Assembly: GCF_022023855.1 (NCBI RefSeq)
Contig: NZ_CP059450.1
Span: forward strand, 880,001 to 944,000
Length of the DNA stretch: 64,000 nucleotides
Direction: 5' to 3'
Source: Azospirillum brasilense
Lineage (GTDB): Bacteria; Pseudomonadota; Alphaproteobacteria; Azospirillales; Azospirillaceae
Part shown: positions 1-64,000 of the stretch, piece by piece
Layout of the letters: every line of letters begins with the position of its first letter
Numbering within the stretch: position 1 is the stretch's first letter
Position numbers and translations under genes: made by a program
The notes under the pieces: model-generated
The model's database searches: none
Told to the model about the DNA's origin: nothing
The model's input: the letters and a program-made list of their open reading frames with translations, nothing else

Positions 1-902
1 GCGGGAAGAGCGTTCAGGATGGTGCTGCCCTCCGGCGGGTTGCGGGCGAGGCTGACGTCGGACGCGGCGATGCGGGCGCGCCGTGCCGTTCCCTGCGGTC
101 CGAGGTCGCCCGGAACGAGCAGGTGGCCGCCGTCCAGCCGCAGCAGGGTCAAGCCGTAGGCGTCCTCTCGTCCCGCCACCACCGCGGGCAGGGTCACCCC
201 GGCTTCGGGCATGCGGGCGATGGGCAGGGTGGGATCGGCCTGAAGTTCCTGCATCGGGCCGGCGGCAACGACGCGCCCCTGGCGCAGCAACACCAGATGG
301 TCGGCCAGCCGCTCGACCTCCGCGATGTCGTGGCTGACATAGAGGACGGGGACGGACAGGACGCCGTGCAGCCGTTCCAGATAGGGGAGGATTTCCTCCT
401 TGCTGAAGCGGTCGAGCGCCGCCAGCGGCTCGTCCATCAGCAGCAGGCGCGGCTGCGAGAGCAGCGCGCGGCCGACGCCGACCCGCTGGCGCTCGCCGCC
501 GGACAGATGCTCCGGCGAGCGGTCGAGCAGATGCCCCAGCCCCAGCAGGTCCACCACGTCGTCCAGGCGAATGTTCTCCGGCACGCCGCGCCCCACCGTC
601 CGGCGATGACCGAACAGCAGGTTGGTGCGCACCGACAGATGGGGGAACAGGCTGGCTTCCTGGAAGACGTAGCCGATGGGCCGCTTGTGCGTCGGCCGGA
701 AGGTCCACCCCTCCTGCCAGACATCGCCGTCCAGGGCGAAGCGCCCGTTCAGCCGCTGCAATCCGGCCGCGCAACGCAGCACCGAGGTCTTGCCGCAACC
801 GGACGGGCCGAACAGCGCGGTGATGCCGCGGCCCGGCGCCTCGAACGCCACGTCCAGAGCGAACTGGCCGAGCGTCCCGTGGAAATGCACCGATAGGCTC
901 AT
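1..902 (-). CDS. modC: ModC, molybdate ABC transporter ATP-binding protein (3' end cut by window)
   Basis: Cytoplasmic ATPase that powers molybdate uptake through ModB. Translation of the minus strand from the ATG at 902 gives a Walker A motif ([11 protein letters not shown]) near residue 35, the ABC signature [16 protein letters not shown] and Walker [13 protein letters not shown]. The C-terminal part is a TOBE-like region that binds oxyanion in this family and is cut by the window edge; about 300 of the usual 350-370 residues are visible. Its ATG overlaps the modB stop by 4 nt (ATGA), so it is translationally coupled as the last visible gene of modEABC. The molybdate assignment rests on the motifs plus the modA/modB/modE context. 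Confidence 0.95.
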
Positions 903-1567
903 TGCCCGCCCCGCCCGATGCGCTTCTCCAGCATCATCATCGTCAGGATCACCGTGAAGGAGAAGACCAGCATGCCACCGGCCAGCAGATGAGCCTCGTC
1001 CCATTGCAGCGTCTCGACATAGTCGTAGATGGCCACCGAGAGGACCTTGGTCTGGCCGGGGATGTTGCCGCCGATCATCAGAACGACGCCGAACTCGCCC
1101 ATGGTGTGGGCGAAGCCCAGCACGGCGCCGGTCAGGAAGCCACGGCGGGCCAGCGGCACCGCCACGGTGAAGAAGGTGTCGAGCGGCGAGGCGCGCAGCG
1201 TCGCCGCCGCCTCCAGCGGGCGGTCGCCGAACGCCTCGAATGCGTTGCGGATCGGCTGCACCACGAAAGGCATGGAGTACAGCACCGACCCGATGACCAG
1301 CCCTTCAAAGGTGAAGGCCATGGAGCGGGCGCCCCACAGGGAGGCCAGCCACCCGCCGGGGCCGTTCGGTCCCAGCAACATCAGCAGGTAGAAGCCCAGA
1401 ACCGTCGGCGGCAGGACCAGAGGCAGCGCCACCACCGTGGCCACCGCCTCCTTCCACCAGGCTCCGGACCGCGCCAGCCACCAAGCCAGGGGAGTGCCGA
1501 CGATCAGCAGGATGACCGTCGTCAGCGCCGCCAGCTCCAGCGTCAGGATGATCGGTTGCCAGCTCAT
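899..1567 (-). CDS. modB: ModB, molybdate ABC transporter permease
   Basis: Inner-membrane permease of the molybdate importer, 222 residues, the usual length for ModB. The protein is mostly hydrophobic with about five membrane segments. The cytoplasmic EAA loop that contacts the ATPase is visible around residues 120-160 ([12 protein letters not shown], then a conserved Gly). It follows modA after 34 nt and overlaps modC by 4 nt, forming a single unit with them. Confidence 0.95.
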
Positions 1568-1601
1568 CGGCGGGCTGTCCTTACCAGGGAGGCCGGCATG
1601 G

Positions 1602-2348
1602 TCAGTTCGGCGCCCTCGTGCCGTAGCCGTACTTGGAGATCACCGCGGCGGCCTCCGGCCCCTTCAGGAAGGCGAGGAAGGCCGTGGCGGCCTCGTTGCC
1701 GGCGCCCTTCTTCAGCAAGACGGCGTCCTGGAAGATCGGGTCGTGCAGCGCTTCCGGAACCGGCCAGCGGGTGCCGTCCGGCTTGGCGATCACCTGGGAC
1801 AGGGCCACGAAGGCCAGCTCGGCGGCGCCGGTCTCGGCGAACTGGAAGGCCTGGGCGATGCTGTTGCCCTGGACGATCTTCGGCTGGATCGCCTCGTAGA
1901 CGCCCATCTTCTTCAGCGTCTGCACGGCGGCGAGGCCGTAGGGCGCGGTCGCCGGGTTGGCGATGGACAGCTTCTCGAAGGCGCCCTTGCGCAGCGTGTC
2001 CTCGCCCAGCGGCGCGTCGCCGGCCTTGGTCCACAGCACCAGACGGCCGACAGCGTAGGTGAAGCGGGACTCCGGAACGGCCAAGCCCTCCTCCACCGCC
2101 TTCTTCGGGGTCTCGTCGTCGGCGGCGAGGAAGACGACGAAGGGCGCGTCCTGCTTGATCTGGGCGTAGAACTGGCCGGTCGCGCCGAAGCTCAGGACGG
2201 CCTTGTGGCCGGTCTTCTGCTCGAAGGCGGTGGCGATCTCCTTCGCCGGGGCGGTGAAGTTCGCGGCGACCGCGATGTTGAATTCGTCGGCCCGGGTCGT
2301 CGCCGAAACGGACAGCAGCGCGACGGCGGCAAGCAGGAAACGCGTCAT
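1602..2348 (-). CDS. modA: ModA, periplasmic molybdate-binding protein
   Basis: Captures molybdate (and probably tungstate) in the periplasm and delivers it to ModBC. The 248-residue protein starts with a Sec signal peptide ([20 protein letters not shown]) and matures near residue 21. The mature part has the ModA pattern: an early VAVAANF strand, [11 protein letters not shown] and a [10 protein letters not shown] segment. A GGAG ribosome site precedes the ATG. It lies directly downstream of modE and 34 nt before modB. Confidence 0.95.
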
Positions 2349-2372
2349 TCGAAAACTCCTTCCGATCTATCG

Positions 2373-3164
2373 TCAATCCACCGCAAGAATGATGTGCGAT
2401 GCGTCGATCAGCGCGCAGGCCGGGTCGCCGGGCTTCAGGCCGATGTCATCGGCGCTGCGCAGCGTGATGATGGCGGTCAGCGTCTTGCCGCCGCCGATGT
2501 CCAGGGTGATCTCGCTGTTGACCGCGCCGTCCTCGCGGCGGGACACCACGCCTTCCACGCGGTTGCGCATCGAGGTGCGCTTCGCCTCGTCCGCCGGGGC
2601 GAGGATCACGAAGGGCGCCTTGATCAGCGCCGTCGCCGCGCGCCCCGGGAACAGGCCCAGGTCGCGCACGCTGTCGCGGGTGATGATCGCGACGATCGAG
2701 GTCTGGTCCGAGACGGCCAGGGTGACTTCGGCGTTCACCGCCCCATCGGTGATGGCGGTGATGGTTCCGCGAAGGGCGTTGCGGGCACTGGTGCGCATGA
2801 GGAATCCCCACATCAGGCTGGCCGCCGACAGGCCGGTGCCGTTCAGTTCCGGTTCCAGCACCTGGAAGGCGCGGACCATCTCGCTTTGCAGACGGTGGAA
2901 GGTGGCGACCAGCCGCACGCCGTCCGGCGTCAAGGCGGTTCCGCCGCCGCGCTTTCCGCCGGCCTGCGCCTCGACCAGCGGGCGGCCGAACAGGTTGTTC
3001 ATGGCGTCGATGGCGTCCCAGGCCGCCTTGTAGGTGACGCCGACCGACCGCGCCGCGCCGGAAATGCTGCCCTCGCGCCCCACCGCTTCCAGCAGCCGGA
3101 TGCGCTCCGCGCCGATCGGCGACGCGTGCGGCCCGGCGAACGACACCTGCGGTTGGACGGACAT
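2373..3164 (-). CDS. modE: ModE, molybdate-responsive transcriptional regulator
   Basis: DNA-binding regulator that represses molybdate uptake genes when molybdate is bound. The 263-residue protein has the ModE layout. An N-terminal winged helix-turn-helix covers residues about 18-85 (EGSISGAARSVGVTYKAAWD, then GGGTALTPDG). Two Mop/TOBE repeats follow at about 135-200 and 205-263, the first opening with the typical TSARN motif. It heads the modEABC unit, so it probably regulates itself as well as the transporter through the operator 19 nt upstream of its start. The modA ATG follows 24 nt after its stop. Confidence 0.95.
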   Translation of the reverse strand: MSVQPQVSFAGPHASPIGAERIRLLEAVGREGSISGAARSVGVTYKAAWDAIDAMNNLFGRPLVEAQAGGKRGGGTALTPDGVRLVATFHRLQSEMVRAFQVLEPELNGTGLSAASLMWGFLMRTSARNALRGTITAITDGAVNAEVTLAVSDQTSIVAIITRDSVRDLGLFPGRAATALIKAPFVILAPADEAKRTSMRNRVEGVVSRREDGAVNSEITLDIGGGKTLTAIITLRSADDIGLKPGDPACALIDASHIILAVD

Positions 3165-3182
3165 GAACGGGCACTCCGAATT

Positions 3183-3207
3183 CGCTATATATATTGGCTA
3201 TATAACC
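3183..3207 (-). promoter_or_regulatory. ModE operator
   Basis: CGCTATATA, a 7-nt spacer (TATTGGC), then TATATAACC. This is an imperfect palindrome matching the ModE box pattern (CGnTATATA, spacer, TATATAnCG) established in enterobacteria. It sits 19-43 nt upstream of the modE start codon, where bound ModE would block the operon promoter. Confidence 0.85.
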
Positions 3208-3210
3208 ATG

Positions 3211-3581
3211 CTCTAAGCAGGTGAACTAGCGCTTTCTGCCAGAATCGTCATTTTTCGAGGAATTTCGGCGAGAGGGTGCAGGATGCCGATCTGAACAACC
3301 GATCAGCCCACGAAATGCATCGTACAAACGATGCATGACATCCGCCCATTTTGCCGATTTTCTAAGCGAATTTTGGTGCCGGACGAGAGTTTGTTGTTCG
3401 CTTGGCGGCGCAATCGACGGATTACAGAAACAGGATTTTCAGCTTCCGGGTCATCACGACCCATGCGCTACCCGCAGGCCGTGCCGCCCGCCGCCTTGTG
3501 GGCAGGGGACGGCCGAATGCAGCGAATCCAATATGTAGATGACCTATACAGCGAGAGGGTGGAGGGAGCGCTGACGCTCCG
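3211..3581. other. Intergenic region, no gene seen
   Basis: About 370 nt, less GC-rich than its surroundings, between the modE operator and the 3' end of the SIMPL gene. No open frame here has convincing codon use. It holds a perfect 9-bp inverted repeat (3315-3336) and a short GC hairpin (GGAGCG-CTGA-CGCTCC, 3565-3580). The hairpin lies just past the SIMPL stop and could be a weak terminator for that gene; it lacks a good U-tract. Confidence 0.6.
3315..3336. repeat. Perfect inverted repeat, possible operator
   Basis: Arms ATGCATCGT and ACGATGCAT separated by ACAA. The 9-bp arms match exactly. It lies in a gene-free stretch upstream of the mod operon, about 150 nt from the modE start, and may be a regulator site. 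No protein can be assigned. Confidence 0.5.
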
Positions 3582-4313
3582 TCAATCCACCAGTTCCCAG
3601 TCGAGCGTGGACACGACGCGGACGATCTTGTCGATCTGCCGGCTTTCCATGATGCCGGGCGCCTCGTCGCGGGCAAGGATCTGGAACAGGCCTTGGTTGG
3701 CGCGGCGGATACCGCCCAGAGTGGCGCCGCTGTCGGTCGCGAACTGGGTGGCCGCCTCGCGCGCCTTGGCCGTCGCCTCGGCGATCATCTCGGTCTTTAC
3801 GTCGTTCAGCCGCGTGAACAGGTAGTTGGGGCCGGAGCCCATGCCCGGCTCCCCGCCCAGGGTAACGCCCTGGTCGAGCAACTCCGCCAGATTCTGGCTG
3901 GCGCGGTCGACCCGCTCCACGTCCGGACTGCGGATCATCAGGGTGCGGGTGAGGATGTAGCGCTGATCCGCCGGCCCCTGCCGGTAAGCCTGGGCGAGCA
4001 GGTCCACGAGATCGAGCGAGCGCGAGACGACGGCGTCGGCGCCCAGCCCGTAGCGTTCCAGAAAGGCCAGCACGGCCTTTTCATCGGCCGCCGTCTTCGC
4101 CTGGACGGCGGACAGGTCGTCGCCGGTGGCGACGAAGCGCACCGGCCAGAGCGCAAGGTTCGCCTTGACCTCGCGCTCGGCGGAGCCCTTCACGGTGACG
4201 AAACGGTCGGCCAGCCGGACCTGGGCGACCTCCCACCCCGCCGACCAGCCCGCCACCGCGATCCCGATGGCGAGAAACGCCGCCGCAGCCAGCGCCGTCC
4301 GGTTTCCGATCAT
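3582..4313 (-). CDS. SIMPL domain-containing protein (YggE/DUF541 family)
   Basis: A 243-residue secreted or membrane-anchored protein of the SIMPL family, whose members are periplasmic or outer-membrane proteins of poorly known function, some linked to oxidative stress. Residues about 6-26 form one hydrophobic segment (signal anchor). The family pattern follows: FVTVKGSAEREVKANLA near 38-55, then alternating strands with ILTRTLMIRS and a late LARDEAPGI region. A GGGAGAGT ribosome site precedes the ATG. It is the last gene on the strand after the channel gene at 4410-5351, 96 nt downstream of it, and may belong to the same transcript as the T6SS minus block. Confidence 0.85.
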   Translation of the reverse strand: MIGNRTALAAAAFLAIGIAVAGWSAGWEVAQVRLADRFVTVKGSAEREVKANLALWPVRFVATGDDLSAVQAKTAADEKAVLAFLERYGLGADAVVSRSLDLVDLLAQAYRQGPADQRYILTRTLMIRSPDVERVDRASQNLAELLDQGVTLGGEPGMGSGPNYLFTRLNDVKTEMIAEATAKAREAATQFATDSGATLGGIRRANQGLFQILARDEAPGIMESRQIDKIVRVVSTLDWELVD

Positions 4314-4409
4314 CCCACTCTCCCTCGTCGCTCTCTGCGGAGCATGGCGGAGGATTGTGGCGAAGCTCAGGCCGGAGCGGTGCCCCGCGGCGGTATCAGA
4401 TCACCAGTG

Positions 4410-5351
4410 TCACACCGTCGTCAGCCAGACGCACAGCAGCGCGTAGGTGACGGGAAAGACCACCAGACACCAGCGGTCCAGAAGCAGGGACTTCGCCGCG
4501 TTCCGCTCGTAGATCATCAGCGACACCGCGCTCTGCATCAGGCTGAGAAAGATCATGCCCATGGAGGCGAGGTTGACCCGGTCCGACAGGGTGAAGCCGC
4601 TGCTGCGCGGCAGGTCGCTGGCGATGACGAAGTAGCAGGCGACCACGGCGAACAGCGCGCCGATGCCCAGGCCGAAGCGGGGGTCGAGGTCCACCGGCTT
4701 CACCAGGAAGGCCAGGAAGGCCACCACCGAGGAGATGAAGATGGTCGAGAAGGTCTTGATGTAATAGACCGAATCCGGCCGCTCCAGGGTGATCGCGTGG
4801 GTGTAGCGGGAATAGACCGACTCGTGGTTCTTCGGCAGGGTGATGTCGCCGTAGTTGGTGCGGTAGCGGTGCGCCGAGATGGTTGCGCCGTTGCTGGTCA
4901 GCGTGTAGCCCGAGACGTCGACATCGGGATCGAGCGTGCTGTTGTCGGTGTCCGGCACATAGACGAAGTGCTCGGCCGTCAGGTCGCTGTCCTCGATCAC
5001 CAGACGGATGGTCTGGGTGTCCAGGGGGAAGCGGCTCACGTCCCAGGGCTGGTTCAGAACGGCCTGGACGCGCGCCTGCCCGTAGTTGGTGTCCTTCAGC
5101 TTGCGGACCGGGGTGGGCGTGCGGGACTCGATCCGCCCGTTCATCAGCTCGAACGTCTCCAGCGGGTTCAGTGAGTCGTCGTCCCAGCGGAACCAGACGT
5201 AGAAGTCCACATTGACCTGATTGTCGCGGAGGTTCACCCCGGTGATCTGGTTGACGTAGGTGCCGACCACCACCTTCGCCGGCTCCGCCCATGACGCTCC
5301 GGGCAGGCCCGTCATAAGGATGGCGAGGAACGCCAGCGCGTACCGAATCAT
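4410..5351 (-). CDS. Pentameric ligand-gated ion channel homologue (Cys-loop family, bacterial type)
   Basis: A 313-residue protein resembling bacterial pLGICs such as GLIC and ELIC. A signal peptide covers residues 1-22. An extracellular beta domain follows (VDFYVWFRWDDDSLNP at 47-62), with the conserved Pro loop at 108-113 (FPLDTQ) that matches the YPFD/FPFD signature but lacks the disulphide cysteines of animal receptors. Four membrane segments are visible at about 196-216, 226-244 (M2, followed by SDLPRSSGFT, the M2-M3 loop), 258-280 and 291-312. The start at 5351 is chosen because AGGAGAGG precedes it and a signal peptide follows; the open frame continues upstream but only antisense to its neighbour. 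It lies 26 nt after the YqhA-family gene and downstream of hcp/tssA on the same strand. The ligand and ion selectivity cannot be read from the sequence. Confidence 0.85.
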   Translation of the reverse strand: MIRYALAFLAILMTGLPGASWAEPAKVVVGTYVNQITGVNLRDNQVNVDFYVWFRWDDDSLNPLETFELMNGRIESRTPTPVRKLKDTNYGQARVQAVLNQPWDVSRFPLDTQTIRLVIEDSDLTAEHFVYVPDTDNSTLDPDVDVSGYTLTSNGATISAHRYRTNYGDITLPKNHESVYSRYTHAITLERPDSVYYIKTFSTIFISSVVAFLAFLVKPVDLDPRFGLGIGALFAVVACYFVIASDLPRSSGFTLSDRVNLASMGMIFLSLMQSAVSLMIYERNAAKSLLLDRWCLVVFPVTYALLCVWLTTV

Positions 5352-5377
5352 GATGTCCTCTCCTTTCCTGCCGGATG

Positions 5378-5965
5378 TCAGTGCGCGTGGCTCTTCTTGA
5401 CCAGCACGTCCATGGTCGCCAGCAGCACGCCGGAGACGATGAAGGTGACGTGGATGGCGACCAGCCACATCAGGTCGCGGTCGGACACCTCCGACACGTT
5501 CATGAAGGTCTTCAGGATCTGAATGGAGGAGATCGCCACGATGCTGGCGATCAGCTTCACCTTCAGCGCGCTGAAGTCCAGCTTGCCCATCCATTCCGGA
5601 CGGTCGGCGTGGCCGGCGACGTCGATCTTCGAGACGAAGTTCTCGTAGCCGCTGAAGATCACCATCAACACGAGGTTGCCGACCATCGTCAGGTCGACCA
5701 GCCCGAGCACGATCAGGATGATGTCGTTCTCCGTGCCATGCATGAGAAGCGGCAGCGCGTGCACCAACTCCAGCGCGAAGCGCCAGCCGATCATCAGCAG
5801 CGCGCCCACCAGGCCGACATAGAGCGGCGCCAGGAGCCAGCGGCTCTGGAACATTACCTGCTCCAGGAAATGTTCGGCCCGGCGCCCTGGGCCGCGGCGC
5901 TCCGCGCCGTTGCGGGACAGGACGGTGGGGTCGCCGGCCAGGGCCGACGGGTTCGACTGGGTCAT
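5378..5965 (-). CDS. YqhA/UPF0114 family membrane protein (TIGR00645)
   Basis: A 195-residue inner-membrane protein of the UPF0114 family, whose function is not established. After a polar N-terminus of about 40 residues come several membrane segments (about 48-68, 80-105 and 140-185). They contain the conserved DLTMVGNLVLMVIFSGYENF and KLDFSALKVKLIASIVAISS patterns. Its ATG overlaps the stop of the upstream hcp by 4 nt (ATGA), so it is translationally coupled to a T6SS gene. The channel homologue follows after 26 nt. The pairing with an Hcp and a pLGIC is unusual and suggests a shared membrane job. Confidence 0.85.
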   Translation of the reverse strand: MTQSNPSALAGDPTVLSRNGAERRGPGRRAEHFLEQVMFQSRWLLAPLYVGLVGALLMIGWRFALELVHALPLLMHGTENDIILIVLGLVDLTMVGNLVLMVIFSGYENFVSKIDVAGHADRPEWMGKLDFSALKVKLIASIVAISSIQILKTFMNVSEVSDRDLMWLVAIHVTFIVSGVLLATMDVLVKKSHAH

Positions 5966-6519
5966 GACTTGCTCGCCAATGTGATGTCGCCACGGATTTG
6001 GCCGATTTTCCGGCCGTCGATCTGGTGCTGGTAGGTCATCTGCAGCTGGTCGAAGGCCAGCGAGATGGTCTCGGTGCCGTTGCTGCTGTCGTCGTCGTCG
6101 ACCGACAGCACGTACTCCGTGATCTGCGTGTTCTTCAGGATGATGGTCAGGTACGGCTCGGCGAAGATGTCGCTTTCGCCGAAATGCTCGCCGCCCTGCA
6201 ACTGCGCGAAGGTGCGGAAGAAGTGGATCGTCGCGGTGACGTCCTTCTTCTGCGGATCGAAGGCCGCCTGCATCAGCTTGGGCGAGGCGAGGTCGAAGTG
6301 GCGCTCCAGCTTCAGGCTGTCGACGCCGAGCTTGTCCTGCTTCTGAGCCTTGCGGCTGCCGAAGTAAGAGTTGCCCTCGATCGGGTCGTCGTAATTGAAG
6401 CCGCCGACCTCGCGCTTGCCCGAGGACAGGTCGAAGCTGACGCAGTCGGCCAGATTCTTGTAGTTGCGGATCAGCGACTCGCCCTTGATGCCGGGGTAGT
6501 CGAGCAGGATGCGGGGCAT
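5962..6519 (-). CDS. hcp: Hcp-family T6SS tube protein, divergent copy 1
   Basis: Hcp proteins form hexameric rings that stack into the inner T6SS tube. The 185-residue product begins MPRILLDYPGIKGES, a typical Hcp start. It keeps the DLASPKLMQAA motif after residue 75 and the late strands ending LAFDQLQMTYQ. It differs strongly from the second Hcp at 24840-25355: it has an internal acidic DDDDSSNGTET stretch and a longer middle. It follows tssA by 3 nt and overlaps the YqhA-family gene, so it may be a specialised tube unit or effector carrier rather than the bulk tube protein. Confidence 0.85.
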   Translation of the reverse strand: MPRILLDYPGIKGESLIRNYKNLADCVSFDLSSGKREVGGFNYDDPIEGNSYFGSRKAQKQDKLGVDSLKLERHFDLASPKLMQAAFDPQKKDVTATIHFFRTFAQLQGGEHFGESDIFAEPYLTIILKNTQITEYVLSVDDDDSSNGTETISLAFDQLQMTYQHQIDGRKIGQIRGDITLASKS

Positions 6520-6522
6520 GGC

Positions 6523-7623
6523 TCAGCGCTCCTCAAGCCGCAGAAGACCGAAGATCCGTCCGACCTCGCCGCGGTCGCCCAGCAGTTCGGCGTAAAGCTC
6601 CGGCAGGGACAGGTTCCCCCAGGTCGCGGCGCGGCGGACGAGGTAGGAGGTCGGGCTGTGCGGCTCCTCCCGCGCCAGGAAATCGGCGATCTGGTGGAGC
6701 ATCGCGTAGGCCTCCTGCCGGGTCCGCGGCCCGCCGGGGCGGGTGAAGGCGGCGGCGGGGATGATCTCGGCGGACGCGTCGATGGTGGCCCCCTCCCCGC
6801 CCTCGGCCTCCTCCGGCGCGGCGGGGGCGCCGTCCGGATCGATGCCGCGCTTGGCGAGCGCTTCGCGGTGGAACTGGATCAGGCTTTCCAGGGTCTTCAG
6901 AAGCTGGCTGAAGCCGGGAGCGGCGCGCCCGGCCACGGCGTCCAGTTCCGCCGCCAGGGTGCGCACCGCCGTCACCGTGTCGCGCAGATGACCGTGCTGG
7001 GTCTGGTAGAAGCCGGGCGGCGTGCGGTCCTGCGCGGCGAGAATCTGCTCGACCGTCACCTCGCCGTCGTCGACCGCCGCGTGGAAGGCGCGCGGATCGC
7101 GGGTGGCGAGCTTGCGCAGGCGCTGGGCGTTCTGCCAGTCCTGGAAACGGTGCGTCTCGTCGGTGTGCGGCCCCGGCTGGGTGATCGCAGTTGCCATCAG
7201 GTCACGCGACAACTGGCTGTCCAGCCAGACCAGCGGCGCCAGCCGCGGCTCCGGATCACCGTCGTCCAGGCGCGGGTAGAGGCCCTCCCAGAAATCTTCG
7301 ACCAGTCCATGGACCAGCAGGAGCCCCGGTGCCAGCCCCGCCGGACCGTGCAGGTGGCCCAGCGCCTGGACTAGCCACGCCGCGACTTGAAGATCCTTGG
7401 TGCGGGTCGTCAGCAGGTCCGACGCCTGCTGGACGACGCCCTTCCAGTCGGCCTTCTTGATGGTGGTCTGCCAGATGCCCTGGTCCAGATCGTCGTCCAT
7501 CCGGCGCGCCTCGGTCAGCGCGTCGAACTCCGGGCCATGGCGTAGGTCGTCGCCCGCCGGATCGTCGCCCGGGATGGGCTGGAGCAGGGCGCCGATGTCG
7601 ATCAGCGGGTGGGATGCGGTCAT
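6523..7623 (-). CDS. tssA: TssA, T6SS baseplate/cap protein
   Basis: TssA organises baseplate docking and tube/sheath priming. The 366-residue protein has the N-terminal ImpA domain (HPLIDIGALLQPIPGDDPAG followed by DLRHGPEFDAL) and the EDFWEGLYPRLDDGD motif near residue 115. An Ala/Pro/Glu-rich linker at about 265-290 joins it to a C-terminal helical domain. The ATG at 7623 is preferred over an in-frame TTG two codons upstream; neither has a strong ribosome site. It lies 21 nt after the tssM stop and 3 nt before hcp. Confidence 0.9.
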   Translation of the reverse strand: MTASHPLIDIGALLQPIPGDDPAGDDLRHGPEFDALTEARRMDDDLDQGIWQTTIKKADWKGVVQQASDLLTTRTKDLQVAAWLVQALGHLHGPAGLAPGLLLVHGLVEDFWEGLYPRLDDGDPEPRLAPLVWLDSQLSRDLMATAITQPGPHTDETHRFQDWQNAQRLRKLATRDPRAFHAAVDDGEVTVEQILAAQDRTPPGFYQTQHGHLRDTVTAVRTLAAELDAVAGRAAPGFSQLLKTLESLIQFHREALAKRGIDPDGAPAAPEEAEGGEGATIDASAEIIPAAAFTRPGGPRTRQEAYAMLHQIADFLAREEPHSPTSYLVRRAATWGNLSLPELYAELLGDRGEVGRIFGLLRLEER

Positions 7624-7644
7624 TGGCAACTCATGGAGTGCTGC

Positions 7645-10600
7645 TCACGGGAAGCGTTGGGCCGCGGGACGGAGCATCGGGGAGTGGGACGGCGGGGTGC
7701 CCAGATCAAAGAAGGCGCGGTCCGCCGGAGCCACCGCGCCCGATGGCGCCGGCCAACCGGCCAGACCCGGCATCCGCCGCATGGTGCCGACCGGGGCGAG
7801 CGGCGGCGCCTGCGCGGGCAGCGCCGGCACAGCCACCTTCTCCTCGCGCGGCGGCTTGCCGTCGGCCAGGACGGTGCGCTTGACCGCCAGCGTCATGAAC
7901 ACCCGCACGTTGGGCTTCACCGCGGGTTGCGGCGTCGCCTGCGCCGCCGGAGCGATCGGCATCGGGGCCGGATTGGCGCTTTCCTTGACCGGGCCGCTGG
8001 CCGTGGCCTCGAACAGCAGAAGCGGTTCGGTGTCCGGACCGGGGCGGCGGTCGCGCTGCGGCGCGGTCTGCCGGGCGGCCAGGGCGAACAGCGCCCAGGG
8101 ACCATCGTAGTCGAAGCGCAGCGAGGGTCCGTCCACCGTCACCCCCACACCGACGCCGGACACCGGCAGCACCGTGCCGTCCTTGGCCCAGCGCAGCGTC
8201 ACGCTCAACCGATCGCCGGGGTACCAGCGCAGCGGCGTCCGCGGCAGCACGCTGGAGAGCGCGCCGTTCGGCGTGGCGAGCTTCCATTCGATGATGTCGC
8301 TGCCCCCGGCTTCACGGCCGCGATTGACTCGGAAGGCGGGGTCGAGCGCCAAGCCGCCGCTCTGATCCGGGGTCACCGCGGCGATCAGCAGCGGGCGCGC
8401 CCGTTCCATCGTCTCCACGAAGCGAAGCGCCTCACGCCCGGCGGTGCCGAAGCGTTCGCCGCGGCGCAGCCCCTCGAGCACGAAGGCCGACCGCGCGTCG
8501 AACCGCTCGTAGAAGGCGCGCACCGCCGCCGGGTCGGCGTCCTCGCCCGGCACTGCGGCGGCGGCGAAGGGGAACCGGCCGGCCAGCATCTCGTTGAACG
8601 AGGCGGCCATATCGACATAGGCGTCATAGACGCGAGCGTCGGCGGCCAGCACGCAGCGCGTGGCGATCCACTGCTTCAGCTCGGCCAGACGGCTGCGGAA
8701 GAAGTCGTCCGGCACCCCGTCGATGGCGCCCAGATTCTGGCAACCGGCGGCGTCCACCGCGGCGCTTTCCACCGTCACGAACTTCTCCAGCTGCGCCAGG
8801 GAGCTGTTCGGGCGCCCGCCGTCGTACTTGTCCAGTTCGGCGATGATGCGCGCCCATTTGGAGGCGGCGCCCGAACCGGTCCCGGCGCCCATCACCGGGC
8901 GCTCCAGGATCTCCACCACCGGGGCGGCGATGTCGCGGGCGAGCACCGTCACCTCCTGCCGGGCGTTGCCGAGATAAAGCGCCAGCCCGGCCGGCGTGGT
9001 CTGCCCGAACAGCAGGTGCGGCACCAGCGGCCCGTCCACCCAGACGTCCAGCGCGTGGGCGTCGGGCCGGTAGAGCTGGTCGCCTTCCAGCAACCGGTCG
9101 GCCTGGGCCAGCACGGCGTTGGCCTGCCGGGCCACCGTGTCGCGGATGGTGTCGGCGGAGGTGGTCAGCCCGATCTGGCGGAAGGACTGCATGGTCTCGG
9201 CCAGCACCGGGAAGGCGGTGCGCAGCGCGTGGGCCGAGGCGCGGAGCTGCGCCAGCCCGCCCGCCCGGTCCACCCCACCGCCCGCCGGGCTACCGGCCAA
9301 AGCGCGGGCGAGGATGCGCTCCACCCCCTGGCGGAGCTGGTGCTGCGCCGCCACCCGCATGGAGGTGCGGAGCATGGCCGGCGCCTGGAGCAGGTCCTTG
9401 GCGTCGAACAGCAGATAGTCCTCGACCAGCGGCGGGATGCTGTCCAGAGCAGCGCGGTCCCAGCCGGCGCCCACGGCGGGCATCGCCAGCGCGCCGGTGT
9501 CGTCCGTCTTCATGAAGCGGCGGGCCATCCACACCGACAGGGTGCGGCGAAGCTGCTCCGCCGCCGGGGCCAAGCGGGCGCCGCCGTTCGGCGCCTGCTC
9601 CAGCAGACGGCCGATCACGGAGTCCAGGCTGCGGGCGCCCACCCCCGCCTCGTCGTAGCGGCGCTGCGCCAGATCCAGGATGTCGGCGCGCAGGTTGGGG
9701 CCGAGCAGGTCGGACTTCTCCAGCCGGCCGAGCAGCGCCTCGAACTCCGGCGGCAGGGCGGGACCGTTGGCGCCGATCCAGGCGCCGCGCTCCGCCCCCA
9801 GGCCGCGGGCGGCGTCCTCCAGGCTCGACAGCACCTCGGCGTAGGCCGCCGCCGCGTCGGCGCCGGAGCGCGCCCCGCCGGCCAGCAGCTCCAGCTCGTT
9901 GGCGGCGACCGACAGCCGCGCAGCGGCGAGGCCGCCCATGGCGAGGTCGCGCAGGTAGGCGTCGGCGTACTGCCGGAAGCGGCGGCTGACCTCCGCCCGG
10001 TGGGCGGTCAGGTCGATAGGGCGCTGCGCCCCCGGTCCCGGCGCCGGGATGGCTGTGCCGCCCGGCGGCTGGTCGATCTCCCAGCCGTGCAGCCGAGCCG
10101 AGAAGCCGCGCGCCACGCCGGAGCCCAGCGCGAAATCCAGCACCTCGTCCAGCGGCAGGGTCGGGTCGCGGGCGTCCACGTTGTTGTAGGCGCGGGCCAG
10201 CCCCTCGGCGATGCCGACCTCGCCCGCGAATGCGCGCAGCCGTTCGAAGGCACCAGCCCCCACCGGACCCACCCCGCCGTCGCGGGTCAAGCGGCGCAAG
10301 CGGTCCTCGGCCACGTCGCGCACGGTGGACAGGGCCAGCCGGCGGTAACCGACAGCCAAGGCCCCCGACACCGAGTCCGGAACGCCGCTGATCCAGGAGG
10401 CCGGCAGCGGGTTGAAGGTCCAGTCGGTGGGCAGCATCGTCACGCCCTGCACGAAGCGGGCGGCTGGATCGCCGTAGGCGGCGGTCATCGGCGCCCCGGC
10501 CTCGACCGCCGGGCGCTGGTCGGCGAGCTGCTGGAGCCCGCCCGGAATGTCGGCCAGGACCGGAACCAGCCGGTCCGACAGGGTGGAGGCGCGCTGCACC

Positions 10601-11781
10601 CCCATCCACAGCAGCAGGATCGCGGCCAGCGCGGCGGCCCCCGTCCCCACCGGCCAGGAATAGCGGCGCCACGCGCGGGACGCGGCCAGCGCGCGGGTCG
10701 GCTTGGGCAGACCGGCCTCGGGGAAGATCTTGCGGTTCAGCAGGTCGCGCCCGAACAGCGCCGCCGCGTCCGGATCGGGACGGCCCGTGAAGTAGATGCC
10801 GCGGACGTAGAGCGTTTCCTGATAGGCGGTGCGCTTGAAGGCGGTGCCGAGCAGGGCGCGCAAGGCCGCCTCCGTCCCGGTCAGCCGCTCCGTCAGGGCG
10901 AACAGCGGGGCGCCGTCCGGCGTGGCCGTCGCGCCGAACACCTCCAGCTCCACCGCCAGCAGGCCGTCCGCCAGCGACTGCAGCGCCTCGCCGACGAAGT
11001 CGGGGGAGAACGCGGTCTCCAGCGCGTAGGGGCTCGACCAGCCGAGCATCCCGCCGGTCAGGGACGGGGGCAGAGCCTCGGCCAGCGCCGCGAAGCCGGG
11101 GGCCTCCTCGCAGCCCGTCACCACCACATAGACCGGCAGGGCGAAGCCCAGCGTGCGCTGGATCTCCCACAGCCGGGCATACAGCTCCGTCCCGCGCGCG
11201 GTGGCGCGGCGCACGTCGTCCAGCTCGGCCAGCGGAACGGTCAGGATCAGCCCGTCGGCGGGCAGCATCGGGCGGCGGCGCCCCAGCAGGTCCAGCACGC
11301 CCGCCCAGGCGGCACGCGGATCGTCCACATCGATGACCACCGCCCGGTCGTAGAAGCGCCAGGAGAAGCCGGCGTGCCGCTCGGCGGTCACCGGGGGGCG
11401 CACGTCCTCCGCGCAGGACAGCAGGCCGGCGTCGTCCGACGCGGCCAAGCCGGTGCGCAGGTACCAGGGCACCAGATAGACGTTGCGCGACAGCGTCTCG
11501 CGATAGGCGGCCAGACCGTCGCGGAACAGGCGGCGGATGTCGCGGATGGTGACGTCCGGCGCGGTGGCGACCAGCGCCGGGACAGCCCCGCCCTCCTCCA
11601 CCGTCGCGTCGGGCGGCGGCAGGGCCGCCGGCTCCGCCGGGGCGGGCGGCGCCGCGCTGCGGGCGCGCAGCAGGATCGCCGCCATCACAGCGATGATCAG
11701 CAGCACGAGGACGAGAAGCCCCGCGAAGACCCAGATCTGGTTGCCGGCGATGCCGGACAGGACCGCTGCCAGGAGTTCCAT
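7645..11781 (-). CDS. tssM: TssM (IcmF family), T6SS membrane-complex protein with degenerate P-loop
   Basis: The 1378-residue inner-membrane protein spans to the periplasm and forms the T6SS trans-envelope complex with TssL and a lipoprotein. Hydrophobic segments lie at about 16-38 and 370-390, with a large periplasmic C-terminal half. The conserved VPWYL motif is at 104-108. The nucleotide-binding motif that normally follows (GPPGSGKTT) is replaced by TGLAASDDAG, and the usual TKCD-like motif reads VTGCEEAPGF at 221-230. It probably does not bind nucleotide; some TssM proteins in other species naturally lack Walker A. A gap of 15 nt separates it from tssL upstream. Confidence 0.95.
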   Translation of the reverse strand: MELLAAVLSGIAGNQIWVFAGLLVLVLLIIAVMAAILLRARSAAPPAPAEPAALPPPDATVEEGGAVPALVATAPDVTIRDIRRLFRDGLAAYRETLSRNVYLVPWYLRTGLAASDDAGLLSCAEDVRPPVTAERHAGFSWRFYDRAVVIDVDDPRAAWAGVLDLLGRRRPMLPADGLILTVPLAELDDVRRATARGTELYARLWEIQRTLGFALPVYVVVTGCEEAPGFAALAEALPPSLTGGMLGWSSPYALETAFSPDFVGEALQSLADGLLAVELEVFGATATPDGAPLFALTERLTGTEAALRALLGTAFKRTAYQETLYVRGIYFTGRPDPDAAALFGRDLLNRKIFPEAGLPKPTRALAASRAWRRYSWPVGTGAAALAAILLLWMGVQRASTLSDRLVPVLADIPGGLQQLADQRPAVEAGAPMTAAYGDPAARFVQGVTMLPTDWTFNPLPASWISGVPDSVSGALAVGYRRLALSTVRDVAEDRLRRLTRDGGVGPVGAGAFERLRAFAGEVGIAEGLARAYNNVDARDPTLPLDEVLDFALGSGVARGFSARLHGWEIDQPPGGTAIPAPGPGAQRPIDLTAHRAEVSRRFRQYADAYLRDLAMGGLAAARLSVAANELELLAGGARSGADAAAAYAEVLSSLEDAARGLGAERGAWIGANGPALPPEFEALLGRLEKSDLLGPNLRADILDLAQRRYDEAGVGARSLDSVIGRLLEQAPNGGARLAPAAEQLRRTLSVWMARRFMKTDDTGALAMPAVGAGWDRAALDSIPPLVEDYLLFDAKDLLQAPAMLRTSMRVAAQHQLRQGVERILARALAGSPAGGGVDRAGGLAQLRASAHALRTAFPVLAETMQSFRQIGLTTSADTIRDTVARQANAVLAQADRLLEGDQLYRPDAHALDVWVDGPLVPHLLFGQTTPAGLALYLGNARQEVTVLARDIAAPVVEILERPVMGAGTGSGAASKWARIIAELDKYDGGRPNSSLAQLEKFVTVESAAVDAAGCQNLGAIDGVPDDFFRSRLAELKQWIATRCVLAADARVYDAYVDMAASFNEMLAGRFPFAAAAVPGEDADPAAVRAFYERFDARSAFVLEGLRRGERFGTAGREALRFVETMERARPLLIAAVTPDQSGGLALDPAFRVNRGREAGGSDIIEWKLATPNGALSSVLPRTPLRWYPGDRLSVTLRWAKDGTVLPVSGVGVGVTVDGPSLRFDYDGPWALFALAARQTAPQRDRRPGPDTEPLLLFEATASGPVKESANPAPMPIAPAAQATPQPAVKPNVRVFMTLAVKRTVLADGKPPREEKVAVPALPAQAPPLAPVGTMRRMPGLAGWPAPSGAVAPADRAFFDLGTPPSHSPMLRPAAQRFP

Positions 11782-11796
11782 GACCGTCCTCTCCCG

Positions 11797-12678
11797 TCAG
11801 CGGGTCACGCGGACGGATGCCTGAAGCACCGCGTCCGCCGCGTTGGAAAGCTGCGCGGTGGACATCCACCAGAGCGCCTGCCCCAGCACCAGCCACAGCC
11901 CGGCGATGGCCCCCAGCACCAGCGGCCAGCGCGGCCCGCGCGCCAGCGTGCGCGCCTTGCCGTCGGTCAGCGTGTAGGCGTAGGCGGCGGGGATCAGCGT
12001 CCGCCCGCCGGGCAGCACCCCGGCGCCCAGCTCGGACTCGCGGCCGGCGATGAACTCGAACAGGCGGGCGCTGTAGTCGCGCAGGGTGGACTCGCCGCCC
12101 GGCACCCGGCAGCGCCCCTTGAAGCCCATGCCGAGCACGCAGAGATAGACCGCCGCGAGCTGGACCAGCCGCCGGTCGTTGCTGGCGAGCAGCGCCTCCA
12201 TCCGGTCGAACACCCGCTCGCCGGCCAGCCGGGTGCGGAACACCGCCTGCTCCAGCAGCACGCTGCGCCACAGCTCACGCCCGTTCCATTCCACGTCGTG
12301 GATGAACAGATCGTCGGCCAGCGCCGCCATGGCGTATTGCGCCTCGCGGTGCTGGCTGATCATCAGGTCGGTGCCGGTGCGCCCGACCTGGACCGCCTGC
12401 GCCTCCAGGAAGTCCTGAAGGCGGCGGATGATGATCTCGGCATCGGGCTCCAGCGCCAGGGCCGGCACCGCCGCAGCACCGCGCGGCGCCGGGATCGCCA
12501 GGGCGTCCTCGGTCAGGAAGGCCGGCAGGCTGTCCGCCGTCTCCCCCGCGGCGCCCTCGGGCTTCGCCGCGGCGGCGGCCGGACGGCCCGCCCCGATCGA
12601 AGCGCGATGCTTCTGGAGTTCCCGCGCGAAGGCGAGGAAGTGATCGACCAGATCCCGGCGGTGCAGCATGGCGGTCAT
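11797..12678 (-). CDS. tssL: TssL (DotU/IcmH family), T6SS inner-membrane protein
   Basis: TssL joins TssM in the membrane complex and contacts the baseplate through its cytoplasmic domain. The 293-residue protein has the DotU pattern: YAMAALADDLFIHDVEW near 117-133, then FDRMEALLAS and YLCVLGMGFKGR. A single C-terminal membrane segment lies at about 250-270. An Ala/Pro-rich tract at about 30-70 precedes the domain. No C-terminal peptidoglycan-binding (OmpA) domain is fused, so wall anchoring must come from another protein, perhaps the SPOR proteins of the same unit. It overlaps nothing and lies 8 nt after tssK. Confidence 0.95.
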   Translation of the reverse strand: MTAMLHRRDLVDHFLAFARELQKHRASIGAGRPAAAAAKPEGAAGETADSLPAFLTEDALAIPAPRGAAAVPALALEPDAEIIIRRLQDFLEAQAVQVGRTGTDLMISQHREAQYAMAALADDLFIHDVEWNGRELWRSVLLEQAVFRTRLAGERVFDRMEALLASNDRRLVQLAAVYLCVLGMGFKGRCRVPGGESTLRDYSARLFEFIAGRESELGAGVLPGGRTLIPAAYAYTLTDGKARTLARGPRWPLVLGAIAGLWLVLGQALWWMSTAQLSNAADAVLQASVRVTR

Positions 12679-12686
12679 TCCCAGCC

Positions 12687-14030
12687 TCAGGCGCTGACGA
12701 AGAGGGTGATCTCGACGGGGCGGAAGCGGCTGCCCAGCGAGTCCGGATTCCAGATCTCCAGCCGTTCGCCGGGGACGATGTAGCGGGGATCGACCTTGAT
12801 CTCGAACGGCACCACGCCGCGCGGGGCGGCCACACCGCCCTCGCCGCTGTCGTCCAGCGCGACGCGCTCAGCCCCCTTGACGCGCAGGCCGGACAGCGTC
12901 TCCAGCCGCGAGCGCGAGGCGACGATGCAGTTCTCCATCCAGGCGGCGACCTCGCTGACCGGGGCGGAGGCCGGGCCGCGCACCCCGACGACCAGCCGGC
13001 CCTTCAGCCAGGCCTCGTCCATCGGCAGCCCGAACATGCCGTCCTCGAAGGTGAAGGGGATGCGGGCGACGCCCTCCTTCACGCGGTCGATCATGCGCAG
13101 GATGAAGTCGCGCACCTCGCCGAAGCTCGCCATCGGGTCGTCGTGGTCGTAGCGCGACAGCTTGGCCGGCACGGCGCCGCTGGCGAAGGCCGACAGGTGC
13201 CCGGCCAGCGTGCACAGCGACATGTAGACGTCGAACGGGTGGCAGACGCCGACGCCGAGCTGCGCCTCCAGCGGCGGCAGGCCGGTGACGAGGCTGCGGA
13301 TCTCCGCCCGCGCCGCCTCGGCCAGCTCGGTCGCCGGGTTGCCGTTGCCGACGCCGGAGCGCTCGGCCAGGAACAGCGCCTTCTCGCGCACGCGTCGCAC
13401 CACCTCCGCCCCCAGCCGGCCGAGCGGCGCGTTCGCGGCGACGGTGAGCGCCGGCGGCACGAAGTCGGTCAGCACGAAGGCGTCGTTGCGGAAGGTTGCC
13501 TGCGCGACCGGCATCGAGACGAACTTCTGCGGCGGCTTCTGGGTCGGGCCGGTGGTGGCGAACAGGGCCAGCCGCGGGCGCAGCCGGGCGATGGACAGCT
13601 CCTCCCCGCCATGCTGGTCGGCGACGGGCGCGCCCTCGACCGAGACGTAGCGCGGCGTCTCGCCCGGCCCCGGCGCGCGGTCGCCGCGGGCGGCGGGAAC
13701 GATCAGGTGGATGGTGATCTGCGTCTGCCCCACCGGGTCGGCGTAGGCGGAGATGTCCACCTCCAGCGGCTCGTCGACCCCGGCGCGGTAGTCCACGACG
13801 AGGCCGTCGGGCAGGATCGCCTCCAGCTCCCGCACCTGGACCAGCCCGGAGACGAGCTGCACGCGGTCGACCTGGAGATGGACGACGCCCCAATGGAAGG
13901 GCCGCGCCTGCCGGACATGGTAGGTCAGCTGCCGCTCGTGCCGCAGCGCCTGCTGCTGGAAATGCTGCGGGGCCAGCAGCATCCCGTCGTGCCAATCGAT
14001 GGCGTCGGGAATGTCGCGCGCCTCGGTCAT
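12687..14030 (-). CDS. tssK: TssK, T6SS baseplate protein
   Basis: TssK links the baseplate wedges (TssE, TssF, TssG) to the TssLM membrane complex. The 447-residue length and the N-terminal WHDGMLLAPQHFQQQALRHE motif (residues 13-32) are diagnostic. The C-terminal region with VPGERLEIWNPDS also fits. It is positioned between the lipoprotein gene and tssL, the usual K-L-M order. Confidence 0.97.
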   Translation of the reverse strand: MTEARDIPDAIDWHDGMLLAPQHFQQQALRHERQLTYHVRQARPFHWGVVHLQVDRVQLVSGLVQVRELEAILPDGLVVDYRAGVDEPLEVDISAYADPVGQTQITIHLIVPAARGDRAPGPGETPRYVSVEGAPVADQHGGEELSIARLRPRLALFATTGPTQKPPQKFVSMPVAQATFRNDAFVLTDFVPPALTVAANAPLGRLGAEVVRRVREKALFLAERSGVGNGNPATELAEAARAEIRSLVTGLPPLEAQLGVGVCHPFDVYMSLCTLAGHLSAFASGAVPAKLSRYDHDDPMASFGEVRDFILRMIDRVKEGVARIPFTFEDGMFGLPMDEAWLKGRLVVGVRGPASAPVSEVAAWMENCIVASRSRLETLSGLRVKGAERVALDDSGEGGVAAPRGVVPFEIKVDPRYIVPGERLEIWNPDSLGSRFRPVEITLFVSA

Positions 14031-14057
14031 GCGGTCCTCACGGAATGGGAAAGAACA

Positions 14058-14507
14058 TCACGGAACCAGTTCGACATCCTTGTCCCCGGCGGTGAGGGTC
14101 AGCGTTCGTGTGTCCGGCACGCGCAAGCGGTGCGGTCCCGGCGTGGAATAGTTGGCGAAGACCAGCAAGGCCCAGGCCGGTTCGCCCGGCGGCAGGTCCG
14201 TCTTCAGCGTCTGGCCGGGGACCAGTTCCCAGCTCGTCACGCCGAGCGTGGCCGGGTGGTCGCGCATGGACTGCTCGCGCTGGCCGAACCACTCCGCGGC
14301 GGTCAGCGCCCCCAGCTTGTCCACCAGCGCCTTGTCGCGGACGGCGACGAGGTCGATGGCGACCGGCGTGGTGTCGTTGGCGGCCGGGGCGACCGTGAAG
14401 GACACGCTGTCCAGCGCGGCGCGCGGCTTGTCCGCGCATCCGGCGACCAACAACGCCAGCGCCAGCGCGCCGGCCAAACCAAATCCTTTTCCGTTCACCG
14501 GAGTCAT
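14058..14507 (-). CDS. T6SS-associated lipoprotein, possible TssJ-like
   Basis: A 149-residue lipoprotein. The signal peptide ends in the lipobox LLVAGC, so Cys24 would be acylated, and the residue after Cys is Ala, favouring outer-membrane sorting. The rest contains TPVAIDLVAVRDKALVDKL and AEWFGQREQ, then a beta-rich tail. Its place directly upstream of tssK and the K-L-M order match TssJ, the outer-membrane partner of TssM. Sequence resemblance to classical TssJ is weak to the eye, so the TssJ name is an inference from position, length and lipidation. Confidence 0.8.
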   Translation of the reverse strand: MTPVNGKGFGLAGALALALLVAGCADKPRAALDSVSFTVAPAANDTTPVAIDLVAVRDKALVDKLGALTAAEWFGQREQSMRDHPATLGVTSWELVPGQTLKTDLPPGEPAWALLVFANYSTPGPHRLRVPDTRTLTLTAGDKDVELVP

Positions 14508-14512
14508 GGCGT

Positions 14513-15298
14513 TCAGCGCTCTCCCGCTTCGGCAAGGGTCACGACGGTTCCAGACACCCCGTTCGCCCGCGTCAGCGCGTCCAGCGCGCGGGCGGCCTCG
14601 TCGGCGGCGGCGTAGCGTCCGGTGCGCACGGCGTAGGGGGCGTTGCCGCCCGGCAGCGGCGCGAAATCGACCGTGCCGCGCACGCCGCGCTGGGCGGCGG
14701 CGGCGGCGAAGGACTCCGCGTTGGCCGGGGTGGCGAAACGCCCGAGTTCGATGGCGTAGTGGCGGACCGGCGACGCCCCGTCCTCCTTCATCGCGTCCAG
14801 CCGGTCGTTGAGCGTGTCCTCGACGATGCCTTCCACGCTGTTCCCGGCGAATTCGGTGACGCGGTAGCCGGTCTTCTCGATGACGTGGGCGGCGGTGCCG
14901 GCCATCCAGCCGGGCAGGAAGCGGCGGGCCGCGTCCGCGGCGCCGCGGGTCATAGGCTCGGTCGCCGAAATTGCCCGTCCGCGCGCCTCGTCGCTGAAGA
15001 TGTCCGCCGTCTCGATCACGCCCTGGCGGGCCTCGAAACTGTCGGCGACGCTGCTGCGTGCCATCGCACCCAGTCCGCCCCCGGCCGCGTCACCGGCCGC
15101 AGGTGCGCCGGCGGATGCCACGGAGGAAGCGGCGGCAGAGGCGGGTGCGGACGCCACCAGCGCGCCACCGCCATTGCCGCCGCCCGTCAGGATCAGCGCC
15201 GCCATCACCGCGCCGAGCAGCAGGGCCACGACGGTCAGCACGGCGACGCCGGCGGCCAGAGCCGCCACCTGCCATCGTCCGAGCGTGATCGTGGTCAT
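14513..15298 (-). CDS. SPOR-domain membrane protein in the T6SS operon
   Basis: A 261-residue protein with one N-terminal membrane segment (about 10-38, inside-out anchor). An Ala/Gly/Ser-rich linker leads to a C-terminal SPOR-like domain (about 185-255: HYAIELGRFATPANAESF, then YAVRTGRYA). SPOR domains bind denuded peptidoglycan. The start at 15298 (MTTITLGRW) is chosen because the membrane anchor follows directly; the frame stays open upstream without a plausible start. It is preceded by 217 nt without a gene and followed by the lipoprotein gene 5 nt later. It may anchor or position the T6SS at the cell wall. Confidence 0.85.
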   Translation of the reverse strand: MTTITLGRWQVAALAAGVAVLTVVALLLGAVMAALILTGGGNGGGALVASAPASAAASSVASAGAPAAGDAAGGGLGAMARSSVADSFEARQGVIETADIFSDEARGRAISATEPMTRGAADAARRFLPGWMAGTAAHVIEKTGYRVTEFAGNSVEGIVEDTLNDRLDAMKEDGASPVRHYAIELGRFATPANAESFAAAAAQRGVRGTVDFAPLPGGNAPYAVRTGRYAAADEAARALDALTRANGVSGTVVTLAEAGER

Positions 15299-15515
15299 CG
15301 CGGGAATTCCTGGGGAAGAAACCGTCGGATGGACCGCCTGCCCCACAGGACGGCGGCCCAGCCTGATAGAAGCATCCCGGCGGCCCAAATCCGCGAGCTG
15401 TCTGGTTCGTTCTGGCGTAGTCCGGCGAGGGTTTCCCGGCGATGGCCCGGAGGCCCGCCCCGTCCTGCGGAGAAGCCCGCAAATCCGGCGGGTTACCCCG
15501 TTGGTCCGAACTGGA

Positions 15516-16022
15516 TCATTCGCCGCCGCCGGCCTTCGCGGGATGGGCGGCGGCAAGCGGTTCCTCGACCACCACGCCGCCGATCCCAGCGGTCCGCTCG
15601 AAGGACGGGCGACGTGCCTCGGCCTGCCAGCGATCGGCGAAGGCGCCGGCGCGCACCCGATGCCATTGCCCGCCGGCGGCGTCCATGGTCTCGACGATTT
15701 CCACCGGAAGGCCCCGCCCGGCCAGCGCCGCCGCGAAGTCCTGGGCGTTCCCGGCGGAGCGGAAGACGCCGAGTTCAATGGAGAAGCGCGCCGTCGCCGC
15801 CTTCACTGACGCGACCGGACGGACCGGGACGGCGGCCGGCGCGGCCTTCTCCGGCTCTGCCTTTGCCGTCTCCTGCGGCACAGCGGCGGGCGCTGTCTTC
15901 GCTTCGGCGGGCGCGGGGTCGTCCGTGGCACCCGGCACGCTGCCCCCGGCCAGGAAATAGCCGCCGGCGAAGGCCACCAGGAGCAGGAGCAGCGCCAGCA
16001 CGCCGACCAGGAGTTTCTTCAT
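15516..16022 (-). CDS. SPOR-domain protein with N-terminal membrane anchor
   Basis: A 168-residue protein starting MKKLLVGVLALLLLLVAF, a single N-terminal membrane anchor. A Pro/Ala/Glu-rich linker follows to about residue 70. A SPOR-like domain covers about 78-150 (ARFSIELGVFRSAGNAQDFA, then HRVRAGAFADRWQAEA). It has the same layout as the neighbouring 261-residue SPOR protein, so the pair may be distant paralogues. It starts 10 nt after the stop of the lytic transglycosylase gene, linking peptidoglycan cutting and binding in one unit. Confidence 0.85.
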   Translation of the reverse strand: MKKLLVGVLALLLLLVAFAGGYFLAGGSVPGATDDPAPAEAKTAPAAVPQETAKAEPEKAAPAAVPVRPVASVKAATARFSIELGVFRSAGNAQDFAAALAGRGLPVEIVETMDAAGGQWHRVRAGAFADRWQAEARRPSFERTAGIGGVVVEEPLAAAHPAKAGGGE

Positions 16023-16032
16023 GGCACCGCGC

Positions 16033-16632
16033 TCACGACTCCGGGCCGCCGCACAGCCGGCGCATCTCCGCCGTTTCGCGCTGGTAGCCGAGCCGCACCC
16101 GCCGGTCGAGCACGAGGCAGAGGTAGGTGTCCTGCGCCGTCGGGTTGCTGGCGTGGTAGCGGCGCACCGCCTCCGTCCAGGAGCCATGGCGGTCGTACAG
16201 CTCCCGCAGGAAGCGGGCGGCGTAGGCGACGTTGACCGCGGGGTCCAACATGTCCTCGCCCCCCGCGAAGGACCCGGCGTGCCAGCGCGTGTGGATCTGC
16301 ATGCAGCCGACCGCCACGTCGCCGCGCAGGCCGCCCTCGCCGTCCTGCATCAGCCGCAGCGCCTCGCGCCGCGTCGCCGGATAGTGCGGACGGCCGGAGA
16401 CGTTCAGCGCCCAGGGCCAGGGCATCCCAGCCCGCCCGGACTCCACGACGCTCATGGCGTGCAGGATGCCCGGCGGAATGCCGTAGAGCGCCTCCCCGTT
16501 GCGGAGGTAGCGGCTGCATTGGAACAGCGCCGGTCCGCCTTCGGACGCCGGGGCCAGCTCCGCCGCCGCCGGCCCGGCGAGCAAGGCGCCCATCAGGGCG
16601 AGCGCGCCGGCCAGGACGTTGCGCGTCCTCAT
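16033..16632 (-). CDS. Secreted lytic transglycosylase (SLT domain)
   Basis: A 199-residue exported enzyme predicted to cleave peptidoglycan glycan strands, which is needed to let large envelope machines through the wall. A signal peptide covers residues 1-24. The SLT fold shows the catalytic Glu64 in SVVESG, GCMQIH at 109-114 (the usual GLMQI with Leu replaced by Cys), NVAYAARFLRELY and AVRRYHAS. Its ATG overlaps the stop of the SpoIIE-like gene by 4 nt. T6SS clusters of several bacteria carry a dedicated transglycosylase such as MltE, so a role in membrane-complex insertion is likely. Confidence 0.9.
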   Translation of the reverse strand: MRTRNVLAGALALMGALLAGPAAAELAPASEGGPALFQCSRYLRNGEALYGIPPGILHAMSVVESGRAGMPWPWALNVSGRPHYPATRREALRLMQDGEGGLRGDVAVGCMQIHTRWHAGSFAGGEDMLDPAVNVAYAARFLRELYDRHGSWTEAVRRYHASNPTAQDTYLCLVLDRRVRLGYQRETAEMRRLCGGPES

Positions 16633-18653
16633 GCCCGCACCCGCAGGGCGACGCACAGCCGGTCCACCGCCATCGCGGCGGCGCCGCCATGCTCTGCCAG
16701 TCCGGCGGACACCGCCGCGGTGACGCTGGCGGCGGACAGGTCGTCGAGGTTGCCGAGGATGCCGGTCAACCGCGCCCGCCCGAAGGCGACGCCGAAGCGG
16801 TTCTCGCCGTCCAGCAGCCCGCCGTTGCACAGCACCAGCGTCGACGGCACCGGCAGGTCGAGCGCCGTCTCCACCGCCGTCATCGCCGGATCGAGGCCGA
16901 GCGGCGGGTTAGCCGCCACCGGCAGGTCCACCACGTCGCCGAAGCGCCGCAGCAGGAAGGGTTCCGGCACGCCGGCGGCGGCGAAGACCAGCCGGCGCGA
17001 GCGCGGCGACACGATGCCCATGGCGAGCCCGATCGACAGGCCCGCGGCGTTGTCCGCCGCCAGCAGCCGGTTGGCGCCGGTCAGGCAGGCTGCCGGCCCA
17101 AGCCCGGCCGCCGCCAGCGTCCGCAGCGCGGCGCGCGCCGTCACCGTCATGAAGCCCGCCGCCAGACCGCCACCCGACACCTGCCCGATCAGGACCGCCA
17201 GCGACCCGTCCGCCGTCAGGAAGAAATCGTAGAAGCTGCCGTCGAATTCCGCCGCCGGACGCATCAGGCCCGACGCTTCCAGGTCGGGCGCCGTGGTCAG
17301 GTCGCTCGGCAGGATCGCCGCCTGCATGCGCCGGGCGATCTCGAACTGCTTCTGCAGTTCCACAAGCTCGGTGCGGGTGTCCAGCGCGGACTGAAGCTGG
17401 CGGACCATGCCGTCGAGCGCCGTGTGCTGGTCGCGCACGCGCTCCGCCATCACCTCGAAGGCGACGGCGAGCGCGCCGGGATCGTCGGTGCGCGCGCAGG
17501 GTGTCCTCCCCTCCGACGCCGCCTCGATGCGGGCGAGGTCGGCGAGGAGTTCACGCCGCCCCTGCTCAGGCAGGGTTTCCGACAGGCGGAGCATCTGGCG
17601 GCGGATGAAGGACTGCTGGCGCAGCCAGTGACGGGCGCGCCGCTCCTCGGCGTCACGCAGCGCGCGGCTGCGGCTGCGGAAGACCTCGACGGTGCGGGCG
17701 AGCTGCCCGGCCTCGTCGGCGCGCTCCGCCCCCAGCACGGCAACGCCGGTGTCCCCCGCCGCCAGGGCCGACAAGGCGGACATGGAGGCGTAGACCGGCG
17801 TGAAGACGCGCCGGAAATACCAGTCCAGCCCCAGCGTCCCGGCCACCAGCACCATCAGCACCACCAGGATGGCGGAGCTGTCGAGCAGGCTGTCGGCCAT
17901 GGCGGCCAGCGTGGTCTCGCGTACGGTGACGAGGTACAGCGCGCCGTCCCCCTCCGTCCCGGCCGCCTTGGGCAGGCGCAGCTTGCGCACGCCGTAGCCG
18001 CGGGCGCCGATGGTCGCCTGCACCTCCTCGCCGCGCTCCGCGGCGGGACGCACGTCAGCCCAGGCCAGCGGCCCCGCATGGCCGTACAACGTGCCGTCGC
18101 TGCCGACCAGGAAGGCGGAGCCGCCGAGGACGCCGGCCAGTGCCTCCAGGCCGCCGGTCAGCGGACGGATGGCGATCAGAGCCCGGTCGGCCGGCCGCTG
18201 CGCGCCGAGGGGGCGGGCGAGCAGAAGCTGCGCGGCGCCGCCGGTCAGCACCAAGCCGTCCTGCGTGTCGTTGCGGGCCAGCACCTGCCCGATGCGCCTC
18301 TCGTCGAGAAGGCGGATCGGCTGGTCGGCCGGGACGGAGAGCAGGGTCTGCCCCGCGCCGTTGACCACCGTCGCCGCGGTGAAGCCCAGCGCGCCGAGCC
18401 GCTCCGCCGCCGCCGCGGCGTTGCCGCGCTCCAGAGCGTCGGTGAGGCGGGGATCGCCCACCGCCACCCGAGCGGCGGCGGCGGACTGGTCGAGCAGCCC
18501 TTCCCACAGCCGCAGGGTCATCCGCCCCTCGTCCTCAGCGTGGCGGGTGGCCCCGCTCTCGATGCGCAGCAGCGCGAAGACCGCGGCGGTGACGAGCACG
18601 GCGAGGACCACCGCGGCGGCGGCCACCGTCATGCGCTGGCGAAGACCGGTCAT
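16629..18653 (-). CDS. Membrane CACHE-like/HAMP/SpoIIE protein, probable pseudophosphatase
   Basis: The 674-residue protein has a membrane segment at about 8-28, a periplasmic sensor region to about 270, a second membrane segment, a HAMP-like linker (about 300-350), a coiled coil and a C-terminal SpoIIE/PP2C domain (about 440-674). It retains EIARRMQAAILPSD and the SpoIIE order. The metal-binding aspartates are missing: GGDxYD reads DGSFYD (471-476), GDVSG reads GQVSGGG (490-496), TDG reads CNGG (609-612) and the final DD reads DR. It is therefore probably a non-catalytic binding or scaffold version. It overlaps both neighbours by 4 nt (ATGA), coupling it to the transglycosylase and to the multi-TM sensor. 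Confidence 0.85.
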   Translation of the reverse strand: MTGLRQRMTVAAAAVVLAVLVTAAVFALLRIESGATRHAEDEGRMTLRLWEGLLDQSAAAARVAVGDPRLTDALERGNAAAAAERLGALGFTAATVVNGAGQTLLSVPADQPIRLLDERRIGQVLARNDTQDGLVLTGGAAQLLLARPLGAQRPADRALIAIRPLTGGLEALAGVLGGSAFLVGSDGTLYGHAGPLAWADVRPAAERGEEVQATIGARGYGVRKLRLPKAAGTEGDGALYLVTVRETTLAAMADSLLDSSAILVVLMVLVAGTLGLDWYFRRVFTPVYASMSALSALAAGDTGVAVLGAERADEAGQLARTVEVFRSRSRALRDAEERRARHWLRQQSFIRRQMLRLSETLPEQGRRELLADLARIEAASEGRTPCARTDDPGALAVAFEVMAERVRDQHTALDGMVRQLQSALDTRTELVELQKQFEIARRMQAAILPSDLTTAPDLEASGLMRPAAEFDGSFYDFFLTADGSLAVLIGQVSGGGLAAGFMTVTARAALRTLAAAGLGPAACLTGANRLLAADNAAGLSIGLAMGIVSPRSRRLVFAAAGVPEPFLLRRFGDVVDLPVAANPPLGLDPAMTAVETALDLPVPSTLVLCNGGLLDGENRFGVAFGRARLTGILGNLDDLSAASVTAAVSAGLAEHGGAAAMAVDRLCVALRVRA

Positions 18654-20593
18654 CGCGCGGCCTCCCCTTCGACCGGAACGCGCCGGCGCGGCGTGGCGTA
18701 GCGCCACAGGGCCAGGGCCAGCGGCGGCAGCGCGGCGATCCCGGCGAGCAGGGCGAGGGAGGGCAGCGTTCCGGCGGCCACTACCGTGTTGCTTCCGCCG
18801 GACAGCCACAGCACGCCGAGCGTTCCGGCCAGGGTCAGCGCGGCGCGGACCGCGGTCAGCCCCCCCCAATTTCCGGACGCCGCAAAGCCCGCATGGCCGG
18901 CGCCGAGCGCCGCGGCGGCGCCCAACGCGACGGCCGTTCCTGGCTCCACAGGGCCGAGCGCCAGGAGAAGCCCGACCGCCGCCGTCGCGCCCAAACTCAG
19001 CAGCGCCGCAGCCCCCCGCGGCACCAGCACCGCGACCAGTGCGGCGGCCAGCCAAGCCGGGGTGGCGTGCAGCCAGAAGAGTTCCGCGACCCGGCGGGCG
19101 TCCATCGCTCCGCCGCCGTCGGCCCGGCTCAACACCGCCAAGGCCAGCGCTGTGACCAGCCACAGCCCCCAACCCTTGGGACGCAATGCCCCGTCCACCC
19201 ACCAATGGTCCGCCGCCAGCAGAGCGCGGAGGGTTACGCGCGGCAGCGTCAGACCGCTCCGCCGCTCCAGCCGGACGGCGGCCAGCAGACCGGCCAATCC
19301 GGACAGCACCGCGCCGGCCATCAGAACATTTGGCACGCCACCGCCGATGCACAGGACCGACAGCCCCGTCCCAGCGACCAGACCGCCCGCGGCGGACACC
19401 GCCGGTCCGGCGCGCAGACTTTCCGCGGCGGGACGCGCCGCCTGGAAGGGAAGCGCCGCGGAAAGCCCGCCCAGCACCGCACCGCCCAACCACAGCGCCG
19501 CCCCGTCGCCGAGCCCGTTCAGCAGCGCCCAGCCGCCCAGCGCCAGCACCCCTGCAATAGGTGCCCGGCGGCCGATCGCGAAGGCGAGCGGCACCGCCGC
19601 GGCCATGCCCAGAACCACCCCGCCGAGCGCCACGCCCGGCGGCAGGTGCCGCGCCGCCATGGCCGCGGCCACGGCCGCCCCCACACCGGCGCAGAAGGCG
19701 GTGGCGTAGGGCAACGACCCGGCGTCCGGCGGCGCCAGCGCGGTCAGCCGGTCGGGCGAGAAGCGGCCCAGCCGCTCGATCCGCTCGATCAGCGGCGCCA
19801 CCTCCGCCGCGGCATCCTTGTTGAAGCTGAGATCGCGCACCTCGGCCAGATAGCTGCGCAGACGGGCGAAGCGGTCGTTCACTCCGGTCACCACCCGGTT
19901 CATCTCGGCCAGCAGAGTGCCGATCAGGCTCTGTTCCACCGGCGGGGCGATGCGGTCGTAGGCGGAGCGCGCGAGGCAGGATTCCAGCGACGCTGCCAGC
20001 CGGAGCGGCGTCGTCACCTGAGCGTTCAGCATGGTGCGCAGCGCCAGCCCGCCGAGCGCCAGCGCGATGCTCAGCGCCACCGCGAAGTCGATCAGGATGC
20101 GCGGCGCGTTGGCCGGCTGCGCCACGGCGCTGCGACCCAGCAGAACCTCCCCCGCTGTGGCGGCGCCCTGGCGGATGGGAAAGCGTTGCAGGACCAGACC
20201 CAGCGCGGACCAATCGGTTTCCGCTGGCACCAGCCGGACCGACAGGTCGGGGCGCGCGGCGTCGGACTTCTGGAACAGCGGGCGTCCGGCGCCGTCCACC
20301 ACCAAGATCAGCTTGATCTCCGGGAAGACCCCACCGGCCTCGCCCAGATAATCCTCCATCCCGGCCATGCGGTCGAGCGGCAGGCCGAGGGCCAGCGCCT
20401 TCTCCAGATCATGGGCGATGCCCGTCCCGACGATCTCGGCGCGGGAGGCGGTTCCCCGGTCGGCCAGCCCCGCCGCGGCGATCAGCGCCGCTGCCAGCGT
20501 GGCGAGCCAGGGCACGACGACCACCACCGCCATCAGCGAGATGAACCGCCGCAACATCCCTCGATTGAGGAACGGAGTCGCCGGGCGGGTCAT
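18650..20593 (-). CDS. Sensor-like membrane protein: periplasmic domain, HAMP-like linker and about 12 TM helices
   Basis: A 647-residue protein. A membrane segment lies at about 15-42. A periplasmic region resembling a CACHE sensor follows (GLPLDRMAGMEDYLGEAGG, then FPEIKLILVVDGAGRPLF near residues 70-108), then a second membrane segment at about 175-195. Next is a HAMP-like stretch with helices to about 270, then roughly 350 residues of hydrophobic helices spaced like a transporter (MFS-like) ending RYATPRRR. No transport motif was recognised with confidence. It shares 4-nt overlaps with the genes on either side. The design suggests that ligand binding or transport is signalled to the next protein; this is inference. 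Confidence 0.7.
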   Translation of the reverse strand: MTRPATPFLNRGMLRRFISLMAVVVVVPWLATLAAALIAAAGLADRGTASRAEIVGTGIAHDLEKALALGLPLDRMAGMEDYLGEAGGVFPEIKLILVVDGAGRPLFQKSDAARPDLSVRLVPAETDWSALGLVLQRFPIRQGAATAGEVLLGRSAVAQPANAPRILIDFAVALSIALALGGLALRTMLNAQVTTPLRLAASLESCLARSAYDRIAPPVEQSLIGTLLAEMNRVVTGVNDRFARLRSYLAEVRDLSFNKDAAAEVAPLIERIERLGRFSPDRLTALAPPDAGSLPYATAFCAGVGAAVAAAMAARHLPPGVALGGVVLGMAAAVPLAFAIGRRAPIAGVLALGGWALLNGLGDGAALWLGGAVLGGLSAALPFQAARPAAESLRAGPAVSAAGGLVAGTGLSVLCIGGGVPNVLMAGAVLSGLAGLLAAVRLERRSGLTLPRVTLRALLAADHWWVDGALRPKGWGLWLVTALALAVLSRADGGGAMDARRVAELFWLHATPAWLAAALVAVLVPRGAAALLSLGATAAVGLLLALGPVEPGTAVALGAAAALGAGHAGFAASGNWGGLTAVRAALTLAGTLGVLWLSGGSNTVVAAGTLPSLALLAGIAALPPLALALWRYATPRRRVPVEGEAAR

Positions 20594-21342
20594 CGCAGCA
20601 CCTCCCCGTCGATGCGGGCGGCCTCGGTCTCCGCCGCGCGCAGCCCGGCCAGGACGGCGGACAGCGCCGGATCGCCAACCGCCACGGCGGCAGACGCATC
20701 GGCCTGAAGCTGCCGCGCCTCGGCAGCATAAAAGGCCGTCCGCGCCAGAACGGACCGGCAGACGCCGGACAGCAGCAGCCGCGTGCCCAGAACAGCGAGA
20801 AGCCCGATGGCCGCCAGGAAGACGGCGGTGACCGTCGCCGTCTCGCGTAGCGCGGCCAGAACCTCCACCCGCGCGTCCTGCTGCGGGGCGAGGCCCAGCA
20901 CGGCGCCGGCGGGCTTGCCCAGGGCATCAGCCACCGGCACGCCGACCAGCACGCCATCGCGATCCGCGAGGTCCCACGGCTCCGCCGGCAGCCCAGCCGC
21001 GCCCCCCATCCAGGAGGCCGGCACCGGCGTCCCCGCCGCCTGGGCGGTGGCGAACAGCACGGTCCCGCGCGGGTCCACCACATAGAGCCGCAAGCCCCCG
21101 CCGCCGGTGGAGGCCACCTCGATCAGCCTTTGCAGGTCGTTCTGGTCGGCGAGCGGAAAGCCGATGGCGGCGCGCTCCGCCGCGCTGGCGGCCACGCGGC
21201 TGGCCAGCGCCGACGCGCGCGCAGCGATTTCCGCCGTGTGCGCCTCCGCCACCGCGTTGTGAAAGGCGAACAGGGTGAACGCCTGCCCGCCCACGGCGCA
21301 CAGCCACAACACAAGCGCCAGACGCCCGAAACCGTAGAGCAT
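20590..21342 (-). CDS. Two-TM periplasmic sensor-like protein, first gene of the minus T6SS block
   Basis: A 250-residue protein with membrane segments at about 8-30 and 170-192. Between them is a periplasmic domain containing FPLADQNDLQRLIEVASTGG and LRLYVVDPRGTVLF, a CACHE/PAS-like strand pattern also seen in the next protein. The cytoplasmic tail is a short helical stretch without an output domain. The start MLYGFGRLA at 21342 is chosen because the membrane anchor follows at once; the frame is open upstream but would add a charged leader. Its stop overlaps the next start (ATGA). Probably it works together with the two following sensor-like proteins. Confidence 0.7.
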   Translation of the reverse strand: MLYGFGRLALVLWLCAVGGQAFTLFAFHNAVAEAHTAEIAARASALASRVAASAAERAAIGFPLADQNDLQRLIEVASTGGGGLRLYVVDPRGTVLFATAQAAGTPVPASWMGGAAGLPAEPWDLADRDGVLVGVPVADALGKPAGAVLGLAPQQDARVEVLAALRETATVTAVFLAAIGLLAVLGTRLLLSGVCRSVLARTAFYAAEARQLQADASAAVAVGDPALSAVLAGLRAAETEAARIDGEVLR

Positions 21343-21498
21343 GGCCAGCCTCCCAAGGGTCCGGCTATAGCGGCTTTCCGCGGGGGCATCCCGTTCAGAT
21401 TGGCCCAACTTGGTCTGATCTGCTTTTGCCGCTCCCCGGCCCCTGCGATACTCCCCCGGCCAACTAGAAAGGACGCGCTCCATCATGAACCGGCCATC
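21343..21498. promoter_or_regulatory. Divergent promoter region of the two T6SS blocks
   Basis: 156 nt separate the first gene of the minus block from the first gene of the plus block, so both promoters must lie here or nearby. It contains an AT-richer patch (21395-21430) with paired TTGG/TGCTTTTGCC motifs. No sigma-54 element with correct GG-N10-GC spacing was found, and no clear -35/-10 pair can be fixed by eye. Confidence 0.5.
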
Positions 21499-21813
21499 AT
21501 GAACCGGGATGCCCGCCTGCACGCCATCCTCGCCCGGCTGCGCAGCGACTCCTCCGGCGAGCGGCTGGCCGCCCTCTCCGCGCTGGAGCGGCTGATGCCC
21601 GCTGGGACCTCCCTCTACGAGGTCATCCAGGTCGGGCTGTTCTACACCGACCGCGGCACCGTCGCCCCCTCGCTGGTCGAGGAGGTGGACCGCCTGCGCG
21701 GCGAGGCGCAGGAGGCCACGCGGCGGGAGGAGCGGCAGCGCCGCCGCGTCCGGGCGCTGGAAACCGGTATCCGCGCCGTGATGGAGGAATTCCGTGGCGG
21801 CAAGGACGCCTGA
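21499..21813 (+). CDS. Small helical protein of unknown function, first gene of the plus T6SS block
   Basis: A 104-residue soluble protein not recognised as a known family. It is helical and charged (RLHAILARLRSDSSGERLAA, ending in an Arg/Glu-rich helix REERQRRRVRALE), with no membrane segment or signal. The ATG at 21499 is the one in frame with this codon-biased stretch; a nearby ATG at 21485 is out of frame. Its place at the head of the tssBC unit suggests a T6SS accessory or regulatory role. No function should be assumed. Confidence 0.6.
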   Translation: MNRDARLHAILARLRSDSSGERLAALSALERLMPAGTSLYEVIQVGLFYTDRGTVAPSLVEEVDRLRGEAQEATRREERQRRRVRALETGIRAVMEEFRGGKDA

Positions 21814-21941
21814 CTGCCTTCGCTCCGCAACGGACGCAGTTCCGGCGGCGTGACTCCGGGAGTGGACCAACAAGGCGTTCCGCGGCGGCCCGCCATCGCA
21901 CACCTTGCGGGGCATTACCGCCGTGCGTACCCGGAGGCCCT

Positions 21942-22577
21942 TTGCCCACCATCACAGCACCCTGTCAGCATGCCCTTTACGCCGCCGTGGACTCCGCGGC
22001 GGCGGCGCGCGGCATGACGGTGCCCGCCCTGATCCGCTCCTGCCTGACGCTGGTCGGGCCGGAGGCGCTGACCCATCTGCCCGATCCCGGCAGCCCCGAG
22101 CCGGTGGACGTCTCCCACCGCACCGTGACGCTGAAGAGCGGCGGCACCCGCCGCGTGCGGGTGGTGCCGAAGCTGCGGGTGCGCCACGCCACCCCACTGG
22201 ACGCGGCGACCGTGCGCAAAGCCGCCTGGGTCGCCGCCACCATCGGCAATGACGACGGCGCGCACCTCATCACCGCGGGCGAGCTGAACGCCGTGGAAAG
22301 CGAGATGAGCCGCTGCCGCCTGCGGCTGGAGCAGTTGACCGCGGCGCTGGAGACGTTGGCCTTCCGCCCACTGCGCCAGCCGATCCGCAAGCCCTGGCAG
22401 GCCACCTACGTGCTGGGCTTCACCCACGAATGGGGGCTGGACACGCAGACGGTCAACAGCCGCTTCCGCACGCTGGCTCCGATCTTCCATCCCGACACCG
22501 GCCTGCTCTCCAGCGCCGAGCGGATGAGTCAACTATTGGAGGCCCGCAACTTCCTCTTGCAGCACCTTCGAAGCTGA
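21942..22577 (+). CDS. J-domain-like protein in the T6SS plus block
   Basis: A 211-residue soluble protein. The C-terminal 55 residues look like a DnaJ domain: HEWGLDTQTVNSRFRTLAPI, the HPD motif at 183-185 (HPDTG), then SSAERMSQLLEARNFLLQ. J domains recruit and stimulate Hsp70. The N-terminal part contains a SCLTLVGPEAL segment and a helical coiled region at about 110-130. The start is taken as TTG at 21942 because GGAGG lies 4 nt upstream; an in-frame ATG lies 24 codons later. It sits upstream of tssB, suggesting chaperone help for sheath or ClpV-related steps. Confidence 0.7.
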   Translation: MPTITAPCQHALYAAVDSAAAARGMTVPALIRSCLTLVGPEALTHLPDPGSPEPVDVSHRTVTLKSGGTRRVRVVPKLRVRHATPLDAATVRKAAWVAATIGNDDGAHLITAGELNAVESEMSRCRLRLEQLTAALETLAFRPLRQPIRKPWQATYVLGFTHEWGLDTQTVNSRFRTLAPIFHPDTGLLSSAERMSQLLEARNFLLQHLRS

Positions 22578-22606
22578 GCGGGCGATGCTTCGTACGCCGG
22601 ACATTC

Positions 22607-22621
22607 CCTCCGAAACGGAGG
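22607..22621. repeat. Short hairpin between the J-domain gene and tssB
   Basis: CCTCCG-AAA-CGGAGG, a perfect 6-bp stem in the 168-nt gap before tssB. It may attenuate or stabilise the transcript. There is no U-tract, so it is not a standard terminator. Confidence 0.4.
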
Positions 22622-22745
22622 TGTTCCGGGGCGATGTCGTCCAATTGGGGTCCATCTCGGCTGGCCTCCGCGGGGGTGCCTTTCGAATGATGGCGAAGCT
22701 CGACAGCCGGCGCGCGACGCGCACAACCCTATGAGGTCGTCAGAT

Positions 22746-23282
22746 ATGAGCGAGAGCAGTCAGAAGAAGTTGGAGCGCGTCCGCCCGCCGCGGGTGAAGC
22801 TCACCTACGAGGTCCACACCGGTGGCGCCCAGGAGATGAAGGAGCTGCCCTTCCTGGTCGGCATCCTGGCCGATCTCAGCGGCAAGCCGGAGAAGCCCCT
22901 TCCCAAGCTGAAGGAGCGCAAGTTCGTCGAGATCGACCGCGACAACTTCAACGACGTGATGGCCTCCGTCGGACCGCGCCTCGCCTTCCAAGTGGACAAC
23001 AAACTGCAGGAGGACGGCGGCAAGCTGAACATCCTGCTGAACATGCGCCACATGGACGATTTCCAGCCGGTCGAGGTGCTGAAGCAGGTGCCGACGCTGA
23101 GCCGCCTGTTCGAAGCCCGGCAGAAGCTGTCGGACCTGCTGGCCAAGCTGGACGGCAACGACGAATTGAACGGCCTGCTGAACGACGTCATCACCAGCAC
23201 CGAGCAGCAGGACGAGCTGAAGAAGCTCCTCGGCCCGGTGGCCGGTGCCCCGGCCGGCGAGCCCGCGGGCGAGCCCGCCTGA
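22746..23282 (+). CDS. tssB: TssB, T6SS contractile sheath small subunit
   Basis: TssB and TssC together polymerise into the contractile sheath. The 178-residue protein carries the TssB pattern: VKLTYEVHTGGAQEMKELPF, LVGILADLSGK near 40 and FNDVMASVGPRL near 75. The ATG at 22746 is preferred over an in-frame ATG 15 nt upstream because GAGGT lies 8 nt before it. A Pro/Ala/Gly/Glu repeat tail ends the protein. tssC follows after 49 nt. Confidence 0.97.
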   Translation: MSESSQKKLERVRPPRVKLTYEVHTGGAQEMKELPFLVGILADLSGKPEKPLPKLKERKFVEIDRDNFNDVMASVGPRLAFQVDNKLQEDGGKLNILLNMRHMDDFQPVEVLKQVPTLSRLFEARQKLSDLLAKLDGNDELNGLLNDVITSTEQQDELKKLLGPVAGAPAGEPAGEPA

Positions 23283-23331
23283 TTCCCCGTCCCGTCAAGC
23301 CCAATCAGAACCCCCTTCACGGAGCGAACAG

Positions 23332-24801
23332 GTGAGCACGGAAACGTCCGTTGAGAGCGCCGCCAATCTGTCCCTGCTCGACCGCATGATGGTCGAAGGC
23401 AAGATGGCGCGCGAGGAGGGCCAGCGGCCCTACGCCCGCGACCTTCTGACCGAATTCGTCGACCAAGTCCTCGCCGAGACCGGCGACGCCTCCGCCATCG
23501 ACGTGGTCGAGGCGATCAACCAGCGCATCGCGCAGATCGACGAGCTGATCAGCGACCAGCTGAACGAGGTCATGCACCACCCCGACTTCCAGAAGCTGGA
23601 AGGCACGTGGCGCGGCCTCAACTACCTCGTCATGAACACCGAGACCTCGACGACGCTGAAGCTGCGCGTCCTCAACGTCTCGCGCAAGGACCTCCAGAAG
23701 GACCTGGACAGCGCGGTCGAGTTCGACCAGAGCGCCATGTTCAAGATGGTCTACGAGGCCGAGTACGGCACGCTGGGCGGCACGCCCTACAGCATGCTGG
23801 TCGGTGACTACGAGTTCGGCCGCCATCCGCAGGACATCTCCCTGCTGGAGAAGATGTCGAACCTCGCCGCCGCCGCCCACGCGCCGTTCATCAGCGCCGT
23901 GTCGCCGGCGATGTTCGACATGGAGAACTTCGGCGAGCTGGGCGCCCCGCGCGACCTGTCGAAGATCTTCGAGACGGCCGAGATGGTGAAGTGGCGCTCC
24001 TTCCGCGCGTCGGAGGACTCCCGCTACGTCTCGCTGACCATGCCGCACGTCCTGATGCGCCTGCCCTACGGCCCGAACACCGTTCCGGTCGAAGGCATGA
24101 ACTTCGTCGAGGACACCGACGGCCGCGATCATTCCAAGTACCTGTGGGGCAATGCCTCCTGGGCGCTGGCCGCGCGCATCACCGACAGCTTCGCCAAGCA
24201 CGGCTGGACCGCGGCCATCCGCGGCGTGGAAGGCGGCGGCAAGGTCGAGGGTCTGCCCAGCCACACCTTCAAGACCGACGAGGGCGACGTCGCCCTGAAG
24301 TGCCCGACGGAGATCGCCATCACCGATCGCCGCGAGAAGGAGCTGAACGACCTCGGCTTCATCTCGCTGGTCCACTGCAAGAACACGGATTACGCGGCGT
24401 TCTTCAGCGGCCAGACCACCAACAAGCCGAAGGTCTACAACACTGACGAGGCCAACGCGAACGCCCGCATCTCCGCGATGCTGCCGTACATGCTGGTGTC
24501 GTCGCGCTTCGCCCATTACCTGAAGGTGATGCTGCGCGACAAGATCGGCGCCTTCCTGACGCGCAACAACATCACGGACCACCTGAACACCTGGATCGCC
24601 AACTACGTCCTGCTGGACGACGAGGCGTCGCAGGGCACGAAGGCCCGTTTCCCGCTGCGCGAGGCCCGCATCGACGTCTACGACGTGCCGGGCCGTCCGG
24701 GCGTCTACCGCGCCAACATCTTCCTGCGTCCGCATTTCCAGCTCGAAGAGCTGTCGGCCTCCATCCGCATGGTCGCCGAACTGCCGGCGCCGGAAGCCTG
24801 A
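23332..24801 (+). CDS. tssC: TssC, T6SS contractile sheath large subunit
   Basis: The 489-residue sheath protein shows classic TssC motifs: LEGTWRGLNYLVMNTETS, GDYEFGRHPQDISLLEKM, FRASEDSRYVSLTMPHVLMR and the C-terminal ISAMLPYMLVSSRFAHYLKV. The start is GTG at 23332 with GGAG 8 nt upstream; the open frame extends further upstream into tssB but has no ribosome site. Hcp follows after 38 nt. Confidence 0.97.
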   Translation: MSTETSVESAANLSLLDRMMVEGKMAREEGQRPYARDLLTEFVDQVLAETGDASAIDVVEAINQRIAQIDELISDQLNEVMHHPDFQKLEGTWRGLNYLVMNTETSTTLKLRVLNVSRKDLQKDLDSAVEFDQSAMFKMVYEAEYGTLGGTPYSMLVGDYEFGRHPQDISLLEKMSNLAAAAHAPFISAVSPAMFDMENFGELGAPRDLSKIFETAEMVKWRSFRASEDSRYVSLTMPHVLMRLPYGPNTVPVEGMNFVEDTDGRDHSKYLWGNASWALAARITDSFAKHGWTAAIRGVEGGGKVEGLPSHTFKTDEGDVALKCPTEIAITDRREKELNDLGFISLVHCKNTDYAAFFSGQTTNKPKVYNTDEANANARISAMLPYMLVSSRFAHYLKVMLRDKIGAFLTRNNITDHLNTWIANYVLLDDEASQGTKARFPLREARIDVYDVPGRPGVYRANIFLRPHFQLEELSASIRMVAELPAPEA

Positions 24802-24839
24802 TCCCCTCCCCCCGAACGCATCGTCCGGAGTAAATCCGC

Positions 24840-25355
24840 ATGTCTATGATCATTCTCGATATCCCCAACGTCCAGGGGGAGTCCGCGGTGGAGATCGCCG
24901 GGGGCGTGGTGTTCAAGGACATGATCCTGTGCGAATCCCTGTCGCAGGACATGACCGTCGAAATGGAAGTGTCGACCAACGCCCGCCGCACGGTCCACAC
25001 CCCGAAGGTCGAGAACATCACGCTTGAGCGCAAGTGGGACCGGGCCTCGCCCAAGCTGATCTCGCTGCTGCTGCGCTCGGCCAACTCCGACACGGCGAAG
25101 AAGCAGTGGACCATCCACTGCCTGAAGCCGATCGGCGACAGCCACCAGTGGGGCGAGTTCCTGACGATCGAGCTGACCAACCCGCTGATCGCCAAGCACA
25201 GCCTGAGCGTCAACGAGGGCGACACGACCGAGACCATCGAGATCAACGCCACCGAGATCTACTGGACCTACAAGCGCTACACCGAGGAGCAGAAGCACGA
25301 AGGCGGTGGCGGCGTGAAGTTCAACCTGCTGAAGGGCACCGTCTCCGACAGCTGA
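24840..25355 (+). CDS. hcp: Hcp, T6SS tube protein, copy 2
   Basis: The 171-residue protein begins MSMIILDIPNVQGESAVE, with the Hcp DRASPKLISLLL motif near 68-79 and a beta-rich C-terminus. It sits directly after tssBC, the usual place for the main tube protein, with GGAG upstream of its ATG. It is clearly distinct from the copy at 5962-6519. A 142-nt gap filled by a palindromic repeat separates it from tssE. Confidence 0.95.
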   Translation: MSMIILDIPNVQGESAVEIAGGVVFKDMILCESLSQDMTVEMEVSTNARRTVHTPKVENITLERKWDRASPKLISLLLRSANSDTAKKQWTIHCLKPIGDSHQWGEFLTIELTNPLIAKHSLSVNEGDTTETIEINATEIYWTYKRYTEEQKHEGGGGVKFNLLKGTVSDS

Positions 25356-25367
25356 GGTGGTAAATAA

Positions 25368-25472
25368 CCCTCTCCCCGCTGGGGAGAGGGAAGGGTGAGG
25401 GGGTTGTGCATGTCGGCACGTCCGGCACACGCGCACCCCCTCATCCTAACCTTCTCCCCGGAGGGGAGAAGG
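25368..25472. repeat. Palindromic intergenic repeat, copy 1 (two hairpins)
   Basis: Two GC-rich hairpins in one unit: CCCTCTCCCC-GCT-GGGGAGAGGG (25368-25390) and CCTTCTCCCC-GGA-GGGGAGAAGG (25450-25472). They are joined by an inner segment whose edges are also inverted (AGGGTGAGGGGG against CCCCCTCATCCT). It lies inside the T6SS operon between hcp and tssE and may act as a transcript processing or attenuation point. Related elements occur at 34253, 40456 and 62599. Confidence 0.8.
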
Positions 25473-25497
25473 AATTGAAGCTCCAACGGACACGGCG

Positions 25498-25971
25498 ATG
25501 ACCCAGCCCAAGACGATGACCGGCGGACGGTCGCTGCTGTTCGAACGGCTGATCGACTTCGAACCGGACCACCCGACGGGCGACGAGCCGTCCGCCACGG
25601 TGCTGTCCATGCCCGACCTCAAGGCGTCGATCCGGCGCGAGGTCGCGCGCATCCTCGACAGCCGCAGCACCGGCACCCGCCGCTCCGACCTCGGCGGAAC
25701 GGCACTGGACTATGGGATTTCCGACATCACGCATCTGGACGCCGCCTCCGACGCCGACCGCCGTCAGGTGGAACGGATGGTGCGACAGGCGATCATCGAT
25801 TTCGAGCCGCGGCTGAAGCGCCCGCGGGTGACCGTCAGCGCCGGAACCGGGCGCGGCACCATGGTCACCAGCATCTCCGGCGAGGTCGTGGCGGGCACCG
25901 TCACCGAACGGCTGGAGTTCGACGTGGGTCTGCGCGGCCCGGCCCCCACCGAGCCAAGCCAGTCCGGCTGA
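25498..25971 (+). CDS. tssE: TssE, T6SS baseplate gp25-like protein
   Basis: A 157-residue wedge protein related to phage T4 gp25. It shows LLFERLIDFEP near 14-24, SIRREVARILDSRSTGTR and LDYGISDITHL. The RxGxx EFE-like sheath docking region is represented by GISDI and VERMVRQAIIDFEPRL. It begins 25 nt after the repeat element and tssF follows after 14 nt. Confidence 0.93.
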   Translation: MTQPKTMTGGRSLLFERLIDFEPDHPTGDEPSATVLSMPDLKASIRREVARILDSRSTGTRRSDLGGTALDYGISDITHLDAASDADRRQVERMVRQAIIDFEPRLKRPRVTVSAGTGRGTMVTSISGEVVAGTVTERLEFDVGLRGPAPTEPSQSG

Positions 25972-25985
25972 AAGGACGCACCAGG

Positions 25986-27782
25986 ATGCGGCGCGAGGAT
26001 CTCCTCGACCATTACGAACGCGAGCTTCTCTACGTCCGCCGGGCGGGCGAAGCCTTCGCGCGCAGCTATCCCAAGATCGCGCGCCGGCTGGCGCTGGGAC
26101 CGGATCAGGCCGCCGACCCGAACGTCGAACGGCTGATCGAATCCTTCGCCTTCCTGTCCGGGCGCCTGCAACTGAATCTGGAGCGCGAGTTCCCGCGCTT
26201 CTCCGAGGCGCTGCTCGGCATCCTGCACCCGCAGATGATCGCGCCGATCCCCGCCATGGGCATCGCCCGGATGGAGCCGGTGCCCGGCGAGGGGCGGCTG
26301 ACCGGCGGATTCCGCGTGCCGCGCGGCACCCCGCTGCACGCCGTGGCCGAGGACAACATCCGCTGCCGCTTCCGCACCGCCTACGACGTGACGCTGTGGC
26401 CGGTCGCCGTGACCGACGCCGCGGTGGAGCCGGCCGACCGCTACGACTTCCTCGACGGCGCCGCCACCGCGTCGGTGCTGCGGCTGCGGCTGGAGACACG
26501 CAACCAGTCCTTCGAGAATTTGCCGATCGACAAGCTGCGCCTGTTCATCGACGGCGAGACGATCCTCACCTCCGCCCTGCACGAGCTGTTCCTGTGCGGC
26601 GTGGTCGAAATCGCCTACGTCCAACCCGGCAAGCCGCCGGTGCGGCTGCGCGGCGAGAACCTGATCGCCCCCGTGGGCTTCGGACCGGACGAGACGGTGC
26701 TGCCGCACCCCAAGCACGCCCAGCCCGCCTACGGTCTGCTGCAGGAATACTTCGAGTTTCCGCAGAAGTTCGACTTCTACGACCTGCCGCTTCCGCAAGG
26801 GCGGCTGTCGGGGGAGGTCGTGGACATCCTGATCGCGGTGTCGCGCCCGCTGCCAAACCGGCTGACCCTGCGCAAGGACAGCTTCGTTCTCGGCTGCACG
26901 CCCATCGTCAACCTGTTCAACCGCACGGCGGAGCCGATCCGGCTGAACCACCGGCGCACCGCCTACCGCGTCGTTCCCGACGCCCTGCGCGAGCGGACGA
27001 CCGAGGTCCATTCGATTCTGGAGGTCAGCGGCCTACGCGACGGCGACGGCATGCACCACCGCTACGTCCCCCTGTTCTCGCACCAGCACGCGGAGGCCGA
27101 AACGGAACCGCGCGGGTTCTGGCTGGCCGCGCGCGAGCCGACCCAGCGCGACGACGTGCCGGGCACCGACCTGCATCTCAGCCTGCACCACCTCGACCTG
27201 ACGCCCACCGACCCGGCCGACGAGACGCTCCTCGTCCGCACGTTGTGCACCAACCGGGCGCTGGCGGAGCAGGTGCCGGCGGGGGCCGCGCTGATGATCG
27301 AGGAAGCCGCCCCCATCGCCACCATCCGCTGCCTGCACAAGCCGACGCCCGGCCGCCCCGCCCCGGCGGGCGGTTCTTCGGCCTGGAAGCTGATCTCGCA
27401 CCTGTCGGTCAATCATCTCAGCCTGACCGGCGACGCCGAGGGTCTGCGCGCCCTGCAGTCCATCCTGCTGCTGCACGCGCCCGATGATCCGTCCGCCCAG
27501 CACCAGATCCGCGGCGTGCAGGGCCTGTCCTCCCGCCCGGTGCTGCACCGCATGGGGCAGGACGCTTGGCGCGGCTTCGTGCGGGGGCTGGAGGTGACGG
27601 TGGCCCTGGACGAGCGGAACTTCGTCGGCGCCAGCCCGCTGGTTTTCGGCGGAGTGCTCAGCCGCTTCCTCGGGCTCTACATCAACGTCAACGCCTTCGC
27701 CCAGCTTCGGCTGCGCTCGGTGCAACGGGAAGGGGTGTGGAAGGCATGGGCGCGCCTTGCCGGCAGCCAGCCGGTCCTGTGA
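25986..27782 (+). CDS. tssF: TssF, T6SS baseplate protein
   Basis: A 598-residue baseplate wedge protein. The N-terminus (LLDHYERELLYVRRAGEAFA, then PKIARRLAL) and VERLIESFAFLSGRLQLNLE are diagnostic, as is the total length of about 600. Its stop overlaps the GTG start of tssG (GTGA), matching the usual coupled tssF-tssG pair. Confidence 0.97.
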   Translation: MRREDLLDHYERELLYVRRAGEAFARSYPKIARRLALGPDQAADPNVERLIESFAFLSGRLQLNLEREFPRFSEALLGILHPQMIAPIPAMGIARMEPVPGEGRLTGGFRVPRGTPLHAVAEDNIRCRFRTAYDVTLWPVAVTDAAVEPADRYDFLDGAATASVLRLRLETRNQSFENLPIDKLRLFIDGETILTSALHELFLCGVVEIAYVQPGKPPVRLRGENLIAPVGFGPDETVLPHPKHAQPAYGLLQEYFEFPQKFDFYDLPLPQGRLSGEVVDILIAVSRPLPNRLTLRKDSFVLGCTPIVNLFNRTAEPIRLNHRRTAYRVVPDALRERTTEVHSILEVSGLRDGDGMHHRYVPLFSHQHAEAETEPRGFWLAAREPTQRDDVPGTDLHLSLHHLDLTPTDPADETLLVRTLCTNRALAEQVPAGAALMIEEAAPIATIRCLHKPTPGRPAPAGGSSAWKLISHLSVNHLSLTGDAEGLRALQSILLLHAPDDPSAQHQIRGVQGLSSRPVLHRMGQDAWRGFVRGLEVTVALDERNFVGASPLVFGGVLSRFLGLYINVNAFAQLRLRSVQREGVWKAWARLAGSQPVL

Positions 27783-28849
27783 CGGACCGTCCTTTCCCAA
27801 CCTCCGGCAGCGCCCCTGCCCTGATCGATCGGCTGGAGGCCGAGCCCTGGGGCTTCGACCTGTTGCAGGCCATCGCCCTGCTGGAGCGCGCCGCCCCCGG
27901 CCTGGCCCCGCTCGGCACCGGCATCGACCCGGAGCAGGAGGCCGTCCGCATTGAACACGACCCGAGCTTCGTTTTCCCCGCCAGCGACGTGGTCGAGGCG
28001 CGGCGGACGGAGGACGGGCGCGGCGTGGTGCGTTCCCCCGTTCTCGGCGTGGCCGGCATCAACGGCCCCCTACCCTACGTCGCCACGGAGCTGCTGGTCG
28101 AGCGGGCGGCGCGGCGCGACACGGCGGGCTCGGCCTTCTACGACATCTTCAACCACCGCCTGATGTCGATCTTCTACCGCACCCGCCAGGGCAGCCTGCC
28201 CTTGCTGGAGCGCGACCCGGAACGCACCCTGTTGGCCCGCGTGCTGCGCGCTCTGGCCGGCATCGGCACGCCCGGCCTGGAGCAGCGCCTGCCCGGCACG
28301 CCCGACCGGATGCTGCTGGCCTTCTCCGGCATCCTCGCCAACCGCCGGCGCTCGTCGGCTGGATTGGAGGCGATCCTCGGCGCCGTCTTCCGGGTCAAGG
28401 TGCGGGTGGAGAGCTTCGTCGGGCGCTGGCTGCCGCTGGACGACGAGAGCCGGACCCGCATCGGGGGCGGCTTCGGCGCGCGCAACAACAGCCTCGGCCG
28501 CACGGTCGTGCTTGGCCGCCGCGTCTGGGACCAGCAGAGCTGCTACGCCATCGAACTGACGCTCGACAGCCTGGAGCGCTTCCGCGAGTTCCTGCCCGAC
28601 GGGCGGCACCACCAGACGCTCTGCGCGCTCGCCCGCTTCCACACCGGGGACGGCATGGACTTCCGCATCGTGCTGGTGCTGGAGGCCACCAAGGTGCCGC
28701 CGACGCGCCTGTCCACCAAGCCGCCGGAGGGCAGCCGCCTCGGCTGGACCTCCTGGCTGCGGGCGCCGGATCGCCCCAACCTGAAGGACGGGCGCCTCAC
28801 GCTCGACCCCGCCCCGCCCGCAACGTCATCCCAGGGAGCCGTCCCGTGA
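27779..28849 (+). CDS. tssG: TssG, T6SS baseplate protein
   Basis: A 356-residue baseplate wedge protein. It has PWGFDLLQAIALLERAAPG near the N-terminus, GINGPLPYVATELLVERAAR and FYDIFNHRLMSIFYR, all typical of TssG. The start is GTG at 27779 overlapping the tssF stop. Its own stop overlaps the GTG of tssH in the same way, so F, G and H are translationally chained. Confidence 0.95.
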   Translation: MTDRPFPTSGSAPALIDRLEAEPWGFDLLQAIALLERAAPGLAPLGTGIDPEQEAVRIEHDPSFVFPASDVVEARRTEDGRGVVRSPVLGVAGINGPLPYVATELLVERAARRDTAGSAFYDIFNHRLMSIFYRTRQGSLPLLERDPERTLLARVLRALAGIGTPGLEQRLPGTPDRMLLAFSGILANRRRSSAGLEAILGAVFRVKVRVESFVGRWLPLDDESRTRIGGGFGARNNSLGRTVVLGRRVWDQQSCYAIELTLDSLERFREFLPDGRHHQTLCALARFHTGDGMDFRIVLVLEATKVPPTRLSTKPPEGSRLGWTSWLRAPDRPNLKDGRLTLDPAPPATSSQGAVP

Positions 28850-31461
28850 CCGCCGACATCAAGTCCCTCATCGGAAAGCTCGACCGCGACGGGCGCAAGG
28901 TTCTCGAACGCTCCGCCGCGCTGTGCGTCTCGCAGACCCATTACGACGTCGAGGCGGAGCATGTGCTGCTGGCGTTGCTGCGGCTGAAGGACGCCACCGT
29001 CGCCGGCATCCTGCGCCATTACGGCGTCGAGGCGGGCCGGCTGGAGACGGAACTCGAAGCGGCTCTGGACCGCATCCGCCGCGGCAACAGCCGCACCCCG
29101 GCCTTCTCCCCCCGCGTGCCGGAGATGCTGGAGACGGCGCTGCTGATCTCCGTCACCCATCTCGACAGCCCGCAGATCGTTCTTCCGGCGATCCTCTGGG
29201 CCGCGGTCGCCTGCGATTCCGTGCGGGCGGTGGTGACGGAGTCCGCTCCCTCCCTGCTCGCCCTGCCGCGCGAGCGCACCGCGTCCGACCTGCCGGAGCT
29301 GGTCCGCGTCCTAAAGGAGGGCGGACCGTCCGCCGCCGCATCCGATTCCTCTCCCACGGCCCTTCCGGTCTCCGCCGCGTCGGACGGGCGGGCCATGCTG
29401 GACCAGTACAGCCAAGACCTGACCGCCCAGGCCAAGGCCGGGAAGATCGACCCGGTGATCGGGCGCGACCGCGAGATCCGGCAGGTCATTGATGTGATGA
29501 TGCGCCGTCGCCAGAACAACCCGATCCTGGTCGGCGACCCCGGCGTCGGCAAGACCGCCATTGTGGAAGGTCTGGCCCTGCGCATCGCCGAGGGCGACGT
29601 GCCGCCGCCGCTGCGCGGCATGGTCATCCGCACACTCGACCTCGGGCTGCTCCAGGCCGGGGCCGGGGTGAAGGGCGAGTTCGAGAACCGGTTGAAGTCG
29701 ATCATCAAGGAGGTCTCGGCCTCCCCCGTGCCGATGGTCGTCTTCATCGACGAGGCGCACGCTTTGATCGGCGCCGGCGGGGCCGCCGGCCAGGGTGACG
29801 CCGCCAACCTGCTGAAGCCCGCCCTGGCGCGCGGCGAATTCCGCACCATCGCCGCCACCACCTGGGCCGAGTACAAGAAGTATTTCGAGAAGGACCCGGC
29901 GCTGGTCCGCCGCTTCCAGCCCGTCTCGGTGCCGGAGCCGGACGAGACGGCGGCGGCGGCCATGCTGCGCGGCCTCGTCCGCCGCTTCGAGGAGCATCAT
30001 GGGGTCAGCGTGCTCGACGACGGCATCGCCGCCGCGGTCGCCCTGTCCGCCCGCTACATTCCAGCCCGCCAGTTGCCCGACAAGGCGATCAGCGTGCTCG
30101 ACACCGCCTGCGCCCGCGTCGCCATCGCCCGCAGTTCCAAGCCCGAAGCCATCGAGGCGATGGAGCGCGAGGACGCCATCCTGGCCCGCGAGGCGGAGCG
30201 GCTGGAGGCCGAACCCGGCACCGCCCACCACGCCCGCCTGTCGCAGATTTCGCAACGCCGCGGCGCGTTGGCCCTGGAGAAGGCCGCTCTGGACGAGCGC
30301 TGGACGCGCGAGCGCGATCTGGTCGATGCGGTGGAGGCCGCGCTGAAGGCCGGCCACGCCGTGGAGGCCGCTGCGGCTATGGAAAAGCTGAAAGCGATCC
30401 AGGGCGACAGCCCGCTGGTCCCGCACCGGGTGGACGGCGCGGTGGTCGCCGCGGTGGTGTCGAACTGGACCGGCATCCCGGTCGGCTCGATGTCCAAGGA
30501 CGATCTGGAGGTGGTCGCCACACTGGAGGACCGCATGGCCGCCCGCGTCGTCGGCCAGCCGCAGGCGCTCCAGGCCATCGCGCGGGCCGTGCGCGGCTAC
30601 CGCGCCGGGCTGGGCGAGCCGCACCGCCCCATCGGCGTCTTCCTGCTGAGCGGCCCGAGCGGCGTCGGCAAGACCGAAACCGCCCTGGCGCTCGCCGAGC
30701 TGCTGAACGGCGGCGAAGACAGCCTCATCACCATCAACATGTCGGAGTATCAGGAGGCCCACGCGGTGGCCACCCTGCGCGGCGCCCCTCCGGGCTATGT
30801 CGGCTACGGCAGCGGCGGCGTGCTGACCGAGGCGGTGCGCCGCCGTCCCCACGCCGTGGTGCTGATGGACGAGGTCGAGAAGGCCCACCCCGACGTGCTG
30901 GACATGTTCTATCAGGTCTTCGACAAGGGCGTGCTGGAGGACGGCGAGGGGGTGGAGGTGGACTTCCGCAACACGCTGATTCTGCTGACCAGCAACCTCG
31001 GCGACACCGAGCTGTTCGCTCTGGGCCGCGAGGCGCTCGACGCCGGGCGGATCGGCGAGGCGCGCGAGGAGGGGCTGGCGGCCATTTCCGACGTGCTGCG
31101 CCGCCGCTTCCGCCCGGCCTTCCTCGGCCGCCTGTCCGTCGTGCCCTACTACCCGCTGAGCGAGGCGCAGATCCGCCGCATCGTGACGATGAAGCTGGAC
31201 AAGCTGCAACGCCGCACCGCCGGCAACCGCGGCGCCGAGCTGGCCGTCACCGACGCGGCGGTGGAGGCGCTGGTGCTGCGGGCGCTGAACTCCGATGCCG
31301 GGGCGCGCATGATCGACACGCTGCTGTCGGAATTCGTGGTGCCGGAGGTGGCGATCCGCATCCTCGACCGCGTCGCCGCCGGCCAGCCGGTGGGCCGCAT
31401 CACCGTGGACCACGGCGCAGACGGGCGCTTCACCGTCGGCGTGGACGGCACGGCGGCCTGA
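28846..31461 (+). CDS. tssH: TssH (ClpV), T6SS sheath-recycling AAA+ ATPase
   Basis: A cytoplasmic hexameric ATPase that dismantles contracted TssBC sheaths. The 871-residue protein has an N-terminal Clp repeat domain (1-150). The first AAA domain has Walker A GDPGVGKT at 230-237 and Walker B VVFIDEAHALIG. The second AAA domain has GPSGVGKT at 603-610 and VVLMDEVEKAH. A middle coiled region (EAERLEAEPG) and FEEHHGVSVLDD follow the ClpV rather than the ClpB pattern. All catalytic motifs look intact. The GTG start overlaps tssG. Confidence 0.97.
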   Translation: MTADIKSLIGKLDRDGRKVLERSAALCVSQTHYDVEAEHVLLALLRLKDATVAGILRHYGVEAGRLETELEAALDRIRRGNSRTPAFSPRVPEMLETALLISVTHLDSPQIVLPAILWAAVACDSVRAVVTESAPSLLALPRERTASDLPELVRVLKEGGPSAAASDSSPTALPVSAASDGRAMLDQYSQDLTAQAKAGKIDPVIGRDREIRQVIDVMMRRRQNNPILVGDPGVGKTAIVEGLALRIAEGDVPPPLRGMVIRTLDLGLLQAGAGVKGEFENRLKSIIKEVSASPVPMVVFIDEAHALIGAGGAAGQGDAANLLKPALARGEFRTIAATTWAEYKKYFEKDPALVRRFQPVSVPEPDETAAAAMLRGLVRRFEEHHGVSVLDDGIAAAVALSARYIPARQLPDKAISVLDTACARVAIARSSKPEAIEAMEREDAILAREAERLEAEPGTAHHARLSQISQRRGALALEKAALDERWTRERDLVDAVEAALKAGHAVEAAAAMEKLKAIQGDSPLVPHRVDGAVVAAVVSNWTGIPVGSMSKDDLEVVATLEDRMAARVVGQPQALQAIARAVRGYRAGLGEPHRPIGVFLLSGPSGVGKTETALALAELLNGGEDSLITINMSEYQEAHAVATLRGAPPGYVGYGSGGVLTEAVRRRPHAVVLMDEVEKAHPDVLDMFYQVFDKGVLEDGEGVEVDFRNTLILLTSNLGDTELFALGREALDAGRIGEAREEGLAAISDVLRRRFRPAFLGRLSVVPYYPLSEAQIRRIVTMKLDKLQRRTAGNRGAELAVTDAAVEALVLRALNSDAGARMIDTLLSEFVVPEVAIRILDRVAAGQPVGRITVDHGADGRFTVGVDGTAA

Positions 31462-31477
31462 CCGGGGAGCGGCGAGG

Positions 31478-33553
31478 ATGGCGAAGCGCTTTTCCCAGGA
31501 CGGCCAGTATCTGTCCATCACCACCCCGCTGGGGGCGGACGCGCTGGCGCTGCGCACCATCGTGGGGGAGGAGCGGCTGTCGTCGCTGTTCACCTACCGC
31601 ATCACCATGATCTCGTCGGACGAGGACATCGCCTTCGACCGCGTCGTCGGCAAGGCGGTGACCGTCGCCATCACGCTCGGCGACCAGGAGACGGTGCGCC
31701 ACATCAACGCCATCGTCGGCCGGATCGAGCTGACCCACGTCGACGACCGCGGCCAGGTCGCCCATTACGAGGCGGAGCTTCACCCCTGGCTGTGGATGCT
31801 GACCCATTCCGGCGACTGCCGCATCTTCCAGGAGAAGACGGTCCCGGAGATCGTCGAGGAGGTCTGCAAGGGCGCCGGCTACACCGATCTCAAGAAGTCG
31901 CTGACCGGCACCTACGCCAAGCGCGAATATTGCGTGCAGTACCGCGAGACCGACTACAACTTCGTCGCCCGGCTGCTCGAAGAGGAAGGCATCTTCTACT
32001 ACTTCACGCATGAGGACGGGAAGCACACGCTGGTGCTGGGCGACGGGGCCAACGCCTTCGCCAAGAGCCCGCTGCTCGACGCCTTCGAATACCGCACCAC
32101 CGAAGGGCACGACGACGAGGACCATGTGCTGAACGGGCTCAGCGTCGAGCGGCGGGTGACGACCAAGAGCTACGGGATCGACGGCTACCATTTCGAGACG
32201 CCCTCGACCGACCTCTACGCCACGGCGGAAGGCGCCTCAGGCTTCGGCACGGTCAGCGACTACATGGGCCGCCACACCACCTCGTCGGATGGCGAGGCGA
32301 TGGCCAAGCTTCGCCAGCAGGCACTGGCCTTTCCCGGTCGCCGGGTGCGCGGCAGCGGCGAATGTCGCTCGCTGGAGGCCGGCACGCGCATCACCGTGTC
32401 CGGCCACAGCAAGAGCGACCTGAACGCCGAGTATGTCCTGCATTCGGTGCGCATCGACGGGGCGAGCGGCCATTTCAACGCTCATTTCACCGCCTTCCCG
32501 CCCGACCTGCCCTTCCGCCCGCTCGACACGGCGGTGAAGCCGCGCATCCACTCCACCCAGACCGCCATCGTCGTCGGCAAGAGCGGGGAGGAGATCTGGC
32601 TCGACAAGTACGGGCGGATCAAGGTGCAATTCCACTGGGACCGGCTGGGCAAGAAGGACGAGAAAAGCTCCTGCTGGGTCCGCGTCGCGCAGAACTGGGC
32701 GGGCAAGAACTACGGCATCATGTTTTTCCCCCGCGTCGGGCAGGAGGTGGTGGTCACCTTCCTCGACGGCGACCCCGACCGCCCGCTGGTCACCGGCTCG
32801 GTCTACAACGCCGAACAGACCGTGCCCTACACGCTGCCCGACGATTCGACCAAGAGCACCATCAAGACCCAGACCTCGAAGAACGGCACCGGCAAGTTCA
32901 ACGAGATCCGCTTCGAGGACAAGGCCGACGCCGAGGAGATTTTCGTTCACGCCCAGAAGGACATGAACGTCGAGGTGTTGAACGACGTGACCCGCCTCAT
33001 CAAGCACGACGAGGTGGAGACGGTCGAGAACGACAGCACCATCGACATCCAGCACGACCGCAAGCTGACCGTGAAGAACGATCGCAGCATCACCGTGTCG
33101 GAGGGCAACGAGACGCACGAGGTCGCGAAGGGCACGCGCGCCGTGACGGTGAAGGGGAACGAGACCCACACCAACAAGGCGGACTTCATCCACAAGGCCG
33201 ACGGCGACTACACCCTGACCGTGAAGGGCAATCTGACCATCGACGTGACCGGCGACGTGGTCATCAAGGGCAAGTCGGTGAAGGTGACCGCCACGTCGGG
33301 CGAGGTCGGCGTCAAGTCCGGAACGGACATGAAACTCGACGCCGGCGGCGCCTTCAACGCGAAATCCGGCATGGCCATGGAGATCAAGTCGGGCATGGGC
33401 ATGGACGTGAAGGCGAGCATGGGCATGAACCTGAAAGCCGGCATGGCCCTGACCGCGGAGGGGCTGTCCGCGACGCTGAAGGCCCAGACCATGGGCGAGG
33501 TCAGCGCCGGCGCCATCATGACCGTCAAAGGCACCCTGGTGAAGGTGAATTGA
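31478..33553 (+). CDS. vgrG: VgrG (TssI), T6SS spike protein
   Basis: The trimeric spike at the tip of the Hcp tube, 691 residues. The gp27/gp5-like body shows FTYRITMISSDEDIAFDRVV, EYCVQYRETDYNFVARLLEE (the VgrG signature), KYGRIKVQFHWDR and SSCWVRVAQNWAGKNYG. The C-terminal 170 residues form the beta-helix, with repeated short motifs such as GMGMDVKASMGMNLKAGM. There is no added effector domain at the C-terminus, so effectors would be separate proteins. The next gene starts 1 nt after its stop. Confidence 0.97.
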   Translation: MAKRFSQDGQYLSITTPLGADALALRTIVGEERLSSLFTYRITMISSDEDIAFDRVVGKAVTVAITLGDQETVRHINAIVGRIELTHVDDRGQVAHYEAELHPWLWMLTHSGDCRIFQEKTVPEIVEEVCKGAGYTDLKKSLTGTYAKREYCVQYRETDYNFVARLLEEEGIFYYFTHEDGKHTLVLGDGANAFAKSPLLDAFEYRTTEGHDDEDHVLNGLSVERRVTTKSYGIDGYHFETPSTDLYATAEGASGFGTVSDYMGRHTTSSDGEAMAKLRQQALAFPGRRVRGSGECRSLEAGTRITVSGHSKSDLNAEYVLHSVRIDGASGHFNAHFTAFPPDLPFRPLDTAVKPRIHSTQTAIVVGKSGEEIWLDKYGRIKVQFHWDRLGKKDEKSSCWVRVAQNWAGKNYGIMFFPRVGQEVVVTFLDGDPDRPLVTGSVYNAEQTVPYTLPDDSTKSTIKTQTSKNGTGKFNEIRFEDKADAEEIFVHAQKDMNVEVLNDVTRLIKHDEVETVENDSTIDIQHDRKLTVKNDRSITVSEGNETHEVAKGTRAVTVKGNETHTNKADFIHKADGDYTLTVKGNLTIDVTGDVVIKGKSVKVTATSGEVGVKSGTDMKLDAGGAFNAKSGMAMEIKSGMGMDVKASMGMNLKAGMALTAEGLSATLKAQTMGEVSAGAIMTVKGTLVKVN

Positions 33554-33554
33554 G

Positions 33555-34232
33555 ATGGCCGGTGAGACAGCCGACGAAGCCGTATCCGATCCCCAACCCG
33601 TGGAGGAGCGCGACGAGCAGGGCCGCATCGTGCGCAGCGGCGAGATGCGCGATGAGGAGTTTCATGGCCTTTACACCGCTTACGGCGAGGACGGTCACCC
33701 GATCCTGCGCGCCCGGCTGCGCGCCGGCAGGCTGCATGGGGAGGTGCGCAACTACGCCCCCGGCGGCGCCCTGGTCCAGGTGGCCGAGTATGCCGACGGC
33801 GTGCAGCACGGCCAGACCACCTTCTACGCCAACGCCCGCCCGACCTGCCGCATGACCTACCGCAGCGGGCTCCTCAACGGCCCGTCCGTCTTCTTCCATG
33901 AAAGCGGCACGGTGGCCGCCGTCTTCCAGTATTGCGACGGCAAGCGCGAGGGCGAGGCGCTGTTCCACAGCCCGCAGGGCCGCCCAATGCGCCGGGAGAG
34001 CTACGCCAACGACCGCCTGCACGGCCCGGTGCTGGGCTATTACGACGACGGCACGGTGAGCGAGCGTGCGGCCTTTCTGGACGGGCTTCAGGACGGGGTG
34101 CTGCGCCGCTACTTCCCCTCCGGCACGCTGATGCAGCACGGCGTCTACCGCCGCGGCCTGCTGATCGAACCGCTGCGGACCTATTCGGAGGACGGCAAGG
34201 AGATTGCCGTGCTTCAGCCTCCGGCGGGGTGA
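33555..34232 (+). CDS. MORN-variant repeat protein (YwqK-like), VgrG-linked
   Basis: A 225-residue soluble protein made of MORN-variant repeats about 22 residues long (for example GEVRNYAPGGALVQVAEYADG, GPSVFFHESGTVAAVFQY, GPVLGYYDDGTVSERAAFLDG). This is the YwqK-type repeat seen in several toxin-antitoxin and T6SS neighbourhoods. There is no signal or membrane segment. It starts 1 nt after the vgrG stop and is therefore coupled to it. It could be an effector adaptor, cargo or immunity-type protein; the sequence alone does not decide. Confidence 0.8.
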   Translation: MAGETADEAVSDPQPVEERDEQGRIVRSGEMRDEEFHGLYTAYGEDGHPILRARLRAGRLHGEVRNYAPGGALVQVAEYADGVQHGQTTFYANARPTCRMTYRSGLLNGPSVFFHESGTVAAVFQYCDGKREGEALFHSPQGRPMRRESYANDRLHGPVLGYYDDGTVSERAAFLDGLQDGVLRRYFPSGTLMQHGVYRRGLLIEPLRTYSEDGKEIAVLQPPAG

Positions 34233-34247
34233 AAGCCTGAGCCGGCG

Positions 34248-35378
34248 TCAAGCATCCCCCTCCCCCCTCGGGGTGAGAGTGGAGCCCCCGTGGCTTGGGT
34301 AATGCCGGGAGCGTTCCGACAAGCCGTCCGGACTTCCGGGCCAGCGGACCGCACCGTCGTCGATATCCGCGTGTTTGCGAGCCAGGATGTAGGCCGTACC
34401 GAAGCCCGATGAAAAGGGCATTTCCAGGAACGGGCCCAACCGCAGCCCCGGTTCGGGCAATATCGCCATGGGGTTGCACATGCCCCTTTCCAGGACCTCG
34501 AACCCCAGGGCCGGGCCGAAAAGGACCCGCAGCCCTTCATCCGACATTCGCCAGAAGTCGTTCGGCAGCTCATGAATCGGCCAGCACTGCGGAACGGCGT
34601 GGTACACCAGCCCCCCGACCTTCAGGGCTCGGTTCATCTCCGCCGCGGCCAACCACGGCGCCTCCAAATGCTCCAGCACCGCCAGTGAGCACACCCCGTC
34701 GAGGCTGCCCGGCGCGACGTACCGGCTCAACGCGTGGGCGTCGCCGACGATGTCCACCCCCGGCGCCGGGTGGATATCGAACCCGATGTAGCGGCAACCG
34801 CTTCCCTCCAGCGCTTGCCGGAACACGCTGGGCTGCGTGATGGTGCGGCCGCCGATCTCCAGCACTTGGCCGTGAGACGCCCGCATGGCCTCGATGAAGC
34901 GCTGGGTCACCGCGGCCTGGTCACCGGACGGGACGGCGTAGGGGTCGGCGTGCGTCGGACCGGACACCTCGATCATCGCCTCCCCGTCCGCCGTCACGAG
35001 GCGAAGTCTCACCGGCTGAAAAGGTGGGCAGGCAAGATGAACGGCAAAGCCGCTGTCGACGACGTGCGGCCAGTCCGGCCAGAAGGCCAGCAGGTCGGGC
35101 CGGGGACAGCGAGGGATCCGGACCCTGGCCTCGCCGGATTCCAGAAACATGTCAAGAATGGGGAGATGGTAGGCGTGGGCCCACCCCCGGACGTAGACTC
35201 CCCGGGCATCGCACCACAGCGCGTCAAACAAATGAGTGGTCCGCGGCGTCGGCGCACCGAGCCGGGCCGGAGATGAGGATGGGTCGGCCTGGAGTGTCTC
35301 CAGCCGTTCCAATCTTTGCCCGATGTCATTCAATTTGGCGAGAATTGACGCGAAAATGCTGCTGTCGTGCGAAGCCAA
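34248..35378 (-). CDS. Class I SAM-dependent methyltransferase
   Basis: A 376-residue protein. An N-terminal region (to about 170) has a short coiled-coil and beta-rich stretches. The methyltransferase core follows: VLEIGGRTIT (motif I), YIGFDIHPAPGVDIVGDAH, DGVCSLAVLEHLEAPW and ALKVGGLVYHAVPQ. The substrate is unknown; similar proteins occur in polysaccharide loci. The start is TTG at 35378 with AAGGA 9 nt upstream, as no earlier ATG exists. The last 11 residues (STLTPRGEGDA) are encoded by a copy of the window's palindromic repeat. It converges on the plus-strand MORN gene and may not belong to the T6SS. Confidence 0.85.
   Translation of the reverse strand: MASHDSSIFASILAKLNDIGQRLERLETLQADPSSSPARLGAPTPRTTHLFDALWCDARGVYVRGWAHAYHLPILDMFLESGEARVRIPRCPRPDLLAFWPDWPHVVDSGFAVHLACPPFQPVRLRLVTADGEAMIEVSGPTHADPYAVPSGDQAAVTQRFIEAMRASHGQVLEIGGRTITQPSVFRQALEGSGCRYIGFDIHPAPGVDIVGDAHALSRYVAPGSLDGVCSLAVLEHLEAPWLAAAEMNRALKVGGLVYHAVPQCWPIHELPNDFWRMSDEGLRVLFGPALGFEVLERGMCNPMAILPEPGLRLGPFLEMPFSSGFGTAYILARKHADIDDGAVRWPGSPDGLSERSRHYPSHGGSTLTPRGEGDA
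34253..34281. repeat. Palindromic repeat, partial copy 2, inside a gene's 3' end
   Basis: CCCCCTCGGGGTGAGAG core preceded by another C-rich block, resembling one arm of the repeat at 25368-25472. It overlaps the last codons of the methyltransferase on the minus strand and lies between two convergent genes, where it might also serve as a bidirectional stop. Confidence 0.55.
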
Positions 35379-35573
35379 GACCAGGATTCCTTAAAACGCG
35401 TCCCACACCGGTGTCAGCCCGACGGCATGTTCCACGAAGCGGATGATGGATTGCTTCGTTTGCCGGCACCTGGAGTGCGGCCGAGACTGTGGCGCTCCAG
35501 CCGCACTCCCACTGAAAGCGGTCTGATCATACATCAAACACTCATCCGATTGGATAGAAACGCGAAGGGAATT
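35379..35573. other. Intergenic stretch with a hairpin, no gene seen
   Basis: About 195 nt (440 nt if the broken frame at 35574-35821 is not a gene), of lower GC content than average. It contains a perfect 10-bp stem GGAGTGCGGC / GCCGCACTCC (35472-35481 and 35500-35509) with an 18-nt loop. No convincing coding frame was seen in this part; lower GC here suggests acquired or decaying DNA. Confidence 0.5.
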
Positions 35574-35821
35574 TCAACCTTCACCGCTCATGCCGAAAAG
35601 CAAATCGGTCGGGCAAACAGCGTCGGAAGCGACCGCGTGATGGTGCACAAGGCGGCTCGCGGTTCCACGCTCCGCGACAAACGCCAGAAGCCTCAGCCCC
35701 TTTCGGCGTCGCGACCATGGCGCTCGACCGCACCCTTGTCGACATCGCTGACAGGCCAAACTTCTGGATCCACGCCTGTTCCTCCGGACTGGAAGTGGCC
35801 GAAGTTCGAATAGGAATCCAT
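35574..35821 (-). pseudogene. Small partner gene of the PAAR-like protein, apparently frameshifted
   Basis: An ATG at 35821 overlaps the DUF4280 stop by 1 nt (TGATG) and opens a 42-residue frame (MDSYSNFGHFQSGGTGVDPE onward) ending at TGA 35693. The stop follows directly after a run of four G. One extra G in that run would join the frame to ...ERGLRLLAFVAERGTASRL and continue with HHHAVASDAVCPTDLL to a stop at 35574, giving about 82 residues. Codon coupling and the smooth join suggest a real gene broken at a homopolymer, or a sequencing error. It is not recognised as a family. Confidence 0.4.
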
Positions 35822-36213
35822 CACGGCGTCTGAACCGTGAACTGCCCCGGCACCACGATCTGGATCACCCCTCCCCAATTGCACATCAGCTTGCTGGTGG
35901 AGGTCAGGGCCGGCATGTTGCCGACCATCACCGTGGGCGCGCCGGGCACCCAGGGAGCGACGGTGCAGGGAACGCAAGGCTGTGGCTTGATCACACCCGG
36001 CGGCGGCACCGGAATCATCGAGGCGACCACCGGGTTGGCCGGGCTGGTGCACACGCCGAAGGGCGGGATGTTCATGATGGGCTTGTTGTCCATGATGTTC
36101 GCCATCGGCGGCCCGCCGGCCATCGTCCGGTTCAATGGCAGCACCACCAGGGCGGACGGCGCCGCCCCGAAGCTGCAGGTCATCATGGCTCCCGCGCACA
36201 CCGCCTGACTCAT
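35821..36213 (-). CDS. DUF4280 PAAR-like protein
   Basis: A 130-residue protein of the PAAR-like DUF4280 family, expected to form the conical tip on VgrG or to link cargo to it. It begins MSQAVCAGAMMTCSFGAAPS and has the recurring PPMANIMDNKPIMNIPPFG, CTSPANP and CVPCTVAPW motifs of the family. There is no toxin domain fused at the C-terminus. It lies 2.3 kb from vgrG on the opposite strand and is followed, with a 1-nt overlap, by a small broken frame that may be its partner. Confidence 0.9.
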   Translation of the reverse strand: MSQAVCAGAMMTCSFGAAPSALVVLPLNRTMAGGPPMANIMDNKPIMNIPPFGVCTSPANPVVASMIPVPPPGVIKPQPCVPCTVAPWVPGAPTVMVGNMPALTSTSKLMCNWGGVIQIVVPGQFTVQTP

Positions 36214-36307
36214 CCCGTCTCTCCATACCGAAACGTCCAGGCGAAGAGTGGGCGCCTCTGCCGTCCCGCGGCAAGCGGTCCCTGGACCGGATTGGTCCGA
36301 ATTCGCT

Positions 36308-37507
36308 TCAACCCGGCGGAGACGGGCCGAAGCCGTCGAACAGGCCCGGCTCCGCCTCGGTCTCCGGGTCGAGCAGGTCGGTGCAGCCGACGCCGATCAG
36401 GCGGATCGACCGACCGTCCGGCTCGGCGTCCAGCATCTCGCAGCCGGTCTGCCAGATCAGCCCCGCCGACCGCGCGGGCGGATCGACGCGGCGGGAGCGG
36501 GTGATGGTCTGGAAATCGGCGGTCTTCATCTTCAGCACCACGCTGCGCCCCCGCAGGCCTGCGGCCGACAGGCGGCGCGCCACCGTCTCGGCCAGCGGGA
36601 GCAGCGCGTCCTTCAGCGCGGCCTTGTCGGCCGTTTCCCAATCAAAGGTCGTCTCGGCGGAGATGCTCTTGCTCGGCGATTCCGGTTCCACCCTCCGGTC
36701 GTCCTGGCCGCGGGCGAAGCGGTGCAGCAGGCGGCCCATCTTGCCGTGGCGGCGCACCAGATCGATCTCCGACCAGCCGCGCAGGTCGCCGACCGTGCGG
36801 ATGCCGTCCGACTGCAGCTTGCGCTGGAGCACCGGCCCGACGCCCCACAGGATCGACACCGGCTTCGGCGCCAGGAAGTCCAGCGCCTGCCCCCGCCCGA
36901 TCACCGAGAAGCCACGCGGCTTTTCAAGGTCGGAGGCGATTTTGGCGAACAGCTTGTTGTAGCTGAGCCCGACCGAGGCGGTGATGCCCAGTTGGTTCTC
37001 GAAGCGGCGGACCAGCTCGGCCAGCGCCTGGGCCGGGCTGATGCTCAGCCGTTCCGCCACGCCCGACAGGTCGAGGAAGGCCTCGTCGATGGACAGCGGC
37101 TCGACCAGCGGGGTGAAGGCATGCATCAGCTCCCGAGCCTGCCGGCCCACCGCCTTGTACTTCGCCATGTCGGGCCGCAGCACCACGGCGTCCGGGCAGG
37201 CCTCCAGCGCCTGCCACATCGGCATGGCCGAGCGCACCCCCGCCATCCGCGCGATGTAGCAGCAGGCGGCCACCACCCCGCGCCGGTCGCCGCCGATGAT
37301 CAGCGGGCGGCTGACCAGCTCGGGCCGGTCGCGCTTCTCCACCGTGGCGTAGAAGGCGTCGCAGTCGATGTGGCCGATGGCGAGGCCGTGCAGTTCCTGA
37401 TGCCGGACCAGCCGCCGGCCGCCGCATTTCGGGCAGCGCGGCTCGCTCCCGCGGAGGGCCGCCGCGCAGTCACGGCACAGGACCTTGCAATCGTCGAACA
37501 CAGACAT
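36308..37507 (-). CDS. dinB: DNA polymerase IV (Y family, DinB)
   Basis: An error-prone translesion polymerase, 399 residues. An N-terminal four-cysteine stretch (CRDC and CPKC, residues 11-29) as in other alphaproteobacterial DinB proteins precedes the palm (IGHIDCDAFYATVEKRD). The catalytic SIDEAFLDLSG near 145 keeps both acidic residues. Helix-hairpin-helix (VSILWGVGPVLQRKL) and little-finger regions follow, ending in an Asp/Glu-rich tail. No clear SOS box was seen upstream. Confidence 0.93.
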   Translation of the reverse strand: MSVFDDCKVLCRDCAAALRGSEPRCPKCGGRRLVRHQELHGLAIGHIDCDAFYATVEKRDRPELVSRPLIIGGDRRGVVAACCYIARMAGVRSAMPMWQALEACPDAVVLRPDMAKYKAVGRQARELMHAFTPLVEPLSIDEAFLDLSGVAERLSISPAQALAELVRRFENQLGITASVGLSYNKLFAKIASDLEKPRGFSVIGRGQALDFLAPKPVSILWGVGPVLQRKLQSDGIRTVGDLRGWSEIDLVRRHGKMGRLLHRFARGQDDRRVEPESPSKSISAETTFDWETADKAALKDALLPLAETVARRLSAAGLRGRSVVLKMKTADFQTITRSRRVDPPARSAGLIWQTGCEMLDAEPDGRSIRLIGVGCTDLLDPETEAEPGLFDGFGPSPPG

Positions 37508-37575
37508 GGCCGCAGTCTAGCAGCAGCGCGCCCGCGGCGGGGAAGGAATGTTCCTGTCCCGTTCCAGTTTTCCGC

Positions 37576-38229
37576 TCAGAAGCGGAAACCCCGGTTGAGC
37601 AGCCAGCCGAGCGGACCGGTAAAGACCAGGGGCTGGTCCTGCACCAGCAGGCACAGGCATTCCCCGTCCGCGTCGGCCACGGCGTGATGCGGCGTGCCGG
37701 TGTCGTAGGACGCCACGTCGCCGACCCGGTAGGCCCCGAACTCGTCGGAGAAGCCGCCCTTCATCACCAGCAGCATCTCGCTGTCGGTGTGGCGGTGGGC
37801 CGGCACCCGCGACCCCGGCGCCATGCGCAGCAGGCAGGCCGAGGCCGTTCCGGCGCTGACGCCCCAGGCCGACAGGTGGACGCCCGGAACGACGCGCACC
37901 CATTCCAGCGCCTCCGGCTCCGCCCCGATGGCGCGGCGCAGCGGGCCGGGAAACAGGCTCTTTCCGGCCGGTGGGGGTACAGGCGGCGGCGCGGCAACCG
38001 TCGCGTCGAGCCGGGTCATCAGGGCGCCGAACAGCGAATCAGACACCGGCTCCGGCGGCAGATCCGCCAGTAGGACGCCGCCGCAGGCTTCCAGCTCAGC
38101 GACCTGCGCGCGGCAGGCCGGGCAATAGGCGAGATGCGCGGCGACCAGCAGCGACTGCACCTCGCGCAGGCTGCCGGCGGCGTAGTCGAGAAGCAGTTCG
38201 GGGGCGGGATGATGGGCCGGCACGGTCAC
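37576..38229 (-). CDS. chrR: ChrR-type cupin anti-sigma factor
   Basis: A 217-residue zinc anti-sigma factor. The N-terminal anti-sigma domain shows H32-xxx-C36-xx-C39 (HLAYCPAC). The C-terminal cupin (about 120-200) shows HRHTDSEMLLVMKGGFSDEFG and YDTGTPHHAVA. In Rhodobacter ChrR holds RpoE inactive and releases it on singlet oxygen. The GTG start at 38229 overlaps the sigma factor stop (GTGA), the standard coupled pair. Confidence 0.9.
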   Translation of the reverse strand: MTVPAHHPAPELLLDYAAGSLREVQSLLVAAHLAYCPACRAQVAELEACGGVLLADLPPEPVSDSLFGALMTRLDATVAAPPPVPPPAGKSLFPGPLRRAIGAEPEALEWVRVVPGVHLSAWGVSAGTASACLLRMAPGSRVPAHRHTDSEMLLVMKGGFSDEFGAYRVGDVASYDTGTPHHAVADADGECLCLLVQDQPLVFTGPLGWLLNRGFRF

Positions 38230-38801
38230 GCCCCCTCCCCGAAAGCCCGGCGCAGGCGAACGAGGGCCAGCCGCAAGCGGGTCTTCACGGTTCCCAGCGG
38301 GATGCCGCGTTCGGCGGAGATTTCCGCATGAACCTTGTCCTCGTAGTAGGCGAGCCGCAGCACGTCGGCCTGCTCCGGCGGCAGGTTGCCGATCACCGCG
38401 CGCAGGCGGAAGGCCGTCTCGGCCGCTTCGAACTGGTGGTCGGGCGTGGGCTCCTCCCCACCGTCCGACATCAGGTCGTCGGGCTGAAGCTCGGGCCGCC
38501 GCTCCTGCCGGACGCGGTCGATCCGGCGGTTGCGGGCGATGGTGTAGATCCAGGTGGAGGCGCTGGCCAGCGCCGGGTCGAAGCGGTCCGCCCGCAGCCA
38601 CACCGCCATCATGACGTCTTGGACCAGCTCCTCAGCAGCACTGCTGTCGGCGCCCAGCCGGCGCATGTAGGCTTTGATGCGCGGCGCGAAATGGTCGAAC
38701 AGCGCGCGGAAGGCGGTGGAATCGCGGTTGCGCGCGACGGCAAGCAGCAATTGCTCGTGGTCCGGCATGGTCGGGTCGTTCGAATCGGCCTTCGGCAGCA
38801 T
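38226..38801 (-). CDS. rpoE: ECF sigma factor (RpoE/ECF11-like)
   Basis: An extracytoplasmic-function sigma factor of 191 residues. Sigma-2 (FRALFDHFAPRIKAYMRRLG, AEELVQDVMMAVWLRADRFD, ASTWIYTIARNRRIDRVRQE) and sigma-4 (LPPEQADVLRLAYYEDKVHA, IPLGTVKTRLRLALVRLRR) are both complete. The start MLPKADSND at 38801 is uncertain; MPDHEQLLL, 11 codons later, is also possible and neither has a strong ribosome site. It pairs with ChrR downstream, so a photo-oxidative or singlet-oxygen response is likely. Confidence 0.9.
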   Translation of the reverse strand: MLPKADSNDPTMPDHEQLLLAVARNRDSTAFRALFDHFAPRIKAYMRRLGADSSAAEELVQDVMMAVWLRADRFDPALASASTWIYTIARNRRIDRVRQERRPELQPDDLMSDGGEEPTPDHQFEAAETAFRLRAVIGNLPPEQADVLRLAYYEDKVHAEISAERGIPLGTVKTRLRLALVRLRRAFGEGA

Positions 38802-38851
38802 GCCAGGGACAAGTCTTCGGTCGGTCTCGGTCTTGCCGCACCATACAACAG

Positions 38852-38869
38852 CGTGTGCCGCGGCACACG
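38852..38869. promoter_or_regulatory. 18-bp perfect palindrome between divergent regulators
   Basis: CGTGTGCCGCGGCACACG reads the same on both strands. It lies 51 nt upstream of the ECF sigma start and 136 nt upstream of the sigma-54 activator, so it could be an operator for either. The bound protein is unknown. Confidence 0.55.
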
Positions 38870-39004
38870 GCGTAATTCGGCATAGGTTCAGCGTCGTGCG
38901 TAAGGGCGGGGCATCCCCCAACTGGATTCCCTGGTATGGTGCCCCCACTTGATGCTAGGTCCGCGACGCCCTCCACCAAGCCCCTCATCAAGAAGGAAGA
39001 AGGC

Positions 39005-40441
39005 ATGAGCCTCGAACCGAACTTCGAACATCTGCGGGCCAGGGCCGTGGAGTCGCTGTTCCAGCATCTGGCGGACGCCTGCGTCGGGCTGATCGTCGTC
39101 GACCGGGACGCGCGGATCGCCTGGATCGGCGACCGTTATCTGGAGTTGTTGGGCTATTCCGGCAACCCCGAGGACGCGCTGGGCCGCCCGGTGGAGGATG
39201 TCATCCCCAACAGCCAGATGCGCCATGTGGTGGAGAGCGGTCAGACCATGCTGCTCGACCTGATGGACATCAAGGAGCGGACCATCGTGGTCACCCGCCT
39301 GCCGCTGCGCGACGAGGACGGGACGCTGATCGGGGCCATCGGCTTCGCGCTGTTCGACCGGGCCGACCGGCTGCGCCCGCTGATGTCGAAGTACCAGAAG
39401 CTCCAGGAGGAGCTGACCCGCGCCCGGCAGGAACTGGCGCAGGAGCGGCGCGCGAAATATTCCCTGTCGCAGATGATCGGCAACAGCGATTCCATGCGCG
39501 AGGTGAAGCGCTTGGCCCGCCGCGCCGCACAGCTCGACAGCACCGTCCTGCTGCTGGGCGAGACCGGCACCGGCAAGGAGCTGCTGGCCCACGGCATCCA
39601 CGCCGCCAGCCCGCGCGCCAACGCACCTTTCGTCGGGGTGAACGTCGCGGCGATCCCGGAGAACCTCCTGGAATCGGAGCTGTTCGGCGTCGCCCCCGGC
39701 GCCTACACCGGCGCCGACCGCAAGATGCGCGAGGGCAAGTTCCAGTTGGCCGACGGCGGCACCCTGTTCCTGGACGAGATCGGCGACATGCCGCTGCCGC
39801 TCCAGGCCAAGCTGCTGCGCGTGCTCCAGGAGCGGGAGTTCGAGGCGGTCGGTTCGAACAAGGTGGTGCGCGTCGATCTGCGCGTCATCGCGGCGACCAG
39901 CCGCGACCTCGACGCCCTGGTCCGCGAGCGGCAGTTCCGCGCCGACCTCTATTACCGTTTGAACGTGGTTCCGATCACCCTGCCGCCGTTGCGCGACCGG
40001 ACGGAGGACATCGGCAGCATCGCCGACCGCATCCTCGACGAGCTGGCCTTCACCACCGCCGCCCCGTCGCGGGAGCTGACCGCCGGGGCGATCGCCGTGC
40101 TGGAGGATTACGACTGGCCGGGCAATGTGCGGGAGTTGCGCAACGTGCTGGAACGGGTGTCGGCGATGACCGACGACGCGGTCCTGACCGCCGATCACAT
40201 CCGCGGCGCCCTGCCGCGCGCGGCGGGTCCCGCCGGTTCGGGCGAGCGGCTGGCGGAGGGCGGCGACCGTCCCTTGAGCGACGTGCTGAAGGACACGGAG
40301 CGCGCGGCCATCGTCGGCGCCCTGTCGCGCACCGGCGGGGTGAAGGCGAAGGCCGCCAAGCTGCTGGGGATTTCGCGCGCCTCGCTCTACGAGCGGATGC
40401 AGGCGCTGGGAATCAAGGAGGACACGCAGGGGGCGGTGTGA
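39005..40441 (+). CDS. PAS/AAA+ sigma-54-dependent activator with Fis-type HTH
   Basis: A 478-residue bacterial enhancer-binding protein. A PAS-like sensor covers about 20-130 ([20 protein letters not shown]). The sigma-54 AAA domain has Walker A GETGTGKE at 185-192, the loop motif GAYTGA at 232-237 (Phe to Tyr, a tolerated natural variant) and [16 protein letters not shown]-terminal Fis-like HTH follows ([20 protein letters not shown]). The ATG at 39005 has GAAGGAAGAAGG upstream. No partner kinase is present, so it probably senses a ligand or redox state by PAS. Convergent with pflB; the target genes are not evident. Confidence 0.9.
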
Positions 40442-40455
40442 GGAGGCGGCGTGTT

Positions 40456-40565
40456 GCCCCCACCCTTCCCACGGCTTCGCCGCGGGCCCCTTCCCTCCCC
40501 CGCTGGGCGGGAGAGGGAGATTTTGTTCCCTCCCCCGCCCAGCGGGGGAGGGTTAGGGTGGGGGC
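40456..40565. repeat. Palindromic intergenic repeat, copy 3
   Basis: About 110 nt bounded by inverted ends (GCCCCCACCCT and AGGGTGGGGGC), with an internal hairpin formed by CCTCCCCCGCTGGGCGGGAG and its complement-like partner. It fills the gap between the convergent sigma-54 activator and pflB. A 25-nt right end is shared with the copy at 62599-62685. Confidence 0.8.
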
Positions 40566-40578
40566 AGAACCTTGCGCC

Positions 40579-42861
40579 TCAATGCGCCCCATGGAAGGTG
40601 CGGCTGATGACGTCCATCTGCTGCTCGCGGGTCAGCTTGATGAAGTTCACCGCGTAGCCGGACACCCGGATGGTCAGCTGCGGGTACAGCTCCGGATGGT
40701 CCATGGCGTGCAGCAGCGTCTCGCGGTCGAAGACGTTCACGTTGATGTGGTGGCCGCCCTGGCCGAAATAGCCGTCGAGCATGCCCACCAGATTGTCCAC
40801 CCGCTCACCCTCGGTCGGGCCCAGCGCGCCGGGCACGATGGTGAAGGTGTAGCTGATGCCGTCCTGGGCGTGCGCGTAGGGCAGCTTGGCCACCGACGCC
40901 ATCGAGGCGATGGCCCCCTTGCGGTCGCGCCCGTGCATCGGGTTGGCCCCCGGCGCGAAGGGCTGGCCGGCCTTGCGCCCGTCCGGCGTGTTGCCCGTCT
41001 TCTTGCCGTAGACCACGTTCGAGGTGATCGTCAGCACCGACTGCGTCGGCACCGCGTCGCGGTAGGCCTTCTGCTTGCGCAGCAGGCCCATGAAGGTCTC
41101 GACCAGCCACACCGCGATCCCGTCGACCCGATCGTCGTTGTTGCCGAAGGCCGGATAGTCGCCCTCGATCACGAAATCGGTGGCAAGGCCACGCTCGTCG
41201 CGCACCACCTTCACCGTGGCGTGCTTGATCGCCGACAGGCTGTCCGCGACCACGCTCAGGCCGGCGATGCCGCAGGCCATGGTGCGCAGCACGTCGCGGT
41301 CGTGCAGCGCCATCTCCAGCCGCTCGTACATGTACTTGTCGTGCATGAAGTGGATGGCGTTGAGCGTGTTCATGTAGGCGCGCGCCAGCCATTCCATCAT
41401 CGGCAGCAGGCGGGCGACCACCGTGTCGTGGTCGAGCACGTCGCCGGTGATCGGCGCGAAGGCCGGGCCGACCTGCTCGCCCGACACCTCGTCGCGGCCG
41501 CCGTTGATGGCGTAGAGCAGCGTCTTGGCGAGGTTGGCGCGGGCGCCGAAGAACTGCATCTGCTTGCCGATGCGCATGGCCGAGACGCAGCAGGCGATGC
41601 CGTAGTCGTCGCCCCAGAAGGGCCGCATCAGATCGTCGTTCTCGTACTGCACCGAGCAGGTCTTGATCGACGTCTCCGCGCAGAACTTCTTGAAGCCCTC
41701 CGGCAGGCTTTCCGACCACAGAACGGTCAGGTTCGGTTCCGGCGCCGGACCCAAATTCTGGAGCGTATGGAGCATGCGGAAGCTGCCCTTGGTCACCAGC
41801 GTGCGCCCGTCGAGCGCCATGCCGCCGATGCACTCCGTCACCCAGGTCGGATCACCGGAGAAGAGCTGGTCATATTCCGGCGTCCGCAGGAAACGCACCA
41901 TGCGCAGCTTGATGACGAACTGGTCGATCAGTTCCTGAGCGCCCGCCTCGTCCAGGCGGCCTTCGCGCAGGTCGCGCTCGATGTAGACGTCGAGGAAGCT
42001 CGACACGCGGCCGAGCGACATGGCCGCTCCGTTGGCCTCCTTCACCGCTGCCAGATAGGCGAGGTAAGTCCACTGCACCGCCTCGAAGGCGTTGGTCGCC
42101 GGACGGGTCACGTCGAAGCCGTAGGATGCCGCCATCGTCACGAGGTCGCGGAGCGCGCGGATCTGCTCGGTGATCTCCTCGCGCAGGCGCAGCGTGTGTT
42201 CGTCGATGCGGTCGACTTCCAGGCTCTTGTACTGGGCCTTCTTGTCGGCGATCAGGAAATCGGCGCCGTAGAGCGCCAGCCTGCGGTAGTCGCCGATGAT
42301 GCGCCCGCGGCCGTAGGCGTCCGGCAGGCCAGTGATGACGCCCGACTTGCGGCAGCGCAGCATCTCGTCGGTGTAGACATCGAAGACGCCGTCGTTGTGC
42401 GTCTTGCGCAGCGCCGGGAACACGTCGTCCAGCTTGGGCGAGGGCTTGAAACCGTAAGCCTCCAGGCCCGTCTTGACCATCCGCCAGCCGCCGAAGGGCA
42501 TGATCGACCGCTTCAGCGGCTTGTCCGTCTGAAGCCCGACGATGACCTCAAGCTCCCGGTCGATGAAGCCGGGGGCGTGGCTGACGATGGAGGACACCAG
42601 TTCCGTGTCGGCGTCGAGAACGCCGCCCTTGGCCGCGCGCTCCTCCTTCAGGAGATCGCGCACCTTGTTCCACAGCGACAGGGTGCGGTCGCTGGCCGGG
42701 GAGAGGAAACTGCCGTCGCCGCCGTAGGGGCGGACGTTCTTCACGATGAAATCGCGCAGATCGACCGTGGTCCGCCAGGAACCGGGCGCAAAACCGCGCC
42801 AGGGGTTCGGCGTCTCGGCTTCGGCAACGGGGATTTTCGGTTCGAACATCAGGGAATCCAT
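40579..42861 (-). CDS. pflB: Pyruvate formate-lyase (glycyl radical enzyme)
   Basis: Converts pyruvate and CoA to acetyl-CoA and formate under low oxygen. The 760-residue length equals E. coli PflB. The active-site cysteine pair is Cys424-Cys425 (ACCVSAM) and the radical glycine is Gly735 in RVSGYAV near the C-terminus. The enzyme needs the radical-SAM activase PflA, which is not in this window. A perfect FNR box lies about 150 nt upstream, fitting anaerobic induction. Confidence 0.97.
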
Positions 42862-43171
42862 GACGCGCCTCTATTGGTCTGCGGCGGTCCCTGCCCTCCC
42901 CGGCGGGGGCCGCGCCACGTTGCGCGGCGCCGGACCGGACGGACCCGCCCGGCCAAGCATCGCGCTTGCCCAATCAGTAGGCGCCCGAAGCTCCCAGCCC
43001 ACATTGATCCCAATCAATCAATCTCTGCGAAATACGCAGGGCACCATCCAAGTCACGTCCTGTCACAAAAACTGATAGAATGCGCCGTTTTTGCGGCGCA
43101 GCATTTGAGACAATCCATCAAAAAGCGAATATTTTCATTTGGATCGCCCGTTTTAAAACAGATGGCCGGGA
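42862..43171. other. Gene-free 310-nt region upstream of pflB
   Basis: Contains the pflB leader and promoter with the FNR box at 43004-43017, and an AT-rich stretch at 43040-43160 that precedes the end of pqiC. No other gene is supported here. Confidence 0.6.
43004..43017 (-). promoter_or_regulatory. FNR/FixK-type box upstream of pflB
   Basis: TTGAT-CCCA-ATCAA, an exact match to the FNR/FixK/Anr consensus TTGAT-N4-ATCAA. Its centre is about 150 nt upstream of the pflB ATG. If activation occurs from about -41, the transcript would start near 42969 with a leader of about 108 nt. Confidence 0.85.
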
Positions 43172-43783
43172 TCAGCGCAGCGCGCTTGCGATATCTTGCG
43201 CCAAGCGGGCCAGGGTGCGGCTGAGGGCGTCGGCGACGGCACCGGGATCGCCGGCCGCGCTCACCGGTTCCTGCGCCGCGGTGTGGCCCAGACGGCGCAG
43301 CCGGTCGCCGCCCTGGTCGAAGACACGCCAGCGCGCCTCCAGAACCGCCGGCCCGTCCTCCGCCGCGTCGAAGCGGTCCAGCGTTACCTCCACCACCTGG
43401 GACAGCGGGAAGTCGCGCTGAAGCGGCAGGCCGACGACCTCCGCACCCGGTAGATCCGTCTCCAGATTCCTCAGCAGCTTGCGGGTCACCATCTCGTCGA
43501 GAGGGCCGCCCCAGCGGTCGAACTCCATGACGACCAGCCGGTTGCCGGGCGCCCGCATCACCAGCTCGGAGCGGTCGAGATAGCCGGGGACCTTCACGTC
43601 CTCCAGCCCGATCACGCGCCGTTGCGTCTCGCTTCCCCGCAATGGGGCGGCGCTCGGCGGGGCGGCGTCCGGCGCGACGGCGTCCAAATGGTAGAAGCGG
43701 CTGGGCTGCGTGCTACAGGCGGCCAGCAGGGCCACAGCGAAGGCGCACAGCAGCAGGCGACGGGCGTGAAGAGCGAGAGCCAT
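43172..43783 (-). CDS. pqiC: PqiC, membrane-integrity lipoprotein (DUF330 family)
   Basis: A 203-residue outer-membrane lipoprotein that docks PqiB in E. coli. The signal peptide ends in a lipobox (LLAACS). The family pattern RVIGLEDVKVPGYLDRSELV and NRLVVMEFDRWGGPLDEMVT follows. The ATG at 43783 is preferred to an in-frame TTG overlapping the pqiB stop, because GAGGA lies just before it. Last gene of pqiABC. Confidence 0.9.
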   Translation of the reverse strand: MALALHARRLLLCAFAVALLAACSTQPSRFYHLDAVAPDAAPPSAAPLRGSETQRRVIGLEDVKVPGYLDRSELVMRAPGNRLVVMEFDRWGGPLDEMVTRKLLRNLETDLPGAEVVGLPLQRDFPLSQVVEVTLDRFDAAEDGPAVLEARWRVFDQGGDRLRRLGHTAAQEPVSAAGDPGAVADALSRTLARLAQDIASALR

Positions 43784-43791
43784 GGGAATCC

Positions 43792-45486
43792 TCAACCGCG
43801 TTTGCCCCGGATCAGGGCTTCGGGATGGCGTTCGAGATAATCGGTCAGGCCGCGGATGGAGCGGGCCGCGGCGGTCAGTTCGCGCACCAGCCCCTGCAGG
43901 TCGCTAACCGCGGGGCGGGACGAGTTGACCAGCCCGTCCGCGCTGCTGAGCGTTTTCTCGGCCTGCCGGACCAGCTTGGAGGTGTTTTCCGCCACGTCGC
44001 GCAGGGCGCGGATGGTCGGCTCGCCCTCGCTGCCCAGCGCCTGCGTCGTCTTTTCCAGTTCGGCGAGCGACCGGCTGAGCGAGCCGATGGCCTGCGCGAT
44101 CTCCGGCGAACCGATCAGGGCGCCGGCCTTCTGGATGGTCGAGCGCAGTTCCACCACCGTTTCGGCGATGGGCGCGCGGGCCAGCTCGTTCATCAGGTCG
44201 GTGGCGGTCTTGGTCGCCGTATCGAGCACGTTCGGCTGGGAGGGCAGTTCCGGGTAGGGACCGCCGCGGACCAGTGTTTCCTTCGGCGCGTCCGGGAACA
44301 GGTCGAGCGTCACGATCAACTCACCGGTCAACAGGTTGCCGGTGCGCAACTGCGCCCGCAGCCCCTGCTCCACCAGCGCTTTCATGCGGGCATAGGCGGT
44401 CTCGGTGTCGTGCGCCGCCGGCAGGTCGCTGCCCAGCCGCTCCGGCTCGATGTTCAGGGTCACTGGAATGCGGGCCTCGCCGGTCACCGGGTCCACGTCG
44501 AGGCGGATGTCGGTCACCTCGCCCACCCGGATGCCGCGGAATTCCACCGCGGACCCCGGATGCAGCCCGCGCACCGACCCGTCGAAATGCACCAGGAAGG
44601 GCACCCGCCGGGTGAAGCGGGCGTCGCTGGCGGCGTTTCGGCTCTCATAGAGGGGGAAGTCCGTGCCCTCCGCCGCGATCTCGCCACTGTCGCCGGGACC
44701 GCCGAGGCCGGGAGTCTCGAAGGACACGCCGCCGGTCGCCAGTGATTGCAGCGATTCCAACGCCACCGTCGGCCCTTCCGGCCCGATGGACACCGACAGG
44801 CCGCTGGCGTTCCAGAAGCGGGTGTTGGGCCGGACGATTCGGTCATAGGGGGCATGGATGAAGACCGGGATGGTCAGCGACTGCCAGTCCTGGGAAAACT
44901 CGTAGCCGACCACCTCGCCGACCTGGATGCCGCGGTAATAGATCGGTGCCCCCGGCCCGAGCCCGCCCAGCCGGTCGGCGCGCAGCGCGAAGCGCCGCCC
45001 CGGCGAGCTGGACCGGATCAGCGGCGGCTCCTCCAGGCCCCGGAAGGCGGTCAGCGCCTCGCCGTTGCCGGTCCCCGGGTCCATGCCGATGTAGGCGCCC
45101 GAGATCAGCGTGCCGAGGCCTGACACACCACCGAAGCCCAGCCGCGGCTTGACCACCCAGAAGCTTGTCCGGTCGTTGAGATAGGAGGCGGCGCCCTTTA
45201 CCATGCGCACGGAGACGATGACGTTCGCCAGGTCGGGCGAGACCGCCACCCCCTGCACTGTCCCAACATCGACGTCGCGGTAGCGCACGCGGGTCTTGCC
45301 GGGCTCCAGCCCCTCCGCCGTGTCGAAGGTGATGGTGATGGTCGGGCCGCGCTCGTTCAGCGTCCTCCAGGCCAGCCAGCCGCCGACCAGCGCGGCGACC
45401 AGCGGCACCAGCCAGATCAGCGGCAGGCCGCGGCGGCGGCGGATCACCGGGCTGGCCGGCTCTACCGTGGGCTTCGGATCAGTCAT
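43792..45486 (-). CDS. pqiB: PqiB, MCE-domain membrane-bridging protein
   Basis: A 564-residue protein with one N-terminal membrane segment (about 20-40) and three MCE domains: GPTITITFDTAEGLEPGKTR near 50, RRFALRADRLGGLGPGAPIY near 165 and VPFLVHFDGSVRGLHPGSAV near 290. A C-terminal helical needle follows. PqiB forms a periplasmic tunnel that moves lipids between membranes. The start MTDPKPT at 45486 overlaps the pqiA stop by 8 nt; two ATGs 6 and 9 nt upstream are alternatives. Confidence 0.93.
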   Translation of the reverse strand: MTDPKPTVEPASPVIRRRRGLPLIWLVPLVAALVGGWLAWRTLNERGPTITITFDTAEGLEPGKTRVRYRDVDVGTVQGVAVSPDLANVIVSVRMVKGAASYLNDRTSFWVVKPRLGFGGVSGLGTLISGAYIGMDPGTGNGEALTAFRGLEEPPLIRSSSPGRRFALRADRLGGLGPGAPIYYRGIQVGEVVGYEFSQDWQSLTIPVFIHAPYDRIVRPNTRFWNASGLSVSIGPEGPTVALESLQSLATGGVSFETPGLGGPGDSGEIAAEGTDFPLYESRNAASDARFTRRVPFLVHFDGSVRGLHPGSAVEFRGIRVGEVTDIRLDVDPVTGEARIPVTLNIEPERLGSDLPAAHDTETAYARMKALVEQGLRAQLRTGNLLTGELIVTLDLFPDAPKETLVRGGPYPELPSQPNVLDTATKTATDLMNELARAPIAETVVELRSTIQKAGALIGSPEIAQAIGSLSRSLAELEKTTQALGSEGEPTIRALRDVAENTSKLVRQAEKTLSSADGLVNSSRPAVSDLQGLVRELTAAARSIRGLTDYLERHPEALIRGKRG

Positions 45487-46762
45487 GGGCATCAATCATA
45501 GAGGAATCCTGCCGCTCCGCCCGCCGGGGCGGCGCATCCCAGATCAGCCGGGGGTCGAAGGAGTCCGACGCCAGCATGGTGATGATGACGACCGCGGCGA
45601 AGGCGACGGCACCCAGCTCCGCGTGGATGGTGGCTATGGCGCCCAATTGGACCAGGGCCGCCAGAAGCGAGATCATGAAGATGTCCACCATGGACCAGCG
45701 CCCGACCCCTTCGATCAACCGGTAGAGCCGCGTGCGGTCGCGTTGCCGCTTCGGCGACCCCCGCTGCACCGTCCACAGCAGATAGGCCAGCCCGATCAGC
45801 TTCAGCACCGGCACGGTGATGCTGGCGAAGAAGACCAGCAGGGCCACCGGCCACATCTCCGCGGCGATCAGCGCCTCCACACCGGACAGGATGGTGTCGG
45901 GCTGGCCGGCGCCGAAATAGACCACCGTCATGATCGGCAGCAGATTCGCCGGAATGTAGAGGATCGTCGCCGCGGAGATCAGCGCCCAGCCGCGCGGCAG
46001 GCTGTTCGGCTTGCGGTGGTGCAACCGGGCGCCGCAGCGCGGGCAGGCGCCCTCCGACCCGCCGCCCTCCGGGCCGGCGACCACCTGATGGCAGTCGTGG
46101 CAGGCGGTCAGCCGCTCCGGATCGGCGTTGGCGGCTTGTGCGACACGGGTCTGCGGGGCGATCCGCTCCCACACCTCGAAGGGGCTGAGCGACGCCTCCC
46201 CCCACACCTGCACCAGGATGAAGGCGACCAAGGCGGCCAGCGACGCCCCCGGCTCCAACTCCGCCAGATCGGACAGCTTCACATAGGCGACGATCAGGCC
46301 GAGCAGGAAGACCTCCGCCATCGCCCAGCGGCGCAGCCGCGCCACCGTCCGGAAGGTCCAGGCCGCGCCCGGCGCCGCCGTCCGCCCGGCGGCGAGCGGC
46401 ATCACGACGTAGAGCGTGCCGAGCACCTGCGCCAGCGGCGCCAGGAACAGCACGAAGAAGACCAGGACGCCCAGCACCTCGTAGCCGCCGTCCCACAGCG
46501 CCACCGAGCCGCTGAGCAGGGTCGCCGTCTGCGCCCGCCCCTCCAGCTCGAAGGTCAGAATGGGGAACAGATTGGCGGTGACGAACAGGATCGTCGAGGC
46601 GATGGCGAGGGCCACCGCGTGCCCCAGCCCGCCGGTCCGGAAATGGCGCAGCACCGCCCCGCAGCGGTGGCATTCCGCACGATGGCCGGGCAAGGCCGGC
46701 GGCAGGGCGTGCGGCGCGCCGCAGTCGTGACAGAGCAGGATCGGTTGGTCCGGTGAGGTCAT
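45479..46762 (-). CDS. pqiA: PqiA, paraquat-inducible inner-membrane protein
   Basis: A 427-residue polytopic protein with two similar halves. Each opens with a zinc-ribbon-like cysteine cluster (CHDCGAPHAL and CHRCGAV; CHDCHQVV and CPRCGARLHH) and contains about four membrane helices. This duplicated PqiA form is typical of the pqiABC lipid-transfer system, which is linked to membrane stress. First gene of the operon. Confidence 0.93.
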   Translation of the reverse strand: MTSPDQPILLCHDCGAPHALPPALPGHRAECHRCGAVLRHFRTGGLGHAVALAIASTILFVTANLFPILTFELEGRAQTATLLSGSVALWDGGYEVLGVLVFFVLFLAPLAQVLGTLYVVMPLAAGRTAAPGAAWTFRTVARLRRWAMAEVFLLGLIVAYVKLSDLAELEPGASLAALVAFILVQVWGEASLSPFEVWERIAPQTRVAQAANADPERLTACHDCHQVVAGPEGGGSEGACPRCGARLHHRKPNSLPRGWALISAATILYIPANLLPIMTVVYFGAGQPDTILSGVEALIAAEMWPVALLVFFASITVPVLKLIGLAYLLWTVQRGSPKRQRDRTRLYRLIEGVGRWSMVDIFMISLLAALVQLGAIATIHAELGAVAFAAVVIITMLASDSFDPRLIWDAPPRRAERQDSSMIDAHD

Positions 46763-46858
46763 AGCGTTGGCTTAACATTTCCCACGGGCGAAAGGTCCGC
46801 CGATTGCGGGGTGCGCCGGTGGAGGAGCGCTGAGCGGGGCAGACCGCAAGCCCCGGAT

Positions 46859-46896
46859 GAAAAAAGCCCTTCCCCCATGGATGGGGAAAGGGCTTC
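46859..46896 (-). terminator. Rho-independent terminator of the 46921-47622 gene
   Basis: On the minus strand GAAGCCCTTTCCCC, a 6-nt loop, then GGGGGAAGGGCTT and a run of T. The stem has 12-13 pairs with only a small mismatch. It starts 25 nt after the stop codon, a textbook intrinsic terminator. Confidence 0.9.
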
Positions 46897-46920
46897 AGCC
46901 TTGCGGAAGATAGATTTCGG

Positions 46921-47622
46921 TCAGACGAAAAGATTGAAGCTGCCCATCAGCTTCTGCGTGCCGGTCTGGCCGGTAGGGATGGAATTCAGGCTCGACGCCG
47001 CCTGGCTCAGTCCATCCAGCATGGCCTGCTGGCCGGTGGACAGGTTGAACGGGCTCTCACCCTTCTTCGGCGCCTTGGCGACCGTGTCGTAATCCTGGGT
47101 GTATTTGCCCATGCTGAGCTGGATGGCGTAATTCTTGGCGTCCTTGGGCGACTGGCCCTTCTCGCGCGTCAGGCGCAGGGTGTAGTCGCCGCGGTCGAGT
47201 TCGTACTCGCCCTGCATCATGCTCTTGAAAGCGTCGTAGTTCTTTCCGGCGCTCTTGTCGCTGTCGGCCAGAACCGTGCCGAATTTGGACATCACCTGGA
47301 CGCGCAGCCCCTCGTCGCCGACCTGCCCCAGCGTCATTTCGCCTTTGGTCGTCACGCGGAACTTGTAGAAGTCGACCGGATCGTCGGCGCCCAGCGCACC
47401 GACCACGTTCAGGCGGGTCACGTTCTTGGCGAGAACACCCATGTCCGTGGCGAAGCCGGGGGTGTTGACGGAGGACTTGCGGACGTCCTTGCGGAATTCC
47501 TGCACGTTCGCGGCGGCGGCTGCTTCGGCCTCCCGCTGCGCGTTCATGCGCTCCACAGCAGCGGACACGGACTTGTTGAGGTCCGAGACCATCTGGTTGA
47601 CGCCGGCCATTCCGTCAGACAT
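46921..47622 (-). CDS. Protein of unknown function with a PPC-like beta domain
   Basis: A 233-residue soluble protein without a signal peptide. An N-terminal coiled helix (SVSAAVERMNAQREAEAAAA) is followed by a beta region, ADDPVDFYKFRVTTKGEMTL near 100 and YELDRGDYTLRLTREKG, which resembles the prepeptidase C-terminal (PPC) fold. The last 60 residues are Gly/Ser/Gln-rich and end in NLFV. Hydrophobic C-terminal residues (LMGSFNLFV) after such domains recall type I secretion substrates, but this is speculative. The ATG at 47622 has GAAGG 6 nt upstream. Well terminated, so probably a single-gene transcript. Confidence 0.65.
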   Translation of the reverse strand: MSDGMAGVNQMVSDLNKSVSAAVERMNAQREAEAAAAANVQEFRKDVRKSSVNTPGFATDMGVLAKNVTRLNVVGALGADDPVDFYKFRVTTKGEMTLGQVGDEGLRVQVMSKFGTVLADSDKSAGKNYDAFKSMMQGEYELDRGDYTLRLTREKGQSPKDAKNYAIQLSMGKYTQDYDTVAKAPKKGESPFNLSTGQQAMLDGLSQAASSLNSIPTGQTGTQKLMGSFNLFV

Positions 47623-47685
47623 GGCACCTTCTCCCATCAGGCGCGCTCCCCAAACGGAGAAGCGCGAATGGATCGCTGGATCCTT

Positions 47686-47709
47686 ACTTTACTGCAAAGC
47701 ACGTAAAGT
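47686..47709. repeat. Inverted repeat upstream of the PPC-like gene
   Basis: ACTTTAC, 10 nt, GTAAAGT: exact 7-bp arms, 64 nt upstream of the ATG at 47622 in an AT-rich patch. It is a plausible operator or promoter element for that gene. No regulator is known. Confidence 0.45.
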
Positions 47710-47733
47710 TGCGAATTGTTTTTCGCCGAAATT

Positions 47734-49428
47734 TCAGATAGGGCGTCGGGCGAGTTGTGCGGCCATCCGGTTCAGCACGCCAGGGAGGCCCTCCCCAGCC
47801 CGTGGCTGGAACAGGCGCTGCGCCGGAAACCAGGGGCGCACCGCAGTGCCGAGCTGGGTCCAGTCCCGCCCACCGAAGCGCCAGACCGGCACACCGAGCG
47901 CCGCCGCCAGTTCCCCCACCGCCGTGGCGGGCGCGATCACCAGATCCAGGTTCGCCATCAGCGCCGCCGTCCCATCGAAGTCATCGGTCAGGTCGAGATC
48001 GTCCCAACGATGGATGGCGACGCCGAACCGGTCCTCCGCCGCAATCCGCTCGGCCTCGCACACGCCATACTGGAGGTTGACGAAGACCAGACCCGGCACG
48101 GCAAACAGCGCCCCCCACTGGTCGAGCCGGCTGTAGGCGGCACGGCGCGATTCAGTCATCAGCGCGCTGCGCCAGCCGATCCCCACGCGAAGGCCGGGGC
48201 CGAGCGCAGCGACACGGTCACCCCAGAACGCCACCCGAACCGGGTCGGGGACCAGCCAGCCGCCAGCAGCACTGGCGAAGGCGGACAGGTCGCGGCGAAA
48301 GACCCGCGCCAGGGAACCGATGGGCGTGTGCAGGTCGCAATCGGGCACGGTGCCCGCGTCGCTCCGTTGGGGACGGACCAGCGCGGCGGGGAAGGAGCGG
48401 GCGAACAGGGGCACCAGCCGCCGGTCGGTTTCGATCACCACGGAACGGGCACGGGCGATGGCCTCCGCGCAGAGGGAGGAGAACAGGATGGTGTCGCCCA
48501 CCCCTTGCTCGCCCCAGATCAGCAGGCGCTTGCCCGCCAGATCCTCGCCACGCCACGCCAGCATCCGCAGCTGACGCGCCCCACCCGCCTGACCGGACGC
48601 GAAGCGCCAGCCATAGCCGGCCCAACCCTCCTCCAGCGCGCCGCGCTCCAGCCGCAGCAGGCCGCGGTTGAACTGGGCCAGCGGCAAGTCGGGACTTACG
48701 CGGAGCGCCCGCCCATACAGACGGTCCGCCAGCCCCCCGTCGCCCAGACGCTGCACCGCCAGACCGAGATTGCACAAGGTCGCCGCATAGCCGGGGTCGA
48801 GCGCCAGGGCGCGGCGGAACCAGCGGGCCGCCTCCGCGTGGCGGAGCCGCGCCTGCAGCGCGTGGCCGAAATTGTTGTTGGCCTGCGGTTCTTCCGGCAT
48901 CAGCCGCAGGGCGCGGCGGTGCGCCCGTTCGGCCTCGTCCAACCGCTCCGCCTCGCGCAGCCCGCCGCCGAGGTTGGACAGCCCTTCTGGCAAAGCCGGG
49001 TCGAGCAGGACGGCGCGCCGCCACGCCGCCAGGGCCGCCACCGCTCGGCCTTGCCGGCTCAGCGCGTTGGCCAGATTGTTCCAGAACGTCGCCCGGTCGG
49101 CGCTGTGGGCCAGAGCGGCGCGGTGGCAGGCTTCGGCCTCCGCGAAGCGGCCCTGCCCGGCGCGCAGCGTGCCCAGGCTGTCGGCCGCGTCCACGCATGC
49201 GGGATCAAGTGCGAAGGCCGCCTCGAAGCATGTGGCGGCCCCGTCAGTCTGTCCGAGATCGCGCAGCACCAGCCCGAAGCCGTAGAGAAGCGCCGGGTTG
49301 CGGCGGTCCAGCCGCAAGGCGTCGGTGTAAGCAGTCACCGCCTCGGCCAGCCGTCCCTGCGCGTGATTGCGGGCGGCCAACGCCGTCAGGGTGGACAGGT
49401 CATTGCGGGAAGCATCGTCGGGACTCAT
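47734..49428 (-). CDS. TPR protein with C-terminal glycosyltransferase-like (GT9/heptosyltransferase-type) domain
   Basis: A 564-residue protein. The first 270 residues are at least six tetratricopeptide repeats (for example GRLAEAVTAYTDALRLDRRN, NNFGHALQARLRHAEAARWF). The C-terminal half (about 290-560) has LLIWGEQGVGDTILFSSLCA, VVIETDRRLVPLFARSF and DLVIAPATAVGELAAALGVP, which matches the GT9-like domain found in many TPR glycosyltransferase proteins. The acceptor is unknown. The ATG at 49428 is used; an in-frame TTG lies 12 codons upstream. Confidence 0.85.
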   Translation of the reverse strand: MSPDDASRNDLSTLTALAARNHAQGRLAEAVTAYTDALRLDRRNPALLYGFGLVLRDLGQTDGAATCFEAAFALDPACVDAADSLGTLRAGQGRFAEAEACHRAALAHSADRATFWNNLANALSRQGRAVAALAAWRRAVLLDPALPEGLSNLGGGLREAERLDEAERAHRRALRLMPEEPQANNNFGHALQARLRHAEAARWFRRALALDPGYAATLCNLGLAVQRLGDGGLADRLYGRALRVSPDLPLAQFNRGLLRLERGALEEGWAGYGWRFASGQAGGARQLRMLAWRGEDLAGKRLLIWGEQGVGDTILFSSLCAEAIARARSVVIETDRRLVPLFARSFPAALVRPQRSDAGTVPDCDLHTPIGSLARVFRRDLSAFASAAGGWLVPDPVRVAFWGDRVAALGPGLRVGIGWRSALMTESRRAAYSRLDQWGALFAVPGLVFVNLQYGVCEAERIAAEDRFGVAIHRWDDLDLTDDFDGTAALMANLDLVIAPATAVGELAAALGVPVWRFGGRDWTQLGTAVRPWFPAQRLFQPRAGEGLPGVLNRMAAQLARRPI

Positions 49429-49493
49429 CCCGGCACAGTGGCCCGCGGGACCGGAGCAGCGCAAGCACCGTCCGGCCCCGCGGTCGCGGTTGC

Positions 49494-51812
49494 TCAGTCC
49501 TCGCCGTCCTGCAGCGCCGGGGGACGCGGGGCGGCGTTGACCGGGGCGGCGAGTTGGGCGTCGACCACCGCCACCGCCGTCATGTTGACCAGACCGCGCG
49601 TGGTCACCGACGGGGTCACGATGTGCACGGGACGCGCGGCGCCCAGCAGCATCGGCCCGACATTCTGCGCGTCGGCCATGATCTTCAGCATGTTGAAGGC
49701 GATGTTGGCGGCGTCCAGGGTCGGCATGACCAGCAGGTTCGCCTCGCCCTTCAGGCGGCTGTCGGGCAGAACGCCCTTGCGCAGCACCTCCGACAGGGCG
49801 GCGTCGGCATGCATCTCGCCGTCCACCTCGAGGTCGGGATTCTCCTCGGCGATGAGCTGGTAGGCCAGCCGCATCTTGCGGGCGGACGGGGTATCCGCGC
49901 TCCCGAAGTTGGAGTGGGAGAGCAGCGCCACCTTCGGCTCGATGCCGAAGCGCTTCACCTCCTCCGCCGCCAGCCGGGCGATCTCGGCCACCTGCTCGGC
50001 GGTCGGGTCGGGGTTGACGTAGGTGTCGCAGATGAAGTGCGTGCCCTTCTGCGAGATCAGCCCGTTCATGGCACCGGCGACCTTCACGCCCTTGCGCAGG
50101 CCGATCACGTCCATGACGTGGTTGAAATGGTCGCCGTAGCGGCCCGAGGTGCCGCAGACCATGCCGTCGGCCTCGCCCCGGCGGACCATCAGCGCTCCGA
50201 AGACGCTCGGCTGGGTGCGCACGACGTTCAGCGCGTTGGCCGGCGACACGCCGCGGCGGCCCATGAGCTGGCGGTAGACCTCGGCGTAGTTGTGGCAGCG
50301 CAGGTCACGGGCGGCCTCGATCACCTCCACGTCCTTGCCGATGCGGATGCGCAGGCCCATGTCGGCGATCGTTCGCTCGATCACGTCGGCGCGGCCGAGC
50401 AGGACCGGATGGGCGATGCCGTCATCCACCACCACCTGGGCGCAGCGCAGGACGCGCGGCTCCTCGCCCTCGGCGTAGACGATGCGCTTGGGCGCCGCCT
50501 TCGCCTTGGTGATGACCGGCTTCATGACGAGGCCGGAGCGGAAGACATACTGGCCGAGGCTGTCGCGGTAGGCGCGGAAATCGACGATCGGCCGCGTCGC
50601 CACGCCCGACTCCATGGCGGCCTTGGCGACCGCCGAGGACACCTCGATCACCAGACGCGGGTCGAAGGGCTTGGGCAGGATGTAGTCCGGCCCGAAGCGC
50701 AGATTCTCGCCGACATAGGCGGCGGCCACCACGTCCGACGGCTCGGCCTGGGCGAGGCTGGCCATGGCGTGGGTGGCGGCGATCTTCATCTCCTCGTTCA
50801 CCGTCGTGGCGCCGACGTCGAGCGCGCCGCGGAAGATGAAGGGGAAGCAGAGGACGTTGTTGACTTGGTTGGGGAAGTCCGAGCGGCCGGTGGCGATGAT
50901 GGCGTCGGGGCGGGCCTGCCGGGCGAGGTCCGGCATGATTTCCGGTTCCGGGTTGGCCAGCGCCAGCACCAGCGGCTTGTCGGCCATGCGGGTCAGCATC
51001 TCCGGCTTCAGCACCTTGGCGCCCGACAGGCCGAGGAAGATGTCCGCCCCGTCGATGACGTCGTTCAGCACGCGGGCGTCGGTGTCCTGCGCGTAGGCGT
51101 CCTTGTAGGGGTTCATCTCCTCGTTGCGGCCCTTGTGGACCACACCGATGCGGTCGACCAGCCAGACATTCTCGCGCTTGACGCCCAGGCTGAGCATCAG
51201 GTCCAGGCAGGCGATGCCCGCCGCCCCGCCGCCGGTGGAGACGACCTTGACCGTGGAGATGTCCTTGCCGACCAGCTTCAGCCCGTTCAGGACGGCCGCA
51301 CCGACCACGATGGCGGTGCCGTGCTGGTCGTCGTGGAAGACCGGGATCTTCATCCGCTCGCGGCAGCGGCGCTCCACCTCGAAGCAGGCGGGGGCGGCGA
51401 TGTCTTCGAGGTTGATGGCGCCGAAGGTCGGCTCCAGTCGGACAATGGTGTCGACCAGACCGTCGACGTCCTTCTCGTTCAACTCCAGGTCGAAGCAGTC
51501 GATGCCGGCGAACTTCTTGAAGAGGACGGCCTTGCCCTCCATGACCGGCTTGGCTGCCATCGGACCGATGTCGCCCAGGCCCAGCACCGCCGTGCCGTTG
51601 GTGATGACCGCCACGAGATTGGCGCGGGCCGTCAGCTCCGCGGCCTGGGCCGGGTCGGCGGCGATGGCGCTGGACGCCGCGGCCACGCCCGGCGAATAGG
51701 CCAGCGCGAGGTCGCGCTGGTTCGCCATGGGCTTGGTGGCGACGATCGCCAGCTTACCGGGCTTCGGATTCCGGTGGTACTCAAGCGCCATAGCGTCGAA
51801 GTCGCCGGACAT
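49494..51812 (-). CDS. maeB: MaeB, NADP-dependent malic enzyme with phosphotransacetylase-like domain
   Basis: Decarboxylates malate to pyruvate, supplying acetyl-CoA when C4-dicarboxylates are the carbon source. The 772-residue bifunctional form has a malic domain (1-430: [49 protein letters not shown]) and a C-terminal Pta-like domain (about 445-765), usually regulatory. It sits next to dctA, giving uptake and use in one neighbourhood. GGGGAG lies before the ATG. Confidence 0.95.
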
Positions 51813-51827
51813 ACGTCCACTCCCCTT

Positions 51828-51850
51828 TTAACTTGATTTCAGTTAACTTG
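51828..51850 (-). promoter_or_regulatory. Repeated TTAACTTG motif upstream of maeB
   Basis: TTAACTTG occurs twice in the same orientation at 51828-51835 and 51843-51850. Within it, TTAACT-TGATTTC-AGTTAA is an exact 6-bp inverted repeat. It lies 16 nt upstream of the maeB ATG in an otherwise GC-rich region and may be a regulator site. Not assigned. Confidence 0.5.
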
Positions 51851-51914
51851 CCGAACGACGAACTGTTTCCACCCCGGCTTATACCTGAATTGCCCAAGCA
51901 CCGGAATGGGGAAA

Positions 51915-51939
51915 GGGGCAGTCCGCGGCAGACCGCCCC
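51915..51939 (-). terminator. Probable dctA terminator
   Basis: Stem GGGGCAGTC / GACCGCCCC with one mismatch and a 7-nt loop, 39 nt beyond the dctA stop. On the dctA strand it is followed by TTTCCCC, so the U-tract is short. Confidence 0.55.
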
Positions 51940-51977
51940 CTCCTTTTCACCTCTTGGGACCGGAAGCCGGACCCGCG

Positions 51978-53279
51978 TCAGATGCGGGCGAGCGCCGGTT
52001 CCTTGAAGTGCTCCTGATATTCGGCGACCGCCTTGGTCTCGTCGAACTCGCCTTCCATCTTGGCGACCACGATGGTGGCGACGCCGTTGCCGATCAGGTT
52101 GGTGATGGCGCGGGCTTCGGACATGAAGCGGTCGACGCCCAGCAGCAGCGCCAGACCTTCGATCGGCAGGTGGCCGGTGGCCGACAGGGTGGCCGCCAGC
52201 GTCACGAAGCCGCCGCCGGTGACCGCCGCCGCACCCTTGGACGTCAGCATCAGCAGGCCGAGGATGGTCAGCTGCTGCCAGATCGTCAGGTCGATGTTGA
52301 AGGCCTGGGCGATGAAGATCGCGGCCATCGACAGGTAGATCGAGGTGCCGTCCAGGTTGAAGGAGTAGCCGGTCGGGATGACGAGGCCGACGACGTGCTT
52401 GGAGCAGCCGAACTTCTGCATCTTCTCCATCATGCGCGGCAGCACGGACTCCGACGAGGAGGTGCCGAGCACGATCAGCAGCTCGTCCTTGATGTAGCGC
52501 AGGAAGGTCAGGAGGCTGAAGTTGTACAGGCGGGCGATGCTGCCCAGCACGACGAAGACGAACAGCGCCATCGTGATGTAGACCGCCGCCATCAGCTGGC
52601 CGAGCGAGGTCAGCGACGACACGCCGTACTTGCCGATGGTGAAGGACATCGCGCCGAACGCACCCAGCGGGGCGACGCGCATCAGGATGCCGATCACGCC
52701 GAACATGGCGTGCGACACCTTCTCGAACATGTCCTCGACCACCTTGCCCTTCTGGCCCATGGCGGACAGCGCGACGCCGAAGATCACCGCGAAGAACAGG
52801 ATCTGCAGCATATCGCCCTTGACGAAGGCGCCGACGACGTTGTCCGGGACGATGTTGACCAGGAAGTCGATGGTCGTGTGGTTCTGCGCCTCGGTCGCGT
52901 ATTTGGCGACGGCGTCGGCCTTCAGCGAGCCGGCCTGGATGTTCATGCCGGCACCCGGCTTCACCAGATTGACGACCAGCAGGCCGAGACCCAGGGCAAA
53001 GGTGGTGACGATCTCGAAATACAGGATCGCCTTGCCGCCGACCTTGCCGACCTTCTTCATGTCGCCGATCGAGGAGATTCCGGTGACCACGGTCAGGAAG
53101 ACGATCGGGCCGATGACCATCTTGATCATCTTGATGAAGACGTCGCCCAGGGGCTTCATCTGCACCGCAAGAGCCGGATAGAAATGGCCGAGCAGAATGC
53201 CGATGGTGATCGCGGTCAGAACCTGAACCGTCAGGTTCGTGTAGAATGGCTTTTTCTGGGGCTGCCCTTGGGCGTGCAT
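51978..53279 (-). CDS. dctA: DctA, C4-dicarboxylate:cation symporter
   Basis: Imports succinate, fumarate and malate. The 433-residue DAACS-family protein has about eight membrane helices plus two re-entrant hairpins. Hallmarks are [20 protein letters not shown], the serine-rich [36 protein letters not shown] and [26 protein letters not shown] precedes the ATG. It is transcribed divergently from dctBD from a sigma-54 promoter. Confidence 0.97.
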
Positions 53280-53361
53280 GTTCGTCTCCTCGTGGCGTTC
53301 CTGAAATGGGCTGCCGCTCTTGTCTCGCGGTCGGCGGCCTGCCCGTCATGCCCCTCTCAAA

Positions 53362-53376
53362 GCAAGCGGTGTGCCA
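53362..53376 (-). promoter_or_regulatory. Sigma-54 promoter of dctA
   Basis: Read on the minus strand TGGCAC-ACCGC-TTGC, a full match to the -24/-12 consensus with correct spacing. It lies 83 nt upstream of the dctA ATG. DctD would activate it from the sites further upstream. Confidence 0.95.
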
Positions 53377-53415
53377 AAGACAAAAGTGAGGAATCGCAGC
53401 GCTCTGACGGAGCGC

Positions 53416-53433
53416 GTGGGTCAGAATCCGCAC
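53416..53433 (-). promoter_or_regulatory. DctD binding site, promoter-proximal
   Basis: GTGGGTCAGAATCCGCAC, an imperfect version of the palindrome at 53451-53468 (one arm CCGCAC kept, the other GTGGGT). It starts 40 nt upstream of the -24 element, one of two tandem sites as in rhizobial dctA. Confidence 0.7.
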
Positions 53434-53450
53434 GACAGGGGCGGAATCCA

Positions 53451-53468
53451 TGTGCGAAAATCCGCACA
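53451..53468 (-). promoter_or_regulatory. DctD binding site, distal
   Basis: TGTGCG-AAAATC-CGCACA, exact 6-bp arms, matching the known DctD upstream activator pattern. It lies about 75 nt upstream of the -24 element, 35 nt from the proximal site. Confidence 0.85.
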
Positions 53469-53508
53469 TCGAGACCTCTTGTTGCGGCGCAACATGAATT
53501 GAGGACCG

Positions 53509-55326
53509 TTGGTTAGGATCGCCCCCACCCGCTGGACATTTTCGCAAAGCCGCGACTGGGTCGCCCGGCGGGCGTCCGGCCTGTTCGCCCGTCCGCGGCG
53601 GGTGATGCTGGCCGTGCTGGTCGTCGGCATGCCGCTGGCCGCGGCGGTGGCGGCGGGTCTGGCGGCGGACAACGCCGGTGAATCCCTGCGCGAACAGGGA
53701 TCGGCGCAGCTGTCGCTGTACGAATCCAACCTACGCACGGAGCTGGAGCGCCACGCCGCCGTACCGATGGTGCTCGCTCGCGACCAAGAGGTCGCCGACC
53801 TGCTGCGCGACCCCAGCCCGGAGCGGGTGGACCGCATGAACCGCAAGCTGGAGGCCATCGCGGCGACGCTGAAGGCGTCGGCCCTCTATGTGATGAACGG
53901 GGCGGGCACCACCGTCGCGGCCAGCAACTGGAACGCCTCGCCCAGCTTCGTCGGGCAGAATTTCAGCTACCGTCCCTATTTCCAGTCGGCCATGGAGCAG
54001 GGGGAGGGGCATCACTTCGCGCTCGGCACCACCTCGCTCGTCCCCGGCTACTACACGGCCCAGCGGGTGGTGGCGGAAAACCGCACAGGCGGGCGGGCGG
54101 CCGGCGTCGTGGTCCTGAAGGTCGGCTTCCAGGAGCTGGAACGCGCTTGGTCGCACGGCCAGGAGAAGGTACTGGTCTCCGACCGCGACGGAGTCGTCTT
54201 CATCACCAACGTCGAGGGCTGGCGCTACAACGCCCTGCCCCGCCGCCTGCCGGTCACGCTGCCCGCGGCGGCGGCCCCCGCGACCGAGGAGATCCCCACC
54301 CTGCCCTGGGCCTTCGGCGGGGCATCCGACCGCATCACGCTGAGGGAAGGCAACGCGGAACGGCGCTACCTCCTGCAGTCCGCCGCGGTGCCCGGCGGCG
54401 ATTGGACCATCCACGCCCTGACCAGCCTCGCCCCGGTCGCCACCCGCGCCCAGCAGGCCGGGCTGCTCGCCGCCGCGGTGGTGGCGCTGGCCGCCCTTAC
54501 CGGCCACGCGCTGGCCCAACGCCGCCTGAACCTCGTGGAGCGGCTGGCCCTCCAGGAGGAGGCGCGGGCCGAGTTGGAGCGCCGCGTGGCCGCCGCCACG
54601 GCGGAGCTGCGCGCCACCGAGAACGAGCTGACCCAGGCGGCCAAGCTGGCGGCGCTGGGGCAGATGTCGGCGGCCATGGCGCATGAGATCAACCAGCCGC
54701 TGGCCGCCATCCGCAGCTTCGCCGACAACGCGGTGGTGCTCTTGGAACGCGGACGGCCGGACTCGGTGCGCGACAATCTTGCGGAGATCGCCGACCTGAC
54801 CGACCGCATGGCCGCCATCACCCGCAGCCTGAAGGGCTTCGCTCGGCGCGCCTCGGGCACGCTAGGCGCGGTGTCCGCCGCCGCCGCCGTCGGGCAGGCG
54901 CTGGCCCTTCTTGAGGCCCGGCTGCGCCGCGACTCCGTGACGGTGGACACCGATCTGCCTCCCGGCTCCCTGCTGGTCACCGGCGAGGACGTGCGGTTGC
55001 AGCAGGTGCTGGTCAACCTGATCGGCAACGCCGCCGACGCCGTGCGCGCCTCCCCCCGCCGCCATGTCCGCATCACCCTGGCCGCGGAGGGGGAGGAGGC
55101 GGTGCTGAGCGTCCGCGACAGCGGCCCCGGCATCGCCGAGGCTGACCTGCCACGCATCTTCGTGCCCTTCTTCACGACCAAGGAGGCGGGCGACGGGCTC
55201 GGGCTCGGCCTGTCGATCAGCCACGGCATCGTCGAGGATTTCGGCGGCAGCCTGACCGCCGCCAACCATCCGGAGGGCGGCGCCCTCTTCACCATCCGCC
55301 TCAAGCGCAGGGATATCCAGACATGA
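53509..55326 (+). CDS. dctB: DctB, C4-dicarboxylate sensor histidine kinase
   Basis: A 605-residue membrane kinase sensing external C4-dicarboxylates. Membrane segments lie at about 32-52 and 315-335. The periplasmic double-PAS domain lies between them (QFSYRPYFQSAMEQG-type motif as NFSYRPYFQSAMEQG). The phosphoacceptor His392 is in MAHEINQPLAAIRSFADNA, and the ATPase domain has NLIGNAADAV, DSGPGIAE and GLGLGLSISHGIVEDFGG. The start is taken as TTG at 53509 with GAGG 4 nt upstream; no ATG is available before the first membrane segment. Its stop overlaps dctD by 4 nt. Confidence 0.93.
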   Translation: MVRIAPTRWTFSQSRDWVARRASGLFARPRRVMLAVLVVGMPLAAAVAAGLAADNAGESLREQGSAQLSLYESNLRTELERHAAVPMVLARDQEVADLLRDPSPERVDRMNRKLEAIAATLKASALYVMNGAGTTVAASNWNASPSFVGQNFSYRPYFQSAMEQGEGHHFALGTTSLVPGYYTAQRVVAENRTGGRAAGVVVLKVGFQELERAWSHGQEKVLVSDRDGVVFITNVEGWRYNALPRRLPVTLPAAAAPATEEIPTLPWAFGGASDRITLREGNAERRYLLQSAAVPGGDWTIHALTSLAPVATRAQQAGLLAAAVVALAALTGHALAQRRLNLVERLALQEEARAELERRVAAATAELRATENELTQAAKLAALGQMSAAMAHEINQPLAAIRSFADNAVVLLERGRPDSVRDNLAEIADLTDRMAAITRSLKGFARRASGTLGAVSAAAAVGQALALLEARLRRDSVTVDTDLPPGSLLVTGEDVRLQQVLVNLIGNAADAVRASPRRHVRITLAAEGEEAVLSVRDSGPGIAEADLPRIFVPFFTTKEAGDGLGLGLSISHGIVEDFGGSLTAANHPEGGALFTIRLKRRDIQT

Positions 55327-56702
55327 CGACCGGCAGCATCGCCCCGGGTGGCCCCGTCCTCTTCGTGGACGACGAGCGGTCCGTCCGTCTCGCCGGGCAG
55401 CAGGCGCTGGAACTGGCGGGCTTCGACGTCACCGCCTGCGACGGGGCGGAGCGCGCTCTGCGCCATCTCGGCCGCGACTGGCCGGGCGCCCTGGTCACCG
55501 ACGTACGCATGCCGCAGATCGACGGGCTGGAGCTGATGGAGCGCGCACTGGCGCTGGACCCCGAGCTGCCGGTCATCCTGATCACCGGCCACGGCGACGT
55601 GCCGATGGCGGTGGAGGCAATGCGGCGCGGCGCCTACGACTTCCTGGAAAAGCCCTTTCCCTCCGACCGGCTGGTCGAGGTGACGCGGCGCGCGGTGGAG
55701 AAGCGCCGGCTCGTGCTGGAGAACCGGCGTCTGCGCCACCAATTGGCCGGGCTGCCCGCCGGGGAGGCCTCGCCCATCGTCGGGCGGACGCCGGGGATTG
55801 AGCGGCTGCGCAGCGCCATCGCCGCGGTGGCCGACACCGACGCCGACGTGCTGGTGCTGGGCGAGACCGGCACCGGCAAGGAGATGGTCGCCCGCGCGCT
55901 CCACGCCGGCAGCGGTCGGCGCAAGCACCCCTTCGTCGCCCTGAACTGCGGCGCGATGCCCGAAGCGATCTTCGAGAGCGAGCTGTTCGGGCACGAGGCC
56001 GGGGCCTTCACCGGGGCCGGCAAGCGCCGCGTCGGGCGCATCGAGCACGCCAGCGGCGGCACCCTCTTCCTCGACGAGATCGAGAGCATGCCGCTGTCGC
56101 TCCAGGTCAAGCTGCTGCGCGTGATCCAGGAGCGGGTGGTGGAGCCGCTCGGCTCGAACGAGCTGATCCCCGTGGACCTGCGCGTCGTCGCCGCGACCAA
56201 GGTGGACCTGCGCAAGGCGGCCAGCGAGGGCAAGTTCCGCGAGGACCTCTATTACCGGCTCAACGTCGTCGTGGTGACCATTCCGCCGCTGCGTGACCGC
56301 CGCGACGACATCCCCCTGCTGTTCCAGCATTTCGTCCTCCAGGCCGCCGCGCGCTACAACCGCGAGCCCCGCGCGCCGAGCCCGGCGCAGGTGCAGCGGC
56401 TGGCGGCCCACGACTGGCCGGGCAACGTCCGCGAGCTGCGCAACGCCGCCGACCGCTTTGTCCTCGGGCTGGACGACGCGCTGTCGGCGGTGGGCGGCAC
56501 CGCTCCAGCGATGGCGGCGGGCCGTGCCGGCCTGTCGCTGGCCGAGCAGGTGGACCTGTTCGAGAAGAGCCTGATCGAAAGTGAGCTGGCCCGTTGCAAA
56601 GGCAGCGTGAAGGCCGCCATCGAGGCGCTGAACATTCCGCGCAAGACCTTCTACGATAAGCTGAAGCGCTACGGCCTCAGCCGCGAGGATTTCGTGGAGT
56701 GA
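55323..56702 (+). CDS. dctD: DctD, sigma-54-dependent response regulator
   Basis: A 459-residue activator of dctA. A receiver domain has phospho-Asp60 (LVTDVRMP) and the switch Lys in FLEKPFPSDR. The AAA domain has [14 protein letters not shown] at 227-232 and [15 protein letters not shown] Fis-type HTH follows at the C-terminus (KGSVKAAIEALNIPRKTFYD). Translationally coupled to dctB (ATGA). Confidence 0.97.
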   Translation: MTTGSIAPGGPVLFVDDERSVRLAGQQALELAGFDVTACDGAERALRHLGRDWPGALVTDVRMPQIDGLELMERALALDPELPVILITGHGDVPMAVEAMRRGAYDFLEKPFPSDRLVEVTRRAVEKRRLVLENRRLRHQLAGLPAGEASPIVGRTPGIERLRSAIAAVADTDADVLVLGETGTGKEMVARALHAGSGRRKHPFVALNCGAMPEAIFESELFGHEAGAFTGAGKRRVGRIEHASGGTLFLDEIESMPLSLQVKLLRVIQERVVEPLGSNELIPVDLRVVAATKVDLRKAASEGKFREDLYYRLNVVVVTIPPLRDRRDDIPLLFQHFVLQAAARYNREPRAPSPAQVQRLAAHDWPGNVRELRNAADRFVLGLDDALSAVGGTAPAMAAGRAGLSLAEQVDLFEKSLIESELARCKGSVKAAIEALNIPRKTFYDKLKRYGLSREDFVE

Positions 56703-56832
56703 CCTTTCTTCGGACGGTGGACGACGGGACCGCGATGGGCGAAAAAGCCATCTGACCCGCCCGCCCCATGGACACCGGAGGCCCGCCCTGGCGACCATAA
56801 CCGAAGCCCTCGCCGCCGCGCTCGACCACCAC

Positions 56833-58995
56833 ATGAACGGGCGGTTGGCGGAGGCAGAGATCCTGTACGGGCGCATCCTGGAGGCCGCCCCCGAGCAGGC
56901 CGACGCCCGCCATCTGCTGGGCGTGCTGTGCGGGCAGACCGGGCGCGTGGAACAGGCCGCAACGCTGATCGGCGCGGCCATGACGCTGCGCCCCGACGCG
57001 GCGGACTATCCCGCCAACCTCGCCAACATTTTCGACGCCGCGGGGCAGCCGGAACGGGCCGCCGCCGCCCATCGCCGCGCCCTGTCGCTGGCCCCCGACG
57101 CGGCGGAGGGCTGGTACCGCTTCGGCAACGCCCTGCCCCACGGCGGCATTCATCTGCGCGAAGCGGCGGTCGCGGCGCTGGAGCGCGCGGTGCGGCTGGT
57201 GCCCGGAGACCACCGCGCCGCTGGACGCGCCGCCCTGCTGCTGCAGATCATGGCGCGCCCCCACCGCGACGCCGGGCGGCGTGCGGAGGCCGCGGCGCTT
57301 CTGGAGCGATCGGTGGTGCTGCTGCCGGAGGATGCGGGTATCCGCTTCGACCGCGCGGCGGCGCTGTATGCGCTGGGTGAGCGGAGCGGAGCGATGCGGG
57401 AATTCCGCCACACGCTGGCGCTCGCCCCCGGCCACGCCGAAGCCTTGAGCAACCTCGGCCTGCTGCTCGACGAGAGCGGTCGCACCGCGGACGGCGCCAC
57501 AGCCTGCCGGCGGGCGCTGGCCGTTCAGCCCGGCCATGTCGAGGGCTGGGTCAACCTGTCCGCCGCCTGCGAGACCTTGGGACGCTACGGCGCGGCGGCC
57601 GAGGCAGCGCGGCGGGCACTCGCGCTGCATCCTGGCCACGCCGGAGCGTTCAGCAACCTCGCCGGGGCGCTGGGTCTGATGGGACGGGTGGAGGAATCAC
57701 TGCCGCTGCTCCAACGGGCTGTCCGGATCGACCCCGACGACCGCGACGCGCGCAGCCGATACCTGTGCGCCCTCCTCTACCGCAACGGTCAGGACGGTGC
57801 GGGCTTGCTGGAGGAATCACGGCGCTGGGCGGAGCGTTTCGCCGTGGCAGAGCCCCTGCCACGCCCAGCCAACGATGCCGACCCGGACCGCCGCCTGCGC
57901 GTCGGACTGGTGTCCGGCGACTTCCGCAACCACGCCTTCTCCTTCTACATGGAGCCGCTGTTCCGCGCCTTCGACCGGTCGGTGGTGGAGTTGTTCTTCT
58001 ATTCGACCGCCACCGCCCCCGATGCCAAGACGGAGCGCTTCCGCGCCCTGGCCGACCGCTGGTGCGACGCGGCCGCCCTGACCGAGGAGGAGTTGGCCGT
58101 CCGGGTCCGGCAGGACGGGGTGGACGTTCTGGTGGATCTGGCCTCGCACACGGCGGGCAACCGGCTGGGCGTCTTCACCCGGCGCCCGGCGCCGGTGCAG
58201 GTGACCACGGCGGTGAATATCGTGACGACCGGCATGGACCGATTCGACGCCTGCATCACCGACGCCCTGCTCGCCCCGCCGGGGGAGGAGGCCCATTACG
58301 CCGAGCCGCTGCTGCGGCTGCCCCGCTTCTCCTGGGCCTATCAGGGACCGCCCGAAGCGCCGGAGGTCGGTCCGCTGCCGGCATCGCGCAACGGCTTCAT
58401 CACCTTCGGCTCCTTCAACAACCTCAGCAAGATCACCGAGGAAACGGCAGCCCTGTGGGCGGGCGTGCTGAGGGCCGTCCCGAACTCCCGCCTGCTGCTG
58501 AAGTACAAGGCGATGCGCGATTCGGCCTCGCGCGCCCACCTGACGGCGCTGTTCGCCTGCCACGGCGTGGCCTCGGACCGGCTGGAGCTTCGCCGCCCGC
58601 CGGCTGGCATCCGCGCCAACCTCGCCGACTACAACGACGTGGACATCGGGCTGGACCCCTACCCCTACAACGGCCACACCACGACCTGCGAGGCGTTGTG
58701 GATGGGGGTGCCGGTGATCGTGCCGACGGGCCGCCGCCGGGATCTGGGAATCGCGCGGGTGGGGTCCGCCATCATGACCTCCGTCGGATTGCCGGACCTG
58801 ATCGCTCCCGATGCCGATGCCTACGCCGCCCGCGCCGCGGTTTTGGCCGCCGACCTCGGCGCGCTGGCCACCTTGCGCGCGGGCTTGCGGAGCCGTGTCG
58901 CGTCATCCCCGCTCGGCGACGTTCCGGCGCTGGCCCGCGCCTACGAGGCCGCCTTCCGCACTCTCTGGCGGCGCTGGTGCGCGACGGCGGATTGA
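56833..58995 (+). CDS. TPR/SPINDLY-type O-GlcNAc transferase homologue (GT41)
   Basis: A 720-residue protein from the first ATG. The first 330 residues are TPR repeats (RLAEAEILYGRILEAAPEQA, AFSNLAGALGLMGRVEESLP). The C-terminal part (about 350-715) is the GT41 catalytic region: LRVGLVSGDFRNHAFSFYME, GVDVLVDLASHTAGNRLGVF, TFGSFNNLSKITEETAALWA and YPYNGHTTTCEALWMGVPVI. This enzyme class adds sugars to proteins such as flagellins in some bacteria. A CTG at 56788, with GGAGG 6 nt upstream, could be the true start and would add 15 residues in frame (LATITEALAAALDHH). Confidence 0.9.
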   Translation: MNGRLAEAEILYGRILEAAPEQADARHLLGVLCGQTGRVEQAATLIGAAMTLRPDAADYPANLANIFDAAGQPERAAAAHRRALSLAPDAAEGWYRFGNALPHGGIHLREAAVAALERAVRLVPGDHRAAGRAALLLQIMARPHRDAGRRAEAAALLERSVVLLPEDAGIRFDRAAALYALGERSGAMREFRHTLALAPGHAEALSNLGLLLDESGRTADGATACRRALAVQPGHVEGWVNLSAACETLGRYGAAAEAARRALALHPGHAGAFSNLAGALGLMGRVEESLPLLQRAVRIDPDDRDARSRYLCALLYRNGQDGAGLLEESRRWAERFAVAEPLPRPANDADPDRRLRVGLVSGDFRNHAFSFYMEPLFRAFDRSVVELFFYSTATAPDAKTERFRALADRWCDAAALTEEELAVRVRQDGVDVLVDLASHTAGNRLGVFTRRPAPVQVTTAVNIVTTGMDRFDACITDALLAPPGEEAHYAEPLLRLPRFSWAYQGPPEAPEVGPLPASRNGFITFGSFNNLSKITEETAALWAGVLRAVPNSRLLLKYKAMRDSASRAHLTALFACHGVASDRLELRRPPAGIRANLADYNDVDIGLDPYPYNGHTTTCEALWMGVPVIVPTGRRRDLGIARVGSAIMTSVGLPDLIAPDADAYAARAAVLAADLGALATLRAGLRSRVASSPLGDVPALARAYEAAFRTLWRRWCATAD

Positions 58996-59002
58996 CGCAC
59001 GC

Positions 59003-59695
59003 CTATTCGGCGGCGAGCGCGTGGGCGAAGGTCTCCACACCCTGGACGCCGGCTTCGGTCAGTCCATAGGTGCCCTTGGCGATGCGCTCGAACCAGCCGT
59101 AGACGTTGCGTTGGAGGATGGCCGCGGCGTCCTTCGGCGCCCCGGCGGCGCGCAGCGCCTTCAGGGACAGCGGCCCGGCGGCCAGCAGCCGGGCGCAGCG
59201 CAGCGCGTCCTGGCGGTAGGCGGTGACGATGGGCACGCGGGTGGAGCCGCCGCGGTTGGGATCGCCGCGGCGCCGCGCGTGCTCCCCCAGCAGGCGGGCG
59301 GCGCGCGTCCTGTCCTTGCGCGGGCTGTAGGGAACGGGGTCGAGCAGAACCTCCACCTCATGCCCCGCGGCCCGGCCGAGGTCGACGATCAGCAAGCCGA
59401 CGCCCAGGCGCCGGCACAGCTTGCGCACCCCGCTGTCGTGGGGCGAGGCGCCACTGGCCTTGCGCCCCGGCTGCGGCACAGCGAGATAGACGGTGTCGGT
59501 CAGGGCGAGCCGGTCAACCCCTTGAAGCAACAGGTCCAGCGTGAAGCGCTTCTTCAGCTCGACGATCAGCGGCGGCTCGGCCCCGCGCACCGCGACGAGG
59601 TCGCAGCCGTGGATCTCGGCCTTCACGTCGTAGCCCTGGGCTTCCAGGAAGGCTTTGACCGGGGCGTAGAGATCGGTTTCGGCGGTGATGGGCAT
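59003..59695 (-). CDS. DUF2161 family protein, putative PD-(D/E)XK nuclease fold
   Basis: A 230-residue cytoplasmic protein. The N-terminal half has the nuclease-like core GCDLVAVRG (Asp) followed by LIVELKKRF (ExK) at about 35-60. The second half carries a winged-helix-like region (GPLSLKALRAAGAPKDAAAI). Its real substrate is not known. The ATG at 59695 is used; a TTG six codons upstream is also open. It starts 22 nt after the ccdB stop on the same strand. Confidence 0.8.
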   Translation of the reverse strand: MPITAETDLYAPVKAFLEAQGYDVKAEIHGCDLVAVRGAEPPLIVELKKRFTLDLLLQGVDRLALTDTVYLAVPQPGRKASGASPHDSGVRKLCRRLGVGLLIVDLGRAAGHEVEVLLDPVPYSPRKDRTRAARLLGEHARRRGDPNRGGSTRVPIVTAYRQDALRCARLLAAGPLSLKALRAAGAPKDAAAILQRNVYGWFERIAKGTYGLTEAGVQGVETFAHALAAE

Positions 59696-59717
59696 GGGGG
59701 GGGTGACGTCCAACCGC

Positions 59718-60038
59718 TCACAAATCGCCGGTCAGCATGTCGATGGCGCGCCGGACATCATGGTGCCGACTGGACATGCTCATCACCACATCGCCGATGT
59801 CGGTCACTGGAATGCCCGCAATCTGCGACGTCATGGCAACCAGCCGTTCGCCCTGAATGTCGAACACCGGCATGATATCACGGATGGGCGTTCCCGCTTC
59901 CGACGCCCTAACGAGAGGGATGACGACGCGCGTGGAACGCACCACCACGTGATTTCCCTGAACGACAAGAAGAAATGGAACCGGGTGATCCGACCGGCCC
60001 GCGGCATTCGGATTCCGGCAGACATCCAGGAAACGCAT
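59718..60038 (-). CDS. ccdB: CcdB, gyrase-poisoning toxin
   Basis: A 106-residue CcdB-family toxin, about the size of the F-plasmid protein. It has MRFLDVCRNPNAAGRSDHPV, PFLLVVQGNHVV, IRDIMPVFDIQGERLVAMT and a C-terminal helix (HHDVRRAIDMLTGDL). CcdB poisons DNA gyrase when not bound by CcdA. Its ATG overlaps the ccdA stop by 1 nt (TGATG), the typical coupling. Confidence 0.9.
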   Translation of the reverse strand: MRFLDVCRNPNAAGRSDHPVPFLLVVQGNHVVVRSTRVVIPLVRASEAGTPIRDIMPVFDIQGERLVAMTSQIAGIPVTDIGDVVMSMSSRHHDVRRAIDMLTGDL

Positions 60039-60274
60039 CAGAACATCCGCTTCCCGGTGCTGAACACGCCGTGCTTTTCCACGTAGGAATCGTAGGAATC
60101 GAAGGCCGATCGGTTCTCTTCGATCCAGCGCTCCCGCTTCGCGTCCTTCACCGACTGCTCGACGGCGGCTTCGAAGACTTGCGACAGGTTGATGCCCAAG
60201 CTCTTCGCTTCGGCGATCAGATCGGGCCGGGCCGAGACGTTGGTGGGCTTCCTCTGGACTGATCCGCGCGCCAT
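60038..60274 (-). CDS. ccdA: CcdA antitoxin
   Basis: A 78-residue antitoxin. The N-terminal ribbon-helix-helix (KPTNVSARPDLIAEAKSLGI, NLSQVFEAAVEQSV) binds DNA and the C-terminal tail (RERWIEENRSAFDSYDSYVE) neutralises CcdB. The ATG at 60274 follows GAGGGG; a GTG two codons earlier is less well placed. It is likely to repress its own operon at the inverted repeat just upstream. Confidence 0.9.
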   Translation of the reverse strand: MARGSVQRKPTNVSARPDLIAEAKSLGINLSQVFEAAVEQSVKDAKRERWIEENRSAFDSYDSYVEKHGVFSTGKRMF

Positions 60275-60291
60275 GGACACCCCTCAACGAA

Positions 60292-60322
60292 GAAACATGC
60301 GCAAACACTATGCGCATGTTTC
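60292..60322 (-). promoter_or_regulatory. ccdAB operator, 12-bp perfect inverted repeat
   Basis: GAAACATGCGCA, a 7-nt spacer, TGCGCATGTTTC. Arms match exactly. The inner TGCGCA also repeats. It lies 17 nt upstream of the ccdA ATG, where CcdA or the CcdAB complex would bind. Confidence 0.8.
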
Positions 60323-60376
60323 CTCATGGCGTCCAGTCTCCGCTGGGAGAGAGCGAGGCCGGCTTCTCCGCTCCGC

Positions 60377-62530
<2,154 letters not shown>

Positions 62531-62598
62531 GGGACGTCTCCTCGACACGGCTTCTTGGTTCGAATGATTTGAAACGATCAATGAAATGGGAGTGTCTT

Positions 62599-62685
62599 GC
62601 CCCCAACCCCGGCCCTCTCCCGCTTCGCAGGGGAGGGAGAACAGTCCCCTCCCCTGCGGAAGCGGGGGAGGGTTAGGGTGGGGGC
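62599..62685. repeat. Palindromic intergenic repeat, copy 4
   Basis: About 87 nt between bioY and mcm, starting GCCCCCAACCCCGG and ending AGGGTTAGGGTGGGGGC, with GCTTCGCAGGGGAGGG paired to CCCTCCCCTGCGGAAGC inside. The right end is identical over about 25 nt to the copy at 40456-40565. It may separate bioY from mcm expression. Confidence 0.8.
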
Positions 62686-62704
62686 AAGTACGAGCCCCTT
62701 ACTC

Positions 62705-63298
62705 TCAGCCCTGCGACCGGCGGGCGACGATCTTCCAGGCGGCCTGCATGATCGCGGCACCCAGCGCGGTCTTCAGCACCGTGGCGGCGAGGAACGGCGT
62801 CAGGCCCAGCGCGACGGCCTTCTCGCCGCCGAACAGGACGGCCATCCAGGCCACGCCCGGAACGAACAGCAGGGCATGGCCGATCGCCAGGGCGCCGACG
62901 GCCTTGACCGGGCTGCGGTCCCAGCCGCGCTCGGCCAGCCAGCCGGTGACGCCGGCGGCCAGGACGAAGCCCAGCAGGTAGCCGGCGGTCGGGCCGGCCA
63001 TGTAGGCCGGGCCGGCGCCCGGACCGGCGAAGACCGGCAGACCGGCGAGGCCTTCCAGCAGGTACAGCAGGACCGTCGCCGTGGCGAGGCGGCTGCCGTA
63101 GGCCATGCCGAGCAGGATGACGACCATGCTCTGCATCGTCATCGGAACCGGCCAGAAGGGCACCTGCACCTTGGCCGAGGCGGCCAGGAGCAGGCTGCCC
63201 AGAACCGCCGCGGTGGCGGCGGTGAGCAGGCCGCCCCGGGGGGCGACCGTCTCGAGAAGCGAAGCGGCACGCTGCGAAAGCGTGTTTGCGAAAGCCAT
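62705..63298 (-). CDS. bioY: BioY, biotin transporter substrate-binding membrane protein
   Basis: A 197-residue membrane protein with about six helices, the S component of ECF-type biotin uptake; many BioY proteins work without dedicated AT subunits. Motifs VPFWPVPMTMQSMVVILLG, GPTAGYLLGFVLAAGVTGWL and the Gly-rich AGPGAGPAYMAGPT are typical. It lies between a biotin-dependent carboxylase and methylmalonyl-CoA mutase, 38 nt after the former, ensuring cofactor supply. A short RBS-like AAGGTAAGGA precedes the ATG. No clear BioR site was recognised. Confidence 0.93.
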   Translation of the reverse strand: MAFANTLSQRAASLLETVAPRGGLLTAATAAVLGSLLLAASAKVQVPFWPVPMTMQSMVVILLGMAYGSRLATATVLLYLLEGLAGLPVFAGPGAGPAYMAGPTAGYLLGFVLAAGVTGWLAERGWDRSPVKAVGALAIGHALLFVPGVAWMAVLFGGEKAVALGLTPFLAATVLKTALGAAIMQAAWKIVARRSQG

Positions 63299-63336
63299 CG
63301 TCCTTACCTTTCCCTATATGTCGGAGCCCGCTTGGC

Positions 63337-64000
63337 TCACGCGAACTCCAGGATCTTCTGATCGACCGCCAGGCTGGAGCCGGGCGTCGCGTGCACCTTG
63401 GACACCGTGCCATCCTGCGCCGCGCGCAGGATGTTTTCCATCTTCATCGCCTCGACCACGGCCAGCACCTCGCCGGCCTTGACCTCCTGCCCCTCGGTCA
63501 CGGCGACCGAGACGAGCAGGCCGGGCATCGGAGACAACAGGAACTTCGACATGTCCGGCGGCGCCTTCACCGGCATCAGCGCGTCGAGCCGCGCGGCGTT
63601 CGGAGTCAGCACCTTGACCAGCGCTTGGCTGCCGGAGTGGGACAGGCGGTAGCCGACGCCGACGCGGTCCACCTGGACGCAGACATGCGCGCCATTCACC
63701 GTGCCGCGGAACAGGGGCTGGCCGAGCGTCCAGTCGCTCCACACCACATGGTGCTTGCCCTCGAAATCGACGGTGTAGCCGATGCGCTGCGGGCTGCCGT
63801 CCGTCGGGTGGACATGGACCGGATGCTGCGCACCGTCCATCACGACGACCCAGTCGTCGCGTACCCGGACCTTGTTGCCCGGCATCTTGCCGGAGATCTG
63901 GATGTCGCGGTCGTTCAGGCAGCGGTGGATCACCGCGGCGACGGCGATCAGGATCGCCGGGTCGTCCGGCGGCAGGTCGGAGGCGTGGAAGCCGGTCGGG
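63337..64000 (-). CDS. pccA: Propionyl/acetyl-CoA carboxylase alpha subunit, biotin-carboxylase chain (5' end outside window)
   Basis: Only the last 221 residues are visible; the frame is open at the window end. The C-terminal biotinyl domain carries the biotinylated Lys in VVEAMKMENILRA (Lys codon 63442-63444), preceded by LSPMPGLLVSVAVTEGQEVK. Upstream is a linker/BT-like region. With methylmalonyl-CoA mutase two genes downstream, propionyl-CoA carboxylase is the likely function; the visible part cannot exclude another acyl-CoA carboxylase. Confidence 0.88.
   Translation of the reverse strand, partial: PTGFHASDLPPDDPAILIAVAAVIHRCLNDRDIQISGKMPGNKVRVRDDWVVVMDGAQHPVHVHPTDGSPQRIGYTVDFEGKHHVVWSDWTLGQPLFRGTVNGAHVCVQVDRVGVGYRLSHSGSQALVKVLTPNAARLDALMPVKAPPDMSKFLLSPMPGLLVSVAVTEGQEVKAGEVLAVVEAMKMENILRAAQDGTVSKVHATPGSSLAVDQKILEFA

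Follow-up and report, generated by a model that had tools for sequence, protein, structure and literature searches.

Sequence comparisons indicate that SpoIIE*, a membrane protein of 674 aa encoded in a T6SS operon of Azospirillum brasilense, is very probably a pseudoenzyme, with a PP2C domain in a pseudophosphatase state. We give a probability of roughly 55% to the reading that it would act as a non-catalytic, RssB-like membrane sensor and adaptor, whose dimer switch would control its binding to a partner from the T6SS or the cell wall. The gene runs from an ATG start at 18,653 to position 16,629, on the minus strand, of the window, i.e., the whole stretch of 64,000 nt that was analyzed, which sits on a 2.05-Mb replicon of a genome of 7.4 Mb. 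Orthologs with 98% identity occur in A. brasilense and its close relatives.

Two transmembrane segments were found in SpoIIE* with a TM scan, at residues 10–28 and 256–274, enclosing a periplasmic sensor-like domain (approximately 35–245); the second segment is followed by a HAMP region (approximately 292–327, a weak Pfam match), a coiled linker and the pseudo-PP2C domain (approximately 463–674). The protein belongs to the SpoIIE family, as it matches PF07228 with 88.3 bits for a cut-off of 25, and its match to the NCBIfam SiaA equivalog NF038263 was partial and, at 60.3 bits, well below the cut-off of 700. There is no receiver domain at the N-terminus, the Pfam matches being limited to SpoIIE and the weak HAMP. 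The AlphaFold model is of moderate quality (mean pLDDT 66, with values below 50 in the linker); its residues 463–674 aligned with SpoIIE structure 5ucg with Z 19.1 and rmsd 2.7 over 206 aligned residues (VIA-align), and the domain is thus predicted to retain the PP2C fold. The best score corresponded to SiaA-PP2C (Z 19.2), with Z 14.7 for the pseudo-PP2C TAB1, and the structures of RssB from P. aeruginosa ranked first both in the Foldseek search and by sequence within the PDB.

In SpoIIE from B. subtilis, metal M1 is bound by D628, D746 and D795, and M2 by D628, G629 and D610 (PMC3517971; PMC5468089). We established the register of these ligands with a MAFFT alignment including 19 catalytically intact homologs and, independently, with a profile HMM built from those 19 sequences. 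Residues D610, D628, D746 and D795 correspond to S473, Q491, G611 and V663 in SpoIIE*, with the loss of all four aspartates; the motifs change from VGGD to FDGS473, from ADVSG to GQ491VSG, from TDG to NG611G, and from sDDiTc to A-V663-D664-R665-L-C. The equivalence of V663 and D795 agrees with the range of the structural alignment, in which residues 463–674 of the model lie on 596–806 of 5ucg, so a misaligned register hiding the aspartates was ruled out by the agreement among MAFFT, the profile HMM and the structure. An earlier note on this DNA had claimed the loss of the metal-binding aspartates at four sites, and with both methods the four aligned positions indeed lack Asp; likewise, all the motifs it quoted from the phosphatase domain are present in SpoIIE*. 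Its description of the last motif as DR in place of DD was one residue out, because the first D, the ligand, is gone, whereas every ortholog retains the second, D664, and it is the following I/M that is replaced by R665. Apart from this change of register, the alignment with active homologs places no catalytic Asp elsewhere.

A family-wide search of 82 genomes of Azospirillaceae retrieved SpoIIE* from 21 of them (40–100% identity), and a class-wide search added one sequence from another family (genome G121; 36% identity by blastp). None of the four ligand positions is occupied by Asp in any of these 22 T6SS-linked sequences, and the reading frames are intact and without internal stops in every ortholog found; these identical losses in intact frames rule out a frameshift, a pseudogene or a sequencing error. 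Among the other full-length homologs, 19 of 20 have all four aspartates, the remaining one being the degenerate L054 (genome G052), with E, S, E and G. The T6SS-linked sequences form a monophyletic clade (support 100/99), and L054 appears as its well-supported sister (99/100), a position to be taken with caution given its long branch.

Gene order and linkage to one T6SS type

SpoIIE* is the third gene of a series on the minus strand that starts with TM250 (20,590–21,342), a small membrane sensor whose start at 21,342 we propose from the length of its orthologs (252–271 aa), and TM647 (18,650–20,593). The latter is described from blastp, a TM scan and a low-confidence model (pLDDT 56) as having an N-terminal transmembrane segment, a periplasmic PAS/CACHE-like domain, a HAMP-like region and a C-terminal half with multiple transmembrane segments; it did not match any Pfam or NCBIfam family, and blastp shows it to be a homolog of the HAMP/TM partner found in the intact cassette described below. 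SpoIIE* is followed by a lytic transglycosylase with an SLT domain (16,033–16,632), two SPOR-domain membrane proteins (15,516–16,022, with peptidoglycan binding assigned by family, and 14,513–15,298), TssJ (14,058–14,507, recognized by position and sequence, with orthologs in every locus), TssK (12,687–14,030, used as marker for the co-occurrence test), TssL (11,797–12,678) and TssM (7,645–11,781; TIGR03348 with 95 bits, below the equivalog cut-off). ATGA-type overlaps occur at TM250/TM647, TM647/SpoIIE* and SpoIIE*/SLT, the latter at the stop codon of SpoIIE*, and the four genes are therefore translationally coupled. The divergent arm of the T6SS, on the plus strand, opens with a conserved protein of 104 aa (21,499–21,813) and a conserved protein of 211 aa (21,942–22,577), without any family match and with an HPD tripeptide, noted by eye, in a J-domain-like C-terminus; these precede the genes of the same T6SS for TssB, TssC, Hcp, TssE, TssF, TssG, TssH (ClpV) and VgrG (22,731–33,553).

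Using genes called with a simple codon-usage script, we found the order TM250-TM647-SpoIIE*-SLT-SPOR-SPOR-TssJ-TssK-TssL-TssM to be constant, save for minor extra ORFs, in six neighbor loci (L039, L040, L042–L044 and, from the other family, L089), all of which also carry an ortholog of the 104-aa protein; in L041 the contig ends before the first genes of the cassette. SpoIIE* is present in 21 of the 22 family genomes with a TssK of at least 59% identity, and in the 22nd (L090) the contig stops inside the SLT gene, adjoining the expected site of SpoIIE*. It is absent from the 18 family genomes with other TssK types (35–45% identity), which rules it out as a feature of T6SSs at large; one genome with another TssK type, G052, contains the degenerate sister L054, on a separate contig. 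Likewise, there was no cassette upstream of tssJ in any of the six T6SS loci of other TssK types that were read. These include the nearest T6SS lineages from outside the family (G185 and G456, with TssKs of 44–45% identity), which also lack the SLT and SPOR genes upstream of tssJ. The SpoIIE* cassette thus occurs only with the T6SS type of the window, in strict linkage.

The T6SS of A. brasilense Sp7 is functional: once induced by fructose, it kills both E. coli and Agrobacterium (PMC11837500). Strain Sp7 has the SpoIIE* gene, with 97.8% identity, on plasmid ABSP7_p1, indicating that this T6SS works with what is in all likelihood a dead phosphatase in its operon. SpoIIE* is missing from the table of fructose-induced T6SS proteins of Sp7 (PMC11837500), and it is the position in the operon that suggests its tie to T6SS activity.

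From this arrangement, TM250, TM647 and SpoIIE* could constitute a three-gene membrane sensor built into one T6SS lineage, with SpoIIE* as its output subunit. A periplasmic or envelope signal would be sensed by the three proteins and would travel through the HAMP region and the coiled coil to a dimeric pseudo-PP2C domain; dimers of PPM proteins are driven by coiled-coil linkers (PMC12143880), and in RssB the PP2C switch serves an adaptor function without catalysis (PMC5468089; PMC7226468). The former phosphatase switch would then open or close a docking surface, as in RssB, instead of positioning a metal, and the change in the dimer would cause the binding or release of a partner involved in T6SS assembly or cell-wall remodeling. 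The most likely point of action would be the step at which the TssJLM assembly crosses the peptidoglycan, because the lytic transglycosylase and SPOR genes are coupled to SpoIIE*.

The gene overlaps, and the invariant order with SLT-SPOR-SPOR-TssJKLM in all the loci read, would equally fit a constitutive scaffold, in which SpoIIE* would be a dimeric anchor, and not a switch, that helps to place the SLT and SPOR proteins where TssJLM crosses the peptidoglycan; the joint absence of the cassette and of SLT/SPOR genes from G185 and G456 is in line with it, and a purely structural role in an envelope complex, free of any signal, agrees with the same data. Nevertheless, we consider this unlikely, although it is the strongest of the alternatives, because the periplasmic sensor-like domains and HAMP are kept, the periplasmic part of SpoIIE* evolves faster than the linker, as is typical of a sensor, and its intact relatives are found together with signaling proteins.

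Phospho-relay genes and catalytically intact relatives

The window does not contain any family match to Pkinase, FHA, PP2C_2 (PppA-type) or STAS (PF01740), so that an overlooked kinase, FHA, PppA or STAS gene nearby was ruled out; the initial observation that no kinase was visible is thus confirmed and extends to the other three families. In the whole genome there are two matches to Pkinase, the nearest on the same replicon at about 250 kb from SpoIIE*, three to FHA, two to PP2C_2 and nine to STAS, the latter obtained in the genome-wide search for STAS partners that the earlier note had suggested and all lying outside of the window. FHA had no match at all in genomes G057 and G121. For HATPase_c_2 (RsbW-type), the window contains a single match below the cut-off (23 bits), near 55 kb, in a frame of 607 aa outside the T6SS genes, and HATPase_c_2 genes adjoin other SpoIIE genes of the genome. 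Strict partner-switching, with a STAS protein and an RsbW-type kinase, is therefore not supported at this locus because the genes for both partners are missing from it. Of the binding or partner-switching role that had been proposed from the first reading, binding is likely to stand, whereas strict partner-switching lacks support at this locus.

The nine STAS matches, the HATPase_c_2 genes beside other SpoIIE genes, and the STAS genes that come after active relatives raise the idea that SpoIIE* acts as a decoy in trans, binding a STAS protein encoded elsewhere to protect or sequester it and thereby tune another partner-switch. This appears quite improbable, since the T6SS locus lacks a STAS gene and a local partner is more in keeping with the strict linkage to the T6SS; additionally, SpoIIE* occurs in 19 genomes of Azospirillum, and just one of these (G021) also contains an intact full-length cassette.

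These catalytically intact full-length homologs, with around 33% identity to SpoIIE*, are located in a related cassette that comprises TM250, an MFS protein, an ABC substrate-binding protein, a GNAT-like protein, TM258, a HAMP/TM protein, SpoIIE, a STAS protein and a receiver domain. The order of the sensor trio (TM250, HAMP/TM partner, SpoIIE) is common to both cassettes, and the two partner genes are approximately 22–38% identical. By coordinates, in at least eight Azospirillum genomes (five loci read) the intact cassette lies about 7.5 kb from, and on the same strand as, a TssK gene belonging to another T6SS. An FHA gene adjoins this other-type TssK in eight out of eight Azospirillum genomes, and kinase-like and RsbW-like genes come after TssM in the three clusters that were read to their other end; in one of them, from genome G037, Pfam confirms the kinase, HATPase_c_2, FHA, DotU and IcmF. 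Similarly, in genome G352, from another family, a T6SS with kinase, FHA, TagF and PppA is flanked at one end by an intact SpoIIE cassette and at the other by STAS and an RsbW-like gene. There are also four genomes in which the intact cassette does not adjoin a T6SS.

The SpoIIE sensor family is thus tied to T6SSs beyond the lineage of the window, and the T6SS of the window is the version without phospho-relay genes and, very probably, without catalysis. Tentatively, and as a generalization that we hold with less than even confidence, T6SSs of alphaproteobacteria might be under the control of a SpoIIE/partner-switch type of membrane sensor cassette: in one lineage, an intact phosphatase would work with the STAS, RsbW-like, PpkA-type and FHA proteins of the same cluster, and in the lineage of the window, where the phospho-partners are absent, a pseudophosphatase would signal through conformation only. 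The existence of the intact cassette beside another T6SS in the same genus makes the active and dead versions directly comparable.

Comparison with known systems

SiaA, the membrane PP2C of the SiaABCD system of P. aeruginosa, has phosphatase activity and a phosphoprotein as its partner. It shares with SpoIIE* a periplasmic domain, HAMP and an RsbU-type PP2C domain; unlike SiaA, SpoIIE* lacks every metal ligand, and falls far under the SiaA equivalog cut-off. The same loss separates it from SpoIIE, RsbU and RsbP, with which it has in common PF07228, the order of motifs, the switch helices and a coiled linker, and its locus lacks the STAS substrate and the RsbW-type kinase. The PpkA-PppA-Fha pathway resembles our locus in having post-translational control proteins within T6SS loci, one of them with a PP2C fold; however, kinase, FHA and PppA are all missing from the SpoIIE* locus, and its PP2C domain is non-catalytic and of another branch (RsbU/SiaA/RssB type, while PppA is of the PP2C_2 type), and the comparison with PpkA/PppA made in the earlier note can be maintained only as an analogy. 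The eukaryotic pseudo-PP2Cs TAB1 and PHLPP2 have likewise kept the PP2C fold with a metal site that has diverged and no longer functions (PMC5468089; PMC12002173), but they operate in unrelated pathways and in another domain context.

RssB, from E. coli and P. aeruginosa, shares with SpoIIE* the PP2C/PPM domain, the linker and the switch helices, and a binding output, regulated through the linker and these helices as in RssB, would be expected by analogy in SpoIIE*. RssB from E. coli lacks the active-site residues (PMC7226468; PMC5468089), and SpoIIE* equally has a PP2C domain without catalytic residues. They differ in that RssB is soluble, carries a receiver domain and hands sigma-S over to ClpXP, whereas SpoIIE* would be a membrane sensor with HAMP encoded in a T6SS operon. 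Bradshaw et al. put forward RssB as the bacterial example of a PP2C switch that can outlive catalysis (PMC5468089); SpoIIE* would be a second case after RssB, in this instance membrane-bound and T6SS-linked, and points to a class of T6SS regulators outside the PpkA/PppA/Fha pathway. Within open-licence papers, we found none that connects a T6SS locus with proteins of the SpoIIE type or with partner-switching through STAS, and the sole one combining SpoIIE and pseudophosphatase concerns the eukaryotic PHLPP; we take this absence as a weak sign of novelty. Azospirillum is a plant-associated genus applied as crop inoculant, and its T6SS is known for killing competing bacteria.

Drift of ligand positions and selection on the domain

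Residues D471 and D476 are conserved near the old metal site, but outside of the ligand positions. Since these two and D664 are invariant in a nine-row alignment, the metal site might have been rebuilt with D471, D476 or D664, or the protein might use another chemistry and still be an enzyme. We regard this as very improbable, because the three M1 ligands (D628, D746 and D795) and the D610 position were lost together, and the residues at the ligand positions other than Q491 drift among orthologs (S/A/G, G/S/P and V/Q/R), as would happen at a released site.

The dN/dS ratio of the pseudo-PP2C domain was 0.04–0.30 (Nei-Gojobori, eight pairs), versus 0.06–0.27 for active paralogs, and that of its N-terminal half, containing the switch helices, was 0.00–0.32. 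Purifying selection on this domain is thus as strong as on the active paralogs, as would correspond to a stable pseudoenzyme and not to decay. The suspicion that the phosphatase is dead is therefore strongly supported at the level of sequence, with all the side-chain ligands of M1 and M2 gone and a state that is fixed and under selection. That SpoIIE* is a decaying phosphatase relic, kept only through its operon location, would explain the lost catalytic residues but is already contradicted by these ratios, by the intact frames of every ortholog and by its conservation into another family.

Among four SpoIIE* orthologs, identity is 75–80% in the linker (residues 392–455) and the switch helices, 93% in the beta1-beta2 loop and 50% at the ligand positions. 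Three loops, including the alpha3/4 loop, dock the substrate in SpoIIE and RsbU (PMC11418112). Two of them do not show in SpoIIE* a comparable excess of identity over the active homologs; the alpha3/4 loop is 70% identical in SpoIIE*, versus 32% in the active Azospirillum homologs, with approximate borders taken from the predicted model. The conservation of the linker, switch helices and alpha3/4 loop, together with drifting ligands, is the pattern that would be left by a pseudoenzyme that keeps a binding and switching function.

Other degenerate SpoIIE proteins

A second, partly degenerate SpoIIE protein is found in the same A. brasilense genome (C2:687426–688001; L003, L100 7379–9352). It maintains motif GDFYD and shows GVSG, TEG and GD at the other motifs. 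Since it retains only one of the four metal ligands, and similar proteins of approximately 690 aa were matched in most Azospirillum genomes, it is another candidate pseudophosphatase. The sister of the clade of T6SS pseudophosphatases (L054 251–2317, genome G052) contains E, S, E and G at the four ligand positions, and is a possible intermediate in ligand loss; it is followed by a methyltransferase-like gene, a homolog of which (36–42%) occurs in other T6SS clusters.

SpoIIE cassettes and phospho-control of other T6SS types

In Azospirillum genomes G012, G013, G018, G021, G024, G027, G034 and G037 (L105–L109, L115–L117), a SpoIIE-STAS sensor cassette with its catalytic residues intact comes directly after a T6SS that has FHA and TssK and is of a type other than that in the window; the clusters read to their end also include a Ser/Thr kinase and an RsbW-like ATPase. 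We found no description of a T6SS-linked partner-switch of this kind in the open-licence papers searched. A further type, from G033 (L111–L112), contains TagF-like, FHA-like and PppA-type genes, and the stretch read there lacks a SpoIIE cassette; Azospirillum genomes thus contain several T6SS types with differing phospho-control sets. In G352, a genome of another family (L095, L110, L122), a T6SS contains a kinase, FHA, TagF and PppA; an intact SpoIIE cassette lies to one side of it, and RsbW-like and STAS genes lie to the opposite side.

Genes accompanying the T6SS pseudophosphatase

The first cassette gene (20590–21915, minus strand) probably encodes 250 aa from the ATG at 21342, rather than the longer mechanical ORF. 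A 211-aa protein (21942–22577, plus strand), conserved at the T6SS locus, did not produce any match in Pfam or NCBIfam, and its C-terminus is J-domain-like and contains HPD. Additionally, in G057 (L113 14480–19901) and G001 (L040 403–4627), the T6SS bearing the dead SpoIIE protein has further components of the intact cassette next to it, namely MFS, ABC substrate-binding and GNAT-like genes.
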